Assembly (NCBI RefSeq): GCF_014842915.1
Contig: NZ_JACYXI010000003.1
Location: 124,001-188,000 of the forward strand
Length of the DNA stretch: 64,000 nucleotides
Direction of reading: 5' to 3'
DNA from: Roseibium litorale
GTDB lineage: Bacteria; Pseudomonadota; Alphaproteobacteria; Rhizobiales; Stappiaceae
The translations under genes and the position numbers were made by a program. Of this stretch, positions 1 through 64,000 are shown in pieces. Below the pieces are notes generated by a model. The model was given only the letters and a program-made list of their open reading frames with translations, was not told where the DNA came from and did no database searches. Position 1 is the first letter of the stretch. Every line of letters starts with the position of its first letter.

Positions 1-542
1 TTCTGTCCAGAACATCCGATCAGATCCTCGATCTGATCGGCAATCTGGAGGCTGATTTCGGTATTACCTATCTGGAAAACGAGCCATTGCCGACCATGGT
101 CACGGTTCCGCTCTATCTGGAGAGGTATCTGTTCGTGACTGCGAATGAGGCGGTTTTTCCCGGACGGGACCAGGTCACCTGGGCCGAGACCGGTGGCGAG
201 CAGCTTTGCCTTTTGACACCGGACATGCAGAATCGCAGGATTATTAACCGCTATCTGGCACTGTCTGGCGTTGAGCCCAAGGCGGGGATCGAGACGGACT
301 CCGTTCTGGCCATGGTCTCGCATATCCGGTCAGGCCTGTGGTCAGGTATCCTGCCGGAAAAGCTGGCAGGCCTCTTCAGCGAAGCGGGGCCGGTAAGGAC
401 TCTGCGACTGAGCGAGCCGGACGCCACGCAACTTGTTGGCGCGGTTACCGCACGGGCCAAGCCGCATACACCTGTCGTGGAGGCGCTGCTGCGCCACGCG
501 AAGCAGATTTCCGCCATCAGTCCGGCTGTCCTGGGCCTTTGA
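1..542 (+). CDS. LysR-family transcriptional regulator, C-terminal part (5' end outside window)
   Basis: The reading frame is open from base 3 and ends at TGA 540-542, giving 179 visible residues. They match the effector-binding (periplasmic-binding-like) domain of LysR regulators: a segment around ITYLENEPLP followed by a strand pattern resembling LERYLFVT, then a C-terminal half. The DNA-binding helix-turn-helix would lie upstream of the window. Its stop is 119 bases before fdsG on the same strand, so it is probably the formate dehydrogenase activator, as LysR genes commonly sit beside fds operons. Family assignment is from sequence pattern; the regulatory target is inferred from position. 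Confidence 0.75.
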   Translation, partial: LSRTSDQILDLIGNLEADFGITYLENEPLPTMVTVPLYLERYLFVTANEAVFPGRDQVTWAETGGEQLCLLTPDMQNRRIINRYLALSGVEPKAGIETDSVLAMVSHIRSGLWSGILPEKLAGLFSEAGPVRTLRLSEPDATQLVGAVTARAKPHTPVVEALLRHAKQISAISPAVLGL

Positions 543-661
543 TGGGAAGACTTGATCGTTGGCATCCGGCTTGATCGGGATTTGCAATTGCTCAACGGAA
601 AGTCGGTATTGAACGGGAAGGAGCCATGGGCGATTCTGTACGGCCATGGGAGGAGAGCCCA

Positions 662-1141
662 ATGAGAGTCATCTTGTCCGAAAAGGACATTGCCGAGCGG
701 ACGCGCGCGGTTGTCGAAGCCCATTCCGAGTTGAAGGGGCCCTTGCTGCCGATTCTGCACGAGTTGCAGCACGAATTTGGTCACGTGCCGGAAGGGGCCC
801 TTAGGGTTATTGCTGAAGAGCTGAACCTGAGCCGGGCCGAAGTGCATGGTGTCGCCAGCTTTTATCATGATTTCCGGGAAGCCCCTGCGGGCCGCCACGT
901 CCTGAAGATCTGCCGGGCCGAGGCCTGCCAGTCGATGGGCGCTGATGACCTGGCGGGTCAAGCGGAGACCCGCCTCGATATCACTTTCGGCGGCACGACA
1001 TCGGACGGAGCTGTGACGCTTGAGGCGGTCTATTGCCTAGGCCTGTGTGCGTGCGGTCCTGCTGCCATGGTCGACGGCAAGGTTGTCGCCCGGTTGGATG
1101 CGGGTAAACTCGACACCCTCATTACGGAGTGCGGCCAATGA
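662..1141 (+). CDS. fdsG: NAD-dependent formate dehydrogenase gamma subunit
   Basis: 159 residues, NuoE/24-kDa thioredoxin-like [2Fe-2S] fold. It passes electrons from the formate-oxidising alpha subunit toward the flavin of FdsB in the soluble cytoplasmic complex. The four cluster cysteines are visible as C-x4-C (CRAEAC) and C-x3-C (CLGLC). The helical N-terminal half carries the typical LPILHELQHEFGHVPE and VHGVASFYHDF segments. ATG 662 is chosen because GGGAGGAG lies 6-7 bases upstream; an in-frame ATG at 626 would add 12 residues and has a purine tract only 2 bases away. The stop overlaps the start of fdsB. Confidence 0.95.
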   Translation: MRVILSEKDIAERTRAVVEAHSELKGPLLPILHELQHEFGHVPEGALRVIAEELNLSRAEVHGVASFYHDFREAPAGRHVLKICRAEACQSMGADDLAGQAETRLDITFGGTTSDGAVTLEAVYCLGLCACGPAAMVDGKVVARLDAGKLDTLITECGQ

Positions 1142-2694
1142 GCGTTACTGTTTATGTGCCGCTGGACGCTGCGGCCATCGCCCTTGGCGCTGACGAAGTT
1201 GCCGATGCGATCCGTAAGGAAGCGGCCGCCCGCGGCAAGGATGTAAAGATTATCCGCAACGGATCACGCGGTATGGTCTGGCTTGAGCCGCTCGTAGAAG
1301 TCGTGACCGATGCCGGGCGTGTTGCTTTTGGGCCGGTTTCTGCGGGCGATGTCTCCAGCCTGTTCGACGCGGGGTTCCTGACGGGTGGTGATCATGCACT
1401 GAACCTGGGCTTGACCGGGGAAATTCCGTTCCTGAAACGCCAGACCCGCCTGACCTTTGCCCGTTGCGGCATCATCGATCCTCATTCGCTTGAAGACTAT
1501 GAGGCCCATGGCGGTCTGACGGGTTTGCGCAACGCCCTGAAGATGCCGCGCGCTGATATCATCCAGCAGGTGACGGATTCCGGGTTGCGAGGCCGTGGCG
1601 GTGCCGGGTTCCCGACCGGTGTCAAATGGAAGACCGTCCACGATGCGCCGAGCTCGGAAAAGTACATCGTCTGCAATGCGGACGAAGGCGATAGCGGCAC
1701 CTTTGCCGACCGTATGATCATGGAGGGCGATCCCTTCGTCCTGATCGAAGGGATGGCGATTGCCGCCATCGCCGTCGGGGCCGAGCACGGCTATGTCTAC
1801 ACCCGGTCCGAATATCCCCATGCCATCAAGGCAATGAATGATGCGATCGGGATTGCCCGCAAGGCAGGTCTTCTCGGTCCCTCGGTTCTGGGTTCCGGCT
1901 ACGCTTTCGACATGGAAGTGCGGGTGGGCGCTGGCGCTTATGTCTGCGGCGAGGAAACCTCCCTGCTGAACTCGCTGGAAGGCAAGCGCGGTGTCGTGCG
2001 GTCCAAGCCGCCGCTTCCGGCGCTGGAAGGGTTCCTGGGTAAACCAACCGTCGTCAACAACGTGATCTCCCTGACCTCGGTTCCGGTGATCCTGGACAAG
2101 GGAGCTGCCTTCTACCGGGATTTCGGTATGGGCCGGTCTCATGGTACAATTCCGATCCAGATTGCCGGTAATGTGAAATACGGCGGCTTGTTTGAAACAG
2201 CCTTCGGTCTGTCACTGGGCGAAATCGTCGATGACATCGGCGGCGGCACGGCAACGGGCCGTCCGGTGCGTGCAGTGCAGGTGGGTGGTCCGCTCGGGGC
2301 TTATTTCCCGCGGGATCTGTTCGACACGCCGTTTGACTACGAGGCCTTTGCCGCTCGCGACGGCCTGATTGGCCATGCGGGTGTCGTGGTATTCGATGAC
2401 ACGGTGGACATGCTGAAGCAGGCCCGCTTTGCCTTTGAATTCTGCGCGGTCGAAAGCTGCGGCAAGTGCACGCCCTGCCGTATCGGCTCCACACGCGGGG
2501 TCGAGACGCTGGACAAGCTCAAGGCCGGCATCGAACCGGAAAAGCAGATCGAACTCGCAAGCGATCTTTGCAACACAATGAAATTCGGGTCGCTTTGCGC
2601 TCTGGGCGGCTTCACGCCCTATCCGGTGATGAGCGCGATCACGCATTTCCCTGAAGACTTCAAGCCAGCGCCGATGGCACAAGCAGCGGAGTGA
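1138..2694 (+). CDS. fdsB: NAD-dependent formate dehydrogenase beta subunit (NADH/FMN)
   Basis: 518 residues, NuoF-like flavoprotein that reduces NAD+ with electrons from formate. An N-terminal thioredoxin-like region is fused to the NuoF domain. GRGGAGFPTGVKWKT is the glycine-rich FMN/NADH loop, GAYVCGEETSLLNSLEG the second nucleotide-binding motif, and ESCGKCTPCRIG followed by a distal CALGGF supplies the [4Fe-4S] cysteines. ATG 1138 overlaps the fdsG TGA (ATGA) and has GGAG 8 bases upstream; an in-frame GTG at 1129 is less likely. Translational coupling with fdsG is probable. Confidence 0.95.
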   Translation: MSVTVYVPLDAAAIALGADEVADAIRKEAAARGKDVKIIRNGSRGMVWLEPLVEVVTDAGRVAFGPVSAGDVSSLFDAGFLTGGDHALNLGLTGEIPFLKRQTRLTFARCGIIDPHSLEDYEAHGGLTGLRNALKMPRADIIQQVTDSGLRGRGGAGFPTGVKWKTVHDAPSSEKYIVCNADEGDSGTFADRMIMEGDPFVLIEGMAIAAIAVGAEHGYVYTRSEYPHAIKAMNDAIGIARKAGLLGPSVLGSGYAFDMEVRVGAGAYVCGEETSLLNSLEGKRGVVRSKPPLPALEGFLGKPTVVNNVISLTSVPVILDKGAAFYRDFGMGRSHGTIPIQIAGNVKYGGLFETAFGLSLGEIVDDIGGGTATGRPVRAVQVGGPLGAYFPRDLFDTPFDYEAFAARDGLIGHAGVVVFDDTVDMLKQARFAFEFCAVESCGKCTPCRIGSTRGVETLDKLKAGIEPEKQIELASDLCNTMKFGSLCALGGFTPYPVMSAITHFPEDFKPAPMAQAAE

Positions 2695-2699
2695 CGAAG

Positions 2700-5570
2700 A
2701 TGGGTCTGGTACATGAAACCGATTACGGTACGCCCGCCTCCAAAGCGGAAAAACAGGTCACGCTGACGGTCGATGGCTTTGAGGTCACCGTTCCCGAAGG
2801 CACTTCCATCATGCGGGCATCCATGGAAGCCGGTATTGCCATTCCGAAGCTTTGCGCGACGGACATGGTCGATGCGTTTGGTTCCTGCCGCCTCTGCCTG
2901 GTTGAAATCGAAGGCCGCCGCGGCACGCCGTCGTCCTGTACGACGCCTGTGGCGGACGGCATGGTGGTTCACACCCAGACGGGACGTTTGAAGGACATCC
3001 GCAAGGGCGTGATGGAGCTTTATATCTCCGACCACCCGCTCGACTGCCTGACCTGCGCTGCCAATGGCGATTGCGAGCTGCAGGATATGGCCGGTGCGGT
3101 TGGCCTGCGCGATGTGCGTTACGGCTACGAGGGTGGCAACCACGTCAAGGCGCGGGACACCTCCGGTGAGCAGAACGCCCGCTGGATGGCCAAGGACGAG
3201 AGCAATCCGTATTTCACCTATGACCCCTCCAAGTGCATCGTCTGCTCGCGCTGCGTCCGGGCCTGCGAGGAAGTGCAAGGTACTTTTGCGCTGACCATCG
3301 AGGGGCGGGGCTTTGAAAGCCGCGTGTCACCGGGCATGCATGAGCAGTTCCTGGCCTCCGAATGCGTTTCCTGTGGCGCCTGTGTGCAGGCCTGCCCGAC
3401 GGCGACCCTGACGGAAAAGTCGGTGATCGAGATCGGCCAGCCTGAACATTCGGTCGTCACCACCTGCGCCTACTGCGGCGTTGGCTGCTCCTTTAAGGCG
3501 GAAATGCGCGGCGAAGAGTTGGTGCGCATGGTGCCCTACAAGGATGGTAAGGCCAACCGGGGTCATTCCTGCGTCAAGGGCCGCTTTGCCTATGGCTATG
3601 CTTCTCACAAGGACCGCATTCTCGAGCCGATGATCCGCGACAGCATCGATCAGCCCTGGCGGGAAGTATCCTGGGATGAGGCGCTGACCTTTGCCGCCAA
3701 CAAGCTCCGGGCGATCCAGTTCGAGCATGGCCGGGAGTCCATCGGCGTTATCACTTCCTCGCGCTGCACCAATGAAGAAACCTATCTGGTGCAAAAGCTG
3801 ACCCGTGCCGTGTTCCGCAACAACAACACGGATACCTGCGCCCGCGTCTGTCACTCGCCGACGGGTTACGGTCTCGGTCAGACCTTTGGCACCTCCGCTG
3901 GAACCCAGGACTTTGACAGCGTCGAGGATACCGACGTTGTCATTGTGATCGGCGCCAACCCGACGGATGGCCATCCGGTGTTCGGCTCGCGCTTGAAGAA
4001 GCGCCTGCGCCAGGGAGCGAAGCTGATCGTCATCGATCCGCGCCGCATCGATCTGGTGAAGTCGCCGCACATTCGTGCCGCTCATCACCTGGCTCTGCGC
4101 CCCGGCACCAACGTTGCTGTTGTTACGGCTCTGGCCCATGTGATCGTGACGGAAGGCCTGTTCGATGAGGCTTTCATCCGGGAACGTTGCGATGGGGACG
4201 AGTTCCAGGACTATGTGGAATTCGCAGCCGATCCGGCTCACAGCCCGGAAGCGGTTGAGGCGGTAACAGGCGTTCCTGCCGAAGAACTGCGCAAGGCCGC
4301 CCGTCTTTATGCGACCGGCGGCAATGGTGCGATCTATTACGGTCTGGGCGTCACCGAGCACAGCCAGGGCTCCACGACCGTTATCGGCATCGCCAACCTT
4401 GCCATGCTGACCGGCAACATCGGCCGGCGCGGTGTAGGTGTGAACCCGCTGCGTGGTCAGAACAATGTGCAGGGTTCCTGCGACATGGGCTCGTTCCCGC
4501 ATGAGCTGCCGGGCTACCGCCATGTGAAGAACCCGGAAGTGCGTTCGATCTTCGAAAGCCTCTGGGGCGTCGAGATTTCCGATGAGCCGGGCCTGCGTAT
4601 CCCGAACATGCTCGATGCGGCTGTCGAAGGCACCTTCAAGGGCATCTACATCCAGGGCGAGGACATCCTGCAGTCTGATCCGGACACCCATCACGTGTCT
4701 GCTGGGCTTGCGGCGATGGACTGCGTCATTGTTCATGACCTCTTCCTGAACGAGACCGCCAATTACGCCCATGTCTTCCTGCCGGGATCTACCTTCCTGG
4801 AAAAGGACGGCACGTTCACCAACGCGGAACGCCGGATCAACCGGGTGCGCAAGGTGATGAGCCCGCGCAACGGCTATGCGGACTGGGAAGTCACCCAGCT
4901 TCTGGCCAATGCCATGGGCGCGAACTGGTCCTACAAGCATCCGTCCGAGATTATGGCGGAAATCGCGGCCACCACGCCGAGCTTTGCCAATGTCACCTAT
5001 GAGCTGCTGGAAGAGAAAGGCTCGATCCAGTGGCCGTGCAATGACACAACGCCGGAAGGCTCGCCGATCATGCATGTGGATGGCTTTGTCCGCGGCAAGG
5101 GCCGGTTCATCCGCACGGAATATGTGGCGACCGACGAGCGGACAGGTCCGCGCTTCCCGCTGCTGCTGACCACGGGCCGCATTCTCAGCCAGTACAACGT
5201 GGGTGCGCAGACGCGCCGGACCGAGAATGTGGTCTGGCACGAGGAGGATCTGCTCGAGATCCATCCGCACGATGCTGAACAGCGCGGCGTGAAGGATGGC
5301 CAGTGGGTCAAGCTCGCGAGCCGGGCAGGGGAAACCTCCCTGCGCGCCAAGATCACCGACCGCGTGGCTCCTGGTGTCGTCTACACGACGTTCCACCATC
5401 CGGTGACTCAGGCCAACGTGATCACCACCGATTATTCCGACTGGGCGACCAACTGCCCGGAATACAAGGTTACCGCCGTGCAAGTTGGCCCGTCCAACGG
5501 CCCGTCCGACTGGCAGACCCAGTATCAGGAACTGTCGGACCGGTCGCGCCGGATCGAGGCCGCCGAGTAA
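2700..5570 (+). CDS. fdsA: NAD-dependent formate dehydrogenase alpha subunit (Mo-bisMGD)
   Basis: 956 residues; the catalytic subunit oxidising formate to CO2. In order: an N-terminal [2Fe-2S] ferredoxin domain (GSCRLCLVEIEG), a His-Cys3 cluster (HPLDCLTCAANGDC), two ferredoxin-type [4Fe-4S] motifs (CIVCSRCVRAC and CVSCGACVQAC), then the bis-MGD oxidoreductase domain opening with CAYCGVGC. The Mo-ligating cysteine is Cys384 in RVCHSPT, next to the conserved histidine, as in cysteine-type formate dehydrogenases rather than selenocysteine ones. A C-terminal molydopterin dinucleotide-binding domain starts near FPLLLTTGRIL. ATG 2700 is favoured over GTG 2691 because GGAG precedes it by about 9 bases. 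Confidence 0.96.
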   Translation: MGLVHETDYGTPASKAEKQVTLTVDGFEVTVPEGTSIMRASMEAGIAIPKLCATDMVDAFGSCRLCLVEIEGRRGTPSSCTTPVADGMVVHTQTGRLKDIRKGVMELYISDHPLDCLTCAANGDCELQDMAGAVGLRDVRYGYEGGNHVKARDTSGEQNARWMAKDESNPYFTYDPSKCIVCSRCVRACEEVQGTFALTIEGRGFESRVSPGMHEQFLASECVSCGACVQACPTATLTEKSVIEIGQPEHSVVTTCAYCGVGCSFKAEMRGEELVRMVPYKDGKANRGHSCVKGRFAYGYASHKDRILEPMIRDSIDQPWREVSWDEALTFAANKLRAIQFEHGRESIGVITSSRCTNEETYLVQKLTRAVFRNNNTDTCARVCHSPTGYGLGQTFGTSAGTQDFDSVEDTDVVIVIGANPTDGHPVFGSRLKKRLRQGAKLIVIDPRRIDLVKSPHIRAAHHLALRPGTNVAVVTALAHVIVTEGLFDEAFIRERCDGDEFQDYVEFAADPAHSPEAVEAVTGVPAEELRKAARLYATGGNGAIYYGLGVTEHSQGSTTVIGIANLAMLTGNIGRRGVGVNPLRGQNNVQGSCDMGSFPHELPGYRHVKNPEVRSIFESLWGVEISDEPGLRIPNMLDAAVEGTFKGIYIQGEDILQSDPDTHHVSAGLAAMDCVIVHDLFLNETANYAHVFLPGSTFLEKDGTFTNAERRINRVRKVMSPRNGYADWEVTQLLANAMGANWSYKHPSEIMAEIAATTPSFANVTYELLEEKGSIQWPCNDTTPEGSPIMHVDGFVRGKGRFIRTEYVATDERTGPRFPLLLTTGRILSQYNVGAQTRRTENVVWHEEDLLEIHPHDAEQRGVKDGQWVKLASRAGETSLRAKITDRVAPGVVYTTFHHPVTQANVITTDYSDWATNCPEYKVTAVQVGPSNGPSDWQTQYQELSDRSRRIEAAE

Positions 5571-5571
5571 C

Positions 5572-6399
5572 ATGGACCGCTCCCGCCGTTCCGAGGGACA
5601 TGCTTACCGCGCAGGCAGCTTTCAGCGTCTGTCGCGGGAGCTCGCCTGCGAAACGGCGGTGGCCATCAGCTACAACGGCAGTGCTCATGCCGTTCTCATG
5701 GCGACCCCGTCAGATCTTGAGGATCTGGCGCTGGGTTTCACGCTCAGCGAGGGGATTGCGCGCAAGGACCAGATCGAGCGGATCGAGGTGGTGGAGACCC
5801 CCCTTGGTGCCGATGTTCAGGTCTGGCTTACGGACGAAGCCGCGGATACCCTGGCCAAGCGCCGCAGGGCCATGGCCGGACCCGTGGGATGCGGCATGTG
5901 CGGGCTTGAAAGCATTGAAGCGGCCATGCGCCATGTACCGGAAGTTTTCAGCACCATAAGGCTTCAACCGGCTCAGATCATCGAGGCGGTTGCGCGGATG
6001 GAGCGGGGGCAGGAGCTGAACCGCCTGACCCGCGCTGTTCATGCTGCAGGCTTTTATGACCCAGTGACCTGCACGGTCACTGTGCGCGAGGATGCCGGGC
6101 GGCACAACGCCATGGACAAGCTGATCGGAGCGAGAGCCCGGACCATGGACGGCGTTCCGGCACAGATCTTTGCAGGCGGGGCGGTTGTGATGAGCAGCCG
6201 GCTTTCGATTGAGCTGGTTCAGAAGGCAGCTGTGGCCGGGTGCGGAATTCTGATTGCCGTCTCGGCGCCAACGAGCCTTGCGGTCTCGACCGCGGAGAAT
6301 GCGGGCATGACCCTTGTGGCGCTCGCCCGCGGCAGTGATTTTGATATCTATACCCGGCCAGACCGGATCATTGATGGAGTTATGCCTGATGTCGCCTGA
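5572..6399 (+). CDS. fdhD: FdhD/FdsC sulfurtransferase and cofactor chaperone for formate dehydrogenase
   Basis: 275 residues. FdhD proteins transfer sulfur from a cysteine desulfurase to the Mo-bisMGD cofactor and deliver it to the alpha subunit; the fds-linked form is also called FdsC. The reactive CxxC is Cys107-Gly-Met-Cys110 in VGCGMCGLES. The C-terminal part has the family blocks HNAMDKLIGA and SSRLSIELVQKAAVAGCGIL. The ATG lies one base after the fdsA stop; a longer in-frame start inside fdsA would add 29 residues with no family similarity. Its end overlaps fdsD by 11 bases. Confidence 0.95.
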   Translation: MDRSRRSEGHAYRAGSFQRLSRELACETAVAISYNGSAHAVLMATPSDLEDLALGFTLSEGIARKDQIERIEVVETPLGADVQVWLTDEAADTLAKRRRAMAGPVGCGMCGLESIEAAMRHVPEVFSTIRLQPAQIIEAVARMERGQELNRLTRAVHAAGFYDPVTCTVTVREDAGRHNAMDKLIGARARTMDGVPAQIFAGGAVVMSSRLSIELVQKAAVAGCGILIAVSAPTSLAVSTAENAGMTLVALARGSDFDIYTRPDRIIDGVMPDVA

Positions 6400-6616
6400 T
6401 AAATTGGCCCGAATGGCCAATCAGATCGCCACGTTTTTCAAGAGTCGTCCGCATCAGGAAGGGGTTGATGGTGTAGCAGGTCATCTCAACGATTTTTGGG
6501 AACCAAGAATGCGCGCGCAGCTGTTTGAGCTGTTGAAGACAAACCCGGACATGTTCGATCCCCTGGTGCAGGAAGCAGCCAGCAAGGTGCGTCCGGTGGA
6601 GGCCAAGGCAAGTTAA
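6389..6616 (+). CDS. fdsD: Formate dehydrogenase delta subunit
   Basis: 75 residues, helical and soluble; matches the small FdsD family by position and by MANQIATFF, FWEPRMRAQL and a C-terminal region with FDPLVQEA. FdsD is the small accessory or structural subunit of fdsGBACD-type dehydrogenases. ATG 6389 is inside the end of fdhD, implying coupled translation. Its TAA stop (6614-6616) shares two bases with the stop of the convergent rbsR, so no terminator fits between the two operons. Confidence 0.9.
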   Translation: MSPDKLARMANQIATFFKSRPHQEGVDGVAGHLNDFWEPRMRAQLFELLKTNPDMFDPLVQEAASKVRPVEAKAS

Positions 6617-7608
6617 ACGGCAGCCGCTTCCGGCACAGGTGCTGACGTCTCACGGATGACCAGGTCACCGGCGATGGCCTCATCGCCGGTATCCGTTTGA
6701 GCGCTATCGAAAATGCGCTGAACAGCAGAACTCGCGAGTGCCTCAAACGGCTGGCGGATTGTGGTCAGGCGCGGGACGACGAGCGAGGCGAGCGTGATGT
6801 CGTCGAAGCCTGTTACGGTCAGTTCGCCTGGGATGTCGATTTTCAAATCCCGGGCGCTACGCAGCACGCCGATGGCAAGCTGATCGCTTGCCGCCGCAAT
6901 CGCGGTCGGCCTGTCTGGCTCAGACAGGATCTGGTGGCCAATTTCCTCGCCTGAATCATAATCGAAGTGCCCTTCGTGAAGGGTGAGTTCGATCGGGTCT
7001 TCGGGCGTGTTTAAGGCCTCGATGCGCGAGACGAAGCCGCTTTTGCGCTGCTGGGCCACATCCATGGACATAGGGCCAGCAATATAGGCGATCTTCCTGT
7101 GCCCGAGCGCATGAAGATGGTCGGCGATCTGGCGGGACCCGTTGAAATGGTCGGTCGCTACCAATGCGTAATCGCCATAGCGCCGGTCGAGAGACACGAT
7201 CGGAAGATCGACTGCCCGTCTCACCTGGCTGCCATGGGTGGCAACGACGATGATGCCGCGCACGGCCCGGTCACAGAGGGCCGAGATCTGGACAGCTTCC
7301 GCTTCCGGGTCGTCGTGGGAATTCGACAGCATCACGGAATGGCCGCGCTTGGCCGCTTCCATCTCGATGCTCTTGGCGAGCTGGGCGAAAAACGGATTGG
7401 TGATGTCCGGGATCACGAGCCCGAGCACGTCGATCTTGTTGGTGCGCAGCGCACGGGCGGTCAGGTTGGGCGAATAGTCCAGATCCGCCATGGCCTTGAG
7501 CACCCGCTCGCGCAGGGGCTGCTTGACCGTGTCGTTCTTGGCAAGCACGCGGGAAACTGTGCCGACGGATACTCCGGCTTTCCGGGCGACGTCCTTGATC
7601 GTCGGCAT
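6613..7608 (-). CDS. rbsR: LacI-family regulator of the ribose operon
   Basis: 331 residues. The N-terminal helix-turn-helix reads TIKDVARKAGVSVGTVSRVL, followed by the hinge helix (NLTARALRTN) and a periplasmic-binding-protein-like sugar domain with the core GLVIPDITNPFFAQL and GFDDITLASL. It is the last gene of the rbs operon, 66 bases after rbsK, so the repressor would be made with the genes it controls. Ribose as effector is inferred from the operon. ATG 7608 is the natural start because the HTH begins at residue 3. Confidence 0.92.
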   Translation of the reverse strand: MPTIKDVARKAGVSVGTVSRVLAKNDTVKQPLRERVLKAMADLDYSPNLTARALRTNKIDVLGLVIPDITNPFFAQLAKSIEMEAAKRGHSVMLSNSHDDPEAEAVQISALCDRAVRGIIVVATHGSQVRRAVDLPIVSLDRRYGDYALVATDHFNGSRQIADHLHALGHRKIAYIAGPMSMDVAQQRKSGFVSRIEALNTPEDPIELTLHEGHFDYDSGEEIGHQILSEPDRPTAIAAASDQLAIGVLRSARDLKIDIPGELTVTGFDDITLASLVVPRLTTIRQPFEALASSAVQRIFDSAQTDTGDEAIAGDLVIRETSAPVPEAAAV

Positions 7609-7674
7609 TCAGGCACTTCTCCAAGAGGCGGGACAGATTTGCCGTCTTATACCCTATTCCGGTTGAATTTCTCC

Positions 7675-8601
7675 CTATCCTGCCGTCGAAGACAGAAATG
7701 ACAAGACTTCCTCGCGGGTGGGCAGAGAAGATGACGCGCCTTTGCGTGTTGTTGCGATGGCTGCTGCATGCATGGCGAAGCGGATGGCCGCTTCGAAGCC
7801 TTCGCCTTCCGCAAGCCGGGTGGCCAGCGCACCGTTGAAGCAGTCGCCAGCGGCAACCGTATCAATAGCTTTCACTTTCGGGGCAGGCAGTGCGCCCGTC
7901 TCAGCTTCAAAGGCCCAGGCCGCTCCCATGCCGCCCATGGTGATGATCGCGCCCTTCAAGCCTTGAGCCTTGAGCGCGCGCGCTGCGTCCTGCGCTTCGT
8001 CCAGGGTTTGGGGCGTTTCGCCGAGGATGGCGCCTGCTTCTTCCGCATTGGGGGTCATGATGTCGAAACAGGTAAACGTCTCAGGCCCCCAAGCCGGTAC
8101 CGCCGCGGGAGCCGGATCCATGATCACAAGAACGCCTGCCTTGCGCGCGATGCGGGCAGCTTCAAGGGAGGTTTCCAGCGAGATCTCGTTCTGGAGCAGC
8201 AGGACGCTGCTTTTCTCGATCTGTGCGGCATTTTCCCGGATGGTCTCAACAGACAGGCAAGCATTGGCGCCGCCTGCCAGACGGATGATATTGCTTCCGT
8301 CTGGAACCACATCGATGAAGGCCATGCCGGTCGAGACGTTTTCAAACTCCGCCAGCTGGGTTTTCACGCCCTTGGCTTCCAGCTGCTGGCGCACGTCCGC
8401 ACCGAAACTGTCCTTACCGGTCGCGCCCAGCATGGTCACGTCGGCTCCCAGAAGGGCGGCGGCTGCTGCCTGGTTCGCACCCTTGCCGCCGAGCGAGTTG
8501 GAGGTCTCGCGCACGGCGATGGTCTCGCCCACTTTCGGCCAGCGGTCGAGGTAGTTGAGCAGATCCAGATTGATGCTGCCGGCAACGGTAACGGGTTTCA
8601 A
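7675..8601 (-). CDS. rbsK: Ribokinase (PfkB family)
   Basis: About 308 residues; phosphorylates ribose to ribose 5-phosphate. PfkB signature 1 is the SLGGKGANQAAAAALLGADV segment, and signature 2 is KVKAIDTVAAGDCFNGALA, where the Asp of AAGD is the expected catalytic base. The start is TTG 8601, overlapping the rbsD stop as TTGA with GCGGGG about 8 bases upstream. A GTG at 8616 is in frame but has no Shine-Dalgarno. It sits between rbsD and rbsR in a minus-strand operon. Confidence 0.93.
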   Translation of the reverse strand: MKPVTVAGSINLDLLNYLDRWPKVGETIAVRETSNSLGGKGANQAAAAALLGADVTMLGATGKDSFGADVRQQLEAKGVKTQLAEFENVSTGMAFIDVVPDGSNIIRLAGGANACLSVETIRENAAQIEKSSVLLLQNEISLETSLEAARIARKAGVLVIMDPAPAAVPAWGPETFTCFDIMTPNAEEAGAILGETPQTLDEAQDAARALKAQGLKGAIITMGGMGAAWAFEAETGALPAPKVKAIDTVAAGDCFNGALATRLAEGEGFEAAIRFAMHAAAIATTRKGASSSLPTREEVLSFLSSTAG

Positions 8602-9008
8602 AACGCAACCCCGCACACAAGGATGATATTGGCGTAGGGCGTGATTTCACCGGTCCGGATCACGGCCAGAGCCGACTGGCTGCGGGCTTTGAAATCCGCA
8701 TGAGACAAGGTTGAGGTGGCGACCTGCTTGCCGGTCGCCGAAGCCCAGCTGCCGGCCTCTGCCTTCATCATCGACGCGACCTCCGTGGAAGCCTCGTTAG
8801 CCCAGACAGCGCCTTCGATCACCAGTTCGGTTCTGAGGGCAGCGAGAACGTCCTGCAAGCTGGGCAGACCGGAAGTGATCGCAAGATCGATCACTTCCAC
8901 GCCGCGCGGCATGGGCAGTCCGGCATCGGCCACGACGATCTCGTCCAGATGACCGGCGCGGGCAACGAGGGAACTCAGGTGGCGGTTCAAAAGAGCTGTG
9001 CGTTTCAT
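8598..9008 (-). CDS. rbsD: D-ribose pyranase
   Basis: 136 residues, the usual length. RbsD interconverts the pyranose and furanose forms of ribose so that ribokinase receives its substrate. Conserved RbsD blocks: LLNRHLSSLVARAGHLDEIVVADAG near the N-terminus (the catalytic His20 equivalent is in this block), PRGVEVIDLAI, and the C-terminal ALAVIRTGEITPYANIIL with the Tyr of PYAN. The start ATG overlaps the rbsC stop by 4 bases. Confidence 0.95.
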   Translation of the reverse strand: MKRTALLNRHLSSLVARAGHLDEIVVADAGLPMPRGVEVIDLAITSGLPSLQDVLAALRTELVIEGAVWANEASTEVASMMKAEAGSWASATGKQVATSTLSHADFKARSQSALAVIRTGEITPYANIILVCGVAF

Positions 9009-10003
9009 TTTCTGGCGAACCTTGCGCGGTAATAGTCCAGTATCACGGCGACAATGATAACCACACCGGTGATCATCTGGCGCATAAAGTCACTCAATCC
9101 ATACAGAATGAGACCGTTCGCGAGAACCCCGATGATGATTGCCCCGAGCAGGGTGCCGATCACGGAGCCACGGCCACCGCTCAGGCTTGTGCCGCCTATG
9201 ATGACAGCCGCGATGGCGTTGAGTTCGAAGCCTATGCCCGCAATCGGGCTGGAGATGTTAAGGCGGGCCATATAGACGACCGCCGCGACGCCTGCCGTCA
9301 GGCCGCAGATGGTGAAGGCGGCGACCTTGTACCAGAACACGGGATGGCCCGCGAGACGCACCGCTTCCTCATTGTTGCCGATGCCGTAAAGCAGCCGTCC
9401 GAAGACAGTGAAGTTCAGGATGAACCAGGCAATCAGCACGAACAGCAGAGCCACCAGAAATACCACCGGCACGCCATAAATCATCGCCGAGCCGAATTCC
9501 TCAAAGGCGAAGGGGAAGGAGTAGATGGTTTGTGCACCCGAAATCTGAAGGGCGCCGCCTCTGGCGATGTTCAGCATGCCAAGGGTGATGATGAAAGAGG
9601 GCAGGGACCAGAAGGCACTGACAATGCCGTTGAAGAGCCCGCAGAGAACACCTGTCATGGTGGCTGCGAAGATCGCGAGCGCAATGGCCTCGGCATCTCC
9701 AAACCCAGGCATTGTGATCGCTTTGCCCGCGACAACGGCGGCAAAAGCCATGACAGAACCCACCGAGAGATCGATGCCGCCGATCAGGATGACGAAGGTC
9801 ATGCCAACCGCCAGAACGAGGTTGATCGTGATCTGGGTCAGGATGTTTGTGATGTTGTTGGCGGTCAGAAAATGCTCGGTGGTAACCGAGAAGAAGATGA
9901 TCAGCGCTAGCAGTGCCAGGCCAATGCCCGCGTTTTGCATCACAGCCTGCAAGGAGATCCCGTTTCGTGCGGACCCCGTGTTCTTCATGGTGTCGGTCAT
10001 CAT
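9005..10003 (-). CDS. rbsC: Ribose ABC transporter permease
   Basis: 332 residues with about ten hydrophobic helices, the BPD_transp_2 architecture. The AraH/RbsC signature segment GGIDLSVGSVMAFAAV is seen near residue 75, and the EAA-like loop GGTSLSGGRGSVIGTLLGA near the C-terminus. It forms the inner-membrane channel for RbsA and RbsB. Only 2 bases separate it from rbsA, and it overlaps rbsD. Confidence 0.94.
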   Translation of the reverse strand: MMTDTMKNTGSARNGISLQAVMQNAGIGLALLALIIFFSVTTEHFLTANNITNILTQITINLVLAVGMTFVILIGGIDLSVGSVMAFAAVVAGKAITMPGFGDAEAIALAIFAATMTGVLCGLFNGIVSAFWSLPSFIITLGMLNIARGGALQISGAQTIYSFPFAFEEFGSAMIYGVPVVFLVALLFVLIAWFILNFTVFGRLLYGIGNNEEAVRLAGHPVFWYKVAAFTICGLTAGVAAVVYMARLNISSPIAGIGFELNAIAAVIIGGTSLSGGRGSVIGTLLGAIIIGVLANGLILYGLSDFMRQMITGVVIIVAVILDYYRARFARK

Positions 10004-10005
10004 CG

Positions 10006-11574
10006 TTACTGTTCTCCGGCCGTTTGGTTTTGCCCGTAGGCCAGTTTCAGGATGTTTTCTTCAGAGAAGTCCGGGCGGGAGATTTCGCCCTGGACTTCGT
10101 GTTCGGCCAGCACAAGAATCCGGTCGGCCAGGGTCATCAGTTCCGGCATTTCGGAAGAGACCACCAGCAGAGCCACACCTTCCCGCGCCAGCGCCTTGAG
10201 AATGGCGTAGATCTCGGCTTTCGCGCCGACGTCCACGCCCCGGGTCGGCTCGTCCAGCAGCAGCACCTTCGGGTTCCGGGCCAGCCATTTGGCCAGAACC
10301 ACTTTCTGCTGATTGCCGCCCGAGAGACTGGAGACCGCGTCCGCCAGACGTCCGTATTTCAGCTTGAGGCGCTTGCCGCCAGTCCGTGCCAGCTCGCGTT
10401 CGGCGGCAAAGTTCAGGATCCCGGAGCGGGAGACAGCCTTCATGCTGGCAAGTGAGGCATTGGCCGCAATCGGCATGTCCAGGATCAGGCCTTCGTCCTT
10501 CCGGTCTTCGGTCACAAAGCCGATGCCGGAGGCAATTGCATCGCGGGGACCGGAAAAAGTTACGGCCTGACCATCGCGCAGAAGAGTGCCGGAGCGGGGC
10601 GGATCGATCCCGAAGACGGCCCGCAGCAGTTCGGTGCGGCCTGCGCCAACAAGACCGGCAATGCCGACGATCTCACCGTAGCGCAGGTCAAGGGAGACGC
10701 CCTTGTCTTTCGGGTTCTGCCGGGTCTGGAGATTGTCGAGAGACAGAGCGATTGCGCCTGGCTGCGGGCGCTCCTCATTCGCGGAGTCATCACTGCCAAG
10801 ATCCCGCCCGACCATCCATTGGACGATGCCTCCCGGCGAGGTCTCGCTTATGTTCTCGGTCACGATGCTCTGACCGTTGCGGAACACGGTCACCCGGTCG
10901 CAGATGGCGAAGACCTCGTCCAGGTGATGGGACACAAAGACAACCGTCACGCCGCGGTCCTTGATGGAGGCGACGATCTCGAACAGGCGGCGGGTTTCGC
11001 GCTCGGTCAAGGTTGCGGTCGGCTCGTCCAGGATCAGAATACGGCTGTCGGATTGCAGGGCACGGGCGATTTCGACCAGCTGCCTATGTGCAATGCCGAG
11101 AGAGTTGACCGGCGCACGGACATCCACGTCCGTCAAGCCGATGGCGTCCAGCGCTTTGCGCGCACGCTCATTCATCTCCTTGCGGTCGAGCAGGCCGAAA
11201 CGGGTCTTCGGCATTTTCTCGATGGAGATATTCTCGGCAATGCTGAGGTGGTCGAGGAGATTGAATTCCTGGTGCACCACCTGAACGCCGGAAGCCTTGG
11301 CGTCGTGTGGGGAGGACGGGTGGTAAGCCTCGCCATCCAGATGAATGGTTCCAGCGTCATAAGGGAACACGCCGGATAGAATCTTGATCAGGGTCGACTT
11401 GCCAGCGCCGTTTTCGCCGACCAGCGCATGGACTTCCCCCTGCCTGAGGGAAAAGCTGACGCCATCAAGGGCTTTTACTCCGCCAAAGTGCTTCTTCACA
11501 CCTTCAGCCTGGAGAAATGCCTGGTCCGGGAGAGCAGCCTTCAAGGGCGCTGCCGGGAGCGGGGAAGAGGTCAT
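10006..11574 (-). CDS. rbsA: Ribose ABC transporter ATPase (two tandem ATP-binding domains)
   Basis: 522 residues with two nucleotide-binding domains, as in RbsA/MglA/AraG. Domain 1 has Walker A GENGAGKST and Walker B LILDEPTATLT. Domain 2 has the family-typical degenerate Walker A (GLVGAGRTELL) with signature SGGNQQKV and LLLDEPTRGVDVG. The start ATG 11574 is preceded by GGAGG 5 bases upstream. It follows rbsB after a 77-base gap holding a GC-rich stem-loop. Confidence 0.95.
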   Translation of the reverse strand: MTSSPLPAAPLKAALPDQAFLQAEGVKKHFGGVKALDGVSFSLRQGEVHALVGENGAGKSTLIKILSGVFPYDAGTIHLDGEAYHPSSPHDAKASGVQVVHQEFNLLDHLSIAENISIEKMPKTRFGLLDRKEMNERARKALDAIGLTDVDVRAPVNSLGIAHRQLVEIARALQSDSRILILDEPTATLTERETRRLFEIVASIKDRGVTVVFVSHHLDEVFAICDRVTVFRNGQSIVTENISETSPGGIVQWMVGRDLGSDDSANEERPQPGAIALSLDNLQTRQNPKDKGVSLDLRYGEIVGIAGLVGAGRTELLRAVFGIDPPRSGTLLRDGQAVTFSGPRDAIASGIGFVTEDRKDEGLILDMPIAANASLASMKAVSRSGILNFAAERELARTGGKRLKLKYGRLADAVSSLSGGNQQKVVLAKWLARNPKVLLLDEPTRGVDVGAKAEIYAILKALAREGVALLVVSSEMPELMTLADRILVLAEHEVQGEISRPDFSEENILKLAYGQNQTAGEQ

Positions 11575-11611
11575 CGGGCCTCCGGAAGAATGGTGCAGCT
11601 TAAAATCAACC

Positions 11612-11635
11612 CCCGCCCCGGCGGACCGGGACGGG
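11612..11635 (-). terminator. Stem-loop between rbsB and rbsA (processing or attenuation hairpin)
   Basis: Ten-base arms at 11612-11621 and 11626-11635 pair with one G-U wobble in the minus-strand transcript around a 4-base loop. Only a weak T-rich stretch follows. Such hairpins after binding-protein genes usually stabilise the upstream message or partly attenuate the downstream genes; a full stop here would cut off rbsACDK, so partial action is inferred. Confidence 0.55.
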
Positions 11636-11651
11636 AGCTGGGAGGATAGGG

Positions 11652-12572
11652 TCAGTCAGCGGTGACCAGCTCGATCGGGGTCTTGACCCAGCCTTCGAGC
11701 GGTTTTCCGCCTGCAACGACGCTCAGAGCCATGTCGATGGCGTTGGCTGCCATGTCCGTGCCGAACTGGTCGACGGTTGCCAGCATGCGGCCATCCTTGA
11801 TCATCGGTTCAACGGCCGGGATGTTGTCGAAGCCGACAACCTGAATGTCCTTGCGGCCTGCGCTTTCAAGCGCCTTGACCACGCCGATGGCCATGGAGTC
11901 ATTGGCAGCCATGACGCCCTGAATGTCCGGGTGTGCGGTCAGCATGGTGGAGAAGACCGAGTTGGCTTCTTCCGTTTCCCAGTGAGCGGTACGGCTGTCG
12001 AGCAGGTTCAGCTTGTACTCGGCAACGGAGTCTTCAAAGCCGAGACGGCGCTGGGTCGCGTTGTCCGCCCCTGGGTTCCCCTCAATGATGACGACTTTGG
12101 CGCCTTCGCCAAGTTTTTTGGCCAGTGCGTCACCTGCCAGCTTAGCGCCGCCCCGGTTGTCCGGGCCGACGAACGCCAGTTCCACGCCCTGCTGCTTCTT
12201 GGCATCCTCATCAAGTGCCACGTCGAAGTTGACGACGACGATGCCGGCTTCCATAGCTTTTTTCAGCGGACGGACCATTGCGCGGGAATCTGCCGGTGCA
12301 ACGACGATGGCATCAACACCCTGGGTGATGAAGTTTTCGACCGCGTTGATCTGGGATTCGAAATCGGTCTCGTTCTGCATGCCGACAGCAACGAGTTCAT
12401 AGTCGCCGCGCTTCTGCTGATGGGCTTCCGCGCCCTTCATCATGTTCTGGAAGAACTCGTTGGCGAGGGACTTCATGATGAGGCCGACGACAGGCTTGTC
12501 AGCAGCGTTGGCGGTACCAGCAAGCAATATGAGGCTGGTCGCTGCGGCGGCAGCGAGCTTGGAAAATTTCAT
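11652..12572 (-). CDS. rbsB: Ribose-binding periplasmic protein
   Basis: 306 residues. A signal peptide is clear: MKFSK, a hydrophobic stretch with SLILLAG, then cleavage near TANA-AD. The mature protein is a type I sugar-binding protein (Peripla_BP_4): VGLIMKSLANEFFQNM, NPGADNATQRRLG and AANDSMAIGVVKALESAG match RbsB. ATG 12572 is chosen because GGGAGGAA sits 5 bases upstream and it starts exactly at the signal peptide; a longer frame to 12647 has no support. First gene of the rbs operon. Confidence 0.95.
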   Translation of the reverse strand: MKFSKLAAAAATSLILLAGTANAADKPVVGLIMKSLANEFFQNMMKGAEAHQQKRGDYELVAVGMQNETDFESQINAVENFITQGVDAIVVAPADSRAMVRPLKKAMEAGIVVVNFDVALDEDAKKQQGVELAFVGPDNRGGAKLAGDALAKKLGEGAKVVIIEGNPGADNATQRRLGFEDSVAEYKLNLLDSRTAHWETEEANSVFSTMLTAHPDIQGVMAANDSMAIGVVKALESAGRKDIQVVGFDNIPAVEPMIKDGRMLATVDQFGTDMAANAIDMALSVVAGGKPLEGWVKTPIELVTAD

Positions 12573-12886
12573 TGTATTCCTCCCAAAATATGCCGCTTCT
12601 CTGCGTGACAGATCAGTGCCCCGGAGCGGCTGCAATATTGAAATCACGGCTTGGGCAGGCTGGTCAATATGAAACGATACAAAAATTTGTATCGTTTCAT
12701 TTTTTGAGCAAAACCAGCAACTTGAGCGATAGTCTGTGCCGAAGCGTGATGTGGATTAGTGGCCGGGAGGACCGGATAGCTTTGCAGAACAGACCAACTG
12801 AAATAATTTAGAATGCTGAAAATATTGAGACTTTCCAGTATGGATCTCTGCCCGACGGCCCATTAAATTTTAGGGGATGTTGCCTC
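12573..12886 (-). promoter_or_regulatory. 314-base gap between rbsB and cutC, rbs promoter region
   Basis: No gene is seen. It must hold the rbs promoter. On the minus strand TTGACC (12667-12662) could be a -35 box; no convincing -10 is visible. The large palindrome at 12669-12700 lies immediately upstream of that box. The part nearest cutC is AT-rich and shows no hairpin with a T-run, so where the cutC operon terminates is unclear. Confidence 0.5.
12669..12700. promoter_or_regulatory. Candidate RbsR operator, 32-base palindrome
   Basis: Perfect 15-base arms (starting ATGAAACGATACAAA) flank a central AA. Each arm contains a 12-base LacI-type box, TGAAACGATACA and its inverse TGTATCGTTTCA, with a central CG. 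The two CG centres are 18 bases apart. It lies 97-128 bases upstream of rbsB. Binding by RbsR is inferred from family and position. Confidence 0.7.
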
Positions 12887-13642
12887 TCAGGGTTGTCTTC
12901 CTGCAAGCAGGGCCTTCAGCTGGCGCACAACACCGGCATCGGTTTGTTTGGGACAACCGGACAGGAAACCGAGGTCGAGCAGCCGCTGATGAGTGACCGT
13001 TTGAACGGTGGAACAGGACGCGTGAATTTCCTTGATGGCAAGGGTGGGAGTGAACCGGGCGGCATTGCCGGGATTGATGCCGCTGCCGGGCATGATGGAG
13101 ATCCTGTCGCCAGCGCGCTCGGCAAGGGCGGCGAGCTGATCCAATCCGGCTTCTGCGGTGGGCGCTCCACCTGAGGTCAGGATGCGGGAGAAGCCCAGGT
13201 CGATGGCGGCCTCCAGTGCTTCGGTGAGGTCCGGGGCAAGATCGAAGGCACGGTGGAGTGTCACGTCCAGTGTGTCGGCATGTTTGATCAGATCGGAGAG
13301 AGTTTTGGTGTCGAGGCGGCCGTCCTCGGTACTGACACCGATGACAACCCCCGGCAGGCCGCAGTCCGCGGCCGCCTCAATGTCGCGCTTGATGATGCCG
13401 ATTTCCGCTTGTGAATACTGGAAGCCGCCTTGGCGCGGGCGGATCAGAGGATAGATGGGGATGCCCGCACTTGCCGCCTGGCGCATGAAGCCAGGGGAAG
13501 GCGTCAGTCCACCGGTGGACAGGGCCGAACAGAGTTCGATCCGGTCGGCCCCGCCCTCGACGGCGGCCAGAAGGCCGTCCATCGTATCAACGCAGACTTC
13601 GAGCAGAACGCTGTCCGGGGTGGTGTGCGCAGAAGTGGTCAT
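12887..13642 (-). CDS. cutC: CutC family protein
   Basis: 251 residues, a TIM-barrel family first named for copper homeostasis in E. coli, though a direct copper role is disputed. Family blocks visible: LEVCVDTMDGLLAAVEGGADRIELCSAL, GGLTPSPGFM, PIYPLIRPRQGGFQYS, and the C-terminal MPGSGINPGNAARF and EIHASCS (each split over the usual barrel strands). ATG 13642 starts the conserved part; a 32-residue upstream extension has no family similarity. Last gene of a minus-strand operon of amino-sugar and peptide genes, 28 bases after the MFS gene, which argues for a metabolic rather than a copper role here. Confidence 0.88.
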   Translation of the reverse strand: MTTSAHTTPDSVLLEVCVDTMDGLLAAVEGGADRIELCSALSTGGLTPSPGFMRQAASAGIPIYPLIRPRQGGFQYSQAEIGIIKRDIEAAADCGLPGVVIGVSTEDGRLDTKTLSDLIKHADTLDVTLHRAFDLAPDLTEALEAAIDLGFSRILTSGGAPTAEAGLDQLAALAERAGDRISIMPGSGINPGNAARFTPTLAIKEIHASCSTVQTVTHQRLLDLGFLSGCPKQTDAGVVRQLKALLAGRQP

Positions 13643-13670
13643 GGGGCGGGTCTCCGGATGGTGTGCAAAG

Positions 13671-14879
13671 TCAGTTTGTGGCCGCCGGCTTGCGGCCATC
13701 AAGTCCATAGACGAGGGCGACGCCGAGCAGCCCTGCAAGACCGCCGATCATGGAGGTTCCGGCATAGCCGGACACATAGGTGCCGAAGCCGAAGAGCACC
13801 GAGCTGAGACCAGCGCTGATGAAGAGATTGACCGAAATCAGCGAGCTGCCAAGCCCCGCAAGATCCGGGATGAGTTCCTGCAGATAGGTGATCGGCAGGC
13901 TGATGATTGCCGCGGCACCCAATCCGCTGATCAGGCACAGCGCATAGACGTGCAAGGGGGAAGATGACAGGCCAAGCAGCACGAGATAGGCCGCATAGAG
14001 TGCGGCGCCCGTGCAGATGGAGAGAACCGGGCCGAGTTTTGGCTCCATCCGGCCCCAGAACATGATGAAGACGATCTCCAGCATGGCAACGACCCCGATG
14101 ACTATGCCGACATCGGTCAGGGTTCCGCCTGCGGTTTCCGTGGTGATCAGCGGCAGGACGGCCGCATTCACATGCAGCATGGACGTGATGAGCGAGATGG
14201 CGAGAAGCCGCACGAGTACACCCGGCCTTGCGACACGGCGGAGGGAGGCGAGGAATTGAATGTTCGTCTTCAATCCGCCGTCGGATGGCAGCTTGCGCGG
14301 CAAGGCGAACTGGAAGAGGCCGAAACAGACAAGACAGGCACTCATGGAGATCAGATAGGCAGGCAACATGCTGCCTGCGTTGGCGAGAACCATGCCCACA
14401 AGACCCGGCACCAGCACCCAGGACAGGGAAATCATCGCGCGGACAGCGGCATTGATACCTGCCAGCTCATTGCCCGGCAGCGTTACCGAATATGCCCGCA
14501 CATTGGCAAAGATCAGGGAGTTCAGGGCGCCGAAGATCGGCAACAGGGCGAGAAGCCCGATCAGGAAGCTGACCGTATTCGCTCCGAAATAGATGATGCC
14601 CGAGCCGGCAATGCCGAAGCAGCTGACGACGATCAAGGCGCGCCGGTAGTCGCCGAGCCGGTCCGAGAAGATGCCGATCACCACGCTCGCGATCACGTTG
14701 ATGATCGCAGCGAAAAGGATCACGGCGGAATAGGCCGCGTCGCTCAGGCCAAATTCCTGAATAGCGATGACGGACTGGAAGGGGCTGGTCGCAGCGCCTG
14801 CAAAGCCGAAGAAGAAGATGGCCATTGCGCTGACCCGGATCGGGGCATGGCGGAAGGCTGCCGCGTACATGGAGAACAT
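13671..14879 (-). CDS. MFS transporter, sugar-efflux (Set) type
   Basis: 402 residues, twelve predicted membrane helices in two sets of six with a central polar loop (about 195-215, PRKLPSDGG). The motif A loop after helix 2 reads GIFSDRLGDYRR. Overall spacing resembles SetA/SetB sugar-efflux transporters. It lies between the M81 peptidase and cutC genes in the same direction, so it may move a sugar or peptide product of this operon; direction and substrate are unknown. Confidence 0.75.
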   Translation of the reverse strand: MFSMYAAAFRHAPIRVSAMAIFFFGFAGAATSPFQSVIAIQEFGLSDAAYSAVILFAAIINVIASVVIGIFSDRLGDYRRALIVVSCFGIAGSGIIYFGANTVSFLIGLLALLPIFGALNSLIFANVRAYSVTLPGNELAGINAAVRAMISLSWVLVPGLVGMVLANAGSMLPAYLISMSACLVCFGLFQFALPRKLPSDGGLKTNIQFLASLRRVARPGVLVRLLAISLITSMLHVNAAVLPLITTETAGGTLTDVGIVIGVVAMLEIVFIMFWGRMEPKLGPVLSICTGAALYAAYLVLLGLSSSPLHVYALCLISGLGAAAIISLPITYLQELIPDLAGLGSSLISVNLFISAGLSSVLFGFGTYVSGYAGTSMIGGLAGLLGVALVYGLDGRKPAATN

Positions 14880-14927
14880 TTGGGAAAACCGGAAAGGGGC
14901 TGCCGGACGATCCGGCAGCCGGGAAAG

Positions 14928-16370
14928 TTAGGCCTGCCAGCGGGCGGAAAGGCGGGCGGCAGGCGTATAGTTGAAAGTCCTGTCAAACGGGAAGGCAGGA
15001 GCGGAACGGCGGGCGTTTGTCAGCCGTTCGATGTCCTGATTGACCACCCCGTCCGTCAGGGCCATGAGGTTGGGGGCCGCGATCGGCGCCAGTTCCGGCG
15101 ACAGATATCCGGATTTGACCACGACCATCCGGGCCGCTTTAGGATCAAGCCCGAGACGGGTGAAGTCCGGGATGTTGTGATAAGGCCTCCGTCTTGCGGC
15201 CAGAACCACTGTGTTCCCGGCGATCTCCACCACGGCCTGTCGCTCATCCCGCGTGCCGCCTGGGGTGTCGTCCAGTTTCAGCACCTTGGCTGTGACTCCA
15301 ACTTTCTGGCTGGAGGGATCCAGCGAGCCGCCGATCGTGAGCTGAACCATGTTGCCTTCTCCGGCAGCGATGCAGGCTTCAACCGCAGGCTTGTCGGTGA
15401 TGCCGGCCACGACGGCTCCGGTGAAGCCGCGGCGGAGCAGTTCGGCCAGAACATCGGCCCGGTCGCCAACGCCGCCCCCGGTCGGGTTGTCGCCGGAATC
15501 TGCCAGAATGACAGGTCTTGTTGTTGCCTGTTCCGCCAGATCCATCATTTCTGACAGGGGCCCGGTGACCGGTCCGAACTGAAAGCCGTTACGCGCATCC
15601 CAGTAGGACTGAGCGATGGTCTCAGCGGTTGTTATCGCCGCCTGCCGGTCTGTGCCTGTAACGACGGCACAGGCCGTTGCCCGCGGCTCGTCTGCCCAGA
15701 CATAGCCAACCATCAGATTGGCATCGAGCACGCCGGGGGTCTGGTCATGACCGGGTAGAGCGGCATAGAGACCTGCTGCCGGATGATCTTCGGTCGAGGT
15801 GCGCTCACCCGGCAGCAAGACAGGAACCGGTGCCCAGGCAATGCCGGGGCGGGTGCCGGTCTTCAGGCAGTCCACCAGCATCGTATAGGCGCGGATCATG
15901 GTTTCACGCACATCAATATGGGGCGCTGTGCGGTAACCAGCGAAGATGTCGAGCTGGTCGATGATCTTCTGGCTGACATTGCCATGAAGGTCATAGCTGG
16001 CGGCAATCGGGATGTCCGGTCCGGCCAGTTCCCGGACAGCGGAGATCCAGTCACCTTCCGCATCATCCATGCCGTCGACATTCATTGCACCATGCATGGC
16101 GAGATAAATGCCGTCGGCGGGCAGCGCCGCTTTCAGAAGGTCCAGAAACTCTGCCTTGAACGCTTCATAGGTTGCCCGGGCTACTGGCCCGCCGGGAACC
16201 GCGCGGGCATGGAGAAGCGGGGCGATCTCGACATCCGGCTGAGGCAGGAAGGAGAAATACTCCGACTTCGGCAGAGCGTCCTCGCGCATGACGAAGAAGT
16301 CTTCCAGCTGCATCAGCACCGGCGAGTATGTGCTGCATTCCGTATGAATGCCGCCAACTGCAATACGCAT
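14928..16370 (-). CDS. M81 family metallopeptidase (MlrC/microcystinase C type), copy 1
   Basis: 480 residues. M81 proteins combine an N-terminal zinc-peptidase domain (DUF1485) with a C-terminal MlrC domain; the founding member hydrolyses linearised microcystin. Seen here: MRIAVGGIHTECSTYSP at the N-terminus (His and Glu typical of the metal site), YLAMHGAM, AASYDLHGNVS, and the C-terminal block DSGDNPTGGGVGDRADVL. The start is ATG 16370, at the conserved N-terminus. Substrate here is unknown; a second copy is encoded at 21068-22537. Confidence 0.88.
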   Translation of the reverse strand: MRIAVGGIHTECSTYSPVLMQLEDFFVMREDALPKSEYFSFLPQPDVEIAPLLHARAVPGGPVARATYEAFKAEFLDLLKAALPADGIYLAMHGAMNVDGMDDAEGDWISAVRELAGPDIPIAASYDLHGNVSQKIIDQLDIFAGYRTAPHIDVRETMIRAYTMLVDCLKTGTRPGIAWAPVPVLLPGERTSTEDHPAAGLYAALPGHDQTPGVLDANLMVGYVWADEPRATACAVVTGTDRQAAITTAETIAQSYWDARNGFQFGPVTGPLSEMMDLAEQATTRPVILADSGDNPTGGGVGDRADVLAELLRRGFTGAVVAGITDKPAVEACIAAGEGNMVQLTIGGSLDPSSQKVGVTAKVLKLDDTPGGTRDERQAVVEIAGNTVVLAARRRPYHNIPDFTRLGLDPKAARMVVVKSGYLSPELAPIAAPNLMALTDGVVNQDIERLTNARRSAPAFPFDRTFNYTPAARLSARWQA

Positions 16371-16381
16371 CGAACCGAACC

Positions 16382-18301
16382 TCAAAGCTTGGGTGAATGG
16401 GGGGCAATGGCGGCGAAGCGCTGCCAGTCCTTGACAGATTTCGGCGACCAAGCCGCTTCGGCAACTGCACAAAGGCGCGGGAAGACGAGATGGTTGAAGT
16501 AACCGCGGGAGAGGAAGTGCTCTGACCAGATGCAGGCCTGAATACCCTTCATCCGGGCGCGCAGGTCATCCGGGAAGTCGCCTTCCGCTTCATAGCCATA
16601 GCTGTGCTCGGGCGGAACGGTACCGGCCCAGCTTGCGCCCGGTTCCTGCCAGGCTTCGCTTTGCACCATGTCCAGATAATAGGCCTGGCCGGGGGTCATG
16701 ACCACGTCATAGCCGCCACGGGCCAGCTCGATGCCGACTTCCGGCTTCTGCCAGGCCATGAGCAGTGTGCCTTCCGTGCTCACGCCGCCGCCGTGGGAGA
16801 CTTCATCCCAGCCTGCCAAAAGCTTGCCGCGTTCTTTCAGCATATCCTGGATGCGCTTCATGAAATAGGACTGGAGCCCGAAGGTGCCTTCGAGTCCTTC
16901 CTTCTGCATCAGGTCCTTGGCGCGCGGCGAGGCAAGCCACGACCCATCCGCCACTTCGTCGCCGCCAATGTGCAGGTAGCGGCAGGGGAAGAGTTCGACC
17001 ATCTCGTCAAAGACAGTGGCGAGGAAATCGTAGGTTTCCTCGATCGCCGGGTTGAGCGCGTTGTTCGGATAGCCTTGGACGGAGTGATAGCTGTCGGGCG
17101 CTTCCTGTCCGTCTGAGAGGGGCTTCAACACCGCAAGGGTCGCGGTGGAGTGGCCGGGAATGTCTACTTCCGGCACGACCTCTACATTGAGGCTCATGGC
17201 GTGGGCGACAAGCGCCTTCACGTCTTCCTGAGAATAGAAGCCGGAGACAGGCTCCGCTCCGTTGCCGAGCTGCGGCAGAAGGATCTCATCCGGCCCCCGG
17301 GTCGCGCCAACGGTCGTCAGCTCCGGATAGGCCTTGATTTCCAGCCTCCAGGCTTCGTCATCGGTCAGGTGCCAATGGAAGATGTTCATCTTGAACCAGG
17401 CCAGGATGTCGACCAGACGGGAGACATCGGCCAGCGGATAGAACTGGCGGGACACATCCAGATGGCAGCCGCGCCAGTCGTAGCGCGGGGCATCTTCAAT
17501 CGTGCCGGACACCGGGAAAAGGAAGGTCTTGCTGTCAAGTCTGGCGCCATGGAGCAGCTGGGCAAGGGTGGTCAGCCCGTATTGAAGACCTGCCTCAGTG
17601 CCATAGGAAAGGGTGACTTTGTCCGCGCCGAACGTCAGCTTGTAGGCCGGGCCGGTGAGGCTTTCGGTCTGGCTAAGGGATAGTTCCCGACCTTCATGAA
17701 CCGGGCTGAGGGAGAAGGGCACATGGGCTGCCTCGAACAGGCGCTGATAGAGCGACTGCACCTTCTGGACGGCTTCCTTTTCTGCCGCTGTTGCCTCTGC
17801 AAGGCAAAGCGCGACCGGATAGGCTGCGCCTTCACCGAGTGCGGCAGACTTTGGCCAGGGCAGCAAGAAGTAAGGTGCTTCGACCTTGCCTTCCGGCAGG
17901 AGTGGATGTGCCGGTTCGCTATGTGCGCCTTCCAGCATCAGATCTCCCACGGCACATGGTTTGTGCGTGCCATCGGCCAGGGTCACGTAAGCGGATTTTG
18001 CGCCGTCCGTGCGGTGCCGGGCAGGGCGGTGAAGGCCATCGACCTTGAAGGACCAGGATGCTCCGGGAGTGAGCTTGAAGCCCGCAGGCGGGCTGACCTC
18101 GTGGAAGTTGGCGTTGCGCCGGAGGAAGACCGCATTTTCGCAGGTGACCTTGGACGTGACCCGGGTCAGGCTGGTGAAGACGACGCGAAAATCCGAGATT
18201 TCGGTGCCGGACATGTTGTGCAGGACGAAGGAAAAGCCGCCGGTCAGATCGCCTTCGATCGCATGCCAGCTGTTCTCAAGCGCAAACGGAAGGTTGGCCA
18301 T
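16382..18301 (-). CDS. Beta-N-acetylhexosaminidase (GH20)
   Basis: 639 residues. Releases terminal beta-linked GlcNAc or GalNAc. An N-terminal beta domain of about 150 residues (carbohydrate-binding-like) is followed by the GH20b domain (GLQYGLTTLAQLL) and the GH20 barrel from PRYDWRGCHLDVSRQF. The catalytic Asp-Glu pair is in YLHIGGDEVADGSW, and HWHLTDDEAWRLEI is the usual substrate-site strand. No signal peptide is apparent at ATG 18301 (MANLPFALENSWH), so it probably acts on imported oligosaccharides in the cytoplasm. Confidence 0.93.
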   Translation of the reverse strand: MANLPFALENSWHAIEGDLTGGFSFVLHNMSGTEISDFRVVFTSLTRVTSKVTCENAVFLRRNANFHEVSPPAGFKLTPGASWSFKVDGLHRPARHRTDGAKSAYVTLADGTHKPCAVGDLMLEGAHSEPAHPLLPEGKVEAPYFLLPWPKSAALGEGAAYPVALCLAEATAAEKEAVQKVQSLYQRLFEAAHVPFSLSPVHEGRELSLSQTESLTGPAYKLTFGADKVTLSYGTEAGLQYGLTTLAQLLHGARLDSKTFLFPVSGTIEDAPRYDWRGCHLDVSRQFYPLADVSRLVDILAWFKMNIFHWHLTDDEAWRLEIKAYPELTTVGATRGPDEILLPQLGNGAEPVSGFYSQEDVKALVAHAMSLNVEVVPEVDIPGHSTATLAVLKPLSDGQEAPDSYHSVQGYPNNALNPAIEETYDFLATVFDEMVELFPCRYLHIGGDEVADGSWLASPRAKDLMQKEGLEGTFGLQSYFMKRIQDMLKERGKLLAGWDEVSHGGGVSTEGTLLMAWQKPEVGIELARGGYDVVMTPGQAYYLDMVQSEAWQEPGASWAGTVPPEHSYGYEAEGDFPDDLRARMKGIQACIWSEHFLSRGYFNHLVFPRLCAVAEAAWSPKSVKDWQRFAAIAPHSPKL

Positions 18302-18330
18302 GAATGGTTCCTCTGGAAGTCTGATTGTTG

Positions 18331-19101
18331 TTAGTAATTGTCAGATTGGCTGAAGGTGCGGGCGAGTTCCGCCTGGCCTGCGAGAAGGCCGCAGTCGACC
18401 GGCAGACAGACGCCTGTGATCGCAGACGCCTCGGCGCCGGACAGGAAGGCCACGGCGTTGGCGACATCCTTCGGGTCGACGACCCGTTGCAGTGGATACC
18501 AGCGCTTGGCATCTTCAAAGACATTGGGATTGGCGGCGGCGCGGGCTTCCCAAGCCTGTGTCTTCACCGTTCCCGGCGCAATCGCGTTGCAGCGGATGCC
18601 GTATTTCCCATATTCCACCGCGATCAGCTTGGTCAGATGGATGAGACCTGCCTTTGCCGCGCTATAGGCCGGGTGGCCGAAGACGGCGAGGCCGTTGACA
18701 GAGGCAATGTTGACCACGCTGCCGCGCGTGGACTTGAGGTCCGCTTCCAGCGCCTGAAAGGTCAGGAAGGCCGCTTCCAGATTGAGGGCCGTGTCCTGCC
18801 GGAAGATTTCTGCGGTGGTGTCGCCAAGGCTGACGGCGCGGGCCGCGCCCGCATTGTTGACGAGCACGGAGACCGTGCCGTGACCAGCAGCTTCTGCGGC
18901 AAGGGTCGCGCAGTCCGCCTCCCGTGTCACGTCGCAGGTGACTGGAACGAACTGGTCCCTATGTCCCTCGCAAAGCTTCGTGACCGCTTCAGTGTTGATA
19001 TCGGCAAGAATGATCTTGTCGTGGGTTTGTGAAAGGCGCTGGGCAATGGCCAGGCCGATATCACCGGCGGCACCGGTGACAACTGCTACGGTTCCAGACA
19101 T
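18331..19101 (-). CDS. SDR-family oxidoreductase
   Basis: 256 residues, classical short-chain dehydrogenase. The cofactor motif is VTGAAGDIGLAIA (TGxxxGxG with Asp before IG), then NNAG near residue 80, Ser in VNIASVNGLA, and the catalytic YSAAK. An acidic residue after strand 2 (LADIN) suggests NAD(H). Operon position between the RpiR regulator and the hexosaminidase suggests oxidation of a sugar or amino-acid intermediate; the substrate is not readable. ATG 19101 begins the Rossmann fold; upstream frame extends but lacks similarity. Confidence 0.88.
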   Translation of the reverse strand: MSGTVAVVTGAAGDIGLAIAQRLSQTHDKIILADINTEAVTKLCEGHRDQFVPVTCDVTREADCATLAAEAAGHGTVSVLVNNAGAARAVSLGDTTAEIFRQDTALNLEAAFLTFQALEADLKSTRGSVVNIASVNGLAVFGHPAYSAAKAGLIHLTKLIAVEYGKYGIRCNAIAPGTVKTQAWEARAAANPNVFEDAKRWYPLQRVVDPKDVANAVAFLSGAEASAITGVCLPVDCGLLAGQAELARTFSQSDNY

Positions 19102-19144
19102 GTCGAGTCCTAGTGGTAAGGGGAGACAGGAACCGCGCAGGCGG

Positions 19145-20008
19145 TCAGTCCCCGAGAAGCTGCCTGTCGTCTCCATCACGATGGGCAACCAGTTGATGCT
19201 TGATGTGGCGCAGGGTGACGGTGGCCTGCGACCGGTTCTGATAGGCGGTGAGGTTCGCCAGAATGTCGACGAGTGCCAGATAGGCGAAGCGGGTCGAGGT
19301 GGGCCGGAAGATGTTGTCGCCTTCCGGCAGATCGATGGTGAGCGCATGGTCAGCTGCCGTCGCCACGGCACTGTCCGACTGGCTGAGGGCAATTGTCGTC
19401 GCTCCTGCTTCCCGTGCCAGGGTGAAGGCCCGGACCAGTTCCATGTTCCGTCCGGAGAACGACGATCCGATGATCGTGTCCTCCGGCCGGGCTGCCGCCG
19501 CGATCATCATCTGCATATGATGGTCGGTGCAGGCAGACACCCTGAGCCCCAGCCGGAACAGCCGGTTCTGCAGTTCCTGGGCAATCATCGAGGAATTGCC
19601 GCCAGACCCGAAGGCGTAGATCATGCCGGATCTGGACAGAATTTCAGCAACGGTCTGAGCGGCTTCCGGCTTGAAGGCATGGTGGAAGAGATACAAGGCG
19701 TTTTGAGCCTTTGTTACGATATCTTCCGCCACATCCGCCGGGGCTGTGCTGCGCGTGCCTGGATTAAGATACCGGGCACCAACGAACATGGTCTTGGCAA
19801 GCTGGATCTTGAAGTCGGCATAGTTCTGGCAATTGAGCCGGCGGCAGAAGCGGGTAACCGTTGGCGGTGAAACCTCCGCGCGCTCCGCCAGCTCGACAAT
19901 GGAGGCATTCACCGCGAAATCGAAGTCATTGAGCAAAATCTCCGCGATCCGCTTTTCGGATTGCGAAAACTGTTCCTGCTCATTCTGAATCCGGGCGAGA
20001 ATGTCCAT
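19145..20008 (-). CDS. MurR/RpiR-family transcriptional regulator
   Basis: 287 residues. N-terminal HTH_6 domain (FSQSEKRIAEILL; VSPPTVTRFCRRL recognition helix), and a C-terminal SIS sugar-phosphate isomerase-like domain (GSGGNSSMIAQEL, GSSFSGRNMELV). RpiR proteins sense phosphosugars or amino-sugar acids. It is second in its operon, 25 bases after ridA. Repeated AT-rich motifs in the ridA upstream region and before the ABC-transporter operon are its likely sites. Confidence 0.92.
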   Translation of the reverse strand: MDILARIQNEQEQFSQSEKRIAEILLNDFDFAVNASIVELAERAEVSPPTVTRFCRRLNCQNYADFKIQLAKTMFVGARYLNPGTRSTAPADVAEDIVTKAQNALYLFHHAFKPEAAQTVAEILSRSGMIYAFGSGGNSSMIAQELQNRLFRLGLRVSACTDHHMQMMIAAAARPEDTIIGSSFSGRNMELVRAFTLAREAGATTIALSQSDSAVATAADHALTIDLPEGDNIFRPTSTRFAYLALVDILANLTAYQNRSQATVTLRHIKHQLVAHRDGDDRQLLGD

Positions 20009-20033
20009 GGGTGCAAGTGCCTTGTCTGCGAAG

Positions 20034-20420
20034 TTAAGCCTTTGATTTATAGGCTACGCAGTCGATTTCGATCTTGCAATCGACCATCATCGAAGACTGG
20101 ACGCAGGCGCGCGCCGGAGGATGTTCGCCGAAATAGCTCTGATAGATCTTGTTGAAGGTCCAGAAATCGCGCGGGTCATCCAGCCAGACGCCGCAGCGCA
20201 CGACATCTGCCGTGGTGTATCCAGCCTCTTCGAGGATGCTCAGAACGTTCTGGATGGTCTTGTGGGTCTGGGGGATGATGCCACCCTCGATCACCTCACC
20301 GTCCTCCATTGCGACCTGGCCGGAAACGTAAAGCCAGCCGTCTGCCTCTACGGCACGGGCGAAAGGAAGTCTCTGTCCGCCTGCACCGGCTTTCTCAGCG
20401 CCATATCTCTTGATGCTCAT
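20034..20420 (-). CDS. RidA-family enamine/imine deaminase
   Basis: 128 residues, the normal length of RidA/YjgF proteins, which hydrolyse reactive enamine/imine intermediates released by PLP enzymes. Conserved blocks: GWLYVSGQVA, a middle TIQNVLSILEEAGYTTADVV, and the arginine that binds substrate carboxylate in PPARACVQ. First gene of the minus-strand operon and divergent from an operon with a DSD1-type PLP enzyme, a likely source of such intermediates. Confidence 0.92.
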   Translation of the reverse strand: MSIKRYGAEKAGAGGQRLPFARAVEADGWLYVSGQVAMEDGEVIEGGIIPQTHKTIQNVLSILEEAGYTTADVVRCGVWLDDPRDFWTFNKIYQSYFGEHPPARACVQSSMMVDCKIEIDCVAYKSKA

Positions 20421-20439
20421 GAGGATAGATGTGCTCCGT

Positions 20440-20455
20440 TATGGAAATTATTTTC
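20440..20455. promoter_or_regulatory. Candidate RpiR site 1, upstream of ridA
   Basis: TATGGAAATTATTTTC lies 20 bases from the ridA start. GAAAT...TTTTC makes it near-palindromic. The TATG-purine-AAAT core recurs at 20513 and 29231, and no other explanation for the recurrence is evident. Regulator assignment is inferred. Confidence 0.5.
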
Positions 20456-20512
20456 TTTGTCGATTGACATCGAACCATATCAGCGGGAAATTGACTAGGA
20501 AAAATCGCATAA

Positions 20513-20526
20513 TATGAAAATAATTT
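20513..20526. promoter_or_regulatory. Candidate RpiR site 2, upstream of the NTF2-like gene
   Basis: TATGAAAATAATTT lies 15 bases before ATG 20541, in the divergent spacer shared with ridA. It matches site 1 in the TATG-R-AAAT core. The overlapping AATAT could also serve as part of a -10 box for the plus-strand operon. Confidence 0.45.
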
Positions 20527-20540
20527 AGACAGAGGTAAGA

Positions 20541-21032
20541 ATGCGGGACCCCTTTCTCAATCCGTTCCCTGAGCAGGATCATGATCGCAGAGCCATCTGG
20601 GAGATGCTTGTCAGCCGGGACATTGCGGCCTTCCTGGCGGCAGACTGGTCCCTGGTCGAAGACGATTTCATTCCGGAAGGGTTCCTGGGCATCAGCGGCA
20701 ACAAGACCCGCAATCCGGATGACTGGACGCTGGCTTTCCCGACGCTGGAGCGTTACCAGGACGAATGGCTGCGCCAAGCGAAGGACTTTGCCTCTGTAAA
20801 ACTGGCCGAAGATGCCAGCACCGCAATCCACACCGCCACACGGCTGGAAGAGATCGACATCCAGGACGGGACCGCCCTGGTGCGCAAGAAGTTCGACGGC
20901 GGCATCAAGCTGGCCGGTGGCGGTTTCGACGTCATGCAGTGGCAGACGCTTTATTATTGCCGCTTTCATGAAGGGCGCTGGAAAATCTCCGGCTTCACCG
21001 GCTATCTGCCTTATCCCTGGAAAGACGCGTAA
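20541..21032 (+). CDS. NTF2/SnoaL-like small protein of unknown function
   Basis: 163 residues, no signal peptide. The pattern fits an NTF2-like cone fold: N-terminal helices with IWEMLVSRDIAAFLAADWSLVEDDF, then beta strands ending in QWQTLYYCRFHEGRWKISGFTGYLP, a typical terminal strand pair of SnoaL-like domains. Function is not recognised. It opens the plus-strand operon with the second M81 peptidase and the DSD1-type enzyme, so a binding or isomerase role in that pathway is possible. AGAGGTAAG precedes the ATG. Confidence 0.7.
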   Translation: MRDPFLNPFPEQDHDRRAIWEMLVSRDIAAFLAADWSLVEDDFIPEGFLGISGNKTRNPDDWTLAFPTLERYQDEWLRQAKDFASVKLAEDASTAIHTATRLEEIDIQDGTALVRKKFDGGIKLAGGGFDVMQWQTLYYCRFHEGRWKISGFTGYLPYPWKDA

Positions 21033-21067
21033 ACAACAAGCGTGGTCTCCAAGTCAGGAAACATCCT

Positions 21068-22537
21068 TTGAAACTCTTTACCGCAGTCCTTGCGACGGAA
21101 ACCAACACGTTCTCGCCGATCTGTATCGACAAGCGGGCCTTCGAGGCCTCGCTCTATGCAAGGCCGGGTGAGCATCCGGTGACGCCGACACTCTGCTCGG
21201 CTCCCTTGACGGTGGGGCGCAGGGTCTGTGCGGAAAAGGGCTGGACCTTGGTGGAGGGAAGTGCTGCCTGGGCTGACCCCGCAGGCCTGATCAACCGGCA
21301 GACCTATGAAGGTCTGAGAGACGAGATCCTGGATCAGCTGCGTGCGGCCATGCCGGTTGACGGGGTCATCCTCGGACTTCACGGCGCCATGGTTGCCGAT
21401 GGCTATCTGGATCCGGAAGGCGATTTTCTGAGCCGGATCCGGGACATCGTCGGGCCGGACATTCTGATCTGCACGGAGCTTGATCCTCACAGCCATCTGA
21501 CGGCGAAGCGGGTGGAAGCTGCGGATTTCTTCGTTGCCTTCAAGGAATTCCCTCATACGGATTTCGTCGACCGGGCGGAGGATCTCTGGCGCATTGCCGT
21601 TGATGTTCTGGAGGGGCGGGTAAAGCCGGTCATGTCCGTGTTCGACTGCCGGATGATTGATGTCTTTCCGACGTCCCGTGAGCCGATGCGGTCCTTTGTC
21701 GACAAGCTGCAGCGGATCGAGGCGGAAGACGATGATGTTTTGTCCCTGTCGGTCATTCACGGCTTCATGGCGGGCGACGTGCCGGAAATGGGCACCAAGC
21801 TGATTGCTGTCACCAACGGCAAGGCCGAAAAGGGCGCTCAGCTTGCCCGCTCGCTCGGCCTGGAGCTCTTCGCCAATCGCGGCCGCCACATGATGCCTCA
21901 GCTGACGGTCGATGAAGCTGTCAGCCGGGCAATGAGCGTTGAGACCGGGCCGGTGGTGATTGCCGATATGTGGGACAATCCGGGCGGCGGCACGGCAGGG
22001 GACGCCACAGTTCTGCTTGCCGAGCTTCTGGCGCGCAAGGCCGAGGGCGTTGCGGTCGGGACAATCTGGGATCCTGTGGCCGTACAAATCTGTATGGCAG
22101 CTGGTGAGGGAGCTGAAATTCCCCTGCGCTTCGGTGCGAAGTCAGCTCCAGGCACGGGCAATCCGATTGACGGCCGCGTGACGGTCGTGAAGCTGGTCCG
22201 GAATGCGGAAATGCGCTTCGGCGAGAGCTTTGCGCCCTTTGGCGATGCAGCACATATCCGGCTGGATGGCACGGACATCATCCTGAATTCCGTCCGCGCC
22301 CAAAGCTTTGATCCTTCTCTCTTCTCGGTGATGGGCATCGACCCGACCACGAAGAAGATCCTGGTCATCAAGTCGACGAACCATTTTCACGCATCCTTCT
22401 CTAGAATTGCGTCCGAGATCCTGTATTGCTCTGCAGGAACGCCCTATCCCAATTCGCCCGCGCACAATCCCTATCGTCTCGTGCGCCGGGACATCTGGCC
22501 AATGATGGAGAACCCGCATGGAACGGAAGCTGCCTAA
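21068..22537 (+). CDS. M81 family metallopeptidase (MlrC type), copy 2
   Basis: 489 residues starting at TTG 21068 with AGGA 9 bases upstream. Same two-domain plan as the copy at 14928-16370: MKLFTAVLATETNTFSP, VILGLHGAMVADGYLDPEGD, ICTELDPHSHLT, and the MlrC C-terminal block ADMWDNPGGGTAGDATVL. It differs clearly in sequence from copy 1 (DPHSH versus DLHGN at the second metal-site motif), so the two are paralogues with probably different substrates rather than a recent duplication. Its end overlaps the DSD1-type gene by 20 bases. Confidence 0.87.
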   Translation: MKLFTAVLATETNTFSPICIDKRAFEASLYARPGEHPVTPTLCSAPLTVGRRVCAEKGWTLVEGSAAWADPAGLINRQTYEGLRDEILDQLRAAMPVDGVILGLHGAMVADGYLDPEGDFLSRIRDIVGPDILICTELDPHSHLTAKRVEAADFFVAFKEFPHTDFVDRAEDLWRIAVDVLEGRVKPVMSVFDCRMIDVFPTSREPMRSFVDKLQRIEAEDDDVLSLSVIHGFMAGDVPEMGTKLIAVTNGKAEKGAQLARSLGLELFANRGRHMMPQLTVDEAVSRAMSVETGPVVIADMWDNPGGGTAGDATVLLAELLARKAEGVAVGTIWDPVAVQICMAAGEGAEIPLRFGAKSAPGTGNPIDGRVTVVKLVRNAEMRFGESFAPFGDAAHIRLDGTDIILNSVRAQSFDPSLFSVMGIDPTTKKILVIKSTNHFHASFSRIASEILYCSAGTPYPNSPAHNPYRLVRRDIWPMMENPHGTEAA

Positions 22538-23633
22538 CCTGATCCCTGGAGCCGATCTGACCGGCTCGCGCATCGAGCAGCTTTCAACGCCCATACCAGT
22601 GATCGACGAGGATCGTCTGGCCGCGAACATCGCGCGCGTGCAGGCCTATATGGATGGCCAGGGAAAGGCTTTCCGTCCGCATATCAAGACCCACAAGGTC
22701 CCGGCCTTGGCGGAGCAGCAAGTTGCTGCCGGTGCGAAGGGGATCAACTGCCAGAAGGTGACGGAGGCGGAAATCTTCGCCGATGCCGGCTTTGATGACA
22801 TTCTGATCACCTTCAATATTCTAGGCCCTGAAAAACTTGAACGTCTTGTTGCGCTGAACGAGCAGATCTCAGGGTTGAAAGTCGCCGCCGACAATGACGT
22901 TACGGTTCGGGGGCTCTCTGAGGCTTTTGCAAGCGCCTCGCGGCCGTTGGTTGTGCTGGTCGAATGCGATACCGGTGGCGGGCGCTGCGGTGTTCAGTCT
23001 CCGGAAGCCGCTCAGGCGCTTGCGGAGGCCATTGTGGCGGCGCCCAGCCTGACGTTCGGTGGGCTTCTGACTTATCCGAAAGCCTTCAGTGAAGAGGCTG
23101 TGGAAGTCTTCTTCTCCAGTACTTTGAAGCTTCTTGAGGGCAAGGGCATTGCATGCCCGGTCGTCAGCAATGGTGGCACGCCGAGCCTGTTCGAGGCGGG
23201 CAAGGTGACCTCTGCAACGGAGCACCGGGCTGGGACCTACATCTATAACGACCGGGCTATGGTCCGTTCTGGTCATTGTTCCTATGACGACTGCGCCATG
23301 CATATTCTGGCGACGGTGGTTTCCCGTCCAACCGAAGACCGTGCGGTCACCGATGCCGGATCAAAGGCTCTGACCTCGGATCTGCTCGGGTTCGATGATT
23401 TCGGCTATGTGGTCGACTATCCGGATGCGGTGATTACCGGTCTTTCCGAAGAGCACGGGGTTCTCGACCTCAGCAAATGTGCACCAGATGCGCGGCCGCA
23501 GATCGGCGAACGGATCCGGATCATTCCGAACCACACCTGCGTGGTCTCCAATCTGGTGGACCACATGGTGTTTCATCGGAACGGGGTTGTCACCCGGGTG
23601 GAAGCCGTCGCTGCCCGCGGCCGCGTCTGGTAA
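22518..23633 (+). CDS. DSD1/D-threonine-aldolase-like PLP enzyme
   Basis: 371 residues, fold-type III (alanine-racemase-like barrel). The PLP lysine lies in RPHIKTHK near residue 55. The C-terminal metal-binding pair is in IPNHTCVVSNL, the His-x-Cys seen in D-threonine aldolases and eukaryotic-type D-serine dehydratases (DSD1). These act on D-3-hydroxy amino acids; lyase and dehydratase activity cannot be separated from sequence. GGAGAA lies 6 bases before ATG 22518, inside the end of the M81 gene. A strong terminator follows 26 bases after the stop. Confidence 0.88.
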   Translation: MERKLPNLIPGADLTGSRIEQLSTPIPVIDEDRLAANIARVQAYMDGQGKAFRPHIKTHKVPALAEQQVAAGAKGINCQKVTEAEIFADAGFDDILITFNILGPEKLERLVALNEQISGLKVAADNDVTVRGLSEAFASASRPLVVLVECDTGGGRCGVQSPEAAQALAEAIVAAPSLTFGGLLTYPKAFSEEAVEVFFSSTLKLLEGKGIACPVVSNGGTPSLFEAGKVTSATEHRAGTYIYNDRAMVRSGHCSYDDCAMHILATVVSRPTEDRAVTDAGSKALTSDLLGFDDFGYVVDYPDAVITGLSEEHGVLDLSKCAPDARPQIGERIRIIPNHTCVVSNLVDHMVFHRNGVVTRVEAVAARGRVW

Positions 23634-23659
23634 AGCGGTCTTCACTTGGCAAAGAACAT

Positions 23660-23692
23660 CCGGCCCCGGAGCAATCCGGGGCCGGTTTTTTT
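23660..23692 (+). terminator. Rho-independent terminator after the DSD1-type gene
   Basis: Perfect 11-base GC-rich arms (CCGGCCCCGGA at 23660-23670 and its complement at 23675-23685) around a GCAA loop, followed by seven Ts. It closes the plus-strand NTF2-M81-DSD1 operon just before the end of the convergent ABC operon. Confidence 0.92.
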
Positions 23693-23697
23693 AATGT

Positions 23698-24822
23698 CTA
23701 CTGACTTGCAAGCTGGTCGAGGTCGATCTCGGTGAGCGCGGTGCGGCGCTCAAGAGCATTCTCATTCGCATCGAACAGGTGGCAGTCGGCGGCGTTGAAA
23801 CCGATGGTGACCGGCTTGTCGACGACAACGGGGGCCGCTCCCGGAAGCAGGGCGCTGAAACGGTCGTCGCCACTGGTCGAGGAATAGACGATCGTGTTGA
23901 CGCCCAGGCGCTCGACCACGGTCGGGGTGATCTGGAAGTCCAGTTCGCCCTTGCCGATGAATGTGTGTTCTGGCCGGATGCCGAGGGTCAGGCTGCTGCC
24001 GACCAGATCCTTGCGTGGTTCGACGGGAATGGTGACATCCCGGCCGAGGCAATGGACGGTAACACCTTCGTCGCTGACAGCCTTGCAGGTGGCCGGCAGG
24101 AAATTCATCTTCGGATTGCCGATGAAGCCCGCCACGAACATGTTCTGCGGCTTGTGATAGAGCTCGAGCGGCTTTCCGGTCTGGGCGATATAGCCGCCGT
24201 TCAGAACCACGATGCGGTCTGCCATGGTCATGGCTTCCACCTGGTCGTGGGTCACGTAGATCATGGTCGCTGCGAGATCGTGGTGCAGCTTGGTCAGTTC
24301 GATCCGCATGTCTGCGCGCAGGGCGGCATCAAGGTTGGACAGCGGTTCATCGAACAGGAAGATCTTGGGTTCGCGCACAATCGCGCGGCCGATGGCAACA
24401 CGCTGGCGCTGGCCGCCGGACAGCATGCCGGGTTTCTGCTGCAGGCGCTGGTCGAGCTGGAGCACCTGGGCAACGCTCTCCACCTTTTCCTTGATCTGCG
24501 CTTCGGGCATCTTTTCCACGCGCAGCGGGAAGGCGATGTTCTCAAAGACCGACATATGCGGATAAAGCGCATAGGACTGGAACACCATTGCGATACCGCG
24601 GTGGACCGGAGCAAGGTGGTTGACCTTCAGGCCATCAATGACAATGTCGCCCGCGGTGGCATCGTCCAGCCCGGCAATGATGCGCAGAAGCGTGGACTTG
24701 CCACAGCCGGAAGGGCCGACGAAGACAACGAACTCGCCGTCCTGAATATCGAGTGTGACACCCTTGATAACGTCAAGATCCCCGAAGGACTTGGTTACCT
24801 TGTTGAGATAGAGCTGTCCCAA
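23698..24822 (-). CDS. ABC sugar importer ATPase (UgpC/MsmK type)
   Basis: 374 residues. Walker A GPSGCGKST, signature LSGGQRQRVAIGRA, Walker B IFLFDEPLSNLDA, and the switch histidine in IYVTHDQVEA. The C-terminal TOBE/OB regulatory domain is present (GIRPEHTFIG). The start is TTG 24822 with AGAGG 6 bases upstream. Last gene of the Gfo/Idh-permease-permease-binding-protein-ATPase operon; such ATPases can serve more than one CUT1 importer. Confidence 0.93.
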   Translation of the reverse strand: MGQLYLNKVTKSFGDLDVIKGVTLDIQDGEFVVFVGPSGCGKSTLLRIIAGLDDATAGDIVIDGLKVNHLAPVHRGIAMVFQSYALYPHMSVFENIAFPLRVEKMPEAQIKEKVESVAQVLQLDQRLQQKPGMLSGGQRQRVAIGRAIVREPKIFLFDEPLSNLDAALRADMRIELTKLHHDLAATMIYVTHDQVEAMTMADRIVVLNGGYIAQTGKPLELYHKPQNMFVAGFIGNPKMNFLPATCKAVSDEGVTVHCLGRDVTIPVEPRKDLVGSSLTLGIRPEHTFIGKGELDFQITPTVVERLGVNTIVYSSTSGDDRFSALLPGAAPVVVDKPVTIGFNAADCHLFDANENALERRTALTEIDLDQLASQ

Positions 24823-24884
24823 GACTGACCTCTTTCCATCACTGCCATCTGTTCAGGCAATGAGACTGGGCGTGGGCGGTGCTT

Positions 24885-24914
24885 GCCGCCGCAACCGGTT
24901 AGGGCTGCGGCGGC
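24885..24914 (-). terminator. Stem-loop between the binding-protein and ATPase genes
   Basis: Perfect 9-base arms (GCCGCCGCA at 24885-24893, complement at 24906-24914) with a 12-base loop and no T-run. Position after a solute-binding-protein gene suggests 3' stabilisation of that message or partial attenuation before the ATPase gene. Confidence 0.55.
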
Positions 24915-24927
24915 GCGCCAACGCGGC

Positions 24928-26163
24928 TTACTTGTACTGCTCGAGGTCGGCAGCGGCTTTTTCGAGAGCGGCCTTCGGTTCGGCCTGGCCGGTCACGACA
25001 GACTGAACCATCTCGATCATCACGTTCTGGAAGCCCTTGTAGTCCGTGAAGAGCGGTTCCGGACCAGCATTGGAAATGCCGTCGATGAACGGCTCCCAGT
25101 ACGGATCCTTCTTGACGAATTCATCCACTTTTTCGGACGGACGCAGCGGGGTCAGACCGGCGCCGCCCTGCAGTTCAAACTCACCCTGCGGACCAGGAGA
25201 GGTGATGTACTTGGCAAATTCGACTGCCTTTTCCTCAACGCCCGACCCCTTGAAGATGGCCAGACTGTCGGTGATCAGCAGGGTACCGGGACCGGTAGCG
25301 GACGGGCCAAGCGGCAAGGTCGTGACGCCCCAATCAAGGCCGGCATCGATTGCACGCACAGCAGCGCCGGAGCTGTTCTGAATCATCGCAACCTTGCCGT
25401 CCAGCCAGATGGCGCGGATTTCGTTCTGCTCGTAAGCGGTCGGGCCTTCGACGGAATAGGGGGTGATGTCCTTGTAGGCCTGAAGGGCTGCGAGAACTTC
25501 CGGGCTGTCCATCACGATGTTGCCTTCACCGTCGATGACCTTGCCGTTGTTGGTGTACACCCAATGCAGGAACTGGTGCATGGTGTTGTCAAAGGTTTTG
25601 GCAGGCAGACCATAGCCGGGAATACCTGTCTTTTCCTTGATGATCTTCGCGAATTCGATCTCTTCGGCCCAGGTTTTCGGCGGAACCTCGGGGTCAAGGC
25701 CAGCTTCCTTGAACAGGGCTTTGTTCCAGAACAGTGCCTTTGTTGAGAAGGCAATCGGAACGCCCCACTGGGTGCCGTCGAAGGTAACCGTGTCGACGAT
25801 GTTCGGATAGTAGCTTTCCTTCTCCTCGTCGGTCATCGGAACGTCGATGATGAGGTCGTTCTCGGCCAGCTGCTTCAGCGTGCGTGAGCCGACATAAGCC
25901 ATGGCGACCGGGGAGCCAGCTGCGGCGAGGGTTGTTGCCTTGTCCTGGCACTGAGCCCAGCCGACGACTTCCGGCGTAACCTTCCAGCCCGGGTTCTTGC
26001 CTTCCCATTCCGCGATGTACTTCTCGTGGATCGGGTCGATCTTGTCGCCGCAATAGATCCAGCTGATTTCCTGGTCAGCGGCCAGGGCACTCAAAGAGCC
26101 GGCAGTTGTGGCTCCAAGAAGAGCGAGGGCGCAAACCCCGAGCTTCATCGATGTCAGTTTCAT
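24928..26163 (-). CDS. Extracellular sugar-binding protein of CUT1 ABC importer
   Basis: 411 residues from ATG 26163. Signal peptide: MKLTSMK, a hydrophobic stretch with VCALALLGATTAG, cleavage near SALA-AD. The mature protein is a family 1 solute-binding protein (SBP_bac_1): IDPIHEKYIAEWEGKNPGWKV, VPIAFSTKALFWNKALF, and PLRPSEKVDEF near the end. ATG 26178 is also possible, adding five residues. Cognate permeases follow upstream in the operon. Substrate is inferred to be an amino-sugar oligosaccharide from neighbours (hexosaminidase, nag genes), not from the protein. Confidence 0.9.
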   Translation of the reverse strand: MKLTSMKLGVCALALLGATTAGSLSALAADQEISWIYCGDKIDPIHEKYIAEWEGKNPGWKVTPEVVGWAQCQDKATTLAAAGSPVAMAYVGSRTLKQLAENDLIIDVPMTDEEKESYYPNIVDTVTFDGTQWGVPIAFSTKALFWNKALFKEAGLDPEVPPKTWAEEIEFAKIIKEKTGIPGYGLPAKTFDNTMHQFLHWVYTNNGKVIDGEGNIVMDSPEVLAALQAYKDITPYSVEGPTAYEQNEIRAIWLDGKVAMIQNSSGAAVRAIDAGLDWGVTTLPLGPSATGPGTLLITDSLAIFKGSGVEEKAVEFAKYITSPGPQGEFELQGGAGLTPLRPSEKVDEFVKKDPYWEPFIDGISNAGPEPLFTDYKGFQNVMIEMVQSVVTGQAEPKAALEKAAADLEQYK

Positions 26164-26206
26164 TGTCTGTATCCCCATACTCTGGTGTGGATTCTCGTTG
26201 TTTTTC

Positions 26207-27064
26207 TTATTTCACCGCGCCAGCGGTCAGCCCGCTGACGAGATATCTTTGCAGGAAGAAGATCACGATCATGGCGGGTGCAATGCCGACAAAGCTTGCT
26301 GCCATGAGTTCGTTCCAGATCACTTCCTGGCGGCCGAAATAGGCGAACAGCCCGATCGGCAAAGGCATGTATTCCGTCTTGGAATTGAAGGTCAGCGCAA
26401 AAATGAACTGCTGCGCATAGGCCCCGATGAAGGTGGTAATGGCGACGACCGTAATCCCTGGCATTGCCAGCGGCAGGATCACGCGCCGGAAGGTGTAGAA
26501 GCGGCTCGCGCCGTCCACATAGGCGGCTTCTTCCAGTTCCCTCGGGATGCGCACCATGTAGGTCCGCAACAGCCAGATGGCCGTCGGGATCAGGAACGCA
26601 ACGCCGGGAATGATCATCGCTGCATAGGTGTTGAGCGCGCCCATCGACCGCATCAGCCGGAAAAGAGGGATCAGCAGCACTGCGCCCGAGAACATGTTGA
26701 CCGCGAGAAAGGCTCCGAGCAACGGTCCACGGCCGGTAAACTCGAACCGGGCGAAGGCATAGGCCGCCGGAACCACAAGCACCAGAACGATGGCGGTCGC
26801 GATGGAGGAGATGAAGAGGGAGTTGAAGACGTAGAGGGCAAAGCCCGGAACGCTGTCCCACATGGTCACATAGGCGTCGAACGAGCCGTTCTCCGGCCAG
26901 AACCGGTAGGGAGAGGAGAACAGGCGGCTCAAGGGTTTCAGCGACACCAGGAAGCCTTCGACAAAGGGAGAGAGAACGAAGATCAGGAACAGGGCGATCC
27001 CTGCATAGATCGCGATCGTCTCGTACCACTTGTAGCGGTTGATCATGGCCGTCTGATTGCTCAT
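26207..27064 (-). CDS. CUT1 ABC permease (MalG type)
   Basis: 285 residues, six membrane helices. The EAA loop that contacts the ATPase reads EEAAYVDGASRFYTFRRVILPLAMPG. The N-terminus has a short cytoplasmic stretch before a long periplasmic loop with FWPENGSFDAYV, usual for MalG-like subunits. Its ATG overlaps the stop of the partner permease by 4 bases. Confidence 0.93.
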   Translation of the reverse strand: MSNQTAMINRYKWYETIAIYAGIALFLIFVLSPFVEGFLVSLKPLSRLFSSPYRFWPENGSFDAYVTMWDSVPGFALYVFNSLFISSIATAIVLVLVVPAAYAFARFEFTGRGPLLGAFLAVNMFSGAVLLIPLFRLMRSMGALNTYAAMIIPGVAFLIPTAIWLLRTYMVRIPRELEEAAYVDGASRFYTFRRVILPLAMPGITVVAITTFIGAYAQQFIFALTFNSKTEYMPLPIGLFAYFGRQEVIWNELMAASFVGIAPAMIVIFFLQRYLVSGLTAGAVK

Positions 27065-27945
27065 CGTGCCGTCTCCGTCGAAAGCCGGTTGGTCACCCGG
27101 AAGTAGAAGAAGCAGAAGATCGACAGGAAGATGCAGATCAGCACGGCACGGGCAGCGCCCTCGCCATATTTGTAGGAGCCGATTGCGGTCTTGTAGGTGT
27201 CGATGATCATGGTCGTGGTGGAGCCGCTCGGGCCGCCCTGGGTCAGGATCCAGATGATGTCGAACGAGTTGAAGGTCGAGATCAGCGAGATCATGGACAT
27301 GGTGATCAGGGAGGGGACCAGAAGCGGCAGGGTGATCCGGCGGAAGCGGTACATGCGCCCCGCGCCATCGGTCCAGGCAGCTTCATAGAGATCCTGCGGA
27401 ATGGCCTGGATCGAAGCCAGCATATAGAGCGTTACCATGGGCACGCCGATCCATACGTCTGTGACAATGGTTGCCCAGAAAGCCGTCGTGCCATAGGCGA
27501 GGAATGCGACAGGCCCATCGACCAGACCCCAGTTCTGCAGCATGCCGGAAATCATCCCGAACTGGCCGTTATACATCCAGCCCCACATGAAGATGCCGAT
27601 GGCCATGGGAACGATCCAGGGCGGCATGGTCAGGATGCGGAACAGCGCGCGGCCGGGAACGGCGGTGTTGAGCATGATCGCGCCGAAGGTGCCGATGATC
27701 ATCTTGATCAGCACCGAAAAGAACGTCCAGATGAACGTCCTGATGATGACGGCTGCGAAGGTCTCGTTGAAGATCTTGTCGTAGTTGAGCCAGCCGACAT
27801 ACTTGTAGGTCTTGCGCAGCGACGCATTGGTGAAGGACAGGTTCACCGTGTCGATCAGGGGATAGATGACGATTGCCGAGATGTAGAGAACTGCGGGAAG
27901 CAGCAGCATCCAGGCAAAGATGACGGCACTCCGCTTGACGTTCAT
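27061..27945 (-). CDS. CUT1 ABC permease (MalF type)
   Basis: 294 residues, six membrane helices (first at residues about 8-28). EAA loop: DLYEAAWTDGAGRMYRFRRITLPLL. Partner of the permease encoded immediately downstream. It follows the Gfo/Idh/MocA gene by 10 bases. Confidence 0.93.
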   Translation of the reverse strand: MNVKRSAVIFAWMLLLPAVLYISAIVIYPLIDTVNLSFTNASLRKTYKYVGWLNYDKIFNETFAAVIIRTFIWTFFSVLIKMIIGTFGAIMLNTAVPGRALFRILTMPPWIVPMAIGIFMWGWMYNGQFGMISGMLQNWGLVDGPVAFLAYGTTAFWATIVTDVWIGVPMVTLYMLASIQAIPQDLYEAAWTDGAGRMYRFRRITLPLLVPSLITMSMISLISTFNSFDIIWILTQGGPSGSTTTMIIDTYKTAIGSYKYGEGAARAVLICIFLSIFCFFYFRVTNRLSTETAR

Positions 27946-27955
27946 CGTGCTCCCC

Positions 27956-29140
27956 TCAAGCTGACTTCAGCGGGCGCTGCTCTGCAGCTGCACCGTTCAA
28001 GGCCTCGTCATACCGTTGCCAGACCGGCGCGAGATCGATGACCTTCCGGGTCTTTCGGGCTTCGTCCATGGTCAGTGCCAGAATGCCAGCTTCGAGGGCA
28101 TCTAGGGCCGAGACAGGAAGGGCTGCGCCATCGCACACGTGTTTCAAGACGTCCTCTGCCATCTGCTCGTCCGCGCCGTAGTGATGCGAGGTTGCGCTTG
28201 GCGCCTGATAGCTTTTGCCAATCAGTTTCGCGTTATCGCGTGCATTGTGCACATCGAGGAAGCCGCGCACGAAATCGCCCTCTGCCATCCCCTTTGCGCC
28301 GATCACGCAGAAACGGCGGAACTCGTCCGGAACATTGATGTTGGTGTGAAAGGTCATGGACACGCCGTTCTCATATTCGACAATGGCGGTCTGGTAGTCG
28401 ACGATGTCGCCGTCGCTGTCGAAGACATTGTCCGCGCCGAGCCAGCCGCTTGGCTTCCGGTGATAGACCTCCAGATCATTGACCCCGTCGTTCGCAGGCG
28501 CGTTTTGCGGCGTGAAGCTCTTGCGGCCGCCGAAGCTGGCCACGAAACGCGGCCTTGCGCCAACAACGCCATTGTAAAGGTCGAGGTCGTGGCAGCATTT
28601 TTCCAGCATGAAGCTGCCGGCGTAGTTTTCATAGCGCCGCCAGTCGCGCATGAAGAAGGCGCCGTGATAGGGCTGGATGTGCTCGGAGGCCTCGATGGAG
28701 ACGACCTCGCCGAGCAGACCATCCTGCTGGGCCTTGCGCAGATCCTTGTAAAGCGGGGAGTAACGCAGAACCAGGCCGACCAGAAGACGCTCGTGGCCAT
28801 GCTGATGGAGGAGTTCGGCGAGCTCATAGCTCTGTTCGACCGTCATGACGATCGGCTTTTCGCTGAAGACCTTCAGACCGGCTTCAAGACCAATCCGGAT
28901 GTGCTCAAGGTGAAGATGGTTCGGGGAGCCGATCATCAGCAGATCCATCTCCTCGTTTGCGATCAGCTCTTGAGGTGAGGCATAGGCTTTGCCAGCGGAA
29001 ATGCCTTTTTCCTCAAGCATGGGCAGTCCGGCCGGCGCTGGGTCGACGTAACCAACGATTTCAAAATCCGGATCCATCTGATCGAAAACGAACCCGAGAT
29101 AGCCGAGACGGAATCCCAGACCGATAATTCCAACCTTCAT
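27956..29140 (-). CDS. Gfo/Idh/MocA-family oxidoreductase
   Basis: 394 residues from ATG 29140, which begins directly at the Rossmann strand MKVGIIGLGFRLGYLG; a TTG at 29188 would add 16 residues with no family similarity. FSEKPIVMT carries the conserved Lys of the EKP motif, and the C-terminal half has the family's alpha/beta domain with YENGVSMTFHTNINVP. NAD(P)-dependent oxidation or reduction of a sugar is expected. It leads the ABC importer operon, so its substrate is probably the imported sugar or its derivative. Confidence 0.88.
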   Translation of the reverse strand: MKVGIIGLGFRLGYLGFVFDQMDPDFEIVGYVDPAPAGLPMLEEKGISAGKAYASPQELIANEEMDLLMIGSPNHLHLEHIRIGLEAGLKVFSEKPIVMTVEQSYELAELLHQHGHERLLVGLVLRYSPLYKDLRKAQQDGLLGEVVSIEASEHIQPYHGAFFMRDWRRYENYAGSFMLEKCCHDLDLYNGVVGARPRFVASFGGRKSFTPQNAPANDGVNDLEVYHRKPSGWLGADNVFDSDGDIVDYQTAIVEYENGVSMTFHTNINVPDEFRRFCVIGAKGMAEGDFVRGFLDVHNARDNAKLIGKSYQAPSATSHHYGADEQMAEDVLKHVCDGAALPVSALDALEAGILALTMDEARKTRKVIDLAPVWQRYDEALNGAAAEQRPLKSA

Positions 29141-29230
29141 TCCTGACGCCCTCTGAGCTTGTAATTTATTTTCTTGAAGTTGCGACAAATCGCGGTGACC
29201 GTCAACATGGAACCGCCTTCAATGTGATAT

Positions 29231-29247
29231 TATGAAAATTAATTTCA
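29231..29247. promoter_or_regulatory. Candidate RpiR site 3, upstream of the Gfo/Idh-ABC operon
   Basis: TATGAAAATTAATTTCA shares the TATG-R-AAAT core with the two sites at 20440 and 20513, and GAAAATTAATTTC is near-palindromic. It lies 91 bases upstream of the Gfo/Idh start, suggesting co-regulation of the ABC operon with the ridA operon. Confidence 0.5.
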
Positions 29248-29346
29248 CATCTGCGGCGCGCATTCCGGATTTTCCGGATTTGTGTGCGGAAGGTCATGAT
29301 CCCCGGAACCGTCGCGGAACCTTGGGCTGATCAAAACCAATTTCTG

Positions 29347-29363
29347 ATACCAATGCAATACCA
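29347..29363. promoter_or_regulatory. Candidate NagR/GntR operator block A
   Basis: ATACCA at 29347-29352 and again at 29358-29363, an 11-base period; a looser AACCAA lies at 29335. TGGTAT is the half-site form of NagR/DasR-type operators (TGGT...ACCA). The block is the mirror image of block B. Confidence 0.5.
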
Positions 29364-29487
29364 GAATTGCGCCAGTTAATGCCGCGTTAATGGGCTTTCT
29401 AGAAAAATCGCATTAAATCAATTGCTTGAGGTTTGAAAAATATTCAAACGGCGAAAACTCGAAAAAAATGTTCGACAGATCGCAGTT

Positions 29488-29504
29488 TGGTATTTATTTG
29501 GTAT
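29488..29504. promoter_or_regulatory. Candidate NagR/GntR operator block B
   Basis: TGGTAT at 29488-29493 and 29499-29504, an 11-base period, 66 bases before the GntR start codon. It is the inverted copy of block A, 141 bases away centre to centre, an arrangement compatible with looping or with separate control of the two divergent promoters. Confidence 0.5.
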
Positions 29505-29569
29505 TCAAAGCTGCCGCGGTGATTTATCTCGCGGCGGATGGGTGCGATTTTGCGCCGGAGAAGGGCGTT

Positions 29570-30322
29570 ATGAGCGGTATTTCAGGGCTTCAGGGATTTC
29601 AGGAGCGTTTCGACGGCCCTCTCTACATGCGCCTAAAGCTGGCTTTCGAGGCCTTCATCCATGCGCGTCAGCTACAGCAGGGCGATGCGCTTCCTTCCGA
29701 GAGAGATATTTCCGAGATCTGCAATGTGTCCCGCGTCACCGTGCGCCGGGCCATTGATGCGCTGGTCGATGAGGGGGCTCTTGTCCGCCGGCATGGGTCT
29801 GGCACGTTCGTCGCCGCGCCCCGCGAGCGTATCGATCAGCCGCTGTCTTGCGCGACCTCGTTTTCCGAAGACATGGCGCGACGCGGTATGGTGTCGTCTT
29901 CGCGCTGGCTAGACCGGGGCCTTTATCTCCCCAGTTCTGATGAGATGATGAGCTTAGGTCTGACCGGCAACAGTAAGGTTGCCCGTCTCAAACGGCTTCG
30001 TCTTGCGGATGGTGTGCCGGTCGCCTTGGAAAATGCGTCTTTGCCTTCCGATATTCTGCCGGACCCTGAAAAGGTGGATCTGTCCCTTTATGCGCATCTT
30101 GCAAGTCTGAAGGCCCGTCCGGTGCGTGCCGTGCAGCGCATCTCGGCCCGCTTGCTGACCTCAGAAGAGGCGCGGCTTCTGGCCGTGCCGGAAGGCGAGG
30201 CTGGCCTTGCCGTTCACCGGCTTGCGTATCTCAGCAGTGGCAGAGCCATTGAAACGACCAAAACCCTTTATCGCAGTGACCTTTATGATCTTGTCGCCGA
30301 GCAGATCATCGCGCCTGCCTGA
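29570..30322 (+). CDS. GntR-family (HutC/NagR subfamily) regulator of the nag genes
   Basis: 250 residues from ATG 29570 with GGAG about 9 bases upstream. Winged HTH: LPSERDISEICNVSRVTVRR followed by the wing EGALVRRHGSGTFV. The C-terminal UTRA ligand domain has FSEDMARRGM, ARLKRLRLADGVPVALE and SSGRAIETTKTLYRSDLYDL. NagR/DasR relatives sense glucosamine-6-phosphate or GlcNAc-6-phosphate, fitting the downstream deaminase, deacetylase and kinase genes. Confidence 0.92.
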   Translation: MSGISGLQGFQERFDGPLYMRLKLAFEAFIHARQLQQGDALPSERDISEICNVSRVTVRRAIDALVDEGALVRRHGSGTFVAAPRERIDQPLSCATSFSEDMARRGMVSSSRWLDRGLYLPSSDEMMSLGLTGNSKVARLKRLRLADGVPVALENASLPSDILPDPEKVDLSLYAHLASLKARPVRAVQRISARLLTSEEARLLAVPEGEAGLAVHRLAYLSSGRAIETTKTLYRSDLYDLVAEQIIAPA

Positions 30323-30340
30323 ACCAAAACCGGAAAGTTC

Positions 30341-31366
30341 ATGACGCAATCCCACATGCTCCAGGAAGTTCACGAGATTCCGGACGCTCTCGAGCGGCTG
30401 TTCTCAAAGTCCGCAGGTGCTCTGAGCGCTTGTGGAGCGCAATTCCGGGAACTTGATCCGGCCGTTGTTGTGACCATTGCGCGGGGAACTTCCGACCATG
30501 CTGCCGGTTTCCTGAAATATGCGATCGAATTGCAGGCCGGTGTTCCGGTCGCCTCGATAGGGCCATCTCTTGCGTCGATCTATCAGCGTTCCCTGAAGCT
30601 CAAGAATGCTGCCGCAATTGCCATTTCACAGTCGGGCAAGAGCCCGGACATTGTCGCCTTGGCCCAATCAGTCACGGACAGCGGCGCGCGTTCGGTCGCT
30701 CTGGTGAATACGGTTCCCTCGCCGCTTGCCTCGGCTTGCTCGGTGACGGTTCCTCTCGAAGCCGGACCGGAACTGGCTGTCGCAGCGACCAAGTCCTATG
30801 TCGCCTCTGTCGTTGCAGGGCTCGCGATCCTTGCTGAGTGGACGCAGGACGATGCTTTGAAGGCGGCGCTTTCAAAGCTGCCGGATCATTGCCGCCAGGC
30901 ATTGGATTTGGACTGGGGAAGTCTTACCAGCAGCCTCGTAGAAGCTCAGTCACTCTATTTCCTGGGCCGCGGCCCGTCCCTTGCTGTTGCTGCGGAAGCA
31001 GCGCTGAAGTGCAAGGAAACCTGCGAGCTTCACGGCGAGGCCTATTCCTCGGCAGAGGTCCTGCACGGGCCTGTGTCGCTGGTTGGGAGCGGCTTCCCCG
31101 TGCTGGTGTTTGCGGCTGCCGATGCGGCTGAGGCCTCAGCAGCGGGCGTTGCCGACAAGCTGGCGGAAAAGGGCGGCACAGTGTTTTCAACCTCGCCGCT
31201 TTCGCGTGTGGCAACGGTTCTGCCGACGGTCCGTACAGGGCATCCACTGACAGATGCGCTGATCCAGATTGTGCCCTATTACAAGATGGTGGAGCGCCTG
31301 TCGTTCCTTCGCGATCTCAACCCCGACGCCCCTGCCGCCCTTCAGAAAGTAACAGAGACCCTATGA
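30341..31366 (+). CDS. SIS-domain glucosamine-6-phosphate deaminase (NagB-II type)
   Basis: 341 residues with two SIS domains and no glutamine amidotransferase domain, so it resembles the isomerase half of GlmS. Domain 1: ARGTSDHAAGFLKYAIE and AISQSGKSPDIV; domain 2: FLGRGPSLAVAAEAALKCKE and the Glu/His-rich LHGEAYSSAEVLHGP. NagB-II enzymes convert glucosamine-6-phosphate to fructose-6-phosphate and ammonia. Linkage to nagA and a ROK kinase supports this over a GlmS role. Overlaps nagA by 4 bases. Confidence 0.88.
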   Translation: MTQSHMLQEVHEIPDALERLFSKSAGALSACGAQFRELDPAVVVTIARGTSDHAAGFLKYAIELQAGVPVASIGPSLASIYQRSLKLKNAAAIAISQSGKSPDIVALAQSVTDSGARSVALVNTVPSPLASACSVTVPLEAGPELAVAATKSYVASVVAGLAILAEWTQDDALKAALSKLPDHCRQALDLDWGSLTSSLVEAQSLYFLGRGPSLAVAAEAALKCKETCELHGEAYSSAEVLHGPVSLVGSGFPVLVFAAADAAEASAAGVADKLAEKGGTVFSTSPLSRVATVLPTVRTGHPLTDALIQIVPYYKMVERLSFLRDLNPDAPAALQKVTETL

Positions 31367-32544
31367 GTTCAAGAGCCGAACCGGCTGGTGATCAGGCATT
31401 TGCTGGCGCCCGGATTTTCGATGGCCAATCCTGGCATGATGGCAAGGTGCTCGAGGTTTGCGAGGGCGAGATTACCGGGATTTCCTCTGAAACCAATGCA
31501 ACGGACTTGCACCAGTTGCCGGAAGGCAGCCTTATCGTGCCGGGCTTTGTAGACCTGCAGGTGAATGGTGGTGGCGGTGTTCTGTTCAACAATGACCTAA
31601 CGGTCTCTGGCATCGAGACCATTTGCCAGGCCCACCGTCAGTTTGGCACCACGGCACTTCTGGTGACCTTGATCACGGACACGCCGGAGAACACCCGGCT
31701 GGCTATCGCCGCGGGTATTGAGGCTGCAAAGAAGGGTGTTCCCGGATTTGCAGGGCTGCATCTGGAGGGACCGCATTTATCTCTCGCCCGCAAGGGGACC
31801 CATGCGCCGGAGCTGATCCGTCCGATGACCGATGCGGATCTGGCCTTGATTCTGGAGGCGGTGAGAGAGCTGCCCTGCTTGCTGGTCACGCTCGCGCCGG
31901 AGAATGCGACGCCAGATCAGGTCCGCAAGCTTGTGGAAGACGGTGTGGTGGTCAGCCTCGGCCATAGCGATGCAGGTGTCGCGCAAATCAAGCCGTTCGT
32001 ACAGGCTGGTGCGTCCATGGTGACGCATCTCTATAATGCCATGAGCCCGTTGCAGCACCGGGAACCGGGGATGGTCGGGGCTGCGCTGTGCTTCGGCGAA
32101 CTGAGCTGCGGTCTGATTGCTGATGGCCATCATGTTGATCCGCTGGCGATAAAGGTCGCTCTCAAGGCAAAGCAGGGGCCGGGCCAGATCTTTCTCGTGA
32201 CCGATGCCATGTCTTCCATCGGCTGGGATGGGGACAGTTTTCAGCTCAATGGCCGCGAAGTTTTCCGGCGGGACGGCAAACTGACGCTGGCCGATGGAAC
32301 TCTGGCCGGTGCGGATATCGACATGCTGTCCTGTGTCCGCTTTATGGCCGGCTGTATCGGCATGGAGCTGGATGACGTGTTGAAAATGGCAAGCCTTTAC
32401 CCAGCCCGGGCGGCGCACCTGTCCGCGGTTGGAAGTCTGACCACGGGTAAACGGGCTGACTTCCTGGTTCTGAATTCCGACCTGACCATTCACGCCAGCA
32501 TTTGCGGCGGTCAGTGGCAGGAGCACGGCAAGGGTTCCGCATGA
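31363..32544 (+). CDS. nagA: N-acetylglucosamine-6-phosphate deacetylase
   Basis: 393 residues, amidohydrolase superfamily. Metal and substrate motifs: LHLEGPHLS (metal Glu), SLGHSDA and VTHLYNAMSPLQHREPG (metal His residues), GLIADGHHVD, and VTDAMSSIG with the catalytic Asp. Yields glucosamine-6-phosphate for the SIS deaminase encoded just upstream. ATG 31363 overlaps the preceding stop (ATGA), and its own stop overlaps the kinase start in the same way. Confidence 0.94.
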   Translation: MSSRAEPAGDQAFAGARIFDGQSWHDGKVLEVCEGEITGISSETNATDLHQLPEGSLIVPGFVDLQVNGGGGVLFNNDLTVSGIETICQAHRQFGTTALLVTLITDTPENTRLAIAAGIEAAKKGVPGFAGLHLEGPHLSLARKGTHAPELIRPMTDADLALILEAVRELPCLLVTLAPENATPDQVRKLVEDGVVVSLGHSDAGVAQIKPFVQAGASMVTHLYNAMSPLQHREPGMVGAALCFGELSCGLIADGHHVDPLAIKVALKAKQGPGQIFLVTDAMSSIGWDGDSFQLNGREVFRRDGKLTLADGTLAGADIDMLSCVRFMAGCIGMELDDVLKMASLYPARAAHLSAVGSLTTGKRADFLVLNSDLTIHASICGGQWQEHGKGSA

Positions 32545-33455
32545 TCGTCTGTTTCGATATCGGTGGCACGGCCATCAAGGGGGCCTATGCGACCACCCCG
32601 GAAGGCATTCAGCCTTTGCCCAGGATTCCGACACCGGGGCATGATCTGGATGCCTTCGTGGCCGCTCTTGCGTTCGTAGTTGATGCCGCTCCGGAGCCGG
32701 TCGAGGCGGTGTCCCTGTCTATCGCCGGGGTGATTGATCCAGACACCCGTCAGGCGATCGTTGCCAATATTCCATGCATTCACGGTGTCCGTCTGCAGGA
32801 AGAATTGGAGCGCCGCCTGTCACTGCCGGTGGTGGTGGCCAATGACGCAGATTGCTTCGCGATGGCGGAAGCCGGCTTTGGGGCCGGGCAGGGCCATGAA
32901 GTCGTCTTTGGGGTGATCCTCGGGTCTGGCGTCGGCGGCGGGCTTGTGGTTCGCGGCCGTCTGATCAACGAAGGCGGCGGCTATGCCGGAGAGTGGGGGC
33001 ACGGTCCCATCTCGGCGACAACAGCGGGAGCTGGCGGGCATTCGGTTCCGCAGTTTGCCTGCGGCTGTGGTCAAACCGGATGCCTGGATGCCATTGGCAG
33101 TGCCCGGGGACTTGAGCGTCTCGACAAGCATCTGCATGGCCGCGAGCTCTCCAGCGTGGAGATTATCGCTGCGTGGGAAGAGGGGGATGAAAGAGCGGCT
33201 GAAACGGTCGATGTCCATGTCGATATTCTCTCTGGACCGCTCGCTGTTCTCATCAACACTACCGGTGCGTCCCGCGTTCCTGTCGGGGGCGGGTTGTCCA
33301 ACGCGACCGGTTTGATCGAACGGCTGGATGCGGCAACGCGCAGCAAGACCCTTCGACGGTTTACTTCCCCGCTCGTCGTGCCTGCTGCTTGCACCATCGA
33401 GCCGGGCTTGATCGGCAGCGCGATCCTTGGGTTTCAAAAGAGCTCCCAGGCGTAG
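32541..33455 (+). CDS. ROK-family sugar kinase, probable N-acetylglucosamine kinase
   Basis: 304 residues from ATG 32541. ATP-binding DIGGTAIKG at the N-terminus, catalytic Asp in VVANDADCFAMAEA, ROK signature from GVILGSGVGGGLVV, and zinc-type motif FACGCGQTGCLDAIGS (Asp where Glu is commoner). GlcNAc as substrate is inferred from the nagA coupling: it would supply GlcNAc-6-phosphate after hydrolysis of imported chitooligosaccharides. Last gene of the nag operon. Confidence 0.88.
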   Translation: MIVCFDIGGTAIKGAYATTPEGIQPLPRIPTPGHDLDAFVAALAFVVDAAPEPVEAVSLSIAGVIDPDTRQAIVANIPCIHGVRLQEELERRLSLPVVVANDADCFAMAEAGFGAGQGHEVVFGVILGSGVGGGLVVRGRLINEGGGYAGEWGHGPISATTAGAGGHSVPQFACGCGQTGCLDAIGSARGLERLDKHLHGRELSSVEIIAAWEEGDERAAETVDVHVDILSGPLAVLINTTGASRVPVGGGLSNATGLIERLDAATRSKTLRRFTSPLVVPAACTIEPGLIGSAILGFQKSSQA

Positions 33456-33527
33456 TGCTTGTGTCCTGACGGAGTTGTGGGGCCGCGCATCATGGGTGCG
33501 TTTCCGGGGGAGACCTGTCTCAAGCTC

Positions 33528-35189
33528 TCAATTTACCGGAGTGGCCGCATTCCCGCTGAGTGCCTCTATAAGGACCTGTCGCAGGCGGTCCATCCGGATT
33601 GAGGCGGTGTTTGAGTCAGGCAGAAGTCCTGCCGTGAAGCCAGTCTTCTCCAGTCTTGTGATCAGCTCTTTGTCACGGCTGATGACATGCACCGGAACCT
33701 CACGGGAGGCATTCTCGCCGGTCACAATCTCTGCTGGCTGGTGGTCGCCGAGGATGATGAAAACAGCGTCCTGCCCGAAGCGGCTGATATACTCTCCAAG
33801 CGTTGCCAGCGAATAGTCGATGGTGCGGATGTAATGATCGCGGATTTGAACGGGATCGGACCAGACCGCCTCTGGCGTTTCGCCGGATGTTGCTTGTTGG
33901 TTGAAAACTGTTCCATCTCCCACGGCTTGCCAGTCAATCAGATGCGCTACAGGTGTCCAGGGCGCGTGGCTTGAAATCAAGGCGATTTCCGCCATCATGG
34001 GCTTGCCGCTGGCGTGGGCTGGCATGCGGGAAAGGCGCTCAAAGGCTGTGAGCGTGTATTGATCCGGCATGGTGACCCAGTTGAAGGGCTTGCCGCGATA
34101 GCCTAGATCCTTCGCGGTCAGGACCTGATCATAGCCAAAGAAGTTCTTTTCCGGCCAATCCATCGTGATGGCAGGCATGATGGCGCTCGTCTGCCAGCCC
34201 GCCTTTGAAAACATCCGGTTGAGGCTTGTCCATTGACTGGACATCAGCCGGTCATAGCGGGCCTGATTGTCTACCCAGAGACCGGACAGCAGCGTTCCAT
34301 GGGCGAGCCAGCTCAGCCCGGCGACGGTCGGCGAGCCTGACCACAGGCTGGCTGAGTAAATTCCCTCTCCGCTGAGCGTGGTTTCGATGTCTTTCAGCCT
34401 GGGGGCGGTCAGGGATCTGAAGGACGGGTTCTCAAGGGCGCTGCGGCCATAGGATTCGATGAAGACAAGAACGACATCCTTTCCCTTGATGGCTTGAAAC
34501 AGATTGTCCTGAGAAGAGGGCGGCGGTGCCGCCAGCTCCGTTTCAAAAGCCTGCAGGTCGCTCGCAGCCTGAACTGTTCTAACCAGTCCGACACTGATGT
34601 CACGGGCGGCGTGAAAGGTTCCTAACGGTATCCTCTCTGTTGCTGGAGGAAAGACGGTCAAGGCCGCGGTCAGAGCCGAAGCGCCCGCGAAGCAGAGGGT
34701 GAGCGTCCGCCGCATCGGACGTGCGGTGTTGATCAAGCTTGTCTGCGCCCGCCAGAGCAGAAATCCGGCTCCCGCGCATGCGCTCAAGATCAGGGCGATC
34801 GCCAATGAGGTTCTGAGAACGCCAAACGTGGTGGACAGGAACAACCAGCCGTTCTTCACCAGCGTCGCATCTAGATAGAGGTTGAATGGCCGCTGAAAGG
34901 CAGTTTGAACGCCCAGGTCCGCCAGCTTCAGAACAAGAAGCATAAGCAGCGTGATCGTTATGAATGCGGCGGTTGGCTTAGCCAGCTTCCTTGGGAGCAG
35001 CAGCAAGACAAGCCCGGCAAGCGGCACTTCAAGCGGAATGCGCAGAAACCACGGGCCGGAAAGCCCAGCAGGATAAGCCGGAAGGGCCAGAATGACGAAT
35101 GCTGTCGTGGCGAAAAGGATTGCGGATGTCAGGATCTTGAAAGCGGATTGTGTCTGCTCTCTCTTGCCGGTCCTTGAATTCCGCGCCAT
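33528..35189 (-). CDS. Membrane sulfatase-like protein (LTA-synthase/phosphoglycerol-transferase type)
   Basis: 553 residues from ATG 35189. The first 200 residues contain about five membrane helices; the rest is an alkaline-phosphatase/sulfatase-fold domain. Landmarks: VVLVFIESYGRSALENP (metal-site Glu), SGSPTVAGLSWLAHGTLLSG (nucleophile Thr region), and IILGDHQPAEIV (metal Asp-His). Members transfer phosphoglycerol or phosphoethanolamine groups or hydrolyse sulfate esters on envelope glycans. The frame stays open far upstream but those residues are low-complexity, antisense to the next gene, and not part of the protein. Confidence 0.82.
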   Translation of the reverse strand: MARNSRTGKREQTQSAFKILTSAILFATTAFVILALPAYPAGLSGPWFLRIPLEVPLAGLVLLLLPRKLAKPTAAFITITLLMLLVLKLADLGVQTAFQRPFNLYLDATLVKNGWLFLSTTFGVLRTSLAIALILSACAGAGFLLWRAQTSLINTARPMRRTLTLCFAGASALTAALTVFPPATERIPLGTFHAARDISVGLVRTVQAASDLQAFETELAAPPPSSQDNLFQAIKGKDVVLVFIESYGRSALENPSFRSLTAPRLKDIETTLSGEGIYSASLWSGSPTVAGLSWLAHGTLLSGLWVDNQARYDRLMSSQWTSLNRMFSKAGWQTSAIMPAITMDWPEKNFFGYDQVLTAKDLGYRGKPFNWVTMPDQYTLTAFERLSRMPAHASGKPMMAEIALISSHAPWTPVAHLIDWQAVGDGTVFNQQATSGETPEAVWSDPVQIRDHYIRTIDYSLATLGEYISRFGQDAVFIILGDHQPAEIVTGENASREVPVHVISRDKELITRLEKTGFTAGLLPDSNTASIRMDRLRQVLIEALSGNAATPVN

Positions 35190-35234
35190 GACAGGTTTCT
35201 TCCGCCTTGCTGTCCGATAGGGCGGCCAACCTAA

Positions 35235-36182
35235 ATGAAAGTGGCAGGCTTGCCCATCCTCAGCATTCTTTCCGTTGTCTTCTGCTGTTGCATCCTGATT
35301 CTGGTGCTGGTTTTTGCCGGTCCCGCAGGGATCCTGGATAATTTCAGTCATGTCTCTTCGGGCTTTCTGATTGCGGGCCTTGTTCTCGTTCAGACGCAGA
35401 TCTGGTTGTCGGCGGTGCGCTGGCGTTTTACAGCGGCGCGGTTGGGACAGGAGTTGCCGCTTGGGCGGGCGCTGGGTGAATATTACGTCAGCTCGGCGCT
35501 GAACCTCGTTTTGCCAGGCGGTGTTGCAGGGGACGCGCTGCGAGCCTACCGGGTGCGTACCGATACACCCGGTGGCTGGAAGCGGCCCGCATCCGCGGTT
35601 GTTCTGGAGCGGGCCTCCGGGCAGCTGGCGTTTTTCCTGCTGGCTGGAAGCGGTCTGATTGCGTGGCCCGTGTTTCTGGCCGGCCGTCTGCCTGTGGAGT
35701 TCCGTCCTCTCCTGGCCGGCTTTTGGGTGGTGGCGGGTCTGCTTGCCTTGATTGGGGCTGCGCTTTTCCGGTGGGTTCTGCTGCCGCGGTACCAAACCAT
35801 TGCGCAGGACCTGGCGGAAGTGTTCTGGCGGAAAGGCGCATTCTTCGTCCAGTTCGGGCTGAGTGCATTGATCGTCGCATCTTACGCCGCGACCTTTCTT
35901 CTTGCGTCCGAGGCCGTTGGTGCGCCTTTGCCGCCGCTGGCGGCTGTGACCATTGTGCCGCTCTGCCTTTTGTCCATGGTGTTGCCTGTCAGCGTTGGCG
36001 GTTGGGGAACGCGGGAGGCCGCGGCTGCGGCCTTGTGGCCTCTCTTCGGACTGACGGCCGCGCAAGGCGTATCGGCCAGTCTGCTTTATGGGGCGCTGTG
36101 TCTTGTTGGCGCAGCTGTTCCAGCTGCGGCAATTGCGCTCTGGAGCTTTGCCCGGCGCGGACCGGGAAGCCGGAAAATTTAG
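35235..36182 (+). CDS. Flippase-like integral membrane protein (LPG synthase TM / UPF0104)
   Basis: 315 residues, about eight hydrophobic helices. Family features: WLSAVRWRFTAARLG after helix 2, YYVSSALNLVLPGGVAGDALRAYRV, VVLERASGQLAFF, and LPVSVGGWGTREAAAAAL. This family includes the flippase domain of MprF and glycan-linked transporters. Divergent from the sulfatase-like gene (45-base gap) and its stop overlaps that of the convergent CDP-alcohol transferase. A role in moving a lipid-linked substrate for the neighbouring enzymes is inferred. Confidence 0.85.
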   Translation: MKVAGLPILSILSVVFCCCILILVLVFAGPAGILDNFSHVSSGFLIAGLVLVQTQIWLSAVRWRFTAARLGQELPLGRALGEYYVSSALNLVLPGGVAGDALRAYRVRTDTPGGWKRPASAVVLERASGQLAFFLLAGSGLIAWPVFLAGRLPVEFRPLLAGFWVVAGLLALIGAALFRWVLLPRYQTIAQDLAEVFWRKGAFFVQFGLSALIVASYAATFLLASEAVGAPLPPLAAVTIVPLCLLSMVLPVSVGGWGTREAAAAALWPLFGLTAAQGVSASLLYGALCLVGAAVPAAAIALWSFARRGPGSRKI

Positions 36183-36940
36183 GCCTCACCCACCCAGAGT
36201 GCACGCAGATCCACCGCAAAGGAGTAGGCGAGGAGGGACAATGCCCCAGCGGCGATAAGGGTCGAGACCGGCGGCACGATGAACGGCAGCAGCAGGAGAC
36301 ACAAGGCGCCGACCTGCACTACGCAAATGAGCTGCCGGCGGAAGGACGGGGAGAGGGACCCGCGAAGACGCGGAAGCGCCACTTGAGCCAGGACAAAGGC
36401 ATAGCGCATCAGGCCAATGCCAAGCACCCAAAGGCCTGCCTTGCCCAGAATGAAGGCTGCGGCGGACAGGATCAGGATCAGAAGCGCATCTGTTTCCATG
36501 TCGAACCGGGCGCCAAGATCGGACGCTTCGCCGTTCCGCCGGGCGAGATAGCCATCAACGCCGTCGAGAAGGAGGGCTGCAGAGGTGAGGGCAGCCAGTC
36601 CCCAGAGCAACTGGTTGGAGGATGCGATGTTATCTGCCAGGAGCACCGTTGCCCCTGCCAGGCAGACCATCGCCGCGCGGATGGCGGTGACAAGATTGGC
36701 CGCACCCAGTTTGGGATGGGGATGATGGCGCAAACCGCCAAGCACTAGCGCGTAAATGCAGAACAAGGCGGCTGCTGCGGCAGCCGGGGCGGCAAGGCCG
36801 AGACCGGGATGCAAACCCGCATAGGCAAAGACGGCGATCGCGGCTGCAAACACCGCGCCCAATGTTTTCAATGCGCTTGCCCTCAGCGGAGACGAAACGG
36901 CATGTGCGCTCCTGTTTTCCGGCCCCGGGATGCAGGACAT
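36179..36940 (-). CDS. CDP-alcohol phosphatidyltransferase
   Basis: 253 residues, membrane protein. The full active-site motif D-x2-DG-x2-AR-x8-G-x3-D-x3-D is present, from Asp126 to Asp151. The upstream NLVTAIRAAMV matches the common N-terminal helix. It would displace CMP from a CDP-linked lipid or alcohol with a hydroxyl acceptor; acceptor unknown. GAAGGAG precedes the ATG by about 8 bases. A tail of small residues at the N-terminus (about 80 residues with two helices) is longer than in minimal PgsA-type enzymes. Confidence 0.9.
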   Translation of the reverse strand: MSCIPGPENRSAHAVSSPLRASALKTLGAVFAAAIAVFAYAGLHPGLGLAAPAAAAAALFCIYALVLGGLRHHPHPKLGAANLVTAIRAAMVCLAGATVLLADNIASSNQLLWGLAALTSAALLLDGVDGYLARRNGEASDLGARFDMETDALLILILSAAAFILGKAGLWVLGIGLMRYAFVLAQVALPRLRGSLSPSFRRQLICVVQVGALCLLLLPFIVPPVSTLIAAGALSLLAYSFAVDLRALWVGEA

Positions 36941-37089
36941 GGTGAAACTCCTTCGTTGCTCACTTTATGTGAGTGCCCGGTTTACGCGGCAAGGTTCTTT
37001 GCGGACCTGTCACAAAAATGTTTGTGAGCGGGCAGCTGTTGGATGAACCTCTGGAGCTGTTTGCGGCACTATATGATAAAAGACTGAGC

Positions 37090-37118
37090 CGTCTTGGGTT
37101 TTTGGTTGATCCAAGACG
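37090..37118 (+). promoter_or_regulatory. Stem-loop in leader of the MDR-PTPS-GT4-methyltransferase operon
   Basis: Perfect 8-base arms CGTCTTGG / CCAAGACG around a 13-base loop, 56 bases before the GTG start. TATGAT at 37072-37077 is a possible -10 box that would put the hairpin in the transcript leader. A second inverted repeat, TCACAAA-n4-TTTGTGA, at 37010-37027 may be an operator. No T-run, so not a terminator. Confidence 0.4.
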
Positions 37119-37173
37119 TTGAACAAAGTGAAGACCCTTGAACAGACCTCATTCCAAGTCCGGAGCAAGCGGC

Positions 37174-38139
37174 GTGACCTGTGCTCAGTCTTTCTGGATT
37201 TCCAAGGCAAAGACCTCAGAGCTTCGAACCGAAGACCTCGCGCGCCCGGAGCGGGGGCAGGTCCGGGTGAGAACGCTGTTCAGCGGGATCAGCCGGGGGA
37301 CTGAGTCCCTTGTCTTCAAAGGCCAAGTGCCGGAAAGCGAGCATGAGCGCATGCGCGGTCCGCATATGGGCGGCGCTTTCCCGTTTCCGGTCAAATATGG
37401 CTATTCGGCAGTTGGGCTGGTTGAGGATGGCCGTTCGGACCTCGTGGGCCGGACCGTCTTTTGTCTGCATCCCCACCAGGACAGGTTTGTCGTCTCTGAG
37501 GATGCTCTGCGCCTTGTTCCTGAAACCATACCGCCGGAACGTGCCGTTCTCGCGGCGAATATGGAAACGGCGCTTAATATTCTCTGGGATGCAGAGGTGC
37601 TGCCTGGAGACAGGGTAGCTGTGTTCGGGGCAGGCGTCGTTGGCGCGCTCGTTGCCTTTCTGGCGAGCCGTATTCCCGGAACGGAGACTGTGCTGGCTGA
37701 CCCAAATCCAGCCCGGGAGGTTCTGACGTCCCGGCTCGGTCTTCAGTTTGCCAAGCCCGACCACTTGTCCGGCGCGTTCGATGTCCTGATCAATGCATCC
37801 GCTTCCGGGCAGGCCCTGTCGTCGGCTATTGAGTGCGCAGGCTTGGAAGCGCGCGTCGTCGAGGCAAGCTGGTATGGTGAGATGCCTGTTTCCCTTGCTC
37901 TTGGCGGAGCGTTTCATGCGCGCCGCCTGTCGCTTGTCAGCTCACAGGTGGGGACGATCCCGGCCCGGCAGCGGGCCCGCTGGGACTATGCCCGCCGCAT
38001 GGGGAAAGCTTTGAGCCTTCTGGAAGACCCCAGGCTGGATGCGCTGATCTCCGGCGAAACCCGGTTTCAGGATCTGTCAGAAGCCTATGAAGGCATCCTG
38101 ACGGATCCAGCAACGCTTTGCCATCGTATCCGCTACTGA
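37174..38139 (+). CDS. MDR-superfamily dehydrogenase lacking zinc ligands
   Basis: 321 residues from GTG 37174, which has GGAG 8 bases upstream; a TTG at 37138 is in frame but unsupported. N-terminal GroES-like domain with TLFSGISRGTE and KYGYSAVG; the usual catalytic zinc motif (GHE) is missing. Rossmann domain: VAVFGAGVVGALVAFLA, with Asp after strand 2 (LADPN). The GISxGTE pattern resembles BchC-type and other zinc-free members. Substrate unknown. Head of an operon with the PTPS-like, GT4 and methyltransferase genes. Confidence 0.8.
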   Translation: MTCAQSFWISKAKTSELRTEDLARPERGQVRVRTLFSGISRGTESLVFKGQVPESEHERMRGPHMGGAFPFPVKYGYSAVGLVEDGRSDLVGRTVFCLHPHQDRFVVSEDALRLVPETIPPERAVLAANMETALNILWDAEVLPGDRVAVFGAGVVGALVAFLASRIPGTETVLADPNPAREVLTSRLGLQFAKPDHLSGAFDVLINASASGQALSSAIECAGLEARVVEASWYGEMPVSLALGGAFHARRLSLVSSQVGTIPARQRARWDYARRMGKALSLLEDPRLDALISGETRFQDLSEAYEGILTDPATLCHRIRY

Positions 38140-38176
38140 CACCCTTTCAATTCACTTCCTGAGAAAGTTTGTTTGC

Positions 38177-38575
38177 ATGTTTGCAGTTGAAGTCCGCGAC
38201 CACATCATGATCGCCCATAGCCTGCCGCGCCCGGTCTTTGGTCCGGCGCAAGGCATGCATGGTGCGACTTTTGTGGTCGACGCCGCATTTTTCACCAAGG
38301 ATGTTGATGAGGATGGCCTTGCCGTCGACATTGGCGCGGCAACCGAGGTTCTCGGGGCTGTACTTAAGCCGTTGAACTATCAGAACCTTGATGAAGTCGA
38401 ACTGTTCCGGGGCAAGGTCACCACGACGGAAGTCATCGCCAAGCATATTTTCGATCAGCTGGCCGAAGCTGTCCGGGACAAGAAGCTGGGCGAGGGCAGC
38501 CACCGGATCTGCAGGCTGAAGGTTACCTTGCATGAATCCCATGCTGCCCGCGGGTGGTATGAGGCTGATCTTTGA
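38177..38575 (+). CDS. 6-pyruvoyl-tetrahydropterin synthase/QueD-like protein with altered active site
   Basis: 132 residues, the family's usual size. Retained: first zinc His (His14 in IAHSLP), second (His28 in MHGATF), the TTTEVIAKHIFDQ helix and the substrate-anchoring Glu120 (LHESHAARGWYE). Missing by alignment to E. coli QueD from memory: the third zinc His of HGH (Ala30 here), the catalytic Cys before it, and the DHH motif (NYQ at 67-69). It may catalyse a different step or only bind a pterin-like ligand. ATG 38177 is 37 bases after the dehydrogenase stop; its end overlaps the GT4 start (TTGA). Confidence 0.8.
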   Translation: MFAVEVRDHIMIAHSLPRPVFGPAQGMHGATFVVDAAFFTKDVDEDGLAVDIGAATEVLGAVLKPLNYQNLDEVELFRGKVTTTEVIAKHIFDQLAEAVRDKKLGEGSHRICRLKVTLHESHAARGWYEADL

Positions 38576-39624
38576 ACCTCTCTCTGACCTTTGCCTATCC
38601 GGGAGATCTGGAGCTGCGCACCGGTGGCTATGGCTACGACCGGCGCGTGATTCAGGGACTTCGCGACCTCGGCTGGACAGTGGATCTTTTGTCTCTGGGC
38701 GAGGGGTTTCCCTTTCCGTCTGGGGAGACAAAGCTGGAGGCTGAACGGCGTCTCTCGGCCCTGCCTGATGACACTCTGGTTCTGATTGATGGTCTGGCCT
38801 ATGGCGTTCTGGACGATTGGGCAGCCCAGGAAAACGCGCGGCTGAAGATCGCAGCGCTGGTCCATCATCCGCTTGCTTTGGAGACAGGGCTTGAGCCCAA
38901 GCAGGCCGAAAGGTTCCGGCGCAGTGAGAGGGCTGCCTTGGCCCACTCTGCTGCGGTCATCGTGACCTCGCCGATGACCGCCAAGGAACTCGCTGCGAAT
39001 TTTGGCGTCCCCCGGGACAGCATTACCATTGCCATTCCGGGAACCGACCCGTCAGCAGGCCCGCGGCGAGACAGACAGCCGGACGAGCCTTTGCAGATCC
39101 TCTCTGTCGGCACGCTGACCCGCCGAAAGGGGCATGATGTCCTGATCAAGGCGCTGAAGCTGATTGAGGACCTGCCCTGGGAAGCAAAAATCATCGGCAG
39201 CAGGACATTGGATCCGCAAATTGCCGAAGAGCTGGATGCTCTGGCCGCCGGGCTCGGACTTGGTGGCCGGATTGATTTGCCGGGCGAGTGCAGCGACAGC
39301 CGCTTGTTGATGGCCGAGGCGGATATCTTCGCTCTTGCGAGCCGCTACGAAGGCTTCGGCATGGTGTTTGCCGAGGCGCTCGTGGACGGGTTGCCGATCG
39401 TCGCCTGCAGCGCAGGCGCGGTTCCCGATGTGGTGCCTGAAACAGCGGGGCAACTGGTTCCGGCCGATGATCCGGCGGCCTTCGCCGATGCGCTCCGTGT
39501 GCTGGTTTCTGATGATGACGCGCGCTTGCGCTATGCGGACGGGGCTAACGAGGCCGGCAGGCTTTTGCCTGGCTGGCCGGAAACTGCCCGGCTGATTGCC
39601 GATAGGCTGGAGACCCTTCTATGA
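38572..39624 (+). CDS. GT4-family glycosyltransferase
   Basis: 350 residues starting at TTG 38572 overlapping the previous stop. GT-B fold: N-terminal LTFAYPGDLELRTGGYGYDRRV donor/acceptor domain, then LQILSVGTLTRRKGHDVLIKAL and the nucleotide-sugar-binding E-x7-E region in SRYEGFGMVFAEALVDGLP. No membrane segment, so it acts in the cytoplasm or at the membrane surface. Acceptor unknown; the operon suggests a pterin-like compound or lipid. Confidence 0.9.
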   Translation: MNLSLTFAYPGDLELRTGGYGYDRRVIQGLRDLGWTVDLLSLGEGFPFPSGETKLEAERRLSALPDDTLVLIDGLAYGVLDDWAAQENARLKIAALVHHPLALETGLEPKQAERFRRSERAALAHSAAVIVTSPMTAKELAANFGVPRDSITIAIPGTDPSAGPRRDRQPDEPLQILSVGTLTRRKGHDVLIKALKLIEDLPWEAKIIGSRTLDPQIAEELDALAAGLGLGGRIDLPGECSDSRLLMAEADIFALASRYEGFGMVFAEALVDGLPIVACSAGAVPDVVPETAGQLVPADDPAAFADALRVLVSDDDARLRYADGANEAGRLLPGWPETARLIADRLETLL

Positions 39625-40418
39625 GCGGATTTGACCCGCGCTGGCTGGCGCTTCGCGAACCCGTGGATGGTCTTGCCAGAGACAGGACGCTTGCTGAGGC
39701 TGCCGCTGACTGGCTCACCGGCAAGGTGAATTCTCCCCAAGTGCTGGATATCGGCTGCGGGACCGGCTCGACATGGCGCGCGCTTTCACCGGTCTTTCCG
39801 AAGACGGTCCGCTGGACCCTTCTGGATAATGACGGGACACTTTTGGCCGAGGCGGCCCGGCAGATCGGAGACACCGCGCAGGTTTCCTATTGCCAGCATG
39901 ATCTGAACGACATCGCCGGGCTGCCGCTGGATGGCGTCTCGCTGCTGACAGCATCCGCGCTGTTTGACCTTTGCTCGGAGGATTTCTGCAAGGCCTTCGT
40001 CAAACAAGTGGCTCTCGAGGGATCCGGCGTCTATGCCGCGCTCAACTATGACGGGGTGATGCGCTGGTCTATCGAGCATCCCCTGGATGGAGCTGTCGTC
40101 GACGCCTTTAACCGGCACCAGCGGACAGACAAGGGGCTGGGACCTGCTCTCGGTCCTGATGCAGCTCCCCGGCTTGCCGCTCTGTTGGAGGCGGAAGGCT
40201 ATCGTGTCCGTCTGGCGGAAAGTCCCTGGAGGATGGGGCCTGAGGACGCTGAGCTTCAGGGCATGTTTCTCGATGGCTTCCGGCAGCCGCTGACAGAGAT
40301 TGGCAACCTGCCGGAGAAGGACATCGAGGACTGGTTGTCCTTCCGGCTGGAGGCGCTGACTGCTGCCGGAAGCTTGTGCGAGGTCGGGCACTTCGACCTT
40401 CTGGCCCTGCCGTCCTGA
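39621..40418 (+). CDS. Class I SAM-dependent methyltransferase
   Basis: 265 residues. Motif I VLDIGCGTGSTWRAL, motif II WTLLDNDGTLL with acidic residue at the end of strand 2, then CQHDLNDIAGLPLDGVSLLTASALFDL. Start ATG overlaps the GT4 stop (ATGA). Likely methylates the product of the preceding enzymes; target not readable. Last gene of its operon; the convergent cytochrome gene begins 15 bases on. Confidence 0.88.
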   Translation: MSGFDPRWLALREPVDGLARDRTLAEAAADWLTGKVNSPQVLDIGCGTGSTWRALSPVFPKTVRWTLLDNDGTLLAEAARQIGDTAQVSYCQHDLNDIAGLPLDGVSLLTASALFDLCSEDFCKAFVKQVALEGSGVYAALNYDGVMRWSIEHPLDGAVVDAFNRHQRTDKGLGPALGPDAAPRLAALLEAEGYRVRLAESPWRMGPEDAELQGMFLDGFRQPLTEIGNLPEKDIEDWLSFRLEALTAAGSLCEVGHFDLLALPS

Positions 40419-40433
40419 CCCCGCTGCTTGGTC

Positions 40434-40991
40434 TCAAATGATCCGGTAAAGGGTGGTGTCCCGCTTGATGATGTGATGCATCAGCACCGCGCCAATATGG
40501 AGTGCGAAGAGACCGAGAAGGATCCAGGCGCTCCAGGCGTGGATACCGGACAGGGTCCAGGCAATATCCGGCGTCTTGCCGATCGGGCTCCAGACCTCGA
40601 CCAGGCCGAACCATTTGAGCGGGAAGCCATGGGCATTGGTGGCCAGGAAACCGCTGACCGGCATCAGGATCAGGAACAGGTAGAGCAGGCCGTGAACCGT
40701 ATGGGCGGCGATCTGCTCGATTATCGGTCCGTCATGGTGCGGAGCGCGGCTTGTCAGTTTGACGCCAACGCGGACCAGCATGATCCAAAGCACCAGAAAG
40801 CCGAGGCTTTCGTGCACAAGGTAGAAGTCGAGAGACACCTCTTTCTTGGTAAAGCCGATCATGAGGCCGAGCGGCCAGGTGGCAAGCACGAGGGCGGCCA
40901 CGATCCAGTGCAGCAGTCTTGCGGCGACCGAGTAACGGGGAATGCTGCCAATCGTCATGTTTGCAGATCTGTTTTGGTCCAGAACGGTCAA
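40434..40991 (-). CDS. Cytochrome b561 (CybB type)
   Basis: 185 residues, four membrane helices. Haem-ligand histidines fit LLHWIVAAL, VHESLGFLVLW, AAHTVHGLLYLF and FALHIGAVLMHH. Such proteins move electrons from ubiquinol or superoxide in the inner membrane. The start is uncertain: TTG 40991 has GGGAGAGAG close upstream, ATG 40958 would remove 11 residues and has no clear ribosome site. Convergent with the methyltransferase gene. Confidence 0.9.
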   Translation of the reverse strand: MTVLDQNRSANMTIGSIPRYSVAARLLHWIVAALVLATWPLGLMIGFTKKEVSLDFYLVHESLGFLVLWIMLVRVGVKLTSRAPHHDGPIIEQIAAHTVHGLLYLFLILMPVSGFLATNAHGFPLKWFGLVEVWSPIGKTPDIAWTLSGIHAWSAWILLGLFALHIGAVLMHHIIKRDTTLYRII

Positions 40992-41361
40992 TTCTCTCTC
41001 CCGGAATAAGGATCAGCAATCAGGTTTAGCCGCAGGTGCTGAGCACCGGTTGATCTTGCCCTGAAGAGCTGAGGTGAGTCTACTCATCCGGTAAGTAGTG
41101 CTACGGGGGCAAATGGTTCATCGCACGCGTTTGTTTTACGCAAAAGAGTTCAGGGATAAGCCTTTGCGGTGTCCCGGAGACGGCCAGCGGCGATCGCTGA
41201 CGGCGCCGGCTTGAACCTTGCCATAGGCTGACGGATCTTTGCGGGGTGGATCGGCAGCAAACTGTGATCTATTGGCATTGAGATCTGTTAGGGCGTCGAC
41301 AGAGCTGCATTTCCTTGCTCTGGTCCCCAAGTATAGTTTTCCCAGAAGCTGGAAATGACCA
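40992..41361. other. 370-base spacer between cytochrome b561 and FCD regulator genes
   Basis: No gene, RNA gene or convincing terminator is seen. It must hold two divergent promoters. TATAGT at 41332-41337 is a plausible -10 box for the plus-strand regulator, with only a weak -35 17 bases upstream. An 8-base palindrome GCGATCGC near 41192 is too short to interpret. Confidence 0.4.
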
Positions 41362-42087
41362 ATGGAAGCGGACAGCAAGAGCAATGCGGCGGAGGCAGCA
41401 GGGGCAAAACCCCGGCGCGGGCACGGCGTTGCGACGGCTTATGACACGCTGAAGCAGGAGATCCTTGAGCTCAAGCTTCGTCCGGGCAGTCCGGTGGACG
41501 AGACGGAGCTTTCGGCCCGTTTCGGAATGTCCCGTACGCCGATCCGCGAGGCGCTGATCAAGCTGGCCAATGACGGTCTCGTGGTCACGCTGCCGAACCG
41601 CTCGACCATCGTCGCGCCGCTGGACTTCCTGGAACTTCCCAGCTTCTACGATGCCCTGACCCTGATGTACCGGGTGACAACACGTCTTGCGGCTCAGAAC
41701 CGGACGGATGCGGAAGTGGTGCGGATCCGGAAATTCCAGGCCGATTATGCCGAAGCGGTGGCTGCCAAGGATGTCTCCCGGATGATCGAGGTCAACCGGC
41801 ACTTCCATTCGATGATCGCCCGGGCGGGCAAGAACCGGTACTACATCGAGCTCTTCGACCGGCTGCTCGATGAAGGCCGCAGGCTGCTGCGTTTCTATTA
41901 TTCCTCCTTTAATGACGAACTACCTCAGGTCTATCTGGATGAGCACGAGAAGATGGTCTGTGCTATTGAGGCGCGGGATGTGGAGATGGCAGACCGGATC
42001 GCCAAGCAGCATGCAGACCAGATCGTCCGGCAGATCCAGAGCTACATCGCCGATGACCGGCGGCTGAACAGCGGCATCGCTTTCTGA
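41362..42087 (+). CDS. GntR-family regulator, FCD subfamily
   Basis: 241 residues. Winged HTH: AYDTLKQEILELKLRPGSPV, VDETELSARFGMSRTPIREALIKLANDGLV (split over the motif), then an all-helical FCD effector domain with metal-site residues in VNRHFHSMIARAGKN and DEHEKMVCAIEARD. FCD regulators typically sense carboxylic acids or amino-acid derivatives. Located upstream of a TRAP transporter and lyase on the same strand, with a matching palindrome in the gap. Confidence 0.92.
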   Translation: MEADSKSNAAEAAGAKPRRGHGVATAYDTLKQEILELKLRPGSPVDETELSARFGMSRTPIREALIKLANDGLVVTLPNRSTIVAPLDFLELPSFYDALTLMYRVTTRLAAQNRTDAEVVRIRKFQADYAEAVAAKDVSRMIEVNRHFHSMIARAGKNRYYIELFDRLLDEGRRLLRFYYSSFNDELPQVYLDEHEKMVCAIEARDVEMADRIAKQHADQIVRQIQSYIADDRRLNSGIAF

Positions 42088-42197
42088 GTTCCGGCCCGAG
42101 GCACTTCCTTCTTTTTTCACAGTTTGGGACCTGAGAAACCGGCTTATCTCAATGGGTTGGACAAGGCGCATTTTGTCAGATTCTTTTTGTATTTTAT

Positions 42198-42207
42198 TTG
42201 TCGACAA
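42198..42207. promoter_or_regulatory. Candidate FCD-regulator operator
   Basis: TTGTCGACAA is a perfect 10-base palindrome matching the TNGT-n2-ACNA form common for FCD-type GntR proteins. It lies 116 bases before the TRAP binding-protein gene in an AT-rich stretch, as expected for promoter-overlapping control. Confidence 0.5.
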
Positions 42208-42322
42208 GAAATATATTTTGCCGTAGCTTGTTCCCAATAAGAGTTTCCGGCGGTCCAATTGGCGAACGGAACCCCCCTTTCCAGTTTGTGGGCGCTGAGC
42301 CCCGTGCATCAACAGGAGACGA

Positions 42323-43387
42323 ATGATGTTTGATCGATTGAAGGCTTGGGGACTTGCGGTCTCCCTGCTGGCTGTGACGGCGCCCGCACTGGCGCAGGAG
42401 ATTACCTGGCAGGTTCCGACCTCTGTTCCGGAAGGTTCGCCCTTCTATGTGAATTTCCTGGAGCGTTTCGCCGGCAATGTGAAGCTGATGACCAGCGGCC
42501 GGGTGGAGATCGAGCCCTTCGGCGCTGGCGTTCTCGTTCCTGCCCTTCAGGTCTATGATGGCGTCAAGGACGGTGTCATCCAGGCCGGTCACTCCACGCC
42601 GAGCTACCGGGTGAACCAGGATCCGGAAAACGCGATTTTCGCAGGCTTTCCGGGTGGTATGGGGCCGGAGGCTTTCATCACCTGGATCTATGAGGACGGC
42701 GGCAAGGAAGCTCTGTACGACTTCCGCGCCAAGGAAGGCTTCAAGAGCCTGATTGTGGGCATCGGATCCTCCGAAATCATGGCACATTCCAACGTGCCGG
42801 TGACCAAGGCCGAAGATCTCAAGGGCCTGAAGTACCGCACCTCGGGCCCATGGGCTGAAGTCATGAAGGAATATTTTGGCGCGGTGCCGACCGTTGTGCC
42901 GCCGGGAGAAATTTACACCCTCCTGCAGCGCAAGGGCGTTGACCTGATCGAGTGGGGCCCGCCCTCCGCAAACCTTCCGGAGGGCTTCCATGAAGCAGCC
43001 AAGTACATCATCGTTCCGGGCGTGCACCAGCCGACCTTCCTGTGGGAAGTGGTGCTGAAGCAGGAAACCTGGGATGCGGTGCCGGAAGACCTGAAGCCCC
43101 TGATCGAAAAAGCGGCTGAAGTGACGACCATGGAAGGCCTGATCCACTTCTACAGCGCCGACGTGAAGGCACTCGAAACCTACCGGACGGGCAAGAACGA
43201 GATCATCACGCTGGAGCCTGAGTTCATCAAGCAGCTGTCAGATGCCGGCAAGGACTGGGTTTCCAAGAAGGCTGAAGCCCAGAAGGCGGAAGGAAAGCCG
43301 GAAATGGCCGACCTGCTTGCAAACTATACCGCTTTCATGGACCGCTGGTCTGCTGAAAGCAGCTATCTTATCCGCAACGGTAAGTGA
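42323..43387 (+). CDS. TRAP transporter substrate-binding protein (DctP family)
   Basis: 354 residues. Signal peptide MMFDRLKAWG, hydrophobic SLLAVT stretch, cleavage near ALA-QE. DctP family landmarks: PEGSPFYVNFLERFAGNVKLM, the substrate Arg segment LKGLKYRTSGPWAEV, and EIYTLLQRKGVDLIEWGPPSANL. The pattern around GPPSANLPEGFHEAAKY is that of the alpha-keto/hydroxy-acid or amino-acid-like group. CAGGAGACGA precedes the ATG. Confidence 0.92.
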   Translation: MMFDRLKAWGLAVSLLAVTAPALAQEITWQVPTSVPEGSPFYVNFLERFAGNVKLMTSGRVEIEPFGAGVLVPALQVYDGVKDGVIQAGHSTPSYRVNQDPENAIFAGFPGGMGPEAFITWIYEDGGKEALYDFRAKEGFKSLIVGIGSSEIMAHSNVPVTKAEDLKGLKYRTSGPWAEVMKEYFGAVPTVVPPGEIYTLLQRKGVDLIEWGPPSANLPEGFHEAAKYIIVPGVHQPTFLWEVVLKQETWDAVPEDLKPLIEKAAEVTTMEGLIHFYSADVKALETYRTGKNEIITLEPEFIKQLSDAGKDWVSKKAEAQKAEGKPEMADLLANYTAFMDRWSAESSYLIRNGK

Positions 43388-43405
43388 TCTGGGAGGGGGA
43401 TCAGG

Positions 43406-43921
43406 ATGACGGGCCTTTTCAACGCGATAGATATGATTTCAAAAATCCTGTCGCGCATTGCGGAGGCTGTGACGCTCGTCCTGGTCGCCTCCATGATCTA
43501 CGAAGTGGCGGCGCGTTACGTCTTTAACGCGCCGACCATCTGGGCCTTCGATATCTCCTACATGTGCACCGGCACGCTGTTCGTTCTGGGAGCCGCCTAT
43601 GCACTGCGCGAAGATGCCCATGTGCGGATCGACTTCCTTGCTCAGAAGATGCCTCTCCGCCTTCGCGAATGGATCGAGGGTCTGGTGTTCGTCTGTCTTC
43701 TGACGCCGGTCTATGGCGGCCTTGCCTGGTTCGGGATCAAGCGCGCCTGGCGGGCTTTCGAGACCTCTGAGGTCGAGATGGTCAGCCCTTGGGCGCCGCT
43801 TGTCTGGCCTTTCTACGGTCTTCTGGCTCTCGGCCTTTCGGCTCTTACCCTTCAACTGGCGGTGCAGGGCCTGCGTGCCTTTGCTGGTGCGCCCAATGGC
43901 AGCTTCGAGCTGAAGGCCTGA
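43406..43921 (+). CDS. TRAP transporter small permease (DctQ)
   Basis: 171 residues, four membrane helices. The typical DctQ block is EVAARYVFNAPTIWAFDISY followed by LREDAHVRIDFL. Partner of the large permease encoded 4 bases downstream; 18 bases after dctP-type gene. Confidence 0.92.
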   Translation: MTGLFNAIDMISKILSRIAEAVTLVLVASMIYEVAARYVFNAPTIWAFDISYMCTGTLFVLGAAYALREDAHVRIDFLAQKMPLRLREWIEGLVFVCLLTPVYGGLAWFGIKRAWRAFETSEVEMVSPWAPLVWPFYGLLALGLSALTLQLAVQGLRAFAGAPNGSFELKA

Positions 43922-43925
43922 TCCG

Positions 43926-45239
43926 ATGTCTGTCGCAGCCTTGATGTTCCCGCTTCTGTTCCTGCTCATTCTAGCAGGCATTCCAATCGCCCTGTCATTG
44001 ACAATTGTGTCAGCGGGCGCTGGCATGATGGTCTTCGGACCAAATGTCTTCGCCCAACTCTACGGCTCCTTCTATTCCGCCGCGACCAACTTCATTCTGG
44101 CCGCCATCCCGATGTTCGTGCTGATGGGAGCCATTCTGGAACGGTCCGGCATTGCCGAGCGCCTGTTCAAGGTGATGCAGCTCTGGCTTGGCCGCTTGCC
44201 GGGTGGGCTTGCTGTGGCCACCATCGCCATGGGTGCGGTGTTTGCCGCGGCCGCTGGTGTTGTCGGGGCTGTGGAAGTGATGATCGGCATGATGGCCATC
44301 CCCGCCATGCAGCGCTTCCGATATTCCAATAGCCTGGTTGCCGGCACGATCTGCGCGGGCGGATCGCTCGGCACGATGATCCCGCCGTCGGTGATCGCGG
44401 TCATGTATGCCTCTCTTGCACAGATATCGGTCGGTGAATTGCTGGCGGGCATGATGTTCCCCGGCCTGCTGATGATCGTGCTCTTCATCGCCTATATCAT
44501 TGTCCATGGCCTGATCTGGCCGCCGGAAAAGACTGAAGCCCAGGCAGAGATGGACGAGATCCCGCTCCGGGAGAAGGTCACCCTGACCATCACGTCGCTT
44601 CTGCCGATCTTCGCGCTAATCTTCGCAGTGCTCGGCTCTCTGCTGGCAGGCATTGCCTCGCCAACGGAAGCTGCCTCTGTCGGTGCGGTCGGTGCGCTTG
44701 CACTGTGTGTTGCCTATGGCCGCTTCAGCGTTGCGATGCTGCGGGAATCCCTTCAGATCACCGTCCGCATATCGGCAATGATCCTCCTTATCGTCGCTGC
44801 TGGCACCATGTTCATGGGCACTTTCGCGGCAAACGGCGGCTCGCGCCTCATCCGCAATGCGGTGGAAGCAGCAGGCTTTGGCGACGCAGGCATCATCATC
44901 TTCTTCCTGGTGATCGTGTTCCTGCTGGGCTTTGTGCTGGACTGGACGGCCAACGTGCTGATCTGTGTGCCGCTCTTCACGCCCATCATCCGCCAAACCG
45001 GCATTGATCCGGTGTGGTTCGGCACCATGGTGATCGTGGTGATCCAGACCAGTTACCTGACGCCGCCAATGGCGTCGTCGATCTTCTATCTAAAGTCGAT
45101 CGCACCACCTGACATGACCTACGGCCAGATGTGCCGTGGTGTGGTGCCCTTCATTCTGCTGCAGCTCGTGACCCTGATCTTTCTCGCGCTCTTCCCGCAG
45201 CTTGCAACCTGGCTGCCGGAACAGATCGTGGGCTTCTGA
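43926..45239 (+). CDS. TRAP transporter large permease (DctM)
   Basis: 437 residues, about twelve membrane helices. Landmarks: LYGSFYSAATNFILAAIPMF, the GSLGTMIPPSVIAVMYA re-entrant loop, LAGIASPTEAASVGAVGAL, and the C-terminal QTSYLTPPMASSIFYLKS. It drives uptake with the sodium gradient. Followed after 100 bases by the lyase gene, with a short 6-base-pair hairpin at 45301-45316 in the gap. Confidence 0.93.
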   Translation: MSVAALMFPLLFLLILAGIPIALSLTIVSAGAGMMVFGPNVFAQLYGSFYSAATNFILAAIPMFVLMGAILERSGIAERLFKVMQLWLGRLPGGLAVATIAMGAVFAAAAGVVGAVEVMIGMMAIPAMQRFRYSNSLVAGTICAGGSLGTMIPPSVIAVMYASLAQISVGELLAGMMFPGLLMIVLFIAYIIVHGLIWPPEKTEAQAEMDEIPLREKVTLTITSLLPIFALIFAVLGSLLAGIASPTEAASVGAVGALALCVAYGRFSVAMLRESLQITVRISAMILLIVAAGTMFMGTFAANGGSRLIRNAVEAAGFGDAGIIIFFLVIVFLLGFVLDWTANVLICVPLFTPIIRQTGIDPVWFGTMVIVVIQTSYLTPPMASSIFYLKSIAPPDMTYGQMCRGVVPFILLQLVTLIFLALFPQLATWLPEQIVGF

Positions 45240-45339
45240 CGGACTTATAACAACCGCCGCCTCCTTTTGTGTGAGGCCGCAGACAAGACTTCTAGAATAC
45301 CCCGGCACAGGCCGGGACCAGACCCTGAGGAACTGAAAT

Positions 45340-46299
45340 ATGGCTGATACGACTTTCACCGGCTGCATGCCGGCCCTGATGACCCCTTGCAAGGCCGACA
45401 GAACACCGGATTTCGATGCCCTGGTGAAGAAGGGCAAGGAGCTGATTGCCGTCGGCATGTCTGCCGTCGTCTATTGCGGTTCCATGGGGGACTGGCCGCT
45501 TCTGACCGACGACCAGCGCAAGGAAGGCGTTGCCCGTCTCACTGCTGCCGGCGTTCCGGTCGTTGTCGGTACCGGTGCGATCAACACCAAGAGCGCGGTC
45601 TCGTTGGCTGCCCATGCTGCTGAAGTTGGCGCGCGCGGCCTGATGGTCATCCCGCGCGTTCTCTCCCGCGGCACGTCCGTTTCAGCCCAGAAGGCGCATT
45701 TCAAGGCGGTCCTGTCGGCAGCGCCGAAGCTGCCGGCGGTGATCTACAACAGCCCTTACTATGGCTTTGCCACCCGGGCCGATCTTTTCTTCGAACTGCG
45801 CCGGGATCATCCGAACCTGATCGGCTTCAAGGAGTTCGGCGGGGCAGCGGATCTGCGTTACGCGGCAGAGAACATCACCTCACAGAGCGACGATGTGACC
45901 CTGATGATCGGTGTCGACACCAACGTCTTCCATGGCTTCGTCAATTGTGGCGCGACCGGTGCCATCACCGGCATCGGCAATGCCCTGCCTAGGGAAGTCC
46001 TGCATCTGACGGCGCTGTGTAAGCTGGCTGCAACTGGCCATGTGGAAGCCCGTGTGAAGGCAAAGGAACTGGATGAAGCCCTGCATGTCCTGTCCACCTT
46101 CGACGAAGGCCCGGATCTGGTGCTCTTCTACAAGCATCTGATGGTTCTGACCGGCGATGCGGAATACACGCTGCATTTCAATGAGGAGGATGCCCTCAAT
46201 GACGCGCAGCGCAACTATGTCGAAGCCCAGTTCAAGCTCTTCCGCGATTGGTACGCGGGCTGGTCCAAGCAGCCGGGCATCGTGTCCGAGACCGCCTGA
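45340..46299 (+). CDS. DapA-superfamily lyase, possible pyrroline-4-hydroxy-2-carboxylate deaminase
   Basis: 319 residues, class I aldolase barrel of the DHDPS/NAL superfamily. GSMGDWPLLTDDQRKEG replaces the GTTGE phosphate-like loop of true DapA; Tyr is in VIYNSPYYGF and the Schiff-base Lys in LIGFKEFGG. These variants resemble HypD-type 1-pyrroline-4-hydroxy-2-carboxylate deaminases of hydroxyproline catabolism from memory, but no epimerase or oxidase gene is nearby, so another keto-acid lyase is possible. It ends a regulator-TRAP-lyase operon before a strong terminator. Confidence 0.75.
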   Translation: MADTTFTGCMPALMTPCKADRTPDFDALVKKGKELIAVGMSAVVYCGSMGDWPLLTDDQRKEGVARLTAAGVPVVVGTGAINTKSAVSLAAHAAEVGARGLMVIPRVLSRGTSVSAQKAHFKAVLSAAPKLPAVIYNSPYYGFATRADLFFELRRDHPNLIGFKEFGGAADLRYAAENITSQSDDVTLMIGVDTNVFHGFVNCGATGAITGIGNALPREVLHLTALCKLAATGHVEARVKAKELDEALHVLSTFDEGPDLVLFYKHLMVLTGDAEYTLHFNEEDALNDAQRNYVEAQFKLFRDWYAGWSKQPGIVSETA

Positions 46300-46323
46300 C
46301 CCCGTGTCCGGATGCTGAAATGC

Positions 46324-46360
46324 AAAACCCCGCCCGGAGAAACGCTCCGGGCGGGGTTTT
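46324..46360. terminator. Bidirectional Rho-independent terminator
   Basis: Arms AAAACCCCGCCCGGAG (46324-46339) and its exact complement (46345-46360) around a 5-base loop. TTTT follows on the plus strand and the AAAA gives TTTT on the minus strand. It ends the TRAP-lyase operon and the convergent exporter gene. Confidence 0.9.
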
Positions 46361-46376
46361 CGCTTTTGGTTTGAAT

Positions 46377-48110
46377 TCAGTGGATCTCTGCCTCTTCCAG
46401 AAACTGCACGTCATGCATGCGGCGGTAGAGGCTGTTTTCGCGGGACAGAAGATCCTTGTGGGTGCCCTGCTCGGCTATCCGCCCCTTGTCGATGACGACG
46501 ATCCGGTCGGCCTTGCGGATGGTCGCCAGACGGTGGGCGATGACCAGAGTGGTCCGTTCGCGTGACAGTTCTTCCAGTGAGGCTTGAATGTCCCGCTCTG
46601 TCTGGGTGTCGAGGGCTGAGGTTGCCTCGTCCAGAATCAGAATAGGCGGGTCCTTGACGAAAATCCGGGCGATGGCGAGACGCTGCTTCTGGCCGCCGGA
46701 GAGCTTCACTCCGCGCTCGCCAATCACCGTGTCGAGACCCTCAGGCAAGGTCTCCAGCACCTTGTCAAAGCTGGCCCGGCGCAGGGCTTCCATAATGTCT
46801 TCTTCGCTGGCGCCGATCCGGCCATAGGCGACATTCTCGCGCAAGGTGCCGCCGAAGAGGAAGACATCCTGCTGGACGATGCCGATGTTCCGGCGCAGGG
46901 ACGCCAGCGTCATTTCCTGAACGTTCAGGCCATCAATGGTGATGGCTCCGCCGGTCACGTCATAAAAGCGCGGCAGGAGTGAGCAAAGGGTGGTTTTGCC
47001 TGCCCCCGATGGACCAACGAAGGCGATGGTCTCACCAGAGCGGATGTCTAGGCTGATGTCCTGAAGGATCGGGCGTTCATCGCTGTAGCCGAAGCTGACA
47101 CGGTCAAAGCGGATATCGCCCGCCAGATGCTTGACAGGCTTAGCGCCAGGCAGATCGGCGACATCCGGCTCGGTCGCAAGAAGTTCCAGATAGCGGCGGA
47201 ACCCGGCAATCCCCTTCGGATAGGTTTCGATCACCGCGTTGATCTTGTCGATGGGACGGAAAAAGACCGTTACAAGCAGCAGAAAGCTTACGAAGCCCCC
47301 GTAGCTCAGATGCTCGCGCAACACCATGTAGCTGCCCGCCAGCATCACAGTGAGCTGGACCAGCCGCATGCTCATGTAGCTGAGCGAGGTGGAGGCCGCC
47401 ATAATCTTGTAAGCTTCCAGCTTGGTGCTGCGGTAGCTTGTGTTTGCCTTGGCAAAGAGCTTGCGCTCGTGATCTTCGTTGGCAAAGGCCTGGACCAGGC
47501 GAATGCCGCCGACGTTTTCCTCAACACGCACGTTGAAGTCACCGACCCGGCCATAAAGCGCCTGCCAGTTCCGGGTCATGCGGCCGCCGTACCGGCTGGT
47601 CACCCAGGCAACCAGCGGCACAATGACAGCGGTGATCAGGGCGAGCTCCGTATTGATGAACGCCATCAGCACGAAGGCGCCGATAAAGGTCATAATGGCA
47701 ATGAAGAGATCCTCGGGGCCGTGGTGGGCAACCTCGCCGATTTCTTCTAGGTCCTTTGTGATGCGGGCAATCAGGTGCCCGGTCTTCTGGTTGTCGTAGA
47801 ACCGGAACGAGAGCTTCTGCAGATGCTCGAAAGCCTTGCGGCGCATATCGGTCTCAATGTTGATCCCGAGCATGTGGCCCCAGTAGACCACCACGGCCGT
47901 CAGGGCGGTGTTGGCGGCATACATCACCAGAAGGCCAGCCGCCGAGATCAGGATCAGCTCGATACTTCGGGTGGGCAGAAGATCGTCGACGAAGAGCTTC
48001 ACTGCCATCGGAAAGGCAAGCTCCAGCAAACCGGCAAGGATTGCACAGCCGAAGTCGAGCAGGAAAAGGGTCTTGTAGGGGGCGTAGTAGGCTGCAAAGC
48101 GGCGGAGCAT
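46377..48110 (-). CDS. ABC exporter, fused permease and ATPase (MsbA type)
   Basis: 577 residues from ATG 48110; TTG 48152 would add 14 residues without support. Six membrane helices, then an ATPase domain with Walker A GPSGAGKTT, signature KLSGGQKQRLAIARI, and Walker B PILILDEATSALD. The layout is that of MsbA/lipid or multidrug homodimeric exporters. Substrate unknown. No peptidase domain is present, so it is not the C39-type exporter expected for double-glycine peptides. It stands alone between a terminator and the LacI gene. Confidence 0.9.
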   Translation of the reverse strand: MLRRFAAYYAPYKTLFLLDFGCAILAGLLELAFPMAVKLFVDDLLPTRSIELILISAAGLLVMYAANTALTAVVVYWGHMLGINIETDMRRKAFEHLQKLSFRFYDNQKTGHLIARITKDLEEIGEVAHHGPEDLFIAIMTFIGAFVLMAFINTELALITAVIVPLVAWVTSRYGGRMTRNWQALYGRVGDFNVRVEENVGGIRLVQAFANEDHERKLFAKANTSYRSTKLEAYKIMAASTSLSYMSMRLVQLTVMLAGSYMVLREHLSYGGFVSFLLLVTVFFRPIDKINAVIETYPKGIAGFRRYLELLATEPDVADLPGAKPVKHLAGDIRFDRVSFGYSDERPILQDISLDIRSGETIAFVGPSGAGKTTLCSLLPRFYDVTGGAITIDGLNVQEMTLASLRRNIGIVQQDVFLFGGTLRENVAYGRIGASEEDIMEALRRASFDKVLETLPEGLDTVIGERGVKLSGGQKQRLAIARIFVKDPPILILDEATSALDTQTERDIQASLEELSRERTTLVIAHRLATIRKADRIVVIDKGRIAEQGTHKDLLSRENSLYRRMHDVQFLEEAEIH

Positions 48111-48357
48111 CAAACTGCTTTCCGGGGTCTGGGACAATTGGATTTGCTGCAAATCAGAGCGGGGAACCCTGCAGGAAAATCAAAAAAATTCCGTTCAAGC
48201 TGAGCTTGGCGAGTGAAATACGAGCTCAACTTTTGCTGGAGGCAAAAAGCCAGACAGGGCGCTGGTTGTCAACGGAATAAGGCGGGCAGGTGAATAAAGC
48301 GGGCAGGTATTGTACCGCTGTGTCACACCGGCGGCCGCCAAATCCCGGACCTCTCAC

Positions 48358-49416
48358 TTACTCAGCAACTTTCGCCGTGGAATCCCGGACCACAAGCTTG
48401 ACCGCTGTCTCTGTATAGGTCGCAAGCGGGTCCAGCCCCCTGATCCGTTCGAGCAAACGGTTGACGCTGCGTGCGCCAATGTCTTCGGCATCCACGCGGA
48501 TCGTTGTCAGCGGAACCGAGTTCAGGGCCGCTGTCGGGATATCATCGAAGCCTACGACGGAGACGTCCTCAGGCACTTTGATCCCGGCTTCGCTCAGGGC
48601 TGCGATCGCTCCGAATGCACAGGCGTCGTTGCAGCACAGGATCGCGGTGAAGCCGGTTTTCCCCTTTGCCTCGATCCACTGCTTGATGGCCTGGTAGGCC
48701 AAATGGGTGCGCATGGCTTCAAGTTCCACGACCAGATCGTTGTGGTCTTCAAGCCCGGCATCCAGCATCGCCTTCACGCAACCAGCCATCCGGTCGCGGA
48801 TGGTCGGACGGGGGGAGTGGGTCAGCCTCAGGATGCGGGTGTGGCCAAGTTGCGTGAGATGTCGGGCGCCCAGGTAGCCGCCGGTCCGGTTTGCGGGCGC
48901 GACGGCGTCAAGGCGCATCAGGGGTTCGCGGCCATTGACGATGACGGCCGGAATGCCGCGCTCGTGCAACAGGGAGACGATGTCTTCATGCTGCATGGAA
49001 AAAAGCAGATAGCCGGAGGTTGCCGCATCCGGATCAAGCTGGCGCATGGCCGCCGGATTGACCAGCTGCATGGACATGGGCAGGCCCAGCTCTCTCGCGC
49101 GCTTTTCCATACCGGCCTGAACGGCCTGCATGAATTCTCCGGTCGCGCTTTCTGCAAGGTGGAGATCGGACAGGACCGTCAGCACCCCGCCGGGCTGCGA
49201 GGTGCCTGCGTAGTTGAGCCGTTCGGCTGCCTGTTGAATGCGGGAGCGGACTTCCGAGGAAATTCCCGGCATGCCCTTAAGTGCCCGGGATGCTGTGCTG
49301 ATGGAAACGCCGACTGCGTCGGCAATATCCTTCAGGGTCACCTTGCCGGAAGCCGGGGGCTGGAAAGCGTTCTCGCCTGCATTTGCGCGGTCGCTGTCGG
49401 TCAAGGTCATCCCCAT
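48358..49416 (-). CDS. LacI-family regulator of the uronic-glycan locus
   Basis: 352 residues. A 24-residue polar tail precedes the HTH (VTLKDIADAVGVSISTASRAL), then the hinge and a Peripla_BP_3 domain ending in VVGFDDIPTAALNSVPLTTI. Divergent from the heparinase-ABC-GH88 operon with a 184-base spacer full of inverted repeats, so it most likely represses that operon and responds to an unsaturated uronyl sugar. Confidence 0.92.
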   Translation of the reverse strand: MGMTLTDSDRANAGENAFQPPASGKVTLKDIADAVGVSISTASRALKGMPGISSEVRSRIQQAAERLNYAGTSQPGGVLTVLSDLHLAESATGEFMQAVQAGMEKRARELGLPMSMQLVNPAAMRQLDPDAATSGYLLFSMQHEDIVSLLHERGIPAVIVNGREPLMRLDAVAPANRTGGYLGARHLTQLGHTRILRLTHSPRPTIRDRMAGCVKAMLDAGLEDHNDLVVELEAMRTHLAYQAIKQWIEAKGKTGFTAILCCNDACAFGAIAALSEAGIKVPEDVSVVGFDDIPTAALNSVPLTTIRVDAEDIGARSVNRLLERIRGLDPLATYTETAVKLVVRDSTAKVAE

Positions 49417-49471
49417 TTTAGAATCGTTCTATCTGTCCGGACGCCCCGCATTTTTAGGGGTTCAGGATCTA

Positions 49472-49489
49472 TTTTGCAATTATGCAAAA
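49472..49489. promoter_or_regulatory. Inverted repeat in the LacI / heparinase spacer
   Basis: TTTTGCA-ATTA-TGCAAAA, perfect 7-base arms, 56 bases before the LacI gene start. It overlaps the likely LacI promoter and may be an autoregulatory site. Confidence 0.45.
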
Positions 49490-49490
49490 G

Positions 49491-49516
49491 TTACGCAAAA
49501 AAGCAAATTTGCGTAA
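49491..49516. promoter_or_regulatory. Candidate LacI operator pair before the heparinase operon
   Basis: Arms TTACGCAAA / TTTGCGTAA, 9 bases, 8-base spacer. Each arm has a LacI-like pseudo-palindrome with central CG (TTACGCAA, TTGCGTAA); the CG centres are 18 bases apart. A TTGACT at 49531-49536 is a possible -35 box just downstream; the -10 is not clear. Confidence 0.6.
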
Positions 49517-49600
49517 ATTGCAAAAAATAATTGACTTTGCGACGATGGTTTGTCTGACTAAGGCCGTTCGCCGGGAGGGCGACAGGAGGAGTTTTCCGTC

Positions 49601-51430
49601 GTGGATTTGGCTGGTCAGGAGCAGGCCCCGGAACACCGGGTATCTGGATGCGTGAGCGCATCTGGTGCAACCTTGCGTGATTTTGTGCCCGGCCCGGACG
49701 CGTCAGACCGCTCTTTCTGGGTCAGCCTGCCTAAGAATATCCAAGCTGATCTTCTTGCCGGTGGCGAAGAGGCTCTTGCACGCGGATGGGGTCTGCTGAC
49801 CGCCTGCGGCTACCGGGCCTACCGGGAACAGGGCGACCGGGCCGGCTATGAGACGATCTATTTCCAGCGCCGCCGTGAGGTGAATGCGCTGGCTCTTGCG
49901 GAAGCTGTCGAAGGGCAGGGACGGTTTCTTGATGCGCTCGTCGATGGCCTTTACCTGATCCTTGAGGAAAGCGGCTGGCAGCTTCCGGCTCACAACGCCC
50001 ACCAGCGGGGCGGGGTGCGGGATCTCCTGCCGGATCCGGATAATCCGGTCGTGGATCTCTTTGCAGCGGAAACCGCCGCCCAGCTCGCGGTCGTTGCCCA
50101 TCTTCATGGCGATGCGCTGGATCGCCTGTCTCCGGCCATCCTGTCCCGGATCGACAGGGAGGTCCTGCAGCGTGTGCTGAAGCCTTACCTTGACCGGCAT
50201 TTCTGGTGGATGGGGAACGGCGACGAGCCGATGAACAACTGGACAGCTTGGTGCAGCCAGAATGTCCTCATCAGTGCTTTCACCCGTCCTTTCGATGCCG
50301 CTCTCCGGCAGAAGGTCTTGCAAAAAGCAGCAGGAAGCCTGGATGCCTTTCTGAAGGATTTCGGGGAAGATGGCGCCTGCGAGGAAGGGGCCTTCTACTA
50401 TCGCCATGGCACGCTTTGCCTGTTCGGAGCCTTGAACGTGATTGATCGGGTGGCTCCGGGCAGCGTCTCGGCGCTGTGGAACTGGCCTAAGCTCCGCAAC
50501 ATGGCGGAGTTCATTGCTCACAATCACGTTGCCGGCCGGACCTATATCAATTTCGCGGATGCTTCCGCCGTGCTGGAACCTTGTGGAGCACGGGAGTTTC
50601 TGGCGGGCAAAGCCGTTGGTTCGAAGCCGCTCTGTGCGCTGGCCGCGAAAGACGCGAAGGCCAACCCGCGCCCGGATCTGCCGGACGAAATCAATCTCTC
50701 CTACCGGCTCCTTGCCCTCAGCACGCACGCAGAGATGCAAGCTTATAACGAGCCTATGACTGGTCTTCCGGATATCTACTATCCGAGCTGCGGACTGTTC
50801 ATTGCGCGGGATGATCGATTTGTTCTGGCGGTGAAGGCCGGAGACAATGATGACGGCCATAATCACAATGATGTTGGCAGCCTGACGGTCTATAAGGACG
50901 GCGAGCCGGTTCTGATCGACGTTGGCGTCGAGACCTATACGGCCAAGACCTTCTCCCCGCAGCGCTACGAGATCTGGACCATGCAGTCCGGCTTTCACAA
51001 TCTTCCGGGCTTCGGCGGTGTGCAGCAGCAGGCAGGTCTGACCTTTGCCGCGCGGGATGTGAGCGTTGATCTGTCTGACGAGGTTGCCTCCATCCAGATG
51101 GATATTGCCGGGGCCTATCCGGAAGAGGCGCAACTGCGCAGCTACAGGCGCACGGTCCGGCTGTTGAAGGGCAGGGGGATTGAGCTCGAGGACCGTCATG
51201 ACGGTGACCTGCCTGCGGTGCTCTCCCTGATGCTGGGCGACCGGCCCGAGATTTCCGGCACGTCGCTCCGCTTGAGGTCCGGTGTCTGTCTCTCGCTGGA
51301 AGGCGCGGGGCAGCTGAAGCTTGAAGAGATTCCCGTCACGGACGGGCGTCTGCGCCTTGCCTGGCCGGAGAGCATTTACCGCGTGCTGGTGCCGCTTTCC
51401 GGGCCGGTGCTGCGCTTGCGGATCGAATAG
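49601..51430 (+). CDS. Heparinase II/III-family polysaccharide lyase
   Basis: 609 residues from GTG 49601 with AGGAGG 11 bases upstream. An N-terminal alpha/alpha-toroid (WMGNGDEPMNNWTAWCSQNV, EEGAFYYRHG) is followed by a C-terminal beta-sandwich with the diagnostic HNHNDVGSLTVYKDGEPVLIDVG split at the conserved His-Asp motif. No signal peptide is seen, so it probably cleaves imported oligosaccharides by beta-elimination, giving a 4,5-unsaturated uronyl end. Exact polysaccharide is not readable. Confidence 0.88.
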   Translation: MDLAGQEQAPEHRVSGCVSASGATLRDFVPGPDASDRSFWVSLPKNIQADLLAGGEEALARGWGLLTACGYRAYREQGDRAGYETIYFQRRREVNALALAEAVEGQGRFLDALVDGLYLILEESGWQLPAHNAHQRGGVRDLLPDPDNPVVDLFAAETAAQLAVVAHLHGDALDRLSPAILSRIDREVLQRVLKPYLDRHFWWMGNGDEPMNNWTAWCSQNVLISAFTRPFDAALRQKVLQKAAGSLDAFLKDFGEDGACEEGAFYYRHGTLCLFGALNVIDRVAPGSVSALWNWPKLRNMAEFIAHNHVAGRTYINFADASAVLEPCGAREFLAGKAVGSKPLCALAAKDAKANPRPDLPDEINLSYRLLALSTHAEMQAYNEPMTGLPDIYYPSCGLFIARDDRFVLAVKAGDNDDGHNHNDVGSLTVYKDGEPVLIDVGVETYTAKTFSPQRYEIWTMQSGFHNLPGFGGVQQQAGLTFAARDVSVDLSDEVASIQMDIAGAYPEEAQLRSYRRTVRLLKGRGIELEDRHDGDLPAVLSLMLGDRPEISGTSLRLRSGVCLSLEGAGQLKLEEIPVTDGRLRLAWPESIYRVLVPLSGPVLRLRIE

Positions 51431-51444
51431 GAGGAAGACCCCGG

Positions 51445-52428
51445 GTGACAATCACGACGGAAAAGACAGCGGCAGGAACCGGTGCCAGCCTAGCAGTCCG
51501 CGCGGCCGCCAGGTCTCCGGTCCGCACGGCGGTTTCCAAACGCCGGCGGAAGATCATGAACACGCTGGTCGCCTATTCGTTCATTGCTCCGAACTTCATC
51601 GGCTTTGCAGTTTTCACGCTCGGGCCGATCCTGTTTGCCTTCGTCCTTGCCTTCATGCGCTGGGACGGCAGCAATCCGATGGAGTTTGCAGGCCTCGACA
51701 ATTTCTGGCGGCTGTTTTCTGACCGGGTGTTTCAGGCCGCATTCTGGAACACGATCATCTTCACCGGCTTCGTGGTGCCGCTGACGCTGATCTGTTCGCT
51801 CGGACTTGCCATCCTTCTGAACCAGAAGATCTTCGGCCGGAATTTCTTCCGCACGGTGGCCTTCTTCCCCTATGTGGCCTCGCTCGTGGCGGTGGCCGTC
51901 GTCTGGAACATGATCTTCAATCCGGAATTCGGTCCGGTGAACATGATCCTCTACACGCTGGGCGTTGATCCGAGCAATCTGCCGGGTTGGGCTGCCGACC
52001 GGCACTGGGCCATGGTCACGGTCATCCTGTTTTCCGTCTGGAAGAACATGGGCTACTTCATGGTTATCTATCTGGCGGGCCTTCAGGGCATCAGTGCGGA
52101 ACTCTATGAGGCGGCGGATATCGACGGGGCAACGCCCTGGCAGAAGTTCTGGCGCATCACCCTGCCGCAGCTCGCGCCGACCACTTTCTTTGTCTCGGTG
52201 ATGCTGACGATCCAGTCCTTCAAGGTGTTCGACCAGATCTTCATGATCACCCAGGGCGGTCCCGGCACCTCTACCCTTGTGCTCGTCTATCACATCTATA
52301 ACCAGGCCTTCATTTCTTGGGATCTCGGCTATTCGAGCATGGTCGCGCTTGTGCTGTTCCTCCTGGTTCTTGCCATCACGATCATCCAGTTCCGCTGGAG
52401 CCAGAGGAATGAAGGAGACACCGCATGA
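51445..52428 (+). CDS. CUT1 ABC permease (MalF type), uronic-glycan locus
   Basis: 327 residues from GTG 51445 preceded by AGGAGGAAG. A basic cytoplasmic tail of about 35 residues precedes six membrane helices. EAA loop: ELYEAADIDGATPWQKFWRITLPQL. Four-base overlap with the next permease gene. Confidence 0.93.
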   Translation: MTITTEKTAAGTGASLAVRAAARSPVRTAVSKRRRKIMNTLVAYSFIAPNFIGFAVFTLGPILFAFVLAFMRWDGSNPMEFAGLDNFWRLFSDRVFQAAFWNTIIFTGFVVPLTLICSLGLAILLNQKIFGRNFFRTVAFFPYVASLVAVAVVWNMIFNPEFGPVNMILYTLGVDPSNLPGWAADRHWAMVTVILFSVWKNMGYFMVIYLAGLQGISAELYEAADIDGATPWQKFWRITLPQLAPTTFFVSVMLTIQSFKVFDQIFMITQGGPGTSTLVLVYHIYNQAFISWDLGYSSMVALVLFLLVLAITIIQFRWSQRNEGDTA

Positions 52429-53297
52429 CATCTGTCAGCCTTGCCACGTCCTCCGAAACGCTGAAGCGGCCGCCACGCCGGATTAACTGGGGGCTGATCC
52501 TGACCTATGCGGTCGTGATCATCGTCACCCTGACCATGCTGGCCCCCTTCGTCTGGATGCTGTCCGCCTCGCTGAAACTGGACCGGGACGTGTTCGCTTT
52601 CCCGATCGAGTGGATCCCCTCCGAGCCGCGCTGGCAGAATTACATCGACATCTGGACCAAGATCCCGCTTGGCATCTTCGTGCTCAACACGACCAAGCTG
52701 ACGGTCATCGTCACCGTCTTGCAGCTGCTGACATCCAGCTTTGCCGCCTATGCCTTTGCCAAGTTGCACTTCCCCTACCGGAATGCGCTGTTCCTTGCCT
52801 ATATCGCCACGATCGCGATGCCCTGGCAGGTCTATATGGTGCCGCAGTTCATTCTGATGCGGGAGTTCGGGCTGAACAACACCCACATGGCGCTGATCTG
52901 CCTGCAGGCCTTCACCGCCTTTGGCGTGTTCCTGATGCGCCAGTTCTACATGTCGATCCCGGATGAACTGTGTGAGGCCGCGCGGATCGACGGCATGAGC
53001 GAATACGGCATCTGGTGGCGCATCATGCTGCCCCTGTCCATGCCGGCCCTGTCGACGCTGACGATCTTCACCTTCGTCAACACCTGGAACGACTTCCTCG
53101 GCCCCTTGATCTACCTGACCAAAACCGACCTGAAGACGATCCAGATCGGCATCCGGATGTTCATCACGCAATACACCCAGGAATACGGACTGATCATGGC
53201 CGCGTCCGTCGTGTCGCTGATCCCGGTTCTAATCGTGTTCCTCGCACTGCAACGCTTCTTTGTCGAAGGCATCGCCTCGACGGGACTTAAGGGATAA
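52425..53297 (+). CDS. CUT1 ABC permease (MalG type), uronic-glycan locus
   Basis: 290 residues, six membrane helices, EAA loop ELCEAARIDGMSEYGIWWRIMLPLS. LDRDVFAFPIEWIPSEPRWQNY is the usual periplasmic segment after helix 1. Couples to the ATPase encoded two genes downstream. Confidence 0.93.
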   Translation: MTSVSLATSSETLKRPPRRINWGLILTYAVVIIVTLTMLAPFVWMLSASLKLDRDVFAFPIEWIPSEPRWQNYIDIWTKIPLGIFVLNTTKLTVIVTVLQLLTSSFAAYAFAKLHFPYRNALFLAYIATIAMPWQVYMVPQFILMREFGLNNTHMALICLQAFTAFGVFLMRQFYMSIPDELCEAARIDGMSEYGIWWRIMLPLSMPALSTLTIFTFVNTWNDFLGPLIYLTKTDLKTIQIGIRMFITQYTQEYGLIMAASVVSLIPVLIVFLALQRFFVEGIASTGLKG

Positions 53298-53299
53298 TC

Positions 53300-54475
53300 A
53301 TGCTCGACGCAGCCGACCGCGCCCACACCATTGCCGCCATCACCGACGACGAAGTGGCCGATGCGATCCAGGCCACCGTTTCGCAGATCCGGCGCAATCT
53401 GCCTAGCTTCACCTATTCGGCGCAGAACCATTCCAGTGTGAACAACTTCTATCCACCGGTTCCCAACGACCAGTGGACCGCAGGGTTTTGGCCTGGAACG
53501 ATCTGGCTCGCCTATGAGGCAACCGGCGACAAGCTTTTCCGCTACGCAGCCCAGATCCATGTGCAGAGCTTCCTGCACCGGATTGAGAACCGGATCGCGA
53601 CGGACCATCACGACATGGGCTTCCTCTATTCGCCGACCTGCGTTGCCGCCTGGAAACTGGTGGGAGATGAGGATGGGCGGCATGCGGCTTTGCTCGCGGC
53701 CGACCAGCTTCTGGAGCGCTTCCATGAGAAGGGCGAGTTCCTGCAGGCCTGGGGCGCAATGGGCGCACCGGACAATTACCGTTTCATCATCGACTGTCTG
53801 GTGAACCTGCCGCTGCTCTATTGGGCCAGCCATGAGAGTGGCAATCCGGTTTACCGGGACAAGGCGCTGAAACACGCAAGGACGACGCTGGCCCATTCCG
53901 TGCGCCCGGATCATTCCACCTATCACACCTTCTACATGGACCCGGTAACCGGTGGGCCGGTGCGCGGGGCGACCAAGCAGGGCTACAAGGATGACAGCGC
54001 CTGGGCGCGCGGCCAGGCCTGGGGCATTGCCGGCATGGCGGTCTGCTACCGCTATGAAAAGGACGAGGCCTATCTGGAGGCGTTCGAGAACCTGCTCGCC
54101 TACTACCTCAAGCGTCTCCCGGACGATCTGGTTCCTTACTGGGACCTGACCTTCACCGAGGGCGATGAGCCGCGGGATTCTTCTGCCGCTGCCATCACCG
54201 CCTGCGGCCTTCTGGAAATGGCTGAGCTGGTGGACGAGCACCGGGCAGCGGAACTCAAGGATCTTGCCGCGCGCATGCTGGCAAGCCTCTGGCGCAATTA
54301 TGCGGTTCGTGATCCGGAGGTCTCCAACGGGCTGGTGCTGCACGGCACCTATTCCAAGAAAACCCCCTACAACACCTGCCGGGGCGAGGGCGTCGACGAG
54401 TGTGTCGCCTGGGGGGACTACTATTATTTCGAAGGTCTGACGCGCTTGTCGCGGCAATGGGCTCCCTATTGGTGA
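53300..54475 (+). CDS. GH88/GH105-type unsaturated glucuronyl hydrolase
   Basis: 391 residues, (alpha/alpha)6 barrel. DQWTAGFWPGTIWLAYE, HHDMGFLYSP (catalytic Asp), FIIDCLVNLPLL (second Asp), and KDDSAWARGQAWGIAGMA match unsaturated glucuronyl hydrolases, which remove the 4,5-unsaturated uronic acid left by lyases. No signal peptide; cytoplasmic. It pairs logically with the heparinase-family lyase. Two bases after the permease gene. Confidence 0.92.
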   Translation: MLDAADRAHTIAAITDDEVADAIQATVSQIRRNLPSFTYSAQNHSSVNNFYPPVPNDQWTAGFWPGTIWLAYEATGDKLFRYAAQIHVQSFLHRIENRIATDHHDMGFLYSPTCVAAWKLVGDEDGRHAALLAADQLLERFHEKGEFLQAWGAMGAPDNYRFIIDCLVNLPLLYWASHESGNPVYRDKALKHARTTLAHSVRPDHSTYHTFYMDPVTGGPVRGATKQGYKDDSAWARGQAWGIAGMAVCYRYEKDEAYLEAFENLLAYYLKRLPDDLVPYWDLTFTEGDEPRDSSAAAITACGLLEMAELVDEHRAAELKDLAARMLASLWRNYAVRDPEVSNGLVLHGTYSKKTPYNTCRGEGVDECVAWGDYYYFEGLTRLSRQWAPYW

Positions 54476-54508
54476 GTGCGGACAAGGCTGAGAGGACAGG
54501 CAAGACGA

Positions 54509-55630
54509 ATGGCCGGTATTTCACTTCGTAAACTGCGGAAAACCTACGGCGAACTGAGGGTGATCCACGACATCGACCTTGAGATCGCAGACAAGGAATT
54601 CATCATCCTGGTCGGCCCGTCGGGCTGCGGAAAGTCGACGACCCTGCGCATGATCGCGGGCCTGGAGGAAATTTCGGGCGGTGATCTCGTGATCGGCGAT
54701 ACTATCGTCAATGACGTTCCCTCCAAGGACCGGGACATCGCGATGGTGTTCCAGAACTACGCGCTCTATCCGCATATGACGGTCTACAAGAACATGGCCT
54801 TCGGGCTGGAGCTGCGCCGTCACCCGCGCGAGGACATCGATCGCAAGGTGAAGGATGCCGCCGAGGTTCTGGACATCACCCATCTGCTCAACCGCAAGCC
54901 GAAGGCGCTTTCCGGCGGCCAGCGGCAGCGCGTGGCGCTGGGCCGTGCAATGGTCCGTTCGCCCGAAGTCTTTCTGCTCGACGAGCCGCTCAGCAACCTG
55001 GACGCCAAGCTGCGCACAGCCATGCGGGCGGAAATCACCAAGCTGCACCGCCGCCTGGACGCCACCTTCATCTATGTGACCCATGACCAGGTTGAAGCCA
55101 TGACCATGGCCGACCGTATCGTGGTCATGAAGGACGGCTACATTCAGCAGGTGGATACGCCGCAGGTTCTCTATGACGAGCCGGCCAACATGTTCGTGGC
55201 AGGGTTCATCGGGGCGCCTCAGATGAACTTCCTGGATGTGATCATCCGCAAGACGGCCGGCGGGTTTGCCGCGGAATATGAAGGCCAGCTCCTGCCTTTG
55301 CCGGAGCATCTTGCGCGGGCCGTGGCTGGTCATGAGGGCCGCAGCTGCGTGCTGGGTCTGCGTCCGGAGAACTTCCACGAACGCCCGCCGGTGGACGTCG
55401 ATCCTGCCTTGACAGCTCCGGTCGAGATGTCGGTGGAACTGGCAGAACCGATGGGCGCAGAAGTGCACCTGAACGGCAAGCTGGGAAGCCATGGGATCAT
55501 TGCCCGGGTGTCGCCGCGCTGCAGGGCGAGAACCGGAGACACGGTGCCGCTGATCGCCGACCTGTCTGCCGCTCACCTTTTCGACAAGGAAACGGAAATC
55601 GCGCTCCGGACTGGCCGTCCGGCGCACTGA
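54509..55630 (+). CDS. ABC sugar importer ATPase (UgpC/MsmK type), uronic-glycan locus
   Basis: 373 residues from ATG 54509; an in-frame upstream start would add 11 arginine-rich residues. Walker A GPSGCGKST, signature LSGGQRQRVALGRA, Walker B VFLLDEPLSNLDA, switch His in IYVTHDQVEA, and C-terminal regulatory domain (LRPENFHE). Serves the permeases encoded upstream. Confidence 0.93.
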   Translation: MAGISLRKLRKTYGELRVIHDIDLEIADKEFIILVGPSGCGKSTTLRMIAGLEEISGGDLVIGDTIVNDVPSKDRDIAMVFQNYALYPHMTVYKNMAFGLELRRHPREDIDRKVKDAAEVLDITHLLNRKPKALSGGQRQRVALGRAMVRSPEVFLLDEPLSNLDAKLRTAMRAEITKLHRRLDATFIYVTHDQVEAMTMADRIVVMKDGYIQQVDTPQVLYDEPANMFVAGFIGAPQMNFLDVIIRKTAGGFAAEYEGQLLPLPEHLARAVAGHEGRSCVLGLRPENFHERPPVDVDPALTAPVEMSVELAEPMGAEVHLNGKLGSHGIIARVSPRCRARTGDTVPLIADLSAAHLFDKETEIALRTGRPAH

Positions 55631-55652
55631 GACCGCAAGGAAACAAGACCAT

Positions 55653-56363
55653 ATGAACTGGGTCGCCAATTTCTATTTTCGCGAAGGGCCGGGCATCGAC
55701 AAGGATGCGCCGAAGCCTGAAGGGCTGCGTCTGCTTGGCGCTATCCTTGTCCGCGAATGGTGGGACTTGCTGCGGCTCAACGTTCTGTTCATTGCGGCGT
55801 GCCTGCCGCTGGTGACCGTGCCGGCTGCCTATTCCGCGGCGGTTTCCGTCTGCGTCGCCATGATCGAAGACCGGAACGTCTATCTGTGGCGGGACTTCTG
55901 GGCAGCATTCCGGTCAGGGTTCTGGTTGGCAACGGTTGGCGGGGCGGTCTTTGCCGCTGCTGCTGTCCTCGCTTGGGTTGCCATTCCCGCCTATGCCGCA
56001 GAGGCCAAGCACAACCTTGTTTTCGCGGCCCCCTTCGCGCTTGCCGTGATGGTTTCCGTTCTGCTGCCGCTCGCCGCCAGCAGCTTTTTCGTCAGTCTGG
56101 CAAAGACGGAGGGCCCGGAAGCGAAGGTCCAGGCCCTCGGGCTGGTGATCAGGATCGCTGCTCTCGCGGTTCTGGCCCGTCCGCTGCCGGGACTGGCAGC
56201 TCTCGGCGTCGTGGCCGGGCTTTGGCTGGCGCACATCCTTTTCTATCCCGTGTCGGTGTTTCTGCCGGTGCTGGTCAACTTCTCCCTCGGCGCATTGCTC
56301 ATGAGTTTCGCGATGCTCAAGGGAGTGGAACTCGGCTGTTCCCGTACAGCCCGCGATAGCTGA
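55653..56363 (+). CDS. YesL-family (DUF624) membrane protein
   Basis: 236 residues, five to six hydrophobic helices, with YesL-type blocks WWDLLRLNVLFIAACLPLVTVPAA and RDFWAAFRSGFW. YesL proteins recur beside CUT1 importers and uronate/rhamnogalacturonan genes; function is not established. Its stop is directly followed by a hairpin and then the binding-protein gene. Confidence 0.82.
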   Translation: MNWVANFYFREGPGIDKDAPKPEGLRLLGAILVREWWDLLRLNVLFIAACLPLVTVPAAYSAAVSVCVAMIEDRNVYLWRDFWAAFRSGFWLATVGGAVFAAAAVLAWVAIPAYAAEAKHNLVFAAPFALAVMVSVLLPLAASSFFVSLAKTEGPEAKVQALGLVIRIAALAVLARPLPGLAALGVVAGLWLAHILFYPVSVFLPVLVNFSLGALLMSFAMLKGVELGCSRTARDS

Positions 56364-56388
56364 CCTGTCCGAAGGGAGACCGGACAGG
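56364..56388 (+). other. Stem-loop just upstream of the binding-protein gene
   Basis: CCTGTCCG (56364-56371) and CGGACAGG (56381-56388) pair around a 9-base loop directly after the yesL stop. No T-run. Possibly a processing site giving the binding-protein message its own 5' end. Confidence 0.5.
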
Positions 56389-56426
56389 CCTGGCACTTTG
56401 AACTGACAATGGAGGAGACAATGCAA

Positions 56427-57668
56427 ATGCGTAGATTGATGAAGCCTGTTTTGATGGCGGCGACCGCTCTGGCCTTGCTGCCCGCCCACGCCATGGCGGA
56501 AAACATCAAGCTGAACTGGGCCCTTTGGGACTGGGACAAGGTGGCCTATTACAAGCCGCTGATTGAGGCTTATGAGAGCGCTCATCCGGATGTGAAGATC
56601 GAACACACCGATCTTGGCTCGAGTGACTATAACCAGATGGTCATGACCCAGCTGACGGGCGGCGGCGATGATATCGATGTTGTCACGATCAAGGACGTTC
56701 CGGGCTATGCCCAGATGGTCAACACCAGCCGTCTGATGAAGCTGGATGCCCCGGCGCAGACCGGCGGCTATGGCGGTCTGATCGAGGCGCTGGACGTGGG
56801 CGGAGGTCTATACGGTCTGCCTTTCCGCACAGACTTCTGGATCGTCTATTACAACAAGGATGCCTTCGACGCCGCCGGTGTCGAGTATCCAACCAACGAT
56901 ATGACCTGGGCCCAATTCGACGAGAAGGCCCGGGCAGCGACCAAAGGCTTCGGTCCGAACAAGGTTTATGGTGCCCACTTCCACACCTGGCGGTCCACAG
57001 TCCAGCTTCCGGCCATCCAGAGCGGGGAACATACGCTGGTGTCCAAGGACTACAGCTTCCTGAATCCTTGGTATGAGCGGGCCTTGTCTCTCCAGAAGGA
57101 CGGGGCGGTGCGCAGCTATGCTTCGCTGAAGACCTCGCAGACCCACTATTCCGGACCGTGGTTTGCCAGTCAGATTGCCATGCTGCCGATGGGCACCTGG
57201 TTCATTGGGACCCAGATCGCCAAGGTGGAATCGGGTGAATCCAAGGCCACCAACTGGGGCATCGTGAAGTATCCGCATCCGGATGACGTTGCAGCTGGTT
57301 CTACCGCTGGTCAGGTGACTTCGTTGGGCGTTAACGTCAACTCCAAGCATGCGGAAGCTGCGAAGGAGTTCGTGTCCTGGGTTTCCGGTCCGGAAGGGGC
57401 TGCCATCATTGCTGCCACCGGCACCATCCCGGCCTTGCGTGATGGCAACGTAATCGAGACCATCACCTCAAAGCCGGGTTTCCCGCAGGACAAGGCCAGT
57501 GCCGAAGCCCTAACCACCACGGCGACCTACCTGGAAATGCCGGTGGACCTGAAGGCCGCCGAGTACGAGCTGGTGCTGAACCGCGTGCATGACGAGATCA
57601 TGACCGACAACATCTCCATCGATGACGGCATCGCCCAGATGAATGCCGACGTCGCAGGTATCAAGTAA
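56427..57668 (+). CDS. Extracellular sugar-binding protein, uronic-glycan locus
   Basis: 413 residues from ATG 56427, chosen because GGAGGAG ends 9 bases upstream; ATGs at 56421 and 56409 are in frame. Signal peptide MRRLMKPVLMAATALALLP, cleavage near AMA-EN. Mature family 1 binding protein: YKPLIEAYESAHPDVKIEH, LPFRTDFWIVYYNKDAF, and GTWFIGTQIAKVESG. Delivers the oligosaccharide to the permeases. Gene is bracketed by two stem-loops. Confidence 0.92.
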   Translation: MRRLMKPVLMAATALALLPAHAMAENIKLNWALWDWDKVAYYKPLIEAYESAHPDVKIEHTDLGSSDYNQMVMTQLTGGGDDIDVVTIKDVPGYAQMVNTSRLMKLDAPAQTGGYGGLIEALDVGGGLYGLPFRTDFWIVYYNKDAFDAAGVEYPTNDMTWAQFDEKARAATKGFGPNKVYGAHFHTWRSTVQLPAIQSGEHTLVSKDYSFLNPWYERALSLQKDGAVRSYASLKTSQTHYSGPWFASQIAMLPMGTWFIGTQIAKVESGESKATNWGIVKYPHPDDVAAGSTAGQVTSLGVNVNSKHAEAAKEFVSWVSGPEGAAIIAATGTIPALRDGNVIETITSKPGFPQDKASAEALTTTATYLEMPVDLKAAEYELVLNRVHDEIMTDNISIDDGIAQMNADVAGIK

Positions 57669-57676
57669 CCAACCGA

Positions 57677-57703
57677 GCGGGGCCGGCCTGGTGTCGGCCC
57701 CGC
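57677..57703 (+). terminator. Stem-loop after the binding-protein gene
   Basis: Perfect 9-base arms GCGGGGCCG / CGGCCCCGC around a 9-base loop, starting 8 bases after the stop codon and 20 bases before the DUF2264 gene. No T-run, so read-through to the next gene is expected; 3'-end stabilisation is the likely effect. Confidence 0.6.
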
Positions 57704-57722
57704 AACTCCGGACCCATCGCAC

Positions 57723-59552
57723 GTGCCCAACAATCCTTTTTCCGAGAATCCTTTGCGCTGCCGGAGCGATGTTCTAGCCGCTGTCCATCAGCTTTTTGAA
57801 CCGCTTCTGCCCCATTTCTCGGCCTCCGGGGCACGCGTCAGGCTGAGCAGCATGTCGGCCCATTTCGATCAGGCCGCAGCAGAACTGGAGGGCTTTGCCC
57901 GCCCGCTCTGGGGGATTGTGCCTTTGACTGTGGGAGAAGGCGCCTTCGATCACTGGGCGCTTTACCGGGAGGGATTGAAGAACGGCACCGATCCGGACCA
58001 CCCGGAGTATTGGGGCGACGTTTCCGACATCGATCAGCGGCAAGTTGAATTGGCGGCCATCGGTCTTGCCCTGCGGCTGGCGCGCGCTGAGATCTGGGGC
58101 CCGCTGGAAGACACGGCCAAGCGCAATGTTGCGGCCTATCTGAAGTCCGGCCGGGACCGGGAGTTCGTCAACAGCAATTGGAAATTCTTCCGGGTTATGG
58201 TGGATCTCGGCCTGGAGCATTGCGGCGTCCCGGTCGATGCCTCCATGCGGGAGGCCTATCTGGATGATATCGACGGCTTTTATATGGGCGAGGGCTGGTC
58301 CCGGGACGGGCCGATCCGCAGCGCCGACCACTACATTCCCTTCGCCTTTCACTATTACGGCCTGATCTATGCGGTTCTTTCTGGCGATGAGGCCCGCGCA
58401 GAGCGTTACAAGGCGAGAGCGGCGGCCTTTGCCCGCTCGATCCGCCACTGGTATGCGGAAGACGGGGCGGCGCTGCCCTTTGGCCGCAGCCTGACCTATC
58501 GGTTTGCCCATGCGGGCTTTTGGGGCGCTTTGGCCTTTGCCGGTGTTGAGGCTCTGCCCTGGGGCGAGATCAAGGGCTATTATCTCAGGAACCTGCGCTG
58601 GTGGGCCCGTCAGCCCATGTTCGAGCGGGATGGCGTCCTGTCCGTCGGCTTCAGCTATCCCAACCTCCTGATGAGCGAAGGCTACAATTCCGCCGGTTCG
58701 CCCTATTGGGCGATGAAGGCCTTCCTGCCTCTTGCCCTGCCGGAGGATCATCCTTTCTGGACGGCTGAAGAAGTGCTGCCAAAGAAGTCAGCTGATCCAG
58801 TGGTTCTGCCCGAAGCAGGGATGGTCATGCAGAACCTTCCCGGACACACGGTTGCTCTGACGTCCGGCCAATACTATGCCCGTTGGCGGGGAACGCCGGA
58901 GAAATACGCCAAGTTTGCCTATTCCACTCGCTATGGCTTTTCCAATGAAGCCAACGAGCGGCATTTCCCAAGCGCGGCGACGGACAACATGATCTCCTTC
59001 TCGTCGGATGGTCTTCATTTCCGGATCCGCGAGACCTGTGAGGATGCGGAATATGCCGGGAATGTGCTTTATTCCCGTTGGAGCCCGATGGACGATGTGA
59101 TGGTGGAAAGCTGGATCTACCCGGAAGGGCCATGGCATGTGCGCCTTCACGAGATCATGACTGCCCGGCCGCTCGAGGTTGCCGAAGGCGGGTTTGCGAT
59201 TGCAAAGCCGGACTTCAAGGCCTGGCAGGAAGGCTGCGGGGACGGTCTGGCGCAGGTCGCGACCCGGAGCGATGTGAGCGCGGTCAAGGCCTATGACGAC
59301 CGGACGCCTCTGGTTCTGAGCCCACTGAGCAATACCAACATCATCAATGCCCGCTCCCTGGTGCCCCAGTTGCGCGGGACGATCCAGCCCGGAAAAACAG
59401 TTCTTGCCTGTGCAGTGCTCGCTCAAAAGGGTGGAATGGACACCGCCCTGCCTCCTGCACCCGCCCGCCCGGATGTTACAGCCTTGCGCGAGCTGATCCG
59501 GCGGGAGGGAAAGGTGGTGCCGGTGTTCGATCTGAACCACCGGGCGCAGTGA
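57723..59552 (+). CDS. DUF2264 domain protein
   Basis: 609 residues from GTG 57723, preceded only by a weak purine stretch. Typical DUF2264 blocks: RPLWGIVPLTVGEG, WRRGIKNGTDPxHPEYWG-like YREGLKNGTDPDHPEYWG, NWKFFRVMVDLGLE, and DHYIPFAFHYYGLIYA, an alpha/alpha-barrel resembling glycan lyases and hydrolases. No proven activity is known to me; its constant company with lyases and uronyl hydrolases suggests a glycosidase or lyase step. No signal peptide. Last gene of the locus. Confidence 0.85.
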   Translation: MPNNPFSENPLRCRSDVLAAVHQLFEPLLPHFSASGARVRLSSMSAHFDQAAAELEGFARPLWGIVPLTVGEGAFDHWALYREGLKNGTDPDHPEYWGDVSDIDQRQVELAAIGLALRLARAEIWGPLEDTAKRNVAAYLKSGRDREFVNSNWKFFRVMVDLGLEHCGVPVDASMREAYLDDIDGFYMGEGWSRDGPIRSADHYIPFAFHYYGLIYAVLSGDEARAERYKARAAAFARSIRHWYAEDGAALPFGRSLTYRFAHAGFWGALAFAGVEALPWGEIKGYYLRNLRWWARQPMFERDGVLSVGFSYPNLLMSEGYNSAGSPYWAMKAFLPLALPEDHPFWTAEEVLPKKSADPVVLPEAGMVMQNLPGHTVALTSGQYYARWRGTPEKYAKFAYSTRYGFSNEANERHFPSAATDNMISFSSDGLHFRIRETCEDAEYAGNVLYSRWSPMDDVMVESWIYPEGPWHVRLHEIMTARPLEVAEGGFAIAKPDFKAWQEGCGDGLAQVATRSDVSAVKAYDDRTPLVLSPLSNTNIINARSLVPQLRGTIQPGKTVLACAVLAQKGGMDTALPPAPARPDVTALRELIRREGKVVPVFDLNHRAQ

Positions 59553-59574
59553 GGGGAAGGAAGGGAAAGGGGTG

Positions 59575-60888
59575 TCACACCCCGAGCCGGTCGCGCAGGG
59601 CGTACCACCAGGAGCCCATGACGGAATAGGGCACGCGGAACATGCGCCCGCCCGGGAAGGGGTACCATGGTACCTTCTCGAAGACGTCGAAGCGCGAGCG
59701 GTCGCCGCTGATGGCCTCGGCGAGAATACGGCCGAATGTGTGCGAGCCAGTTACCCCGTGCCCGCTGTAGCCATGAGCAAAATAGGTGTTGTTGCCGAGG
59801 CGCCCCATCTGTGGAACGCGGCTGAAGGACAGAGCGAAGTTGCCGCTCCACGCATAGTCGATGGCAACGCCCTTGAGCTGCGGAAAGACTTTTTCCAGGT
59901 TCGGCAGCAGCTTGGCCTTGATGTCCTTCGGGTCCGTACCGCCATAGACGAGGCCGCCGCCGAAGATCAGGCGTTTGTCTGCGGACAGGCGGTAATAGTC
60001 GAGGATGTAGCGGACATCTTCGACGCAGACATCCGTCGGAATGAGGGCATTGGCGCGGTCTTCTCCAAGGGGCGCTGTTGCCAGCATCTGAGTGGAAACG
60101 GGCATGACGCGCGCGGTGAGCTCCGGAACCACATGGCCGAGATAGGCATTGCCGCACAGAACCAGGGTGTTGCAGGTGATTGATCCGCCGGAGGTCATGA
60201 CCTTCGGTCTGGCAGCAGCGGTGTCCACCTTCACGACAGGCGACTGTTCAAAAATGACGCCGCCGAGGCTTTCAAAGGCGGCAGCTTCCCCAAGCGCGAG
60301 ATTGAGCGGATGTACATGGCCGCCCGAGTGGTCGATCATGCCGCCGGCATAAACATCGGACGCCACGTGCTTGCGAAGTTGTTCCTTGCTGAGCATTTCC
60401 TGATTGTGCAGGCCATAGCTTGCCCAGAGCTTCAAGCGGTCTTCCAGCTCTCGCATATGTGCGCCCGTATAGGCGGCAAAGATGTTGCCCTCCTTCAGGT
60501 CGCACTGGATATCGTAAGTCTTGATCCGCTCGCGGATGATATGTCCGCCTTCCTGAACCAGACCCGCGACAAATGTAGCCGTGTCCGCACCATATCGCAT
60601 GCGGATGGTCTGAAGGCTGGCGTTGAGCCCGGCTACGATCTGTCCGCCATTGCGTCCCGATGCGCCCCAGCCGACTTGAGCGGCCTCGATCATGACCACC
60701 TTGTAGCCCTTTTCAGCCAGATGCAGTCCAGTGGACAGGCCGCTGTAGCCAGCGCCGACAATGCATATGTCGGTCGTGAGATCTCCACTTAGCGTCGGGC
60801 GGTCTGGGGCCGGATTAGCGCTGGCAGCATAGTAGCTTCCAGTATGGCGAGTGGGGCCGGTGCGTGCAAAATCTTCACGGGGCATCAT
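59575..60888 (-). CDS. FAD-dependent amine/amino-acid oxidase (DadA/PuuB type)
   Basis: 437 residues. FAD-binding Rossmann motif DICIVGAGYSGLSTGLHLAEKGYKV, then VGWGASGRNGGQIVAGLN, the pattern of gamma-glutamylputrescine oxidoreductase and related DAO enzymes; C-terminal GYSGHGVTGSHTFGRILAEA. Oxidises a secondary or primary amine to imine or aldehyde with FAD. Stands alone here; no transporter or aldehyde dehydrogenase gene is adjacent, so the substrate is open. Convergent with the DUF2264 gene (22-base gap). Confidence 0.88.
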   Translation of the reverse strand: MMPREDFARTGPTRHTGSYYAASANPAPDRPTLSGDLTTDICIVGAGYSGLSTGLHLAEKGYKVVMIEAAQVGWGASGRNGGQIVAGLNASLQTIRMRYGADTATFVAGLVQEGGHIIRERIKTYDIQCDLKEGNIFAAYTGAHMRELEDRLKLWASYGLHNQEMLSKEQLRKHVASDVYAGGMIDHSGGHVHPLNLALGEAAAFESLGGVIFEQSPVVKVDTAAARPKVMTSGGSITCNTLVLCGNAYLGHVVPELTARVMPVSTQMLATAPLGEDRANALIPTDVCVEDVRYILDYYRLSADKRLIFGGGLVYGGTDPKDIKAKLLPNLEKVFPQLKGVAIDYAWSGNFALSFSRVPQMGRLGNNTYFAHGYSGHGVTGSHTFGRILAEAISGDRSRFDVFEKVPWYPFPGGRMFRVPYSVMGSWWYALRDRLGV

Positions 60889-61226
60889 GTGACCTTGGGC
60901 AGGAGTTTGTGGCGGAAACGGTATCCTGCTTTGCCTGCACCTGAACAGTGGTGGAATCCTGTTTATGTGTTTTAAAAAAAACGCCTTGAGGATACATGAG
61001 CGGGTGCGGGAAGTACCCGGAATGATTGTGTTTCCCTGGCTGCCTTTGGAAAGGTCGGGTTGGGTGTTGATATATTACGTAGAGAAATTCGCAGTTAAAT
61101 CAGAGTTAACTACAATTAATTCTGGACGAGGCTTTCGGAAAGGACGTACCTTAACGACGTAAATCTGATTGATACCGCAATTTATACGTCTATGCGGGGT
61201 CTGTAGTCTCATTTCAGGAGGCCAAT
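60889..61226 (+). promoter_or_regulatory. 338-base AT-rich region before the RiPP precursor gene
   Basis: No convincing gene. Clearly more AT-rich than its surroundings from 61060 to 61210. AGTTAA, AGTTAA and AATTAA occur at 61093, 61104 and 61114 (11- and 10-base steps), a helical-phase direct repeat typical of activator or repressor sites. ACGT motifs recur near 61077, 61144, 61158 and 61188. TTGATATATTA around 61067 could hold promoter elements. A possible 65-codon frame at 60965 shows no coding character. Confidence 0.5.
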
Positions 61227-61619
61227 ATGTCTGTTGCTGATGCAAAACGATTTGCTGACGAAATTGCAAAGGATCCGGAACTGAGAGATGCTGTTAAGGG
61301 AGTGGCGACCGGGCTCGCGTCTGTCGTGGAATTTGCAAAGTCGAGAGGCTATGATTTCTCGATTGATGAGGCGAAAGAATATATTCTGTCCCGGTCTCCC
61401 CAGGATCTCACCGACGAACAGCTCGACGCCATTGCCGGCGGCAAGCATCACCACAGCTCTGTTGCTACTTCGAGCACTGTTGCTCAGACCACAGCAGTCG
61501 CCAGTTCCGCCGTGGAGGCGGCAGAAGTGGCGACCAGCGCGGTGCAGGTGGCTGAAGCGGCTGCTGACGTGGCTGCCGCTGTCGAAGTCGTGGCCGTGGC
61601 TGCTGCCGTCCTGACCTGA
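61227..61619 (+). CDS. RiPP precursor peptide with Nif11/NHLP-like leader
   Basis: 130 residues, with AGGAGG 5 bases before the ATG (a near-perfect ribosome site). Residues 1-72 form an amphipathic leader, RFADEIAKDPELRDAV then SRSPQDLTDEQLDAIAGG, whose LTDEQLDAIAGG end is the standard double-glycine cleavage site of Nif11- and nitrile-hydratase-like leaders. The predicted core, residues 73-130, begins KHHHSS and holds 20 Ala and 13 Val among 58 residues, plus Ser, Thr and five acidic residues, but no Cys, Gly, Pro or aromatics. That rules out lanthionine or sactionine chemistry and fits an epimerase substrate. The radical SAM gene begins 69 bases downstream. Confidence 0.88.
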   Translation: MSVADAKRFADEIAKDPELRDAVKGVATGLASVVEFAKSRGYDFSIDEAKEYILSRSPQDLTDEQLDAIAGGKHHHSSVATSSTVAQTTAVASSAVEAAEVATSAVQVAEAAADVAAAVEVVAVAAAVLT

Positions 61620-61650
61620 TCCAGCCGGCATTGAGCTGGCACGGTTCGGT

Positions 61651-61682
61651 CCGCCCCTTGCCGTCTCCGGCATCGGGGGCGG
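61651..61682 (+). other. Stem-loop between precursor and maturase genes
   Basis: CCGCCCC (61651-61657) pairs with GGGGCGG (61676-61682), and inside it TGCCG pairs with CGGCA around a TCTC loop. No T-run follows. It abuts the ribosome-binding region of the ATG at 61689. Likely lowers expression of the maturase relative to the precursor, by processing, pausing or occluding translation. Confidence 0.6.
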
Positions 61683-61688
61683 GCGGAA

Positions 61689-63227
61689 ATGCCTTTTGGG
61701 GACCGGTTGAAAGGGGCGTTTTGCTCGATGAAAATCACCAAGGCCACACGACATTACCGCGGCATATTTGAAACCCGGAGCGCGGAGCAGATCCGCGAGC
61801 TGGCCCATACCAAGCGGTTCATGGAACGACTGGCGACCGACCCGGCTTTCCGGCAGGCTCTCGGTGAGAACCTGGACTGTCCCTCAAAGGCATCCGAGGC
61901 CTTCGGTCTGGAGCTGGACCCGGCAGAAGTCCCGACCCTTTGGCGTGTGGACCACCGCAAGTGGCGCCATTCCGAAGAGCGTCACCGGTGGCCCATGGCT
62001 GCGGCCTGGGATGACTATATCAAGGATATGCTCACCCACCGCGACATGATCCGCGATGAGGGCGCAACAGAGCATATTCATCCGAAGTTTGACCGCTGGC
62101 GGCAAAGGCAGATCCGCCGGTCCTACAGCGAACTCGGCGCTTCCGCCCATGCTGTGGTTCACCCCATCGTCGCCTTTGAGCTGAGCGAGGGCTGCACTGT
62201 CGGCTGCTGGTTCTGCGGCCTGTCGGCGGACAAGTTCCGCGGCCATGTTTCTTATGAAGAGAAAGGCGAGCTGTGGAAGGGTGTGGTCAAGGCGATGAAC
62301 GACCGCTTCGACACAGCTGTTCAGACCGGTTTCTGCTACTGGGCAACGGACCCCTGCGACAACCCGGACTATGACCGGTTCATCGAGGACTATTACCACA
62401 TCACCGGCGCGCTTCCGCAAACGACGACGGCGGCGCCGCTGAAGGACGAGGCGCTGACCCGCCGCGTTCTGGCGCTCTTCGACAAGTTCAAGACCGTCAC
62501 CAACCGCTTCTCTGTCCTGAGCGTCCGGCACCTGGACAAGATCCATGCGGCTTTCACACCGGAAGAACTCATGGGTGTGGAACTGGTCCTGCAGAGCAAG
62601 CATTCGCTTTCGGCCAAGGCGCATGCGGGCCGGGCGCGGGAGCGGGTTCAGAAGTTGAGGGAGGCCGGCAAGTCCGAGAAGATTTCTGAGCTGGAAATCG
62701 ATCACACGACCATTGCCTGTGTTTCCGGCTTCCTGGTTTCGATGGTCCGCCAGACCGTGCAGCTCGTTGTTCCGGTGCCGGGCAGCGATAAATATCCGCT
62801 TGGCTATCGTGTGTTCGGCGAGCGCCACTTCGAGGATGCTGCGTCGTTCGGGGCCGCTATCGATGACCTGATTGACACGCACATGATGACAGACATGCCT
62901 GCCAGCTGGCCGGCACGGTTCCGTGCCGATCTCGCTTACGAGCCGGCAAAATATGGCTTCAGGCTTATATCCAGATGCCAGGAGCACACGATCGAGAACC
63001 CCGCTTGCGGCCGGCTAGCAGGAGAGCTCATTGCCGCCGGTAACCTGACCATGGGCGAGGTTGTGTCTGTGCTGTTGGAGGCGGGAACGGGTCTCATGGT
63101 TGCAGCCGAATTCATGGACACGGTCTTCAGCGCCGGTGTGCTTGAGGAATACAGCTCTCAGGCAGAAGCCGACGCGCTACGTGGCGAGCTTCTGGAGGCC
63201 AATCTGGCGGCCATTCCGGCTGAGTGA
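61689..63227 (+). CDS. Radical SAM RiPP maturase, PoyD-type peptide epimerase candidate
   Basis: 512 residues from ATG 61689; ATG 61728 (residue 14) is also possible and starts at MKITKATRHY. The radical SAM cluster motif is Cys169-x3-Cys173-x2-Cys176 in SEGCTVGCWFCGLSADKF, matching the family annotated as RiPP amino-acid epimerases (PoyD, OspD). These abstract an alpha-hydrogen and return one on the opposite face, giving D-residues. No SPASM domain with a Cys-rich tail is obvious; later Cys residues (FCYWATDPCDNP) could donate the hydrogen or bind metal. Residues 43-60 resemble the leader of the precursor. Epimerisation is inferred from family and precursor. Confidence 0.85.
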   Translation: MPFGDRLKGAFCSMKITKATRHYRGIFETRSAEQIRELAHTKRFMERLATDPAFRQALGENLDCPSKASEAFGLELDPAEVPTLWRVDHRKWRHSEERHRWPMAAAWDDYIKDMLTHRDMIRDEGATEHIHPKFDRWRQRQIRRSYSELGASAHAVVHPIVAFELSEGCTVGCWFCGLSADKFRGHVSYEEKGELWKGVVKAMNDRFDTAVQTGFCYWATDPCDNPDYDRFIEDYYHITGALPQTTTAAPLKDEALTRRVLALFDKFKTVTNRFSVLSVRHLDKIHAAFTPEELMGVELVLQSKHSLSAKAHAGRARERVQKLREAGKSEKISELEIDHTTIACVSGFLVSMVRQTVQLVVPVPGSDKYPLGYRVFGERHFEDAASFGAAIDDLIDTHMMTDMPASWPARFRADLAYEPAKYGFRLISRCQEHTIENPACGRLAGELIAAGNLTMGEVVSVLLEAGTGLMVAAEFMDTVFSAGVLEEYSSQAEADALRGELLEANLAAIPAE

Positions 63228-63250
63228 ACATCAGACAGGGCGGTGTCAGC

Positions 63251-64000
63251 ATGATGCCGTCCTGGTCTCATCAGTCCTTGGCAATGGCGGAGAAAAAACG
63301 GGACACGGGGGAGAACGTGACATTCCTTTCGCAGATCCCAGAGGTGGCGGCGGCTCATGCAGGCGTGGATGTTACTGTGACATCTTTGGCTGGCTTCGAA
63401 CCCGTTGCGCATCTCACCTTTCCGGTTCTACGGGAAAAACTCCGCGGAAAAGCGGGGGTTAAGCTGGCCATCGCTCAGGACGGCGGATTTCCCTGTGGCT
63501 TGGCCGTTGGTGTCCCTGGTCCCAATGCGGACTTCGAGCTTGCCTCGCTCTATGTCCTGCCGCTTTACCGCCGCCAAGGCCTCGGGACCCGCTTGCTAAG
63601 GGAGATGGAGCAGGCCTTTGTGGCGGAAGGCTGCCGCACGGGCGCAAGTTACGTCACGGTGAAACCGGAGGATCAGAGCCCTCTGCATTTCCTGCGGTCT
63701 GCCGGTTGGCCGAACCTTCGCGTAACCGGGCTGAACTGCCGGACAACGATTGAAAAGGCGTTCGAGACCTCCTGGCTGGTCAAGGCGCGGTTGCCGGATC
63801 CTTTTGAAGTCATCGCCTGGCAGGAGGTTGACGAGGCGGCGCGGGCGAGGATCTCGGCGGCAATTGGCGGCCTGTCGCCACCGGATCTGAGTCCCTTTGT
63901 GTTCGAAGGGGATGCGCATCTGCCAACCAGCGTAGCCCTGCGGGATAAACGGGACGGCAGGGTCCGGGGCTGGATCATCACTCATCAGATCGGTGCAGAT
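63251..64000 (+). CDS. GNAT acetyltransferase, 3' end beyond the window
   Basis: An open frame of 250 codons runs from ATG 63251 to the last base with no stop. Residues about 93-120, ELASLYVLPLYRRQGLGTRL, are GNAT motif A with the acetyl-CoA loop R-R-x-G-x-G. A second GNAT-like region may begin near residue 190 (WQEVDEAARARIS), suggesting a tandem protein. GTG 63317 with GGGGGAGAAC directly upstream is an alternative start that would drop 22 residues. It follows the radical SAM gene by 23 bases, so it is probably part of the same RiPP operon, as tailoring enzyme or immunity protein. Confidence 0.8.
   Translation, partial: MMPSWSHQSLAMAEKKRDTGENVTFLSQIPEVAAAHAGVDVTVTSLAGFEPVAHLTFPVLREKLRGKAGVKLAIAQDGGFPCGLAVGVPGPNADFELASLYVLPLYRRQGLGTRLLREMEQAFVAEGCRTGASYVTVKPEDQSPLHFLRSAGWPNLRVTGLNCRTTIEKAFETSWLVKARLPDPFEVIAWQEVDEAARARISAAIGGLSPPDLSPFVFEGDAHLPTSVALRDKRDGRVRGWIITHQIGAD

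Follow-up and report, generated by a model that had tools for sequence, protein, structure and literature searches.

We propose that a gene cluster at the end of the 64,000-nucleotide stretch of Roseibium litorale DNA analyzed here (the window) very probably directs the biosynthesis of a RiPP, namely an exported peptide predicted to carry D-amino acids and C-methyl groups and probably also to be N-acylated. The chemistry is predicted throughout, and the proposal is based on gene content, family matches, conservation and linkage, with the precursor, the epimerase, the HlyD protein, the C39 ABC protein and the C-methyltransferase all passing curated profile cut-offs. The host is an alphaproteobacterium, as an earlier note on this DNA had supposed. 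The window cuts the cluster, which runs on for about 12 kb beyond base 64000; the features on the near side of that point are:

61227..61619, + strand: Nif11-leader RiPP precursor of 130 aa (TIGR03798 and PF07862 matches)
61620..61727, + strand: intergenic hairpin in the precursor–epimerase gap (predicted fold), a possible read-through attenuator
61728..63227 (ORF opens at 61689), + strand: PoyD-family radical SAM peptide epimerase (TIGR04517)
63317..64000 and on to L002:7237 (237 bases beyond the window end), + strand: tandem-GNAT-like acyltransferase (PF00583)

The precursor opens at ATG 61227, with an AGGAGG 5 bases 5′ of it, and its stop ends at 61619, bearing out the claim of the earlier note of a 130-residue precursor with a good ribosome site and a Gly-Gly leader end. 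The leader (residues 1–72) ends in AGG (AIAGG, then K; LTDEQLDAIAGG at the leader end), and the core (residues 73–130) starts with KHHHSSVATSS and is rich in Val, Ala, Thr and Ser overall, with a His-rich start, four Glu and no Asn. The note had further described the precursor as Nif11/NHLP-like: the Nif11 part of this label stands, with scores of 45.6 bits for TIGR03798 (cut-off 32.3) and 46.7 bits for Pfam Nif11 (PF07862; cut-off 23.8), whereas the NHLP part falls, the NHLP precursor profile TIGR03793 scoring 17.4 bits against a cut-off of 50.9. The precursor combines a Gly-Gly-type leader end with an above-threshold match to TIGR03798, and in a genome-wide profile search it is the sole match to that profile at E ≤ 0.001. 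An Rfam scan of 20 kb at gathering thresholds returned no matches. The hairpin downstream of the gene has a predicted energy of −56.7 kcal/mol, as compared to −53.2 for its counterpart in Roseibium suaedae, where the stem sequence differs (a comparison of two sequences, without a shuffle control).

R. suaedae possesses the same cluster, and its 58-residue core differs by one change. Between the two species the core shows a dN of 0.008 and a dS of 0.947, which argues that the cluster is more than a chance assemblage; dN is well below dS in every gene compared, and constraint is strongest in the core, whose dN/dS is about 0.008 where that of the leader is 0.08.

The epimerase ORF (61689–63227; 512 aa) contains a CxxxCxxC motif in the form CTVGCWFC. 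The HMM search that the earlier note had proposed as a check on its PoyD-type assignment bore it out: the epimerase model TIGR04517 (rSAM_PoyD) scores 500.5 bits against a cut-off of 325, with residues 38–486 aligning to model positions 1–446. The note was also right about a CxxxCxxC radical SAM protein following the precursor, but its spacing of 69 bases probably does not hold: ATG 61689 lies within the predicted hairpin and the ATG common to R. suaedae is 61728 (MKITK...), and therefore the latter is the likelier start, giving an enzyme of 499 aa that begins 108 bases past the precursor. Across the 22 aligned epimerase rows, C169, C173 and C176 of the CxxxCxxC motif are invariant, and C344 (in the 512-aa numbering) is conserved in 21, the exception being L032, a copy with a frame break. 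PoyD is reported to require a strictly conserved cysteine (PMC8326336), and we infer that C344 is the counterpart of PoyD Cys372; however, C216 is also invariant in these 22 rows, and thus the alignment does not fix the hydrogen-donating cysteine. The Pfam Radical_SAM score is under its cut-off (13.7 versus 29.5), the AlphaFold model is poor (pLDDT 53.6) and a PDB sequence search yielded nothing at E ≤ 1. By family, the product of 61728..63227 is a PoyD-type RiPP epimerase, predicted to catalyze L-to-D conversion.

The GNAT gene that the earlier note placed downstream of the epimerase is present (Acetyltransf_1, PF00583, 43.1 bits), and its frame is open at the window end. Its start is likely GTG 63317, preceded by GGGGGAGAAC, and not ATG 63251 as the note had it, the likeness to R. 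suaedae beginning at the GTG. A Foldseek search with the GNAT model (pLDDT 65.2, middling) gave a tandem GNAT, 2wpw, as the best match (E 2.2e-11, TM 0.50). Across related loci, a Gly-Gly-Lys-(Gly)-His-His core start is found in 9/9 loci with a GNAT and in 0/21 without one, a locus with several precursors counting as one. The pattern was scored by a script test on 21 rows and by eye on the rest, L052–L061 were added as a check once it had already been seen, and the counted rows include near-copies (L030/L033, L032/L052, L027/L061 and L037/L055), so that Fisher values computed for the pattern should not be taken as fair probabilities. The counts exclude L020 (broken, with GGTFNSS, and without a GNAT match across 19 kb), L023 (its contig stops short of the GNAT position; two precursors, with GGKGHH and GGKGDN starts), L051 (a second Mesorhizobium huakuii copy, whose precursor protein is identical to that of L029 and whose GNAT fragment adjoins an IS1634 transposase gene) and the cyanobacterial L043 (no precursor found) and L044 (two Nif11 ORFs of another type). 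A cyanobacterial GNAT match was set aside because it belongs to a TIGR03032 protein whose surrounding 8 kb have no annotated RiPP gene. Given that 2–3 changes on the tree suffice for the GNAT/GGKHH co-occurrence and that near-copies are among the rows, the link may reflect common descent.

This association bears on whether the product is a selidamide-type lipopeptide, in which the GNAT would fatty-acylate the first core lysine and the lipid would be key to activity. Selidamide GNATs, including one from an NHLP cluster of an alphaproteobacterium, are reported to use (hydroxy)ornithine or lysine as their acylation site (PMC9505594), and a Lys stands directly past the Gly-Gly in all nine GNAT loci; however, this Lys often persists where the GNAT is missing, and the GNAT model is closest to tandem GNATs, several of which were solved with acetyl-CoA. 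The acyl specificity is not readable from the sequence; on the basis of the GNAT fold and the Lys position, we consider a lipopeptide possible, though the balance tilts against it.

Past base 64000, the cluster continues with genes for a CAAX-type protease homologue, an HlyD protein, a C39 ABC exporter, another ABC protein and an AprA-like methyltransferase, while a MetX-like enzyme and a PoyC-type radical SAM C-methyltransferase are encoded on the opposite strand. The strand reversal of these last two genes counts against the main reading. The C39 ABC exporter and HlyD, which the earlier note suggested seeking here, both score above the curated cut-offs for the NHLM exporter, while the second ABC protein falls below (675 versus 709 bits, TIGR03797). 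The view that the pathway is simpler, lacking a methyltransferase, did not survive, because two methyltransferases follow beyond base 64000. The C-methyltransferase scores 667 bits for TIGR03975 (cut-off 282), and all 15 such enzymes compared contain Cx7Cx2C, a motif that PoyC is reported to have (PMC11285071); a PDB sequence search with it gave nothing at E ≤ 0.001. The only PDB chains to match the AprA-like methyltransferase at E ≤ 1e-10 were those of AprA MT1 and others related to PKS. As for a LanM-like dehydratase, of which the note saw none within the window, none of the eight downstream proteins scanned gave a match (for the two ABC proteins, among the matches listed).

The co-occurrence of a PoyD-family epimerase with a PoyC-type C-methyltransferase, along with the length of the core and its small and branched residues, evokes a polytheonamide-like pore former, i.e., a membrane-spanning β-helix of alternating D- and L-residues with tert-leucines and an N-terminal acyl cap. 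However, five cores evaluated by hydrophobic moment at six angles show no significant periodicity, including no period-2 signal, and thus do not support such a helix, and a core devoid of Asn cannot bear the side-chain N-methylation ladder seen in polytheonamide. The His-rich start, the four Glu, the AprA-related affinities of the second methyltransferase and the lack of a LanM-type match in the eight scanned downstream proteins (for the two ABC proteins, among the matches listed) likewise speak against a pore former, which we deem unlikely.

Returning to the preferred reading of an epimerized, C-methylated and exported peptide, the ribosome would make the 130-residue precursor, whose Nif11-like leader would dock the enzymes. 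The PoyD-family enzyme would convert several core L-residues to D-residues by abstracting the α-hydrogen, with a hydrogen given back by a protein cysteine, perhaps Cys344, and the PoyC-type enzyme would methylate unactivated carbons, most likely those of valines. The GNAT would attach a presumptive acyl group to the core start, most likely at the Lys after the double glycine. Finally, the ABC exporter would cleave past the Gly-Gly through its C39 peptidase, and the HlyD/ABC system would export the peptide. The AprA-like, MetX-like and CAAX-type proteins presumably have roles in this pathway, of which Rhizobium and Sinorhizobium plasmids would keep a reduced version without the GNAT.

Homologues drawn from plasmid, genome and contig searches reveal related clusters in other alphaproteobacteria. 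The precursor, epimerase, GNAT, C-methyltransferase, MetX-like and AprA-like genes occur jointly in two more genomes and partly, at a contig end, in a third, and Aminobacter and Mesorhizobium plasmids code for the precursor, epimerase, GNAT, C-methyltransferase, HlyD and two ABC proteins in a single-strand order. Each of the 44 precursor-bearing plasmid records also has a match to the epimerase, in some cases a partial one (lists compared by eye). Among seven related precursors, TIGR03798 scores above its cut-off in L030 and L021 and below it in L027, L042 and L040, with no match at 0.01 in L028 and L035. The clusters on Rhizobium and Sinorhizobium plasmids, some of the reduced forms adjoining nifH, lack the GNAT and mostly the Gly-Gly site. 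The earlier note had held that close epimerase homologues lacking a nearby GG-leader precursor would speak against its reading, and this is partly the case: at 18 of the 21 GNAT-less plasmid loci, Gly-Gly is missing from the leader/core border of the adjacent precursor. That many close epimerase homologues adjoin precursors of this kind is a further observation against the main reading, as are the mixed TIGR03798 scores of the related precursors, the Radical_SAM and second-ABC scores under their cut-offs, and the poor epimerase and middling GNAT models.

These reduced loci raise the prospect of an intracellular role without secretion, in which the epimerized precursor would stay uncleaved in the rhizobial bacteroid. 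The GNAT is lost and the Gly-Gly mostly lost in them, and there is no NHLM-type exporter match in their 6–15 kb flanks (L038 has one weak generic ABC match), although the search covered only the locus flanks in these genomes. Published bacteroid proteomes list the M. huakuii precursor by locus tag and that of R. leguminosarum 3841 by mass, indicating expression of these homologues in bacteroids, but they do not show which part of the precursor was detected. Public bacteroid proteome data relevant to the precursor MCHK_12735 carry the accession PXD026564, given in PMC10454058. The tables file the plasmid homologues under headings such as nitrogen fixation and amino-acid metabolism. As the R. 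litorale cluster has both Gly-Gly and exporter, and M. huakuii retains Gly-Gly and GNAT, we regard an intracellular role as improbable.

Similarly, we doubt, but put forward, a broader scenario in which alphaproteobacterial D-amino-acid, C-methylated Nif11 peptides were adopted by rhizobial symbiosis plasmids, with part of the lineage dispensing with leader cleavage, acylation and export, such that the intact epimerized protein would work in bacteroids and, with its genes next to nif, represent an unrecognized type of symbiosis factor.

Decay is very improbable as an account of R. litorale and is rejected there, where every cluster gene is open and dN is well below dS relative to R. suaedae, but it is accepted for L020, whose epimerase is fragmented and whose C-methyltransferase is interrupted by a segment with a 449-aa ORF. 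The L032 epimerase, with its frame break, is another broken copy, and insertion-sequence genes adjoin several plasmid copies.

In R. litorale, the enzyme pair of hypermodified marine peptides, the epimerase and the C-methyltransferase, is thus combined, in a system with a Nif11 leader, with a GNAT and a methyltransferase of AprA type. The hosts of this combination are cultivable alphaproteobacteria, and the expressed rhizobial homologues make a role for D-amino-acid peptides in nodules testable in standard laboratory strains.

The polytheonamide and aeronamide systems (poy, aer) share with the R. litorale cluster the PoyD-family epimerase, the B12 radical SAM C-methyltransferase with Cx7Cx2C and a long core. 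They differ in having a nitrile-hydratase-like leader, the proteusin hallmark, in place of which R. litorale has a Nif11 leader; R. litorale also has a core without Asn, a GNAT and an AprA-like methyltransferase, and no LanM-like match in the downstream proteins scanned (for the two ABC proteins, among the matches listed). The selidamide phaeornamide likewise pairs a GNAT with peptidase-ABC export in an alphaproteobacterial RiPP cluster, but is reported with an NHLP-family precursor, an arginase, a hydroxylase and LanM, and the genes listed include neither an epimerase nor a C-methyltransferase (PMC9505594). HlyD, the C39 ABC protein and the second ABC protein are shared with the NHLM export system of Haft 2010 (TIGR03794/03796/03797; PMC2887384), although the R. 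litorale protein falls short of the curated threshold for TIGR03797. As to the claim of an undescribed pathway, the open-licence literature searched yielded no description of this cluster, but the pairing of a Nif11 leader with a PoyD homologue is already known from the Pleurocapsa plp system (spliceotides, PlpD), which has Nif11- or nitrile-hydratase-type leaders (PMC11002830). The plp cluster has the PlpX splicease, whereas the R. litorale cluster has a C-methyltransferase, a GNAT and AprA-like and MetX-like proteins.

The precursor, radical SAM and GNAT genes described in the earlier note are all present, as judged from the ORF listing and the sequence. The precursor matches the Nif11-like leader model TIGR03798 at 45.6 bits (cut-off 32.3) and is the sole match to it at E≤0.001 in the genome, while the proposed PoyD-type identity of the radical SAM protein is borne out by a hit covering the entire TIGR04517 model (500.5 bits, cut-off 325); the third gene is likewise a GNAT by HMM. 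We place the probable start of the epimerase at 61728 rather than at an earlier ATG, and that of the GNAT at GTG 63317, because both starts are common to Roseibium suaedae and the earlier ATG is located within a hairpin. This hairpin, in the precursor–epimerase gap, has a predicted folding energy of −56.7 kcal/mol in the window and −53.2 kcal/mol in R. suaedae (native sequences only). As the two strong folds have differing stem sequences, it fits a candidate read-through attenuator. Near its N-terminus the epimerase (residues 42–91 of the product of window 61689–63227) shows a weak match to NF038399, a model of a leader-peptide domain (25.6 bits, cut-off 40).

The contig runs on past the window (G000:C29:124001-188000). 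The locus L002, comprising the cluster and the DNA beyond the window (window coordinate = L002 + 57000), encodes the following further genes, given with model and score:

7361-8131, + strand: CAAX/Rce1-type membrane protein (PF02517, 37.5 bits, cut-off 22.4)
8180-9430, + strand: NHLM HlyD protein (TIGR03794, 250, cut-off 156)
9427-11607, + strand: C39 peptidase ABC exporter (TIGR03796, 913, cut-off 853)
11604-14369, + strand: second ABC protein (TIGR03797, 675, under the cut-off of 709)
14366-15841, + strand: AprA-like-domain methyltransferase, 491 aa (PF23525, 227 bits)
15824-16984, − strand: MetX-like protein (NF001209, 368.6, cut-off 331; TIGR01392, 337.6, cut-off 500)
16938-18947, − strand: radical SAM C-methyltransferase, 669 aa (TIGR03975, 667 bits, cut-off 282)

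The MetX-like and C-methyltransferase genes are thus convergent to the plus-strand genes. The HlyD protein and C39 peptidase exporter that the earlier note suggested seeking past base 64000 are found there, both above cut-off. Its view of a simpler pathway with no methyltransferase does not hold: the TIGR03975 C-methyltransferase and the AprA-like methyltransferase are both encoded past the window, and the apparent simplicity is therefore an artefact of the window end. Some 10 kb beyond the cluster in the same genome (L003) there are ORFs judged type VI-like by eye.

A scan of genome contigs recovered one locus, that of R. suaedae DSM 22153, whose epimerase is 94% identical. Between the two species 1 of the 58 core residues is changed (dN 0.008, dS 0.947) as against 10 of the 72 leader residues (dN 0.067, dS 0.814), and identity is lowest, at 80% each, for the GNAT and the CAAX-type protein. 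The epimerase is rare in whole-genome samples, being matched in 3 of 101 genomes among relatives, 7 of 385 in the class (3 above the family cut-off), 2 of 397 in the order and 2 of 398 in the phylum; these samples overlap, and the window's genome and G095 are counted within them. Two genomes (G454 and G306) have the precursor, epimerase, GNAT, C-methyltransferase, MetX-like and AprA-like genes, and a third (G473) has a subset at the end of one contig. In G095 the homologous cluster is broken (L020, G095:C1:7598000-7617000, at 8180-15121), with the epimerase in pieces, the C-methyltransferase split by a stretch holding a 449-aa ORF, and a core that begins GGTFNSS, without Lys-His-His. The available portions of the open-licence literature on aeronamide, selidamide, PoyD/epimerase/Nif11 and rhizobial Nif11/radical SAM contain no description of the Roseibium cluster.

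Across 72,556 plasmid records the epimerase was matched in 53 (Rhizobium 24, Sinorhizobium 21, Mesorhizobium 5, and Aminobacter, Kovacikia and Nostoc 1 each), with at least 80% of the query covered at one place in 44. The precursor was matched in 44 records, every one within these 53 (lists matched by eye), a few of which have a partial epimerase match. The nine epimerase records outside the precursor list include one with a precursor detected as an ORF (L036), two from cyanobacteria and four with a fragment equal to 30% of the query. Aminobacter pANY103c and Mesorhizobium MesoLjLa4 have consecutive precursor, epimerase, GNAT, C-methyltransferase, HlyD and two ABC protein genes. The precursor and epimerase lie about 1.8 kb upstream of nifH in Rhizobium sp. 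NXC14 and R. etli NXC12, and near nifS and nifHDK on pNGR234a; on S. meliloti pHRB800 an epimerase and a C-methyltransferase accompany four annotated precursors, including a truncated one. At a locus of S. meliloti RCAM1115 (L037, 5104-7948), four tandem precursors with a partial epimerase match between them (6258-6632) suggest duplication. Seven related precursors were scanned with TIGR03798: L030 and L021 pass the cut-off, L027, L042 and L040 score under it, and L028 and L035 give no match at 0.01. A second precursor–epimerase copy in M. huakuii 7653R (L051, CP006583.2:398000-425000) adjoins type VI secretion genes and has a GNAT fragment next to an IS1634 transposase gene.

Such genes are expressed in nodules. 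In the accessible part of PMC8436566, nodules of M. huakuii 7653R show lower levels of 111 genes when an abiEi mutant takes the place of the wild type. Along with nif genes, these include two precursors of Nif11 type, one "amino acid epimerase", one N-acetyltransferase and a "maturation protein 1"; from their names and neighbouring gene numbers, we infer that the last two are cluster members. The plasmid labels conflict, that text naming pMHa and the sequence record used here pMHb. A bacteroid proteome lists MCHK_12735 (12.54 kDa, 0.50 in a hypE mutant; PMC10454058, in part), which is the locus tag of the precursor at the M. huakuii locus L029, with a computed mass of 12.54 kDa. The "Nif11 family protein" pRL100099 (14.45 kDa) of R. 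leguminosarum 3841 bacteroids (PMC7105596, in part) agrees by mass and plasmid, not locus tag, with the L040 precursor on pRL10 (computed 14.45 kDa). The bacteroid proteome and transcriptome tables of these three sources file the precursors under nitrogen fixation or amino-acid metabolism, and the accessible text has no RiPP-pathway treatment beyond database names.

A Gly-Gly followed by Lys and His-His (GG-K-(G)-HH) marks the leader/core border at 9 of 9 loci with the GNAT (L002, L008, L021, L022, L029, L030, L032, L033 and, later, L052) and at 0 of 21 without it (L027, L028, L031, L034-L042 and, later, L053-L061), absence on plasmids referring to the entire plasmid record at E≤1e-5 and to plasmid records only. 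Three GNAT-less loci (L027, L038, L061) keep GG at the border, and L034 has a GG one residue downstream of it. The GNAT was matched in 11 plasmid records, five strongly, and all five of these have the epimerase. Since the pattern needs three changes on a tree of 22 epimerases, at least two of them forced by well-supported branches, we regard the association as suggestive, not proof. The simplest reading would be that the ancestral pathway included the GNAT, cleavage after GG and export, and was partly lost on Rhizobium/Sinorhizobium plasmids, with the precursor and epimerase remaining under constraint. Two R. leguminosarum/sullae locus pairs have dN/dS of 0.13-0.19 for the core and 0.18-0.27 for the epimerase; the remaining pairs are less clear (core 0.18-0.41, epimerase up to 0.49). 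One core pair lacks synonymous change, and two leader ratios, based on few changes, are close to 1 or exceed it. A GNAT-like stretch on a Nostoc plasmid (L048, 6690-8801) is part of a protein annotated TIGR03032, with no annotated RiPP genes within 8 kb.

Turning to the enzymes, the GNAT model (pLDDT 65) is nearest to tandem GNATs (TM ~0.5). At the nucleophile elbow, 5 of 5 cluster copies of the MetX-like protein have Cys for Ser (GGC for GGS), and the MetX paralogue on C30 has Ser; the cluster proteins are perhaps peptide O-acyltransferases or esterases. For the 491-aa methyltransferase, alignments were obtained to AprA MT1 (6b39, E 4.4e-33) and to two further chains, both PKS-related; H417, H440 and Q445, which we take to be metal ligands, are present in 4 of 4 aligned copies (the L021 copy left out). 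Among homologues of the C-methyltransferase, 15 of 15 carry Cx7Cx2C, the motif given for PoyC in the part seen of review PMC11285071. In the epimerase the CxxxCxxC motif is conserved, as are C216 (22 of 22 rows) and C344 (21 of 22); the latter would be the counterpart of Cys372, the single strictly conserved cysteine that serves as the PoyD hydrogen donor according to the portion consulted of review PMC8326336.
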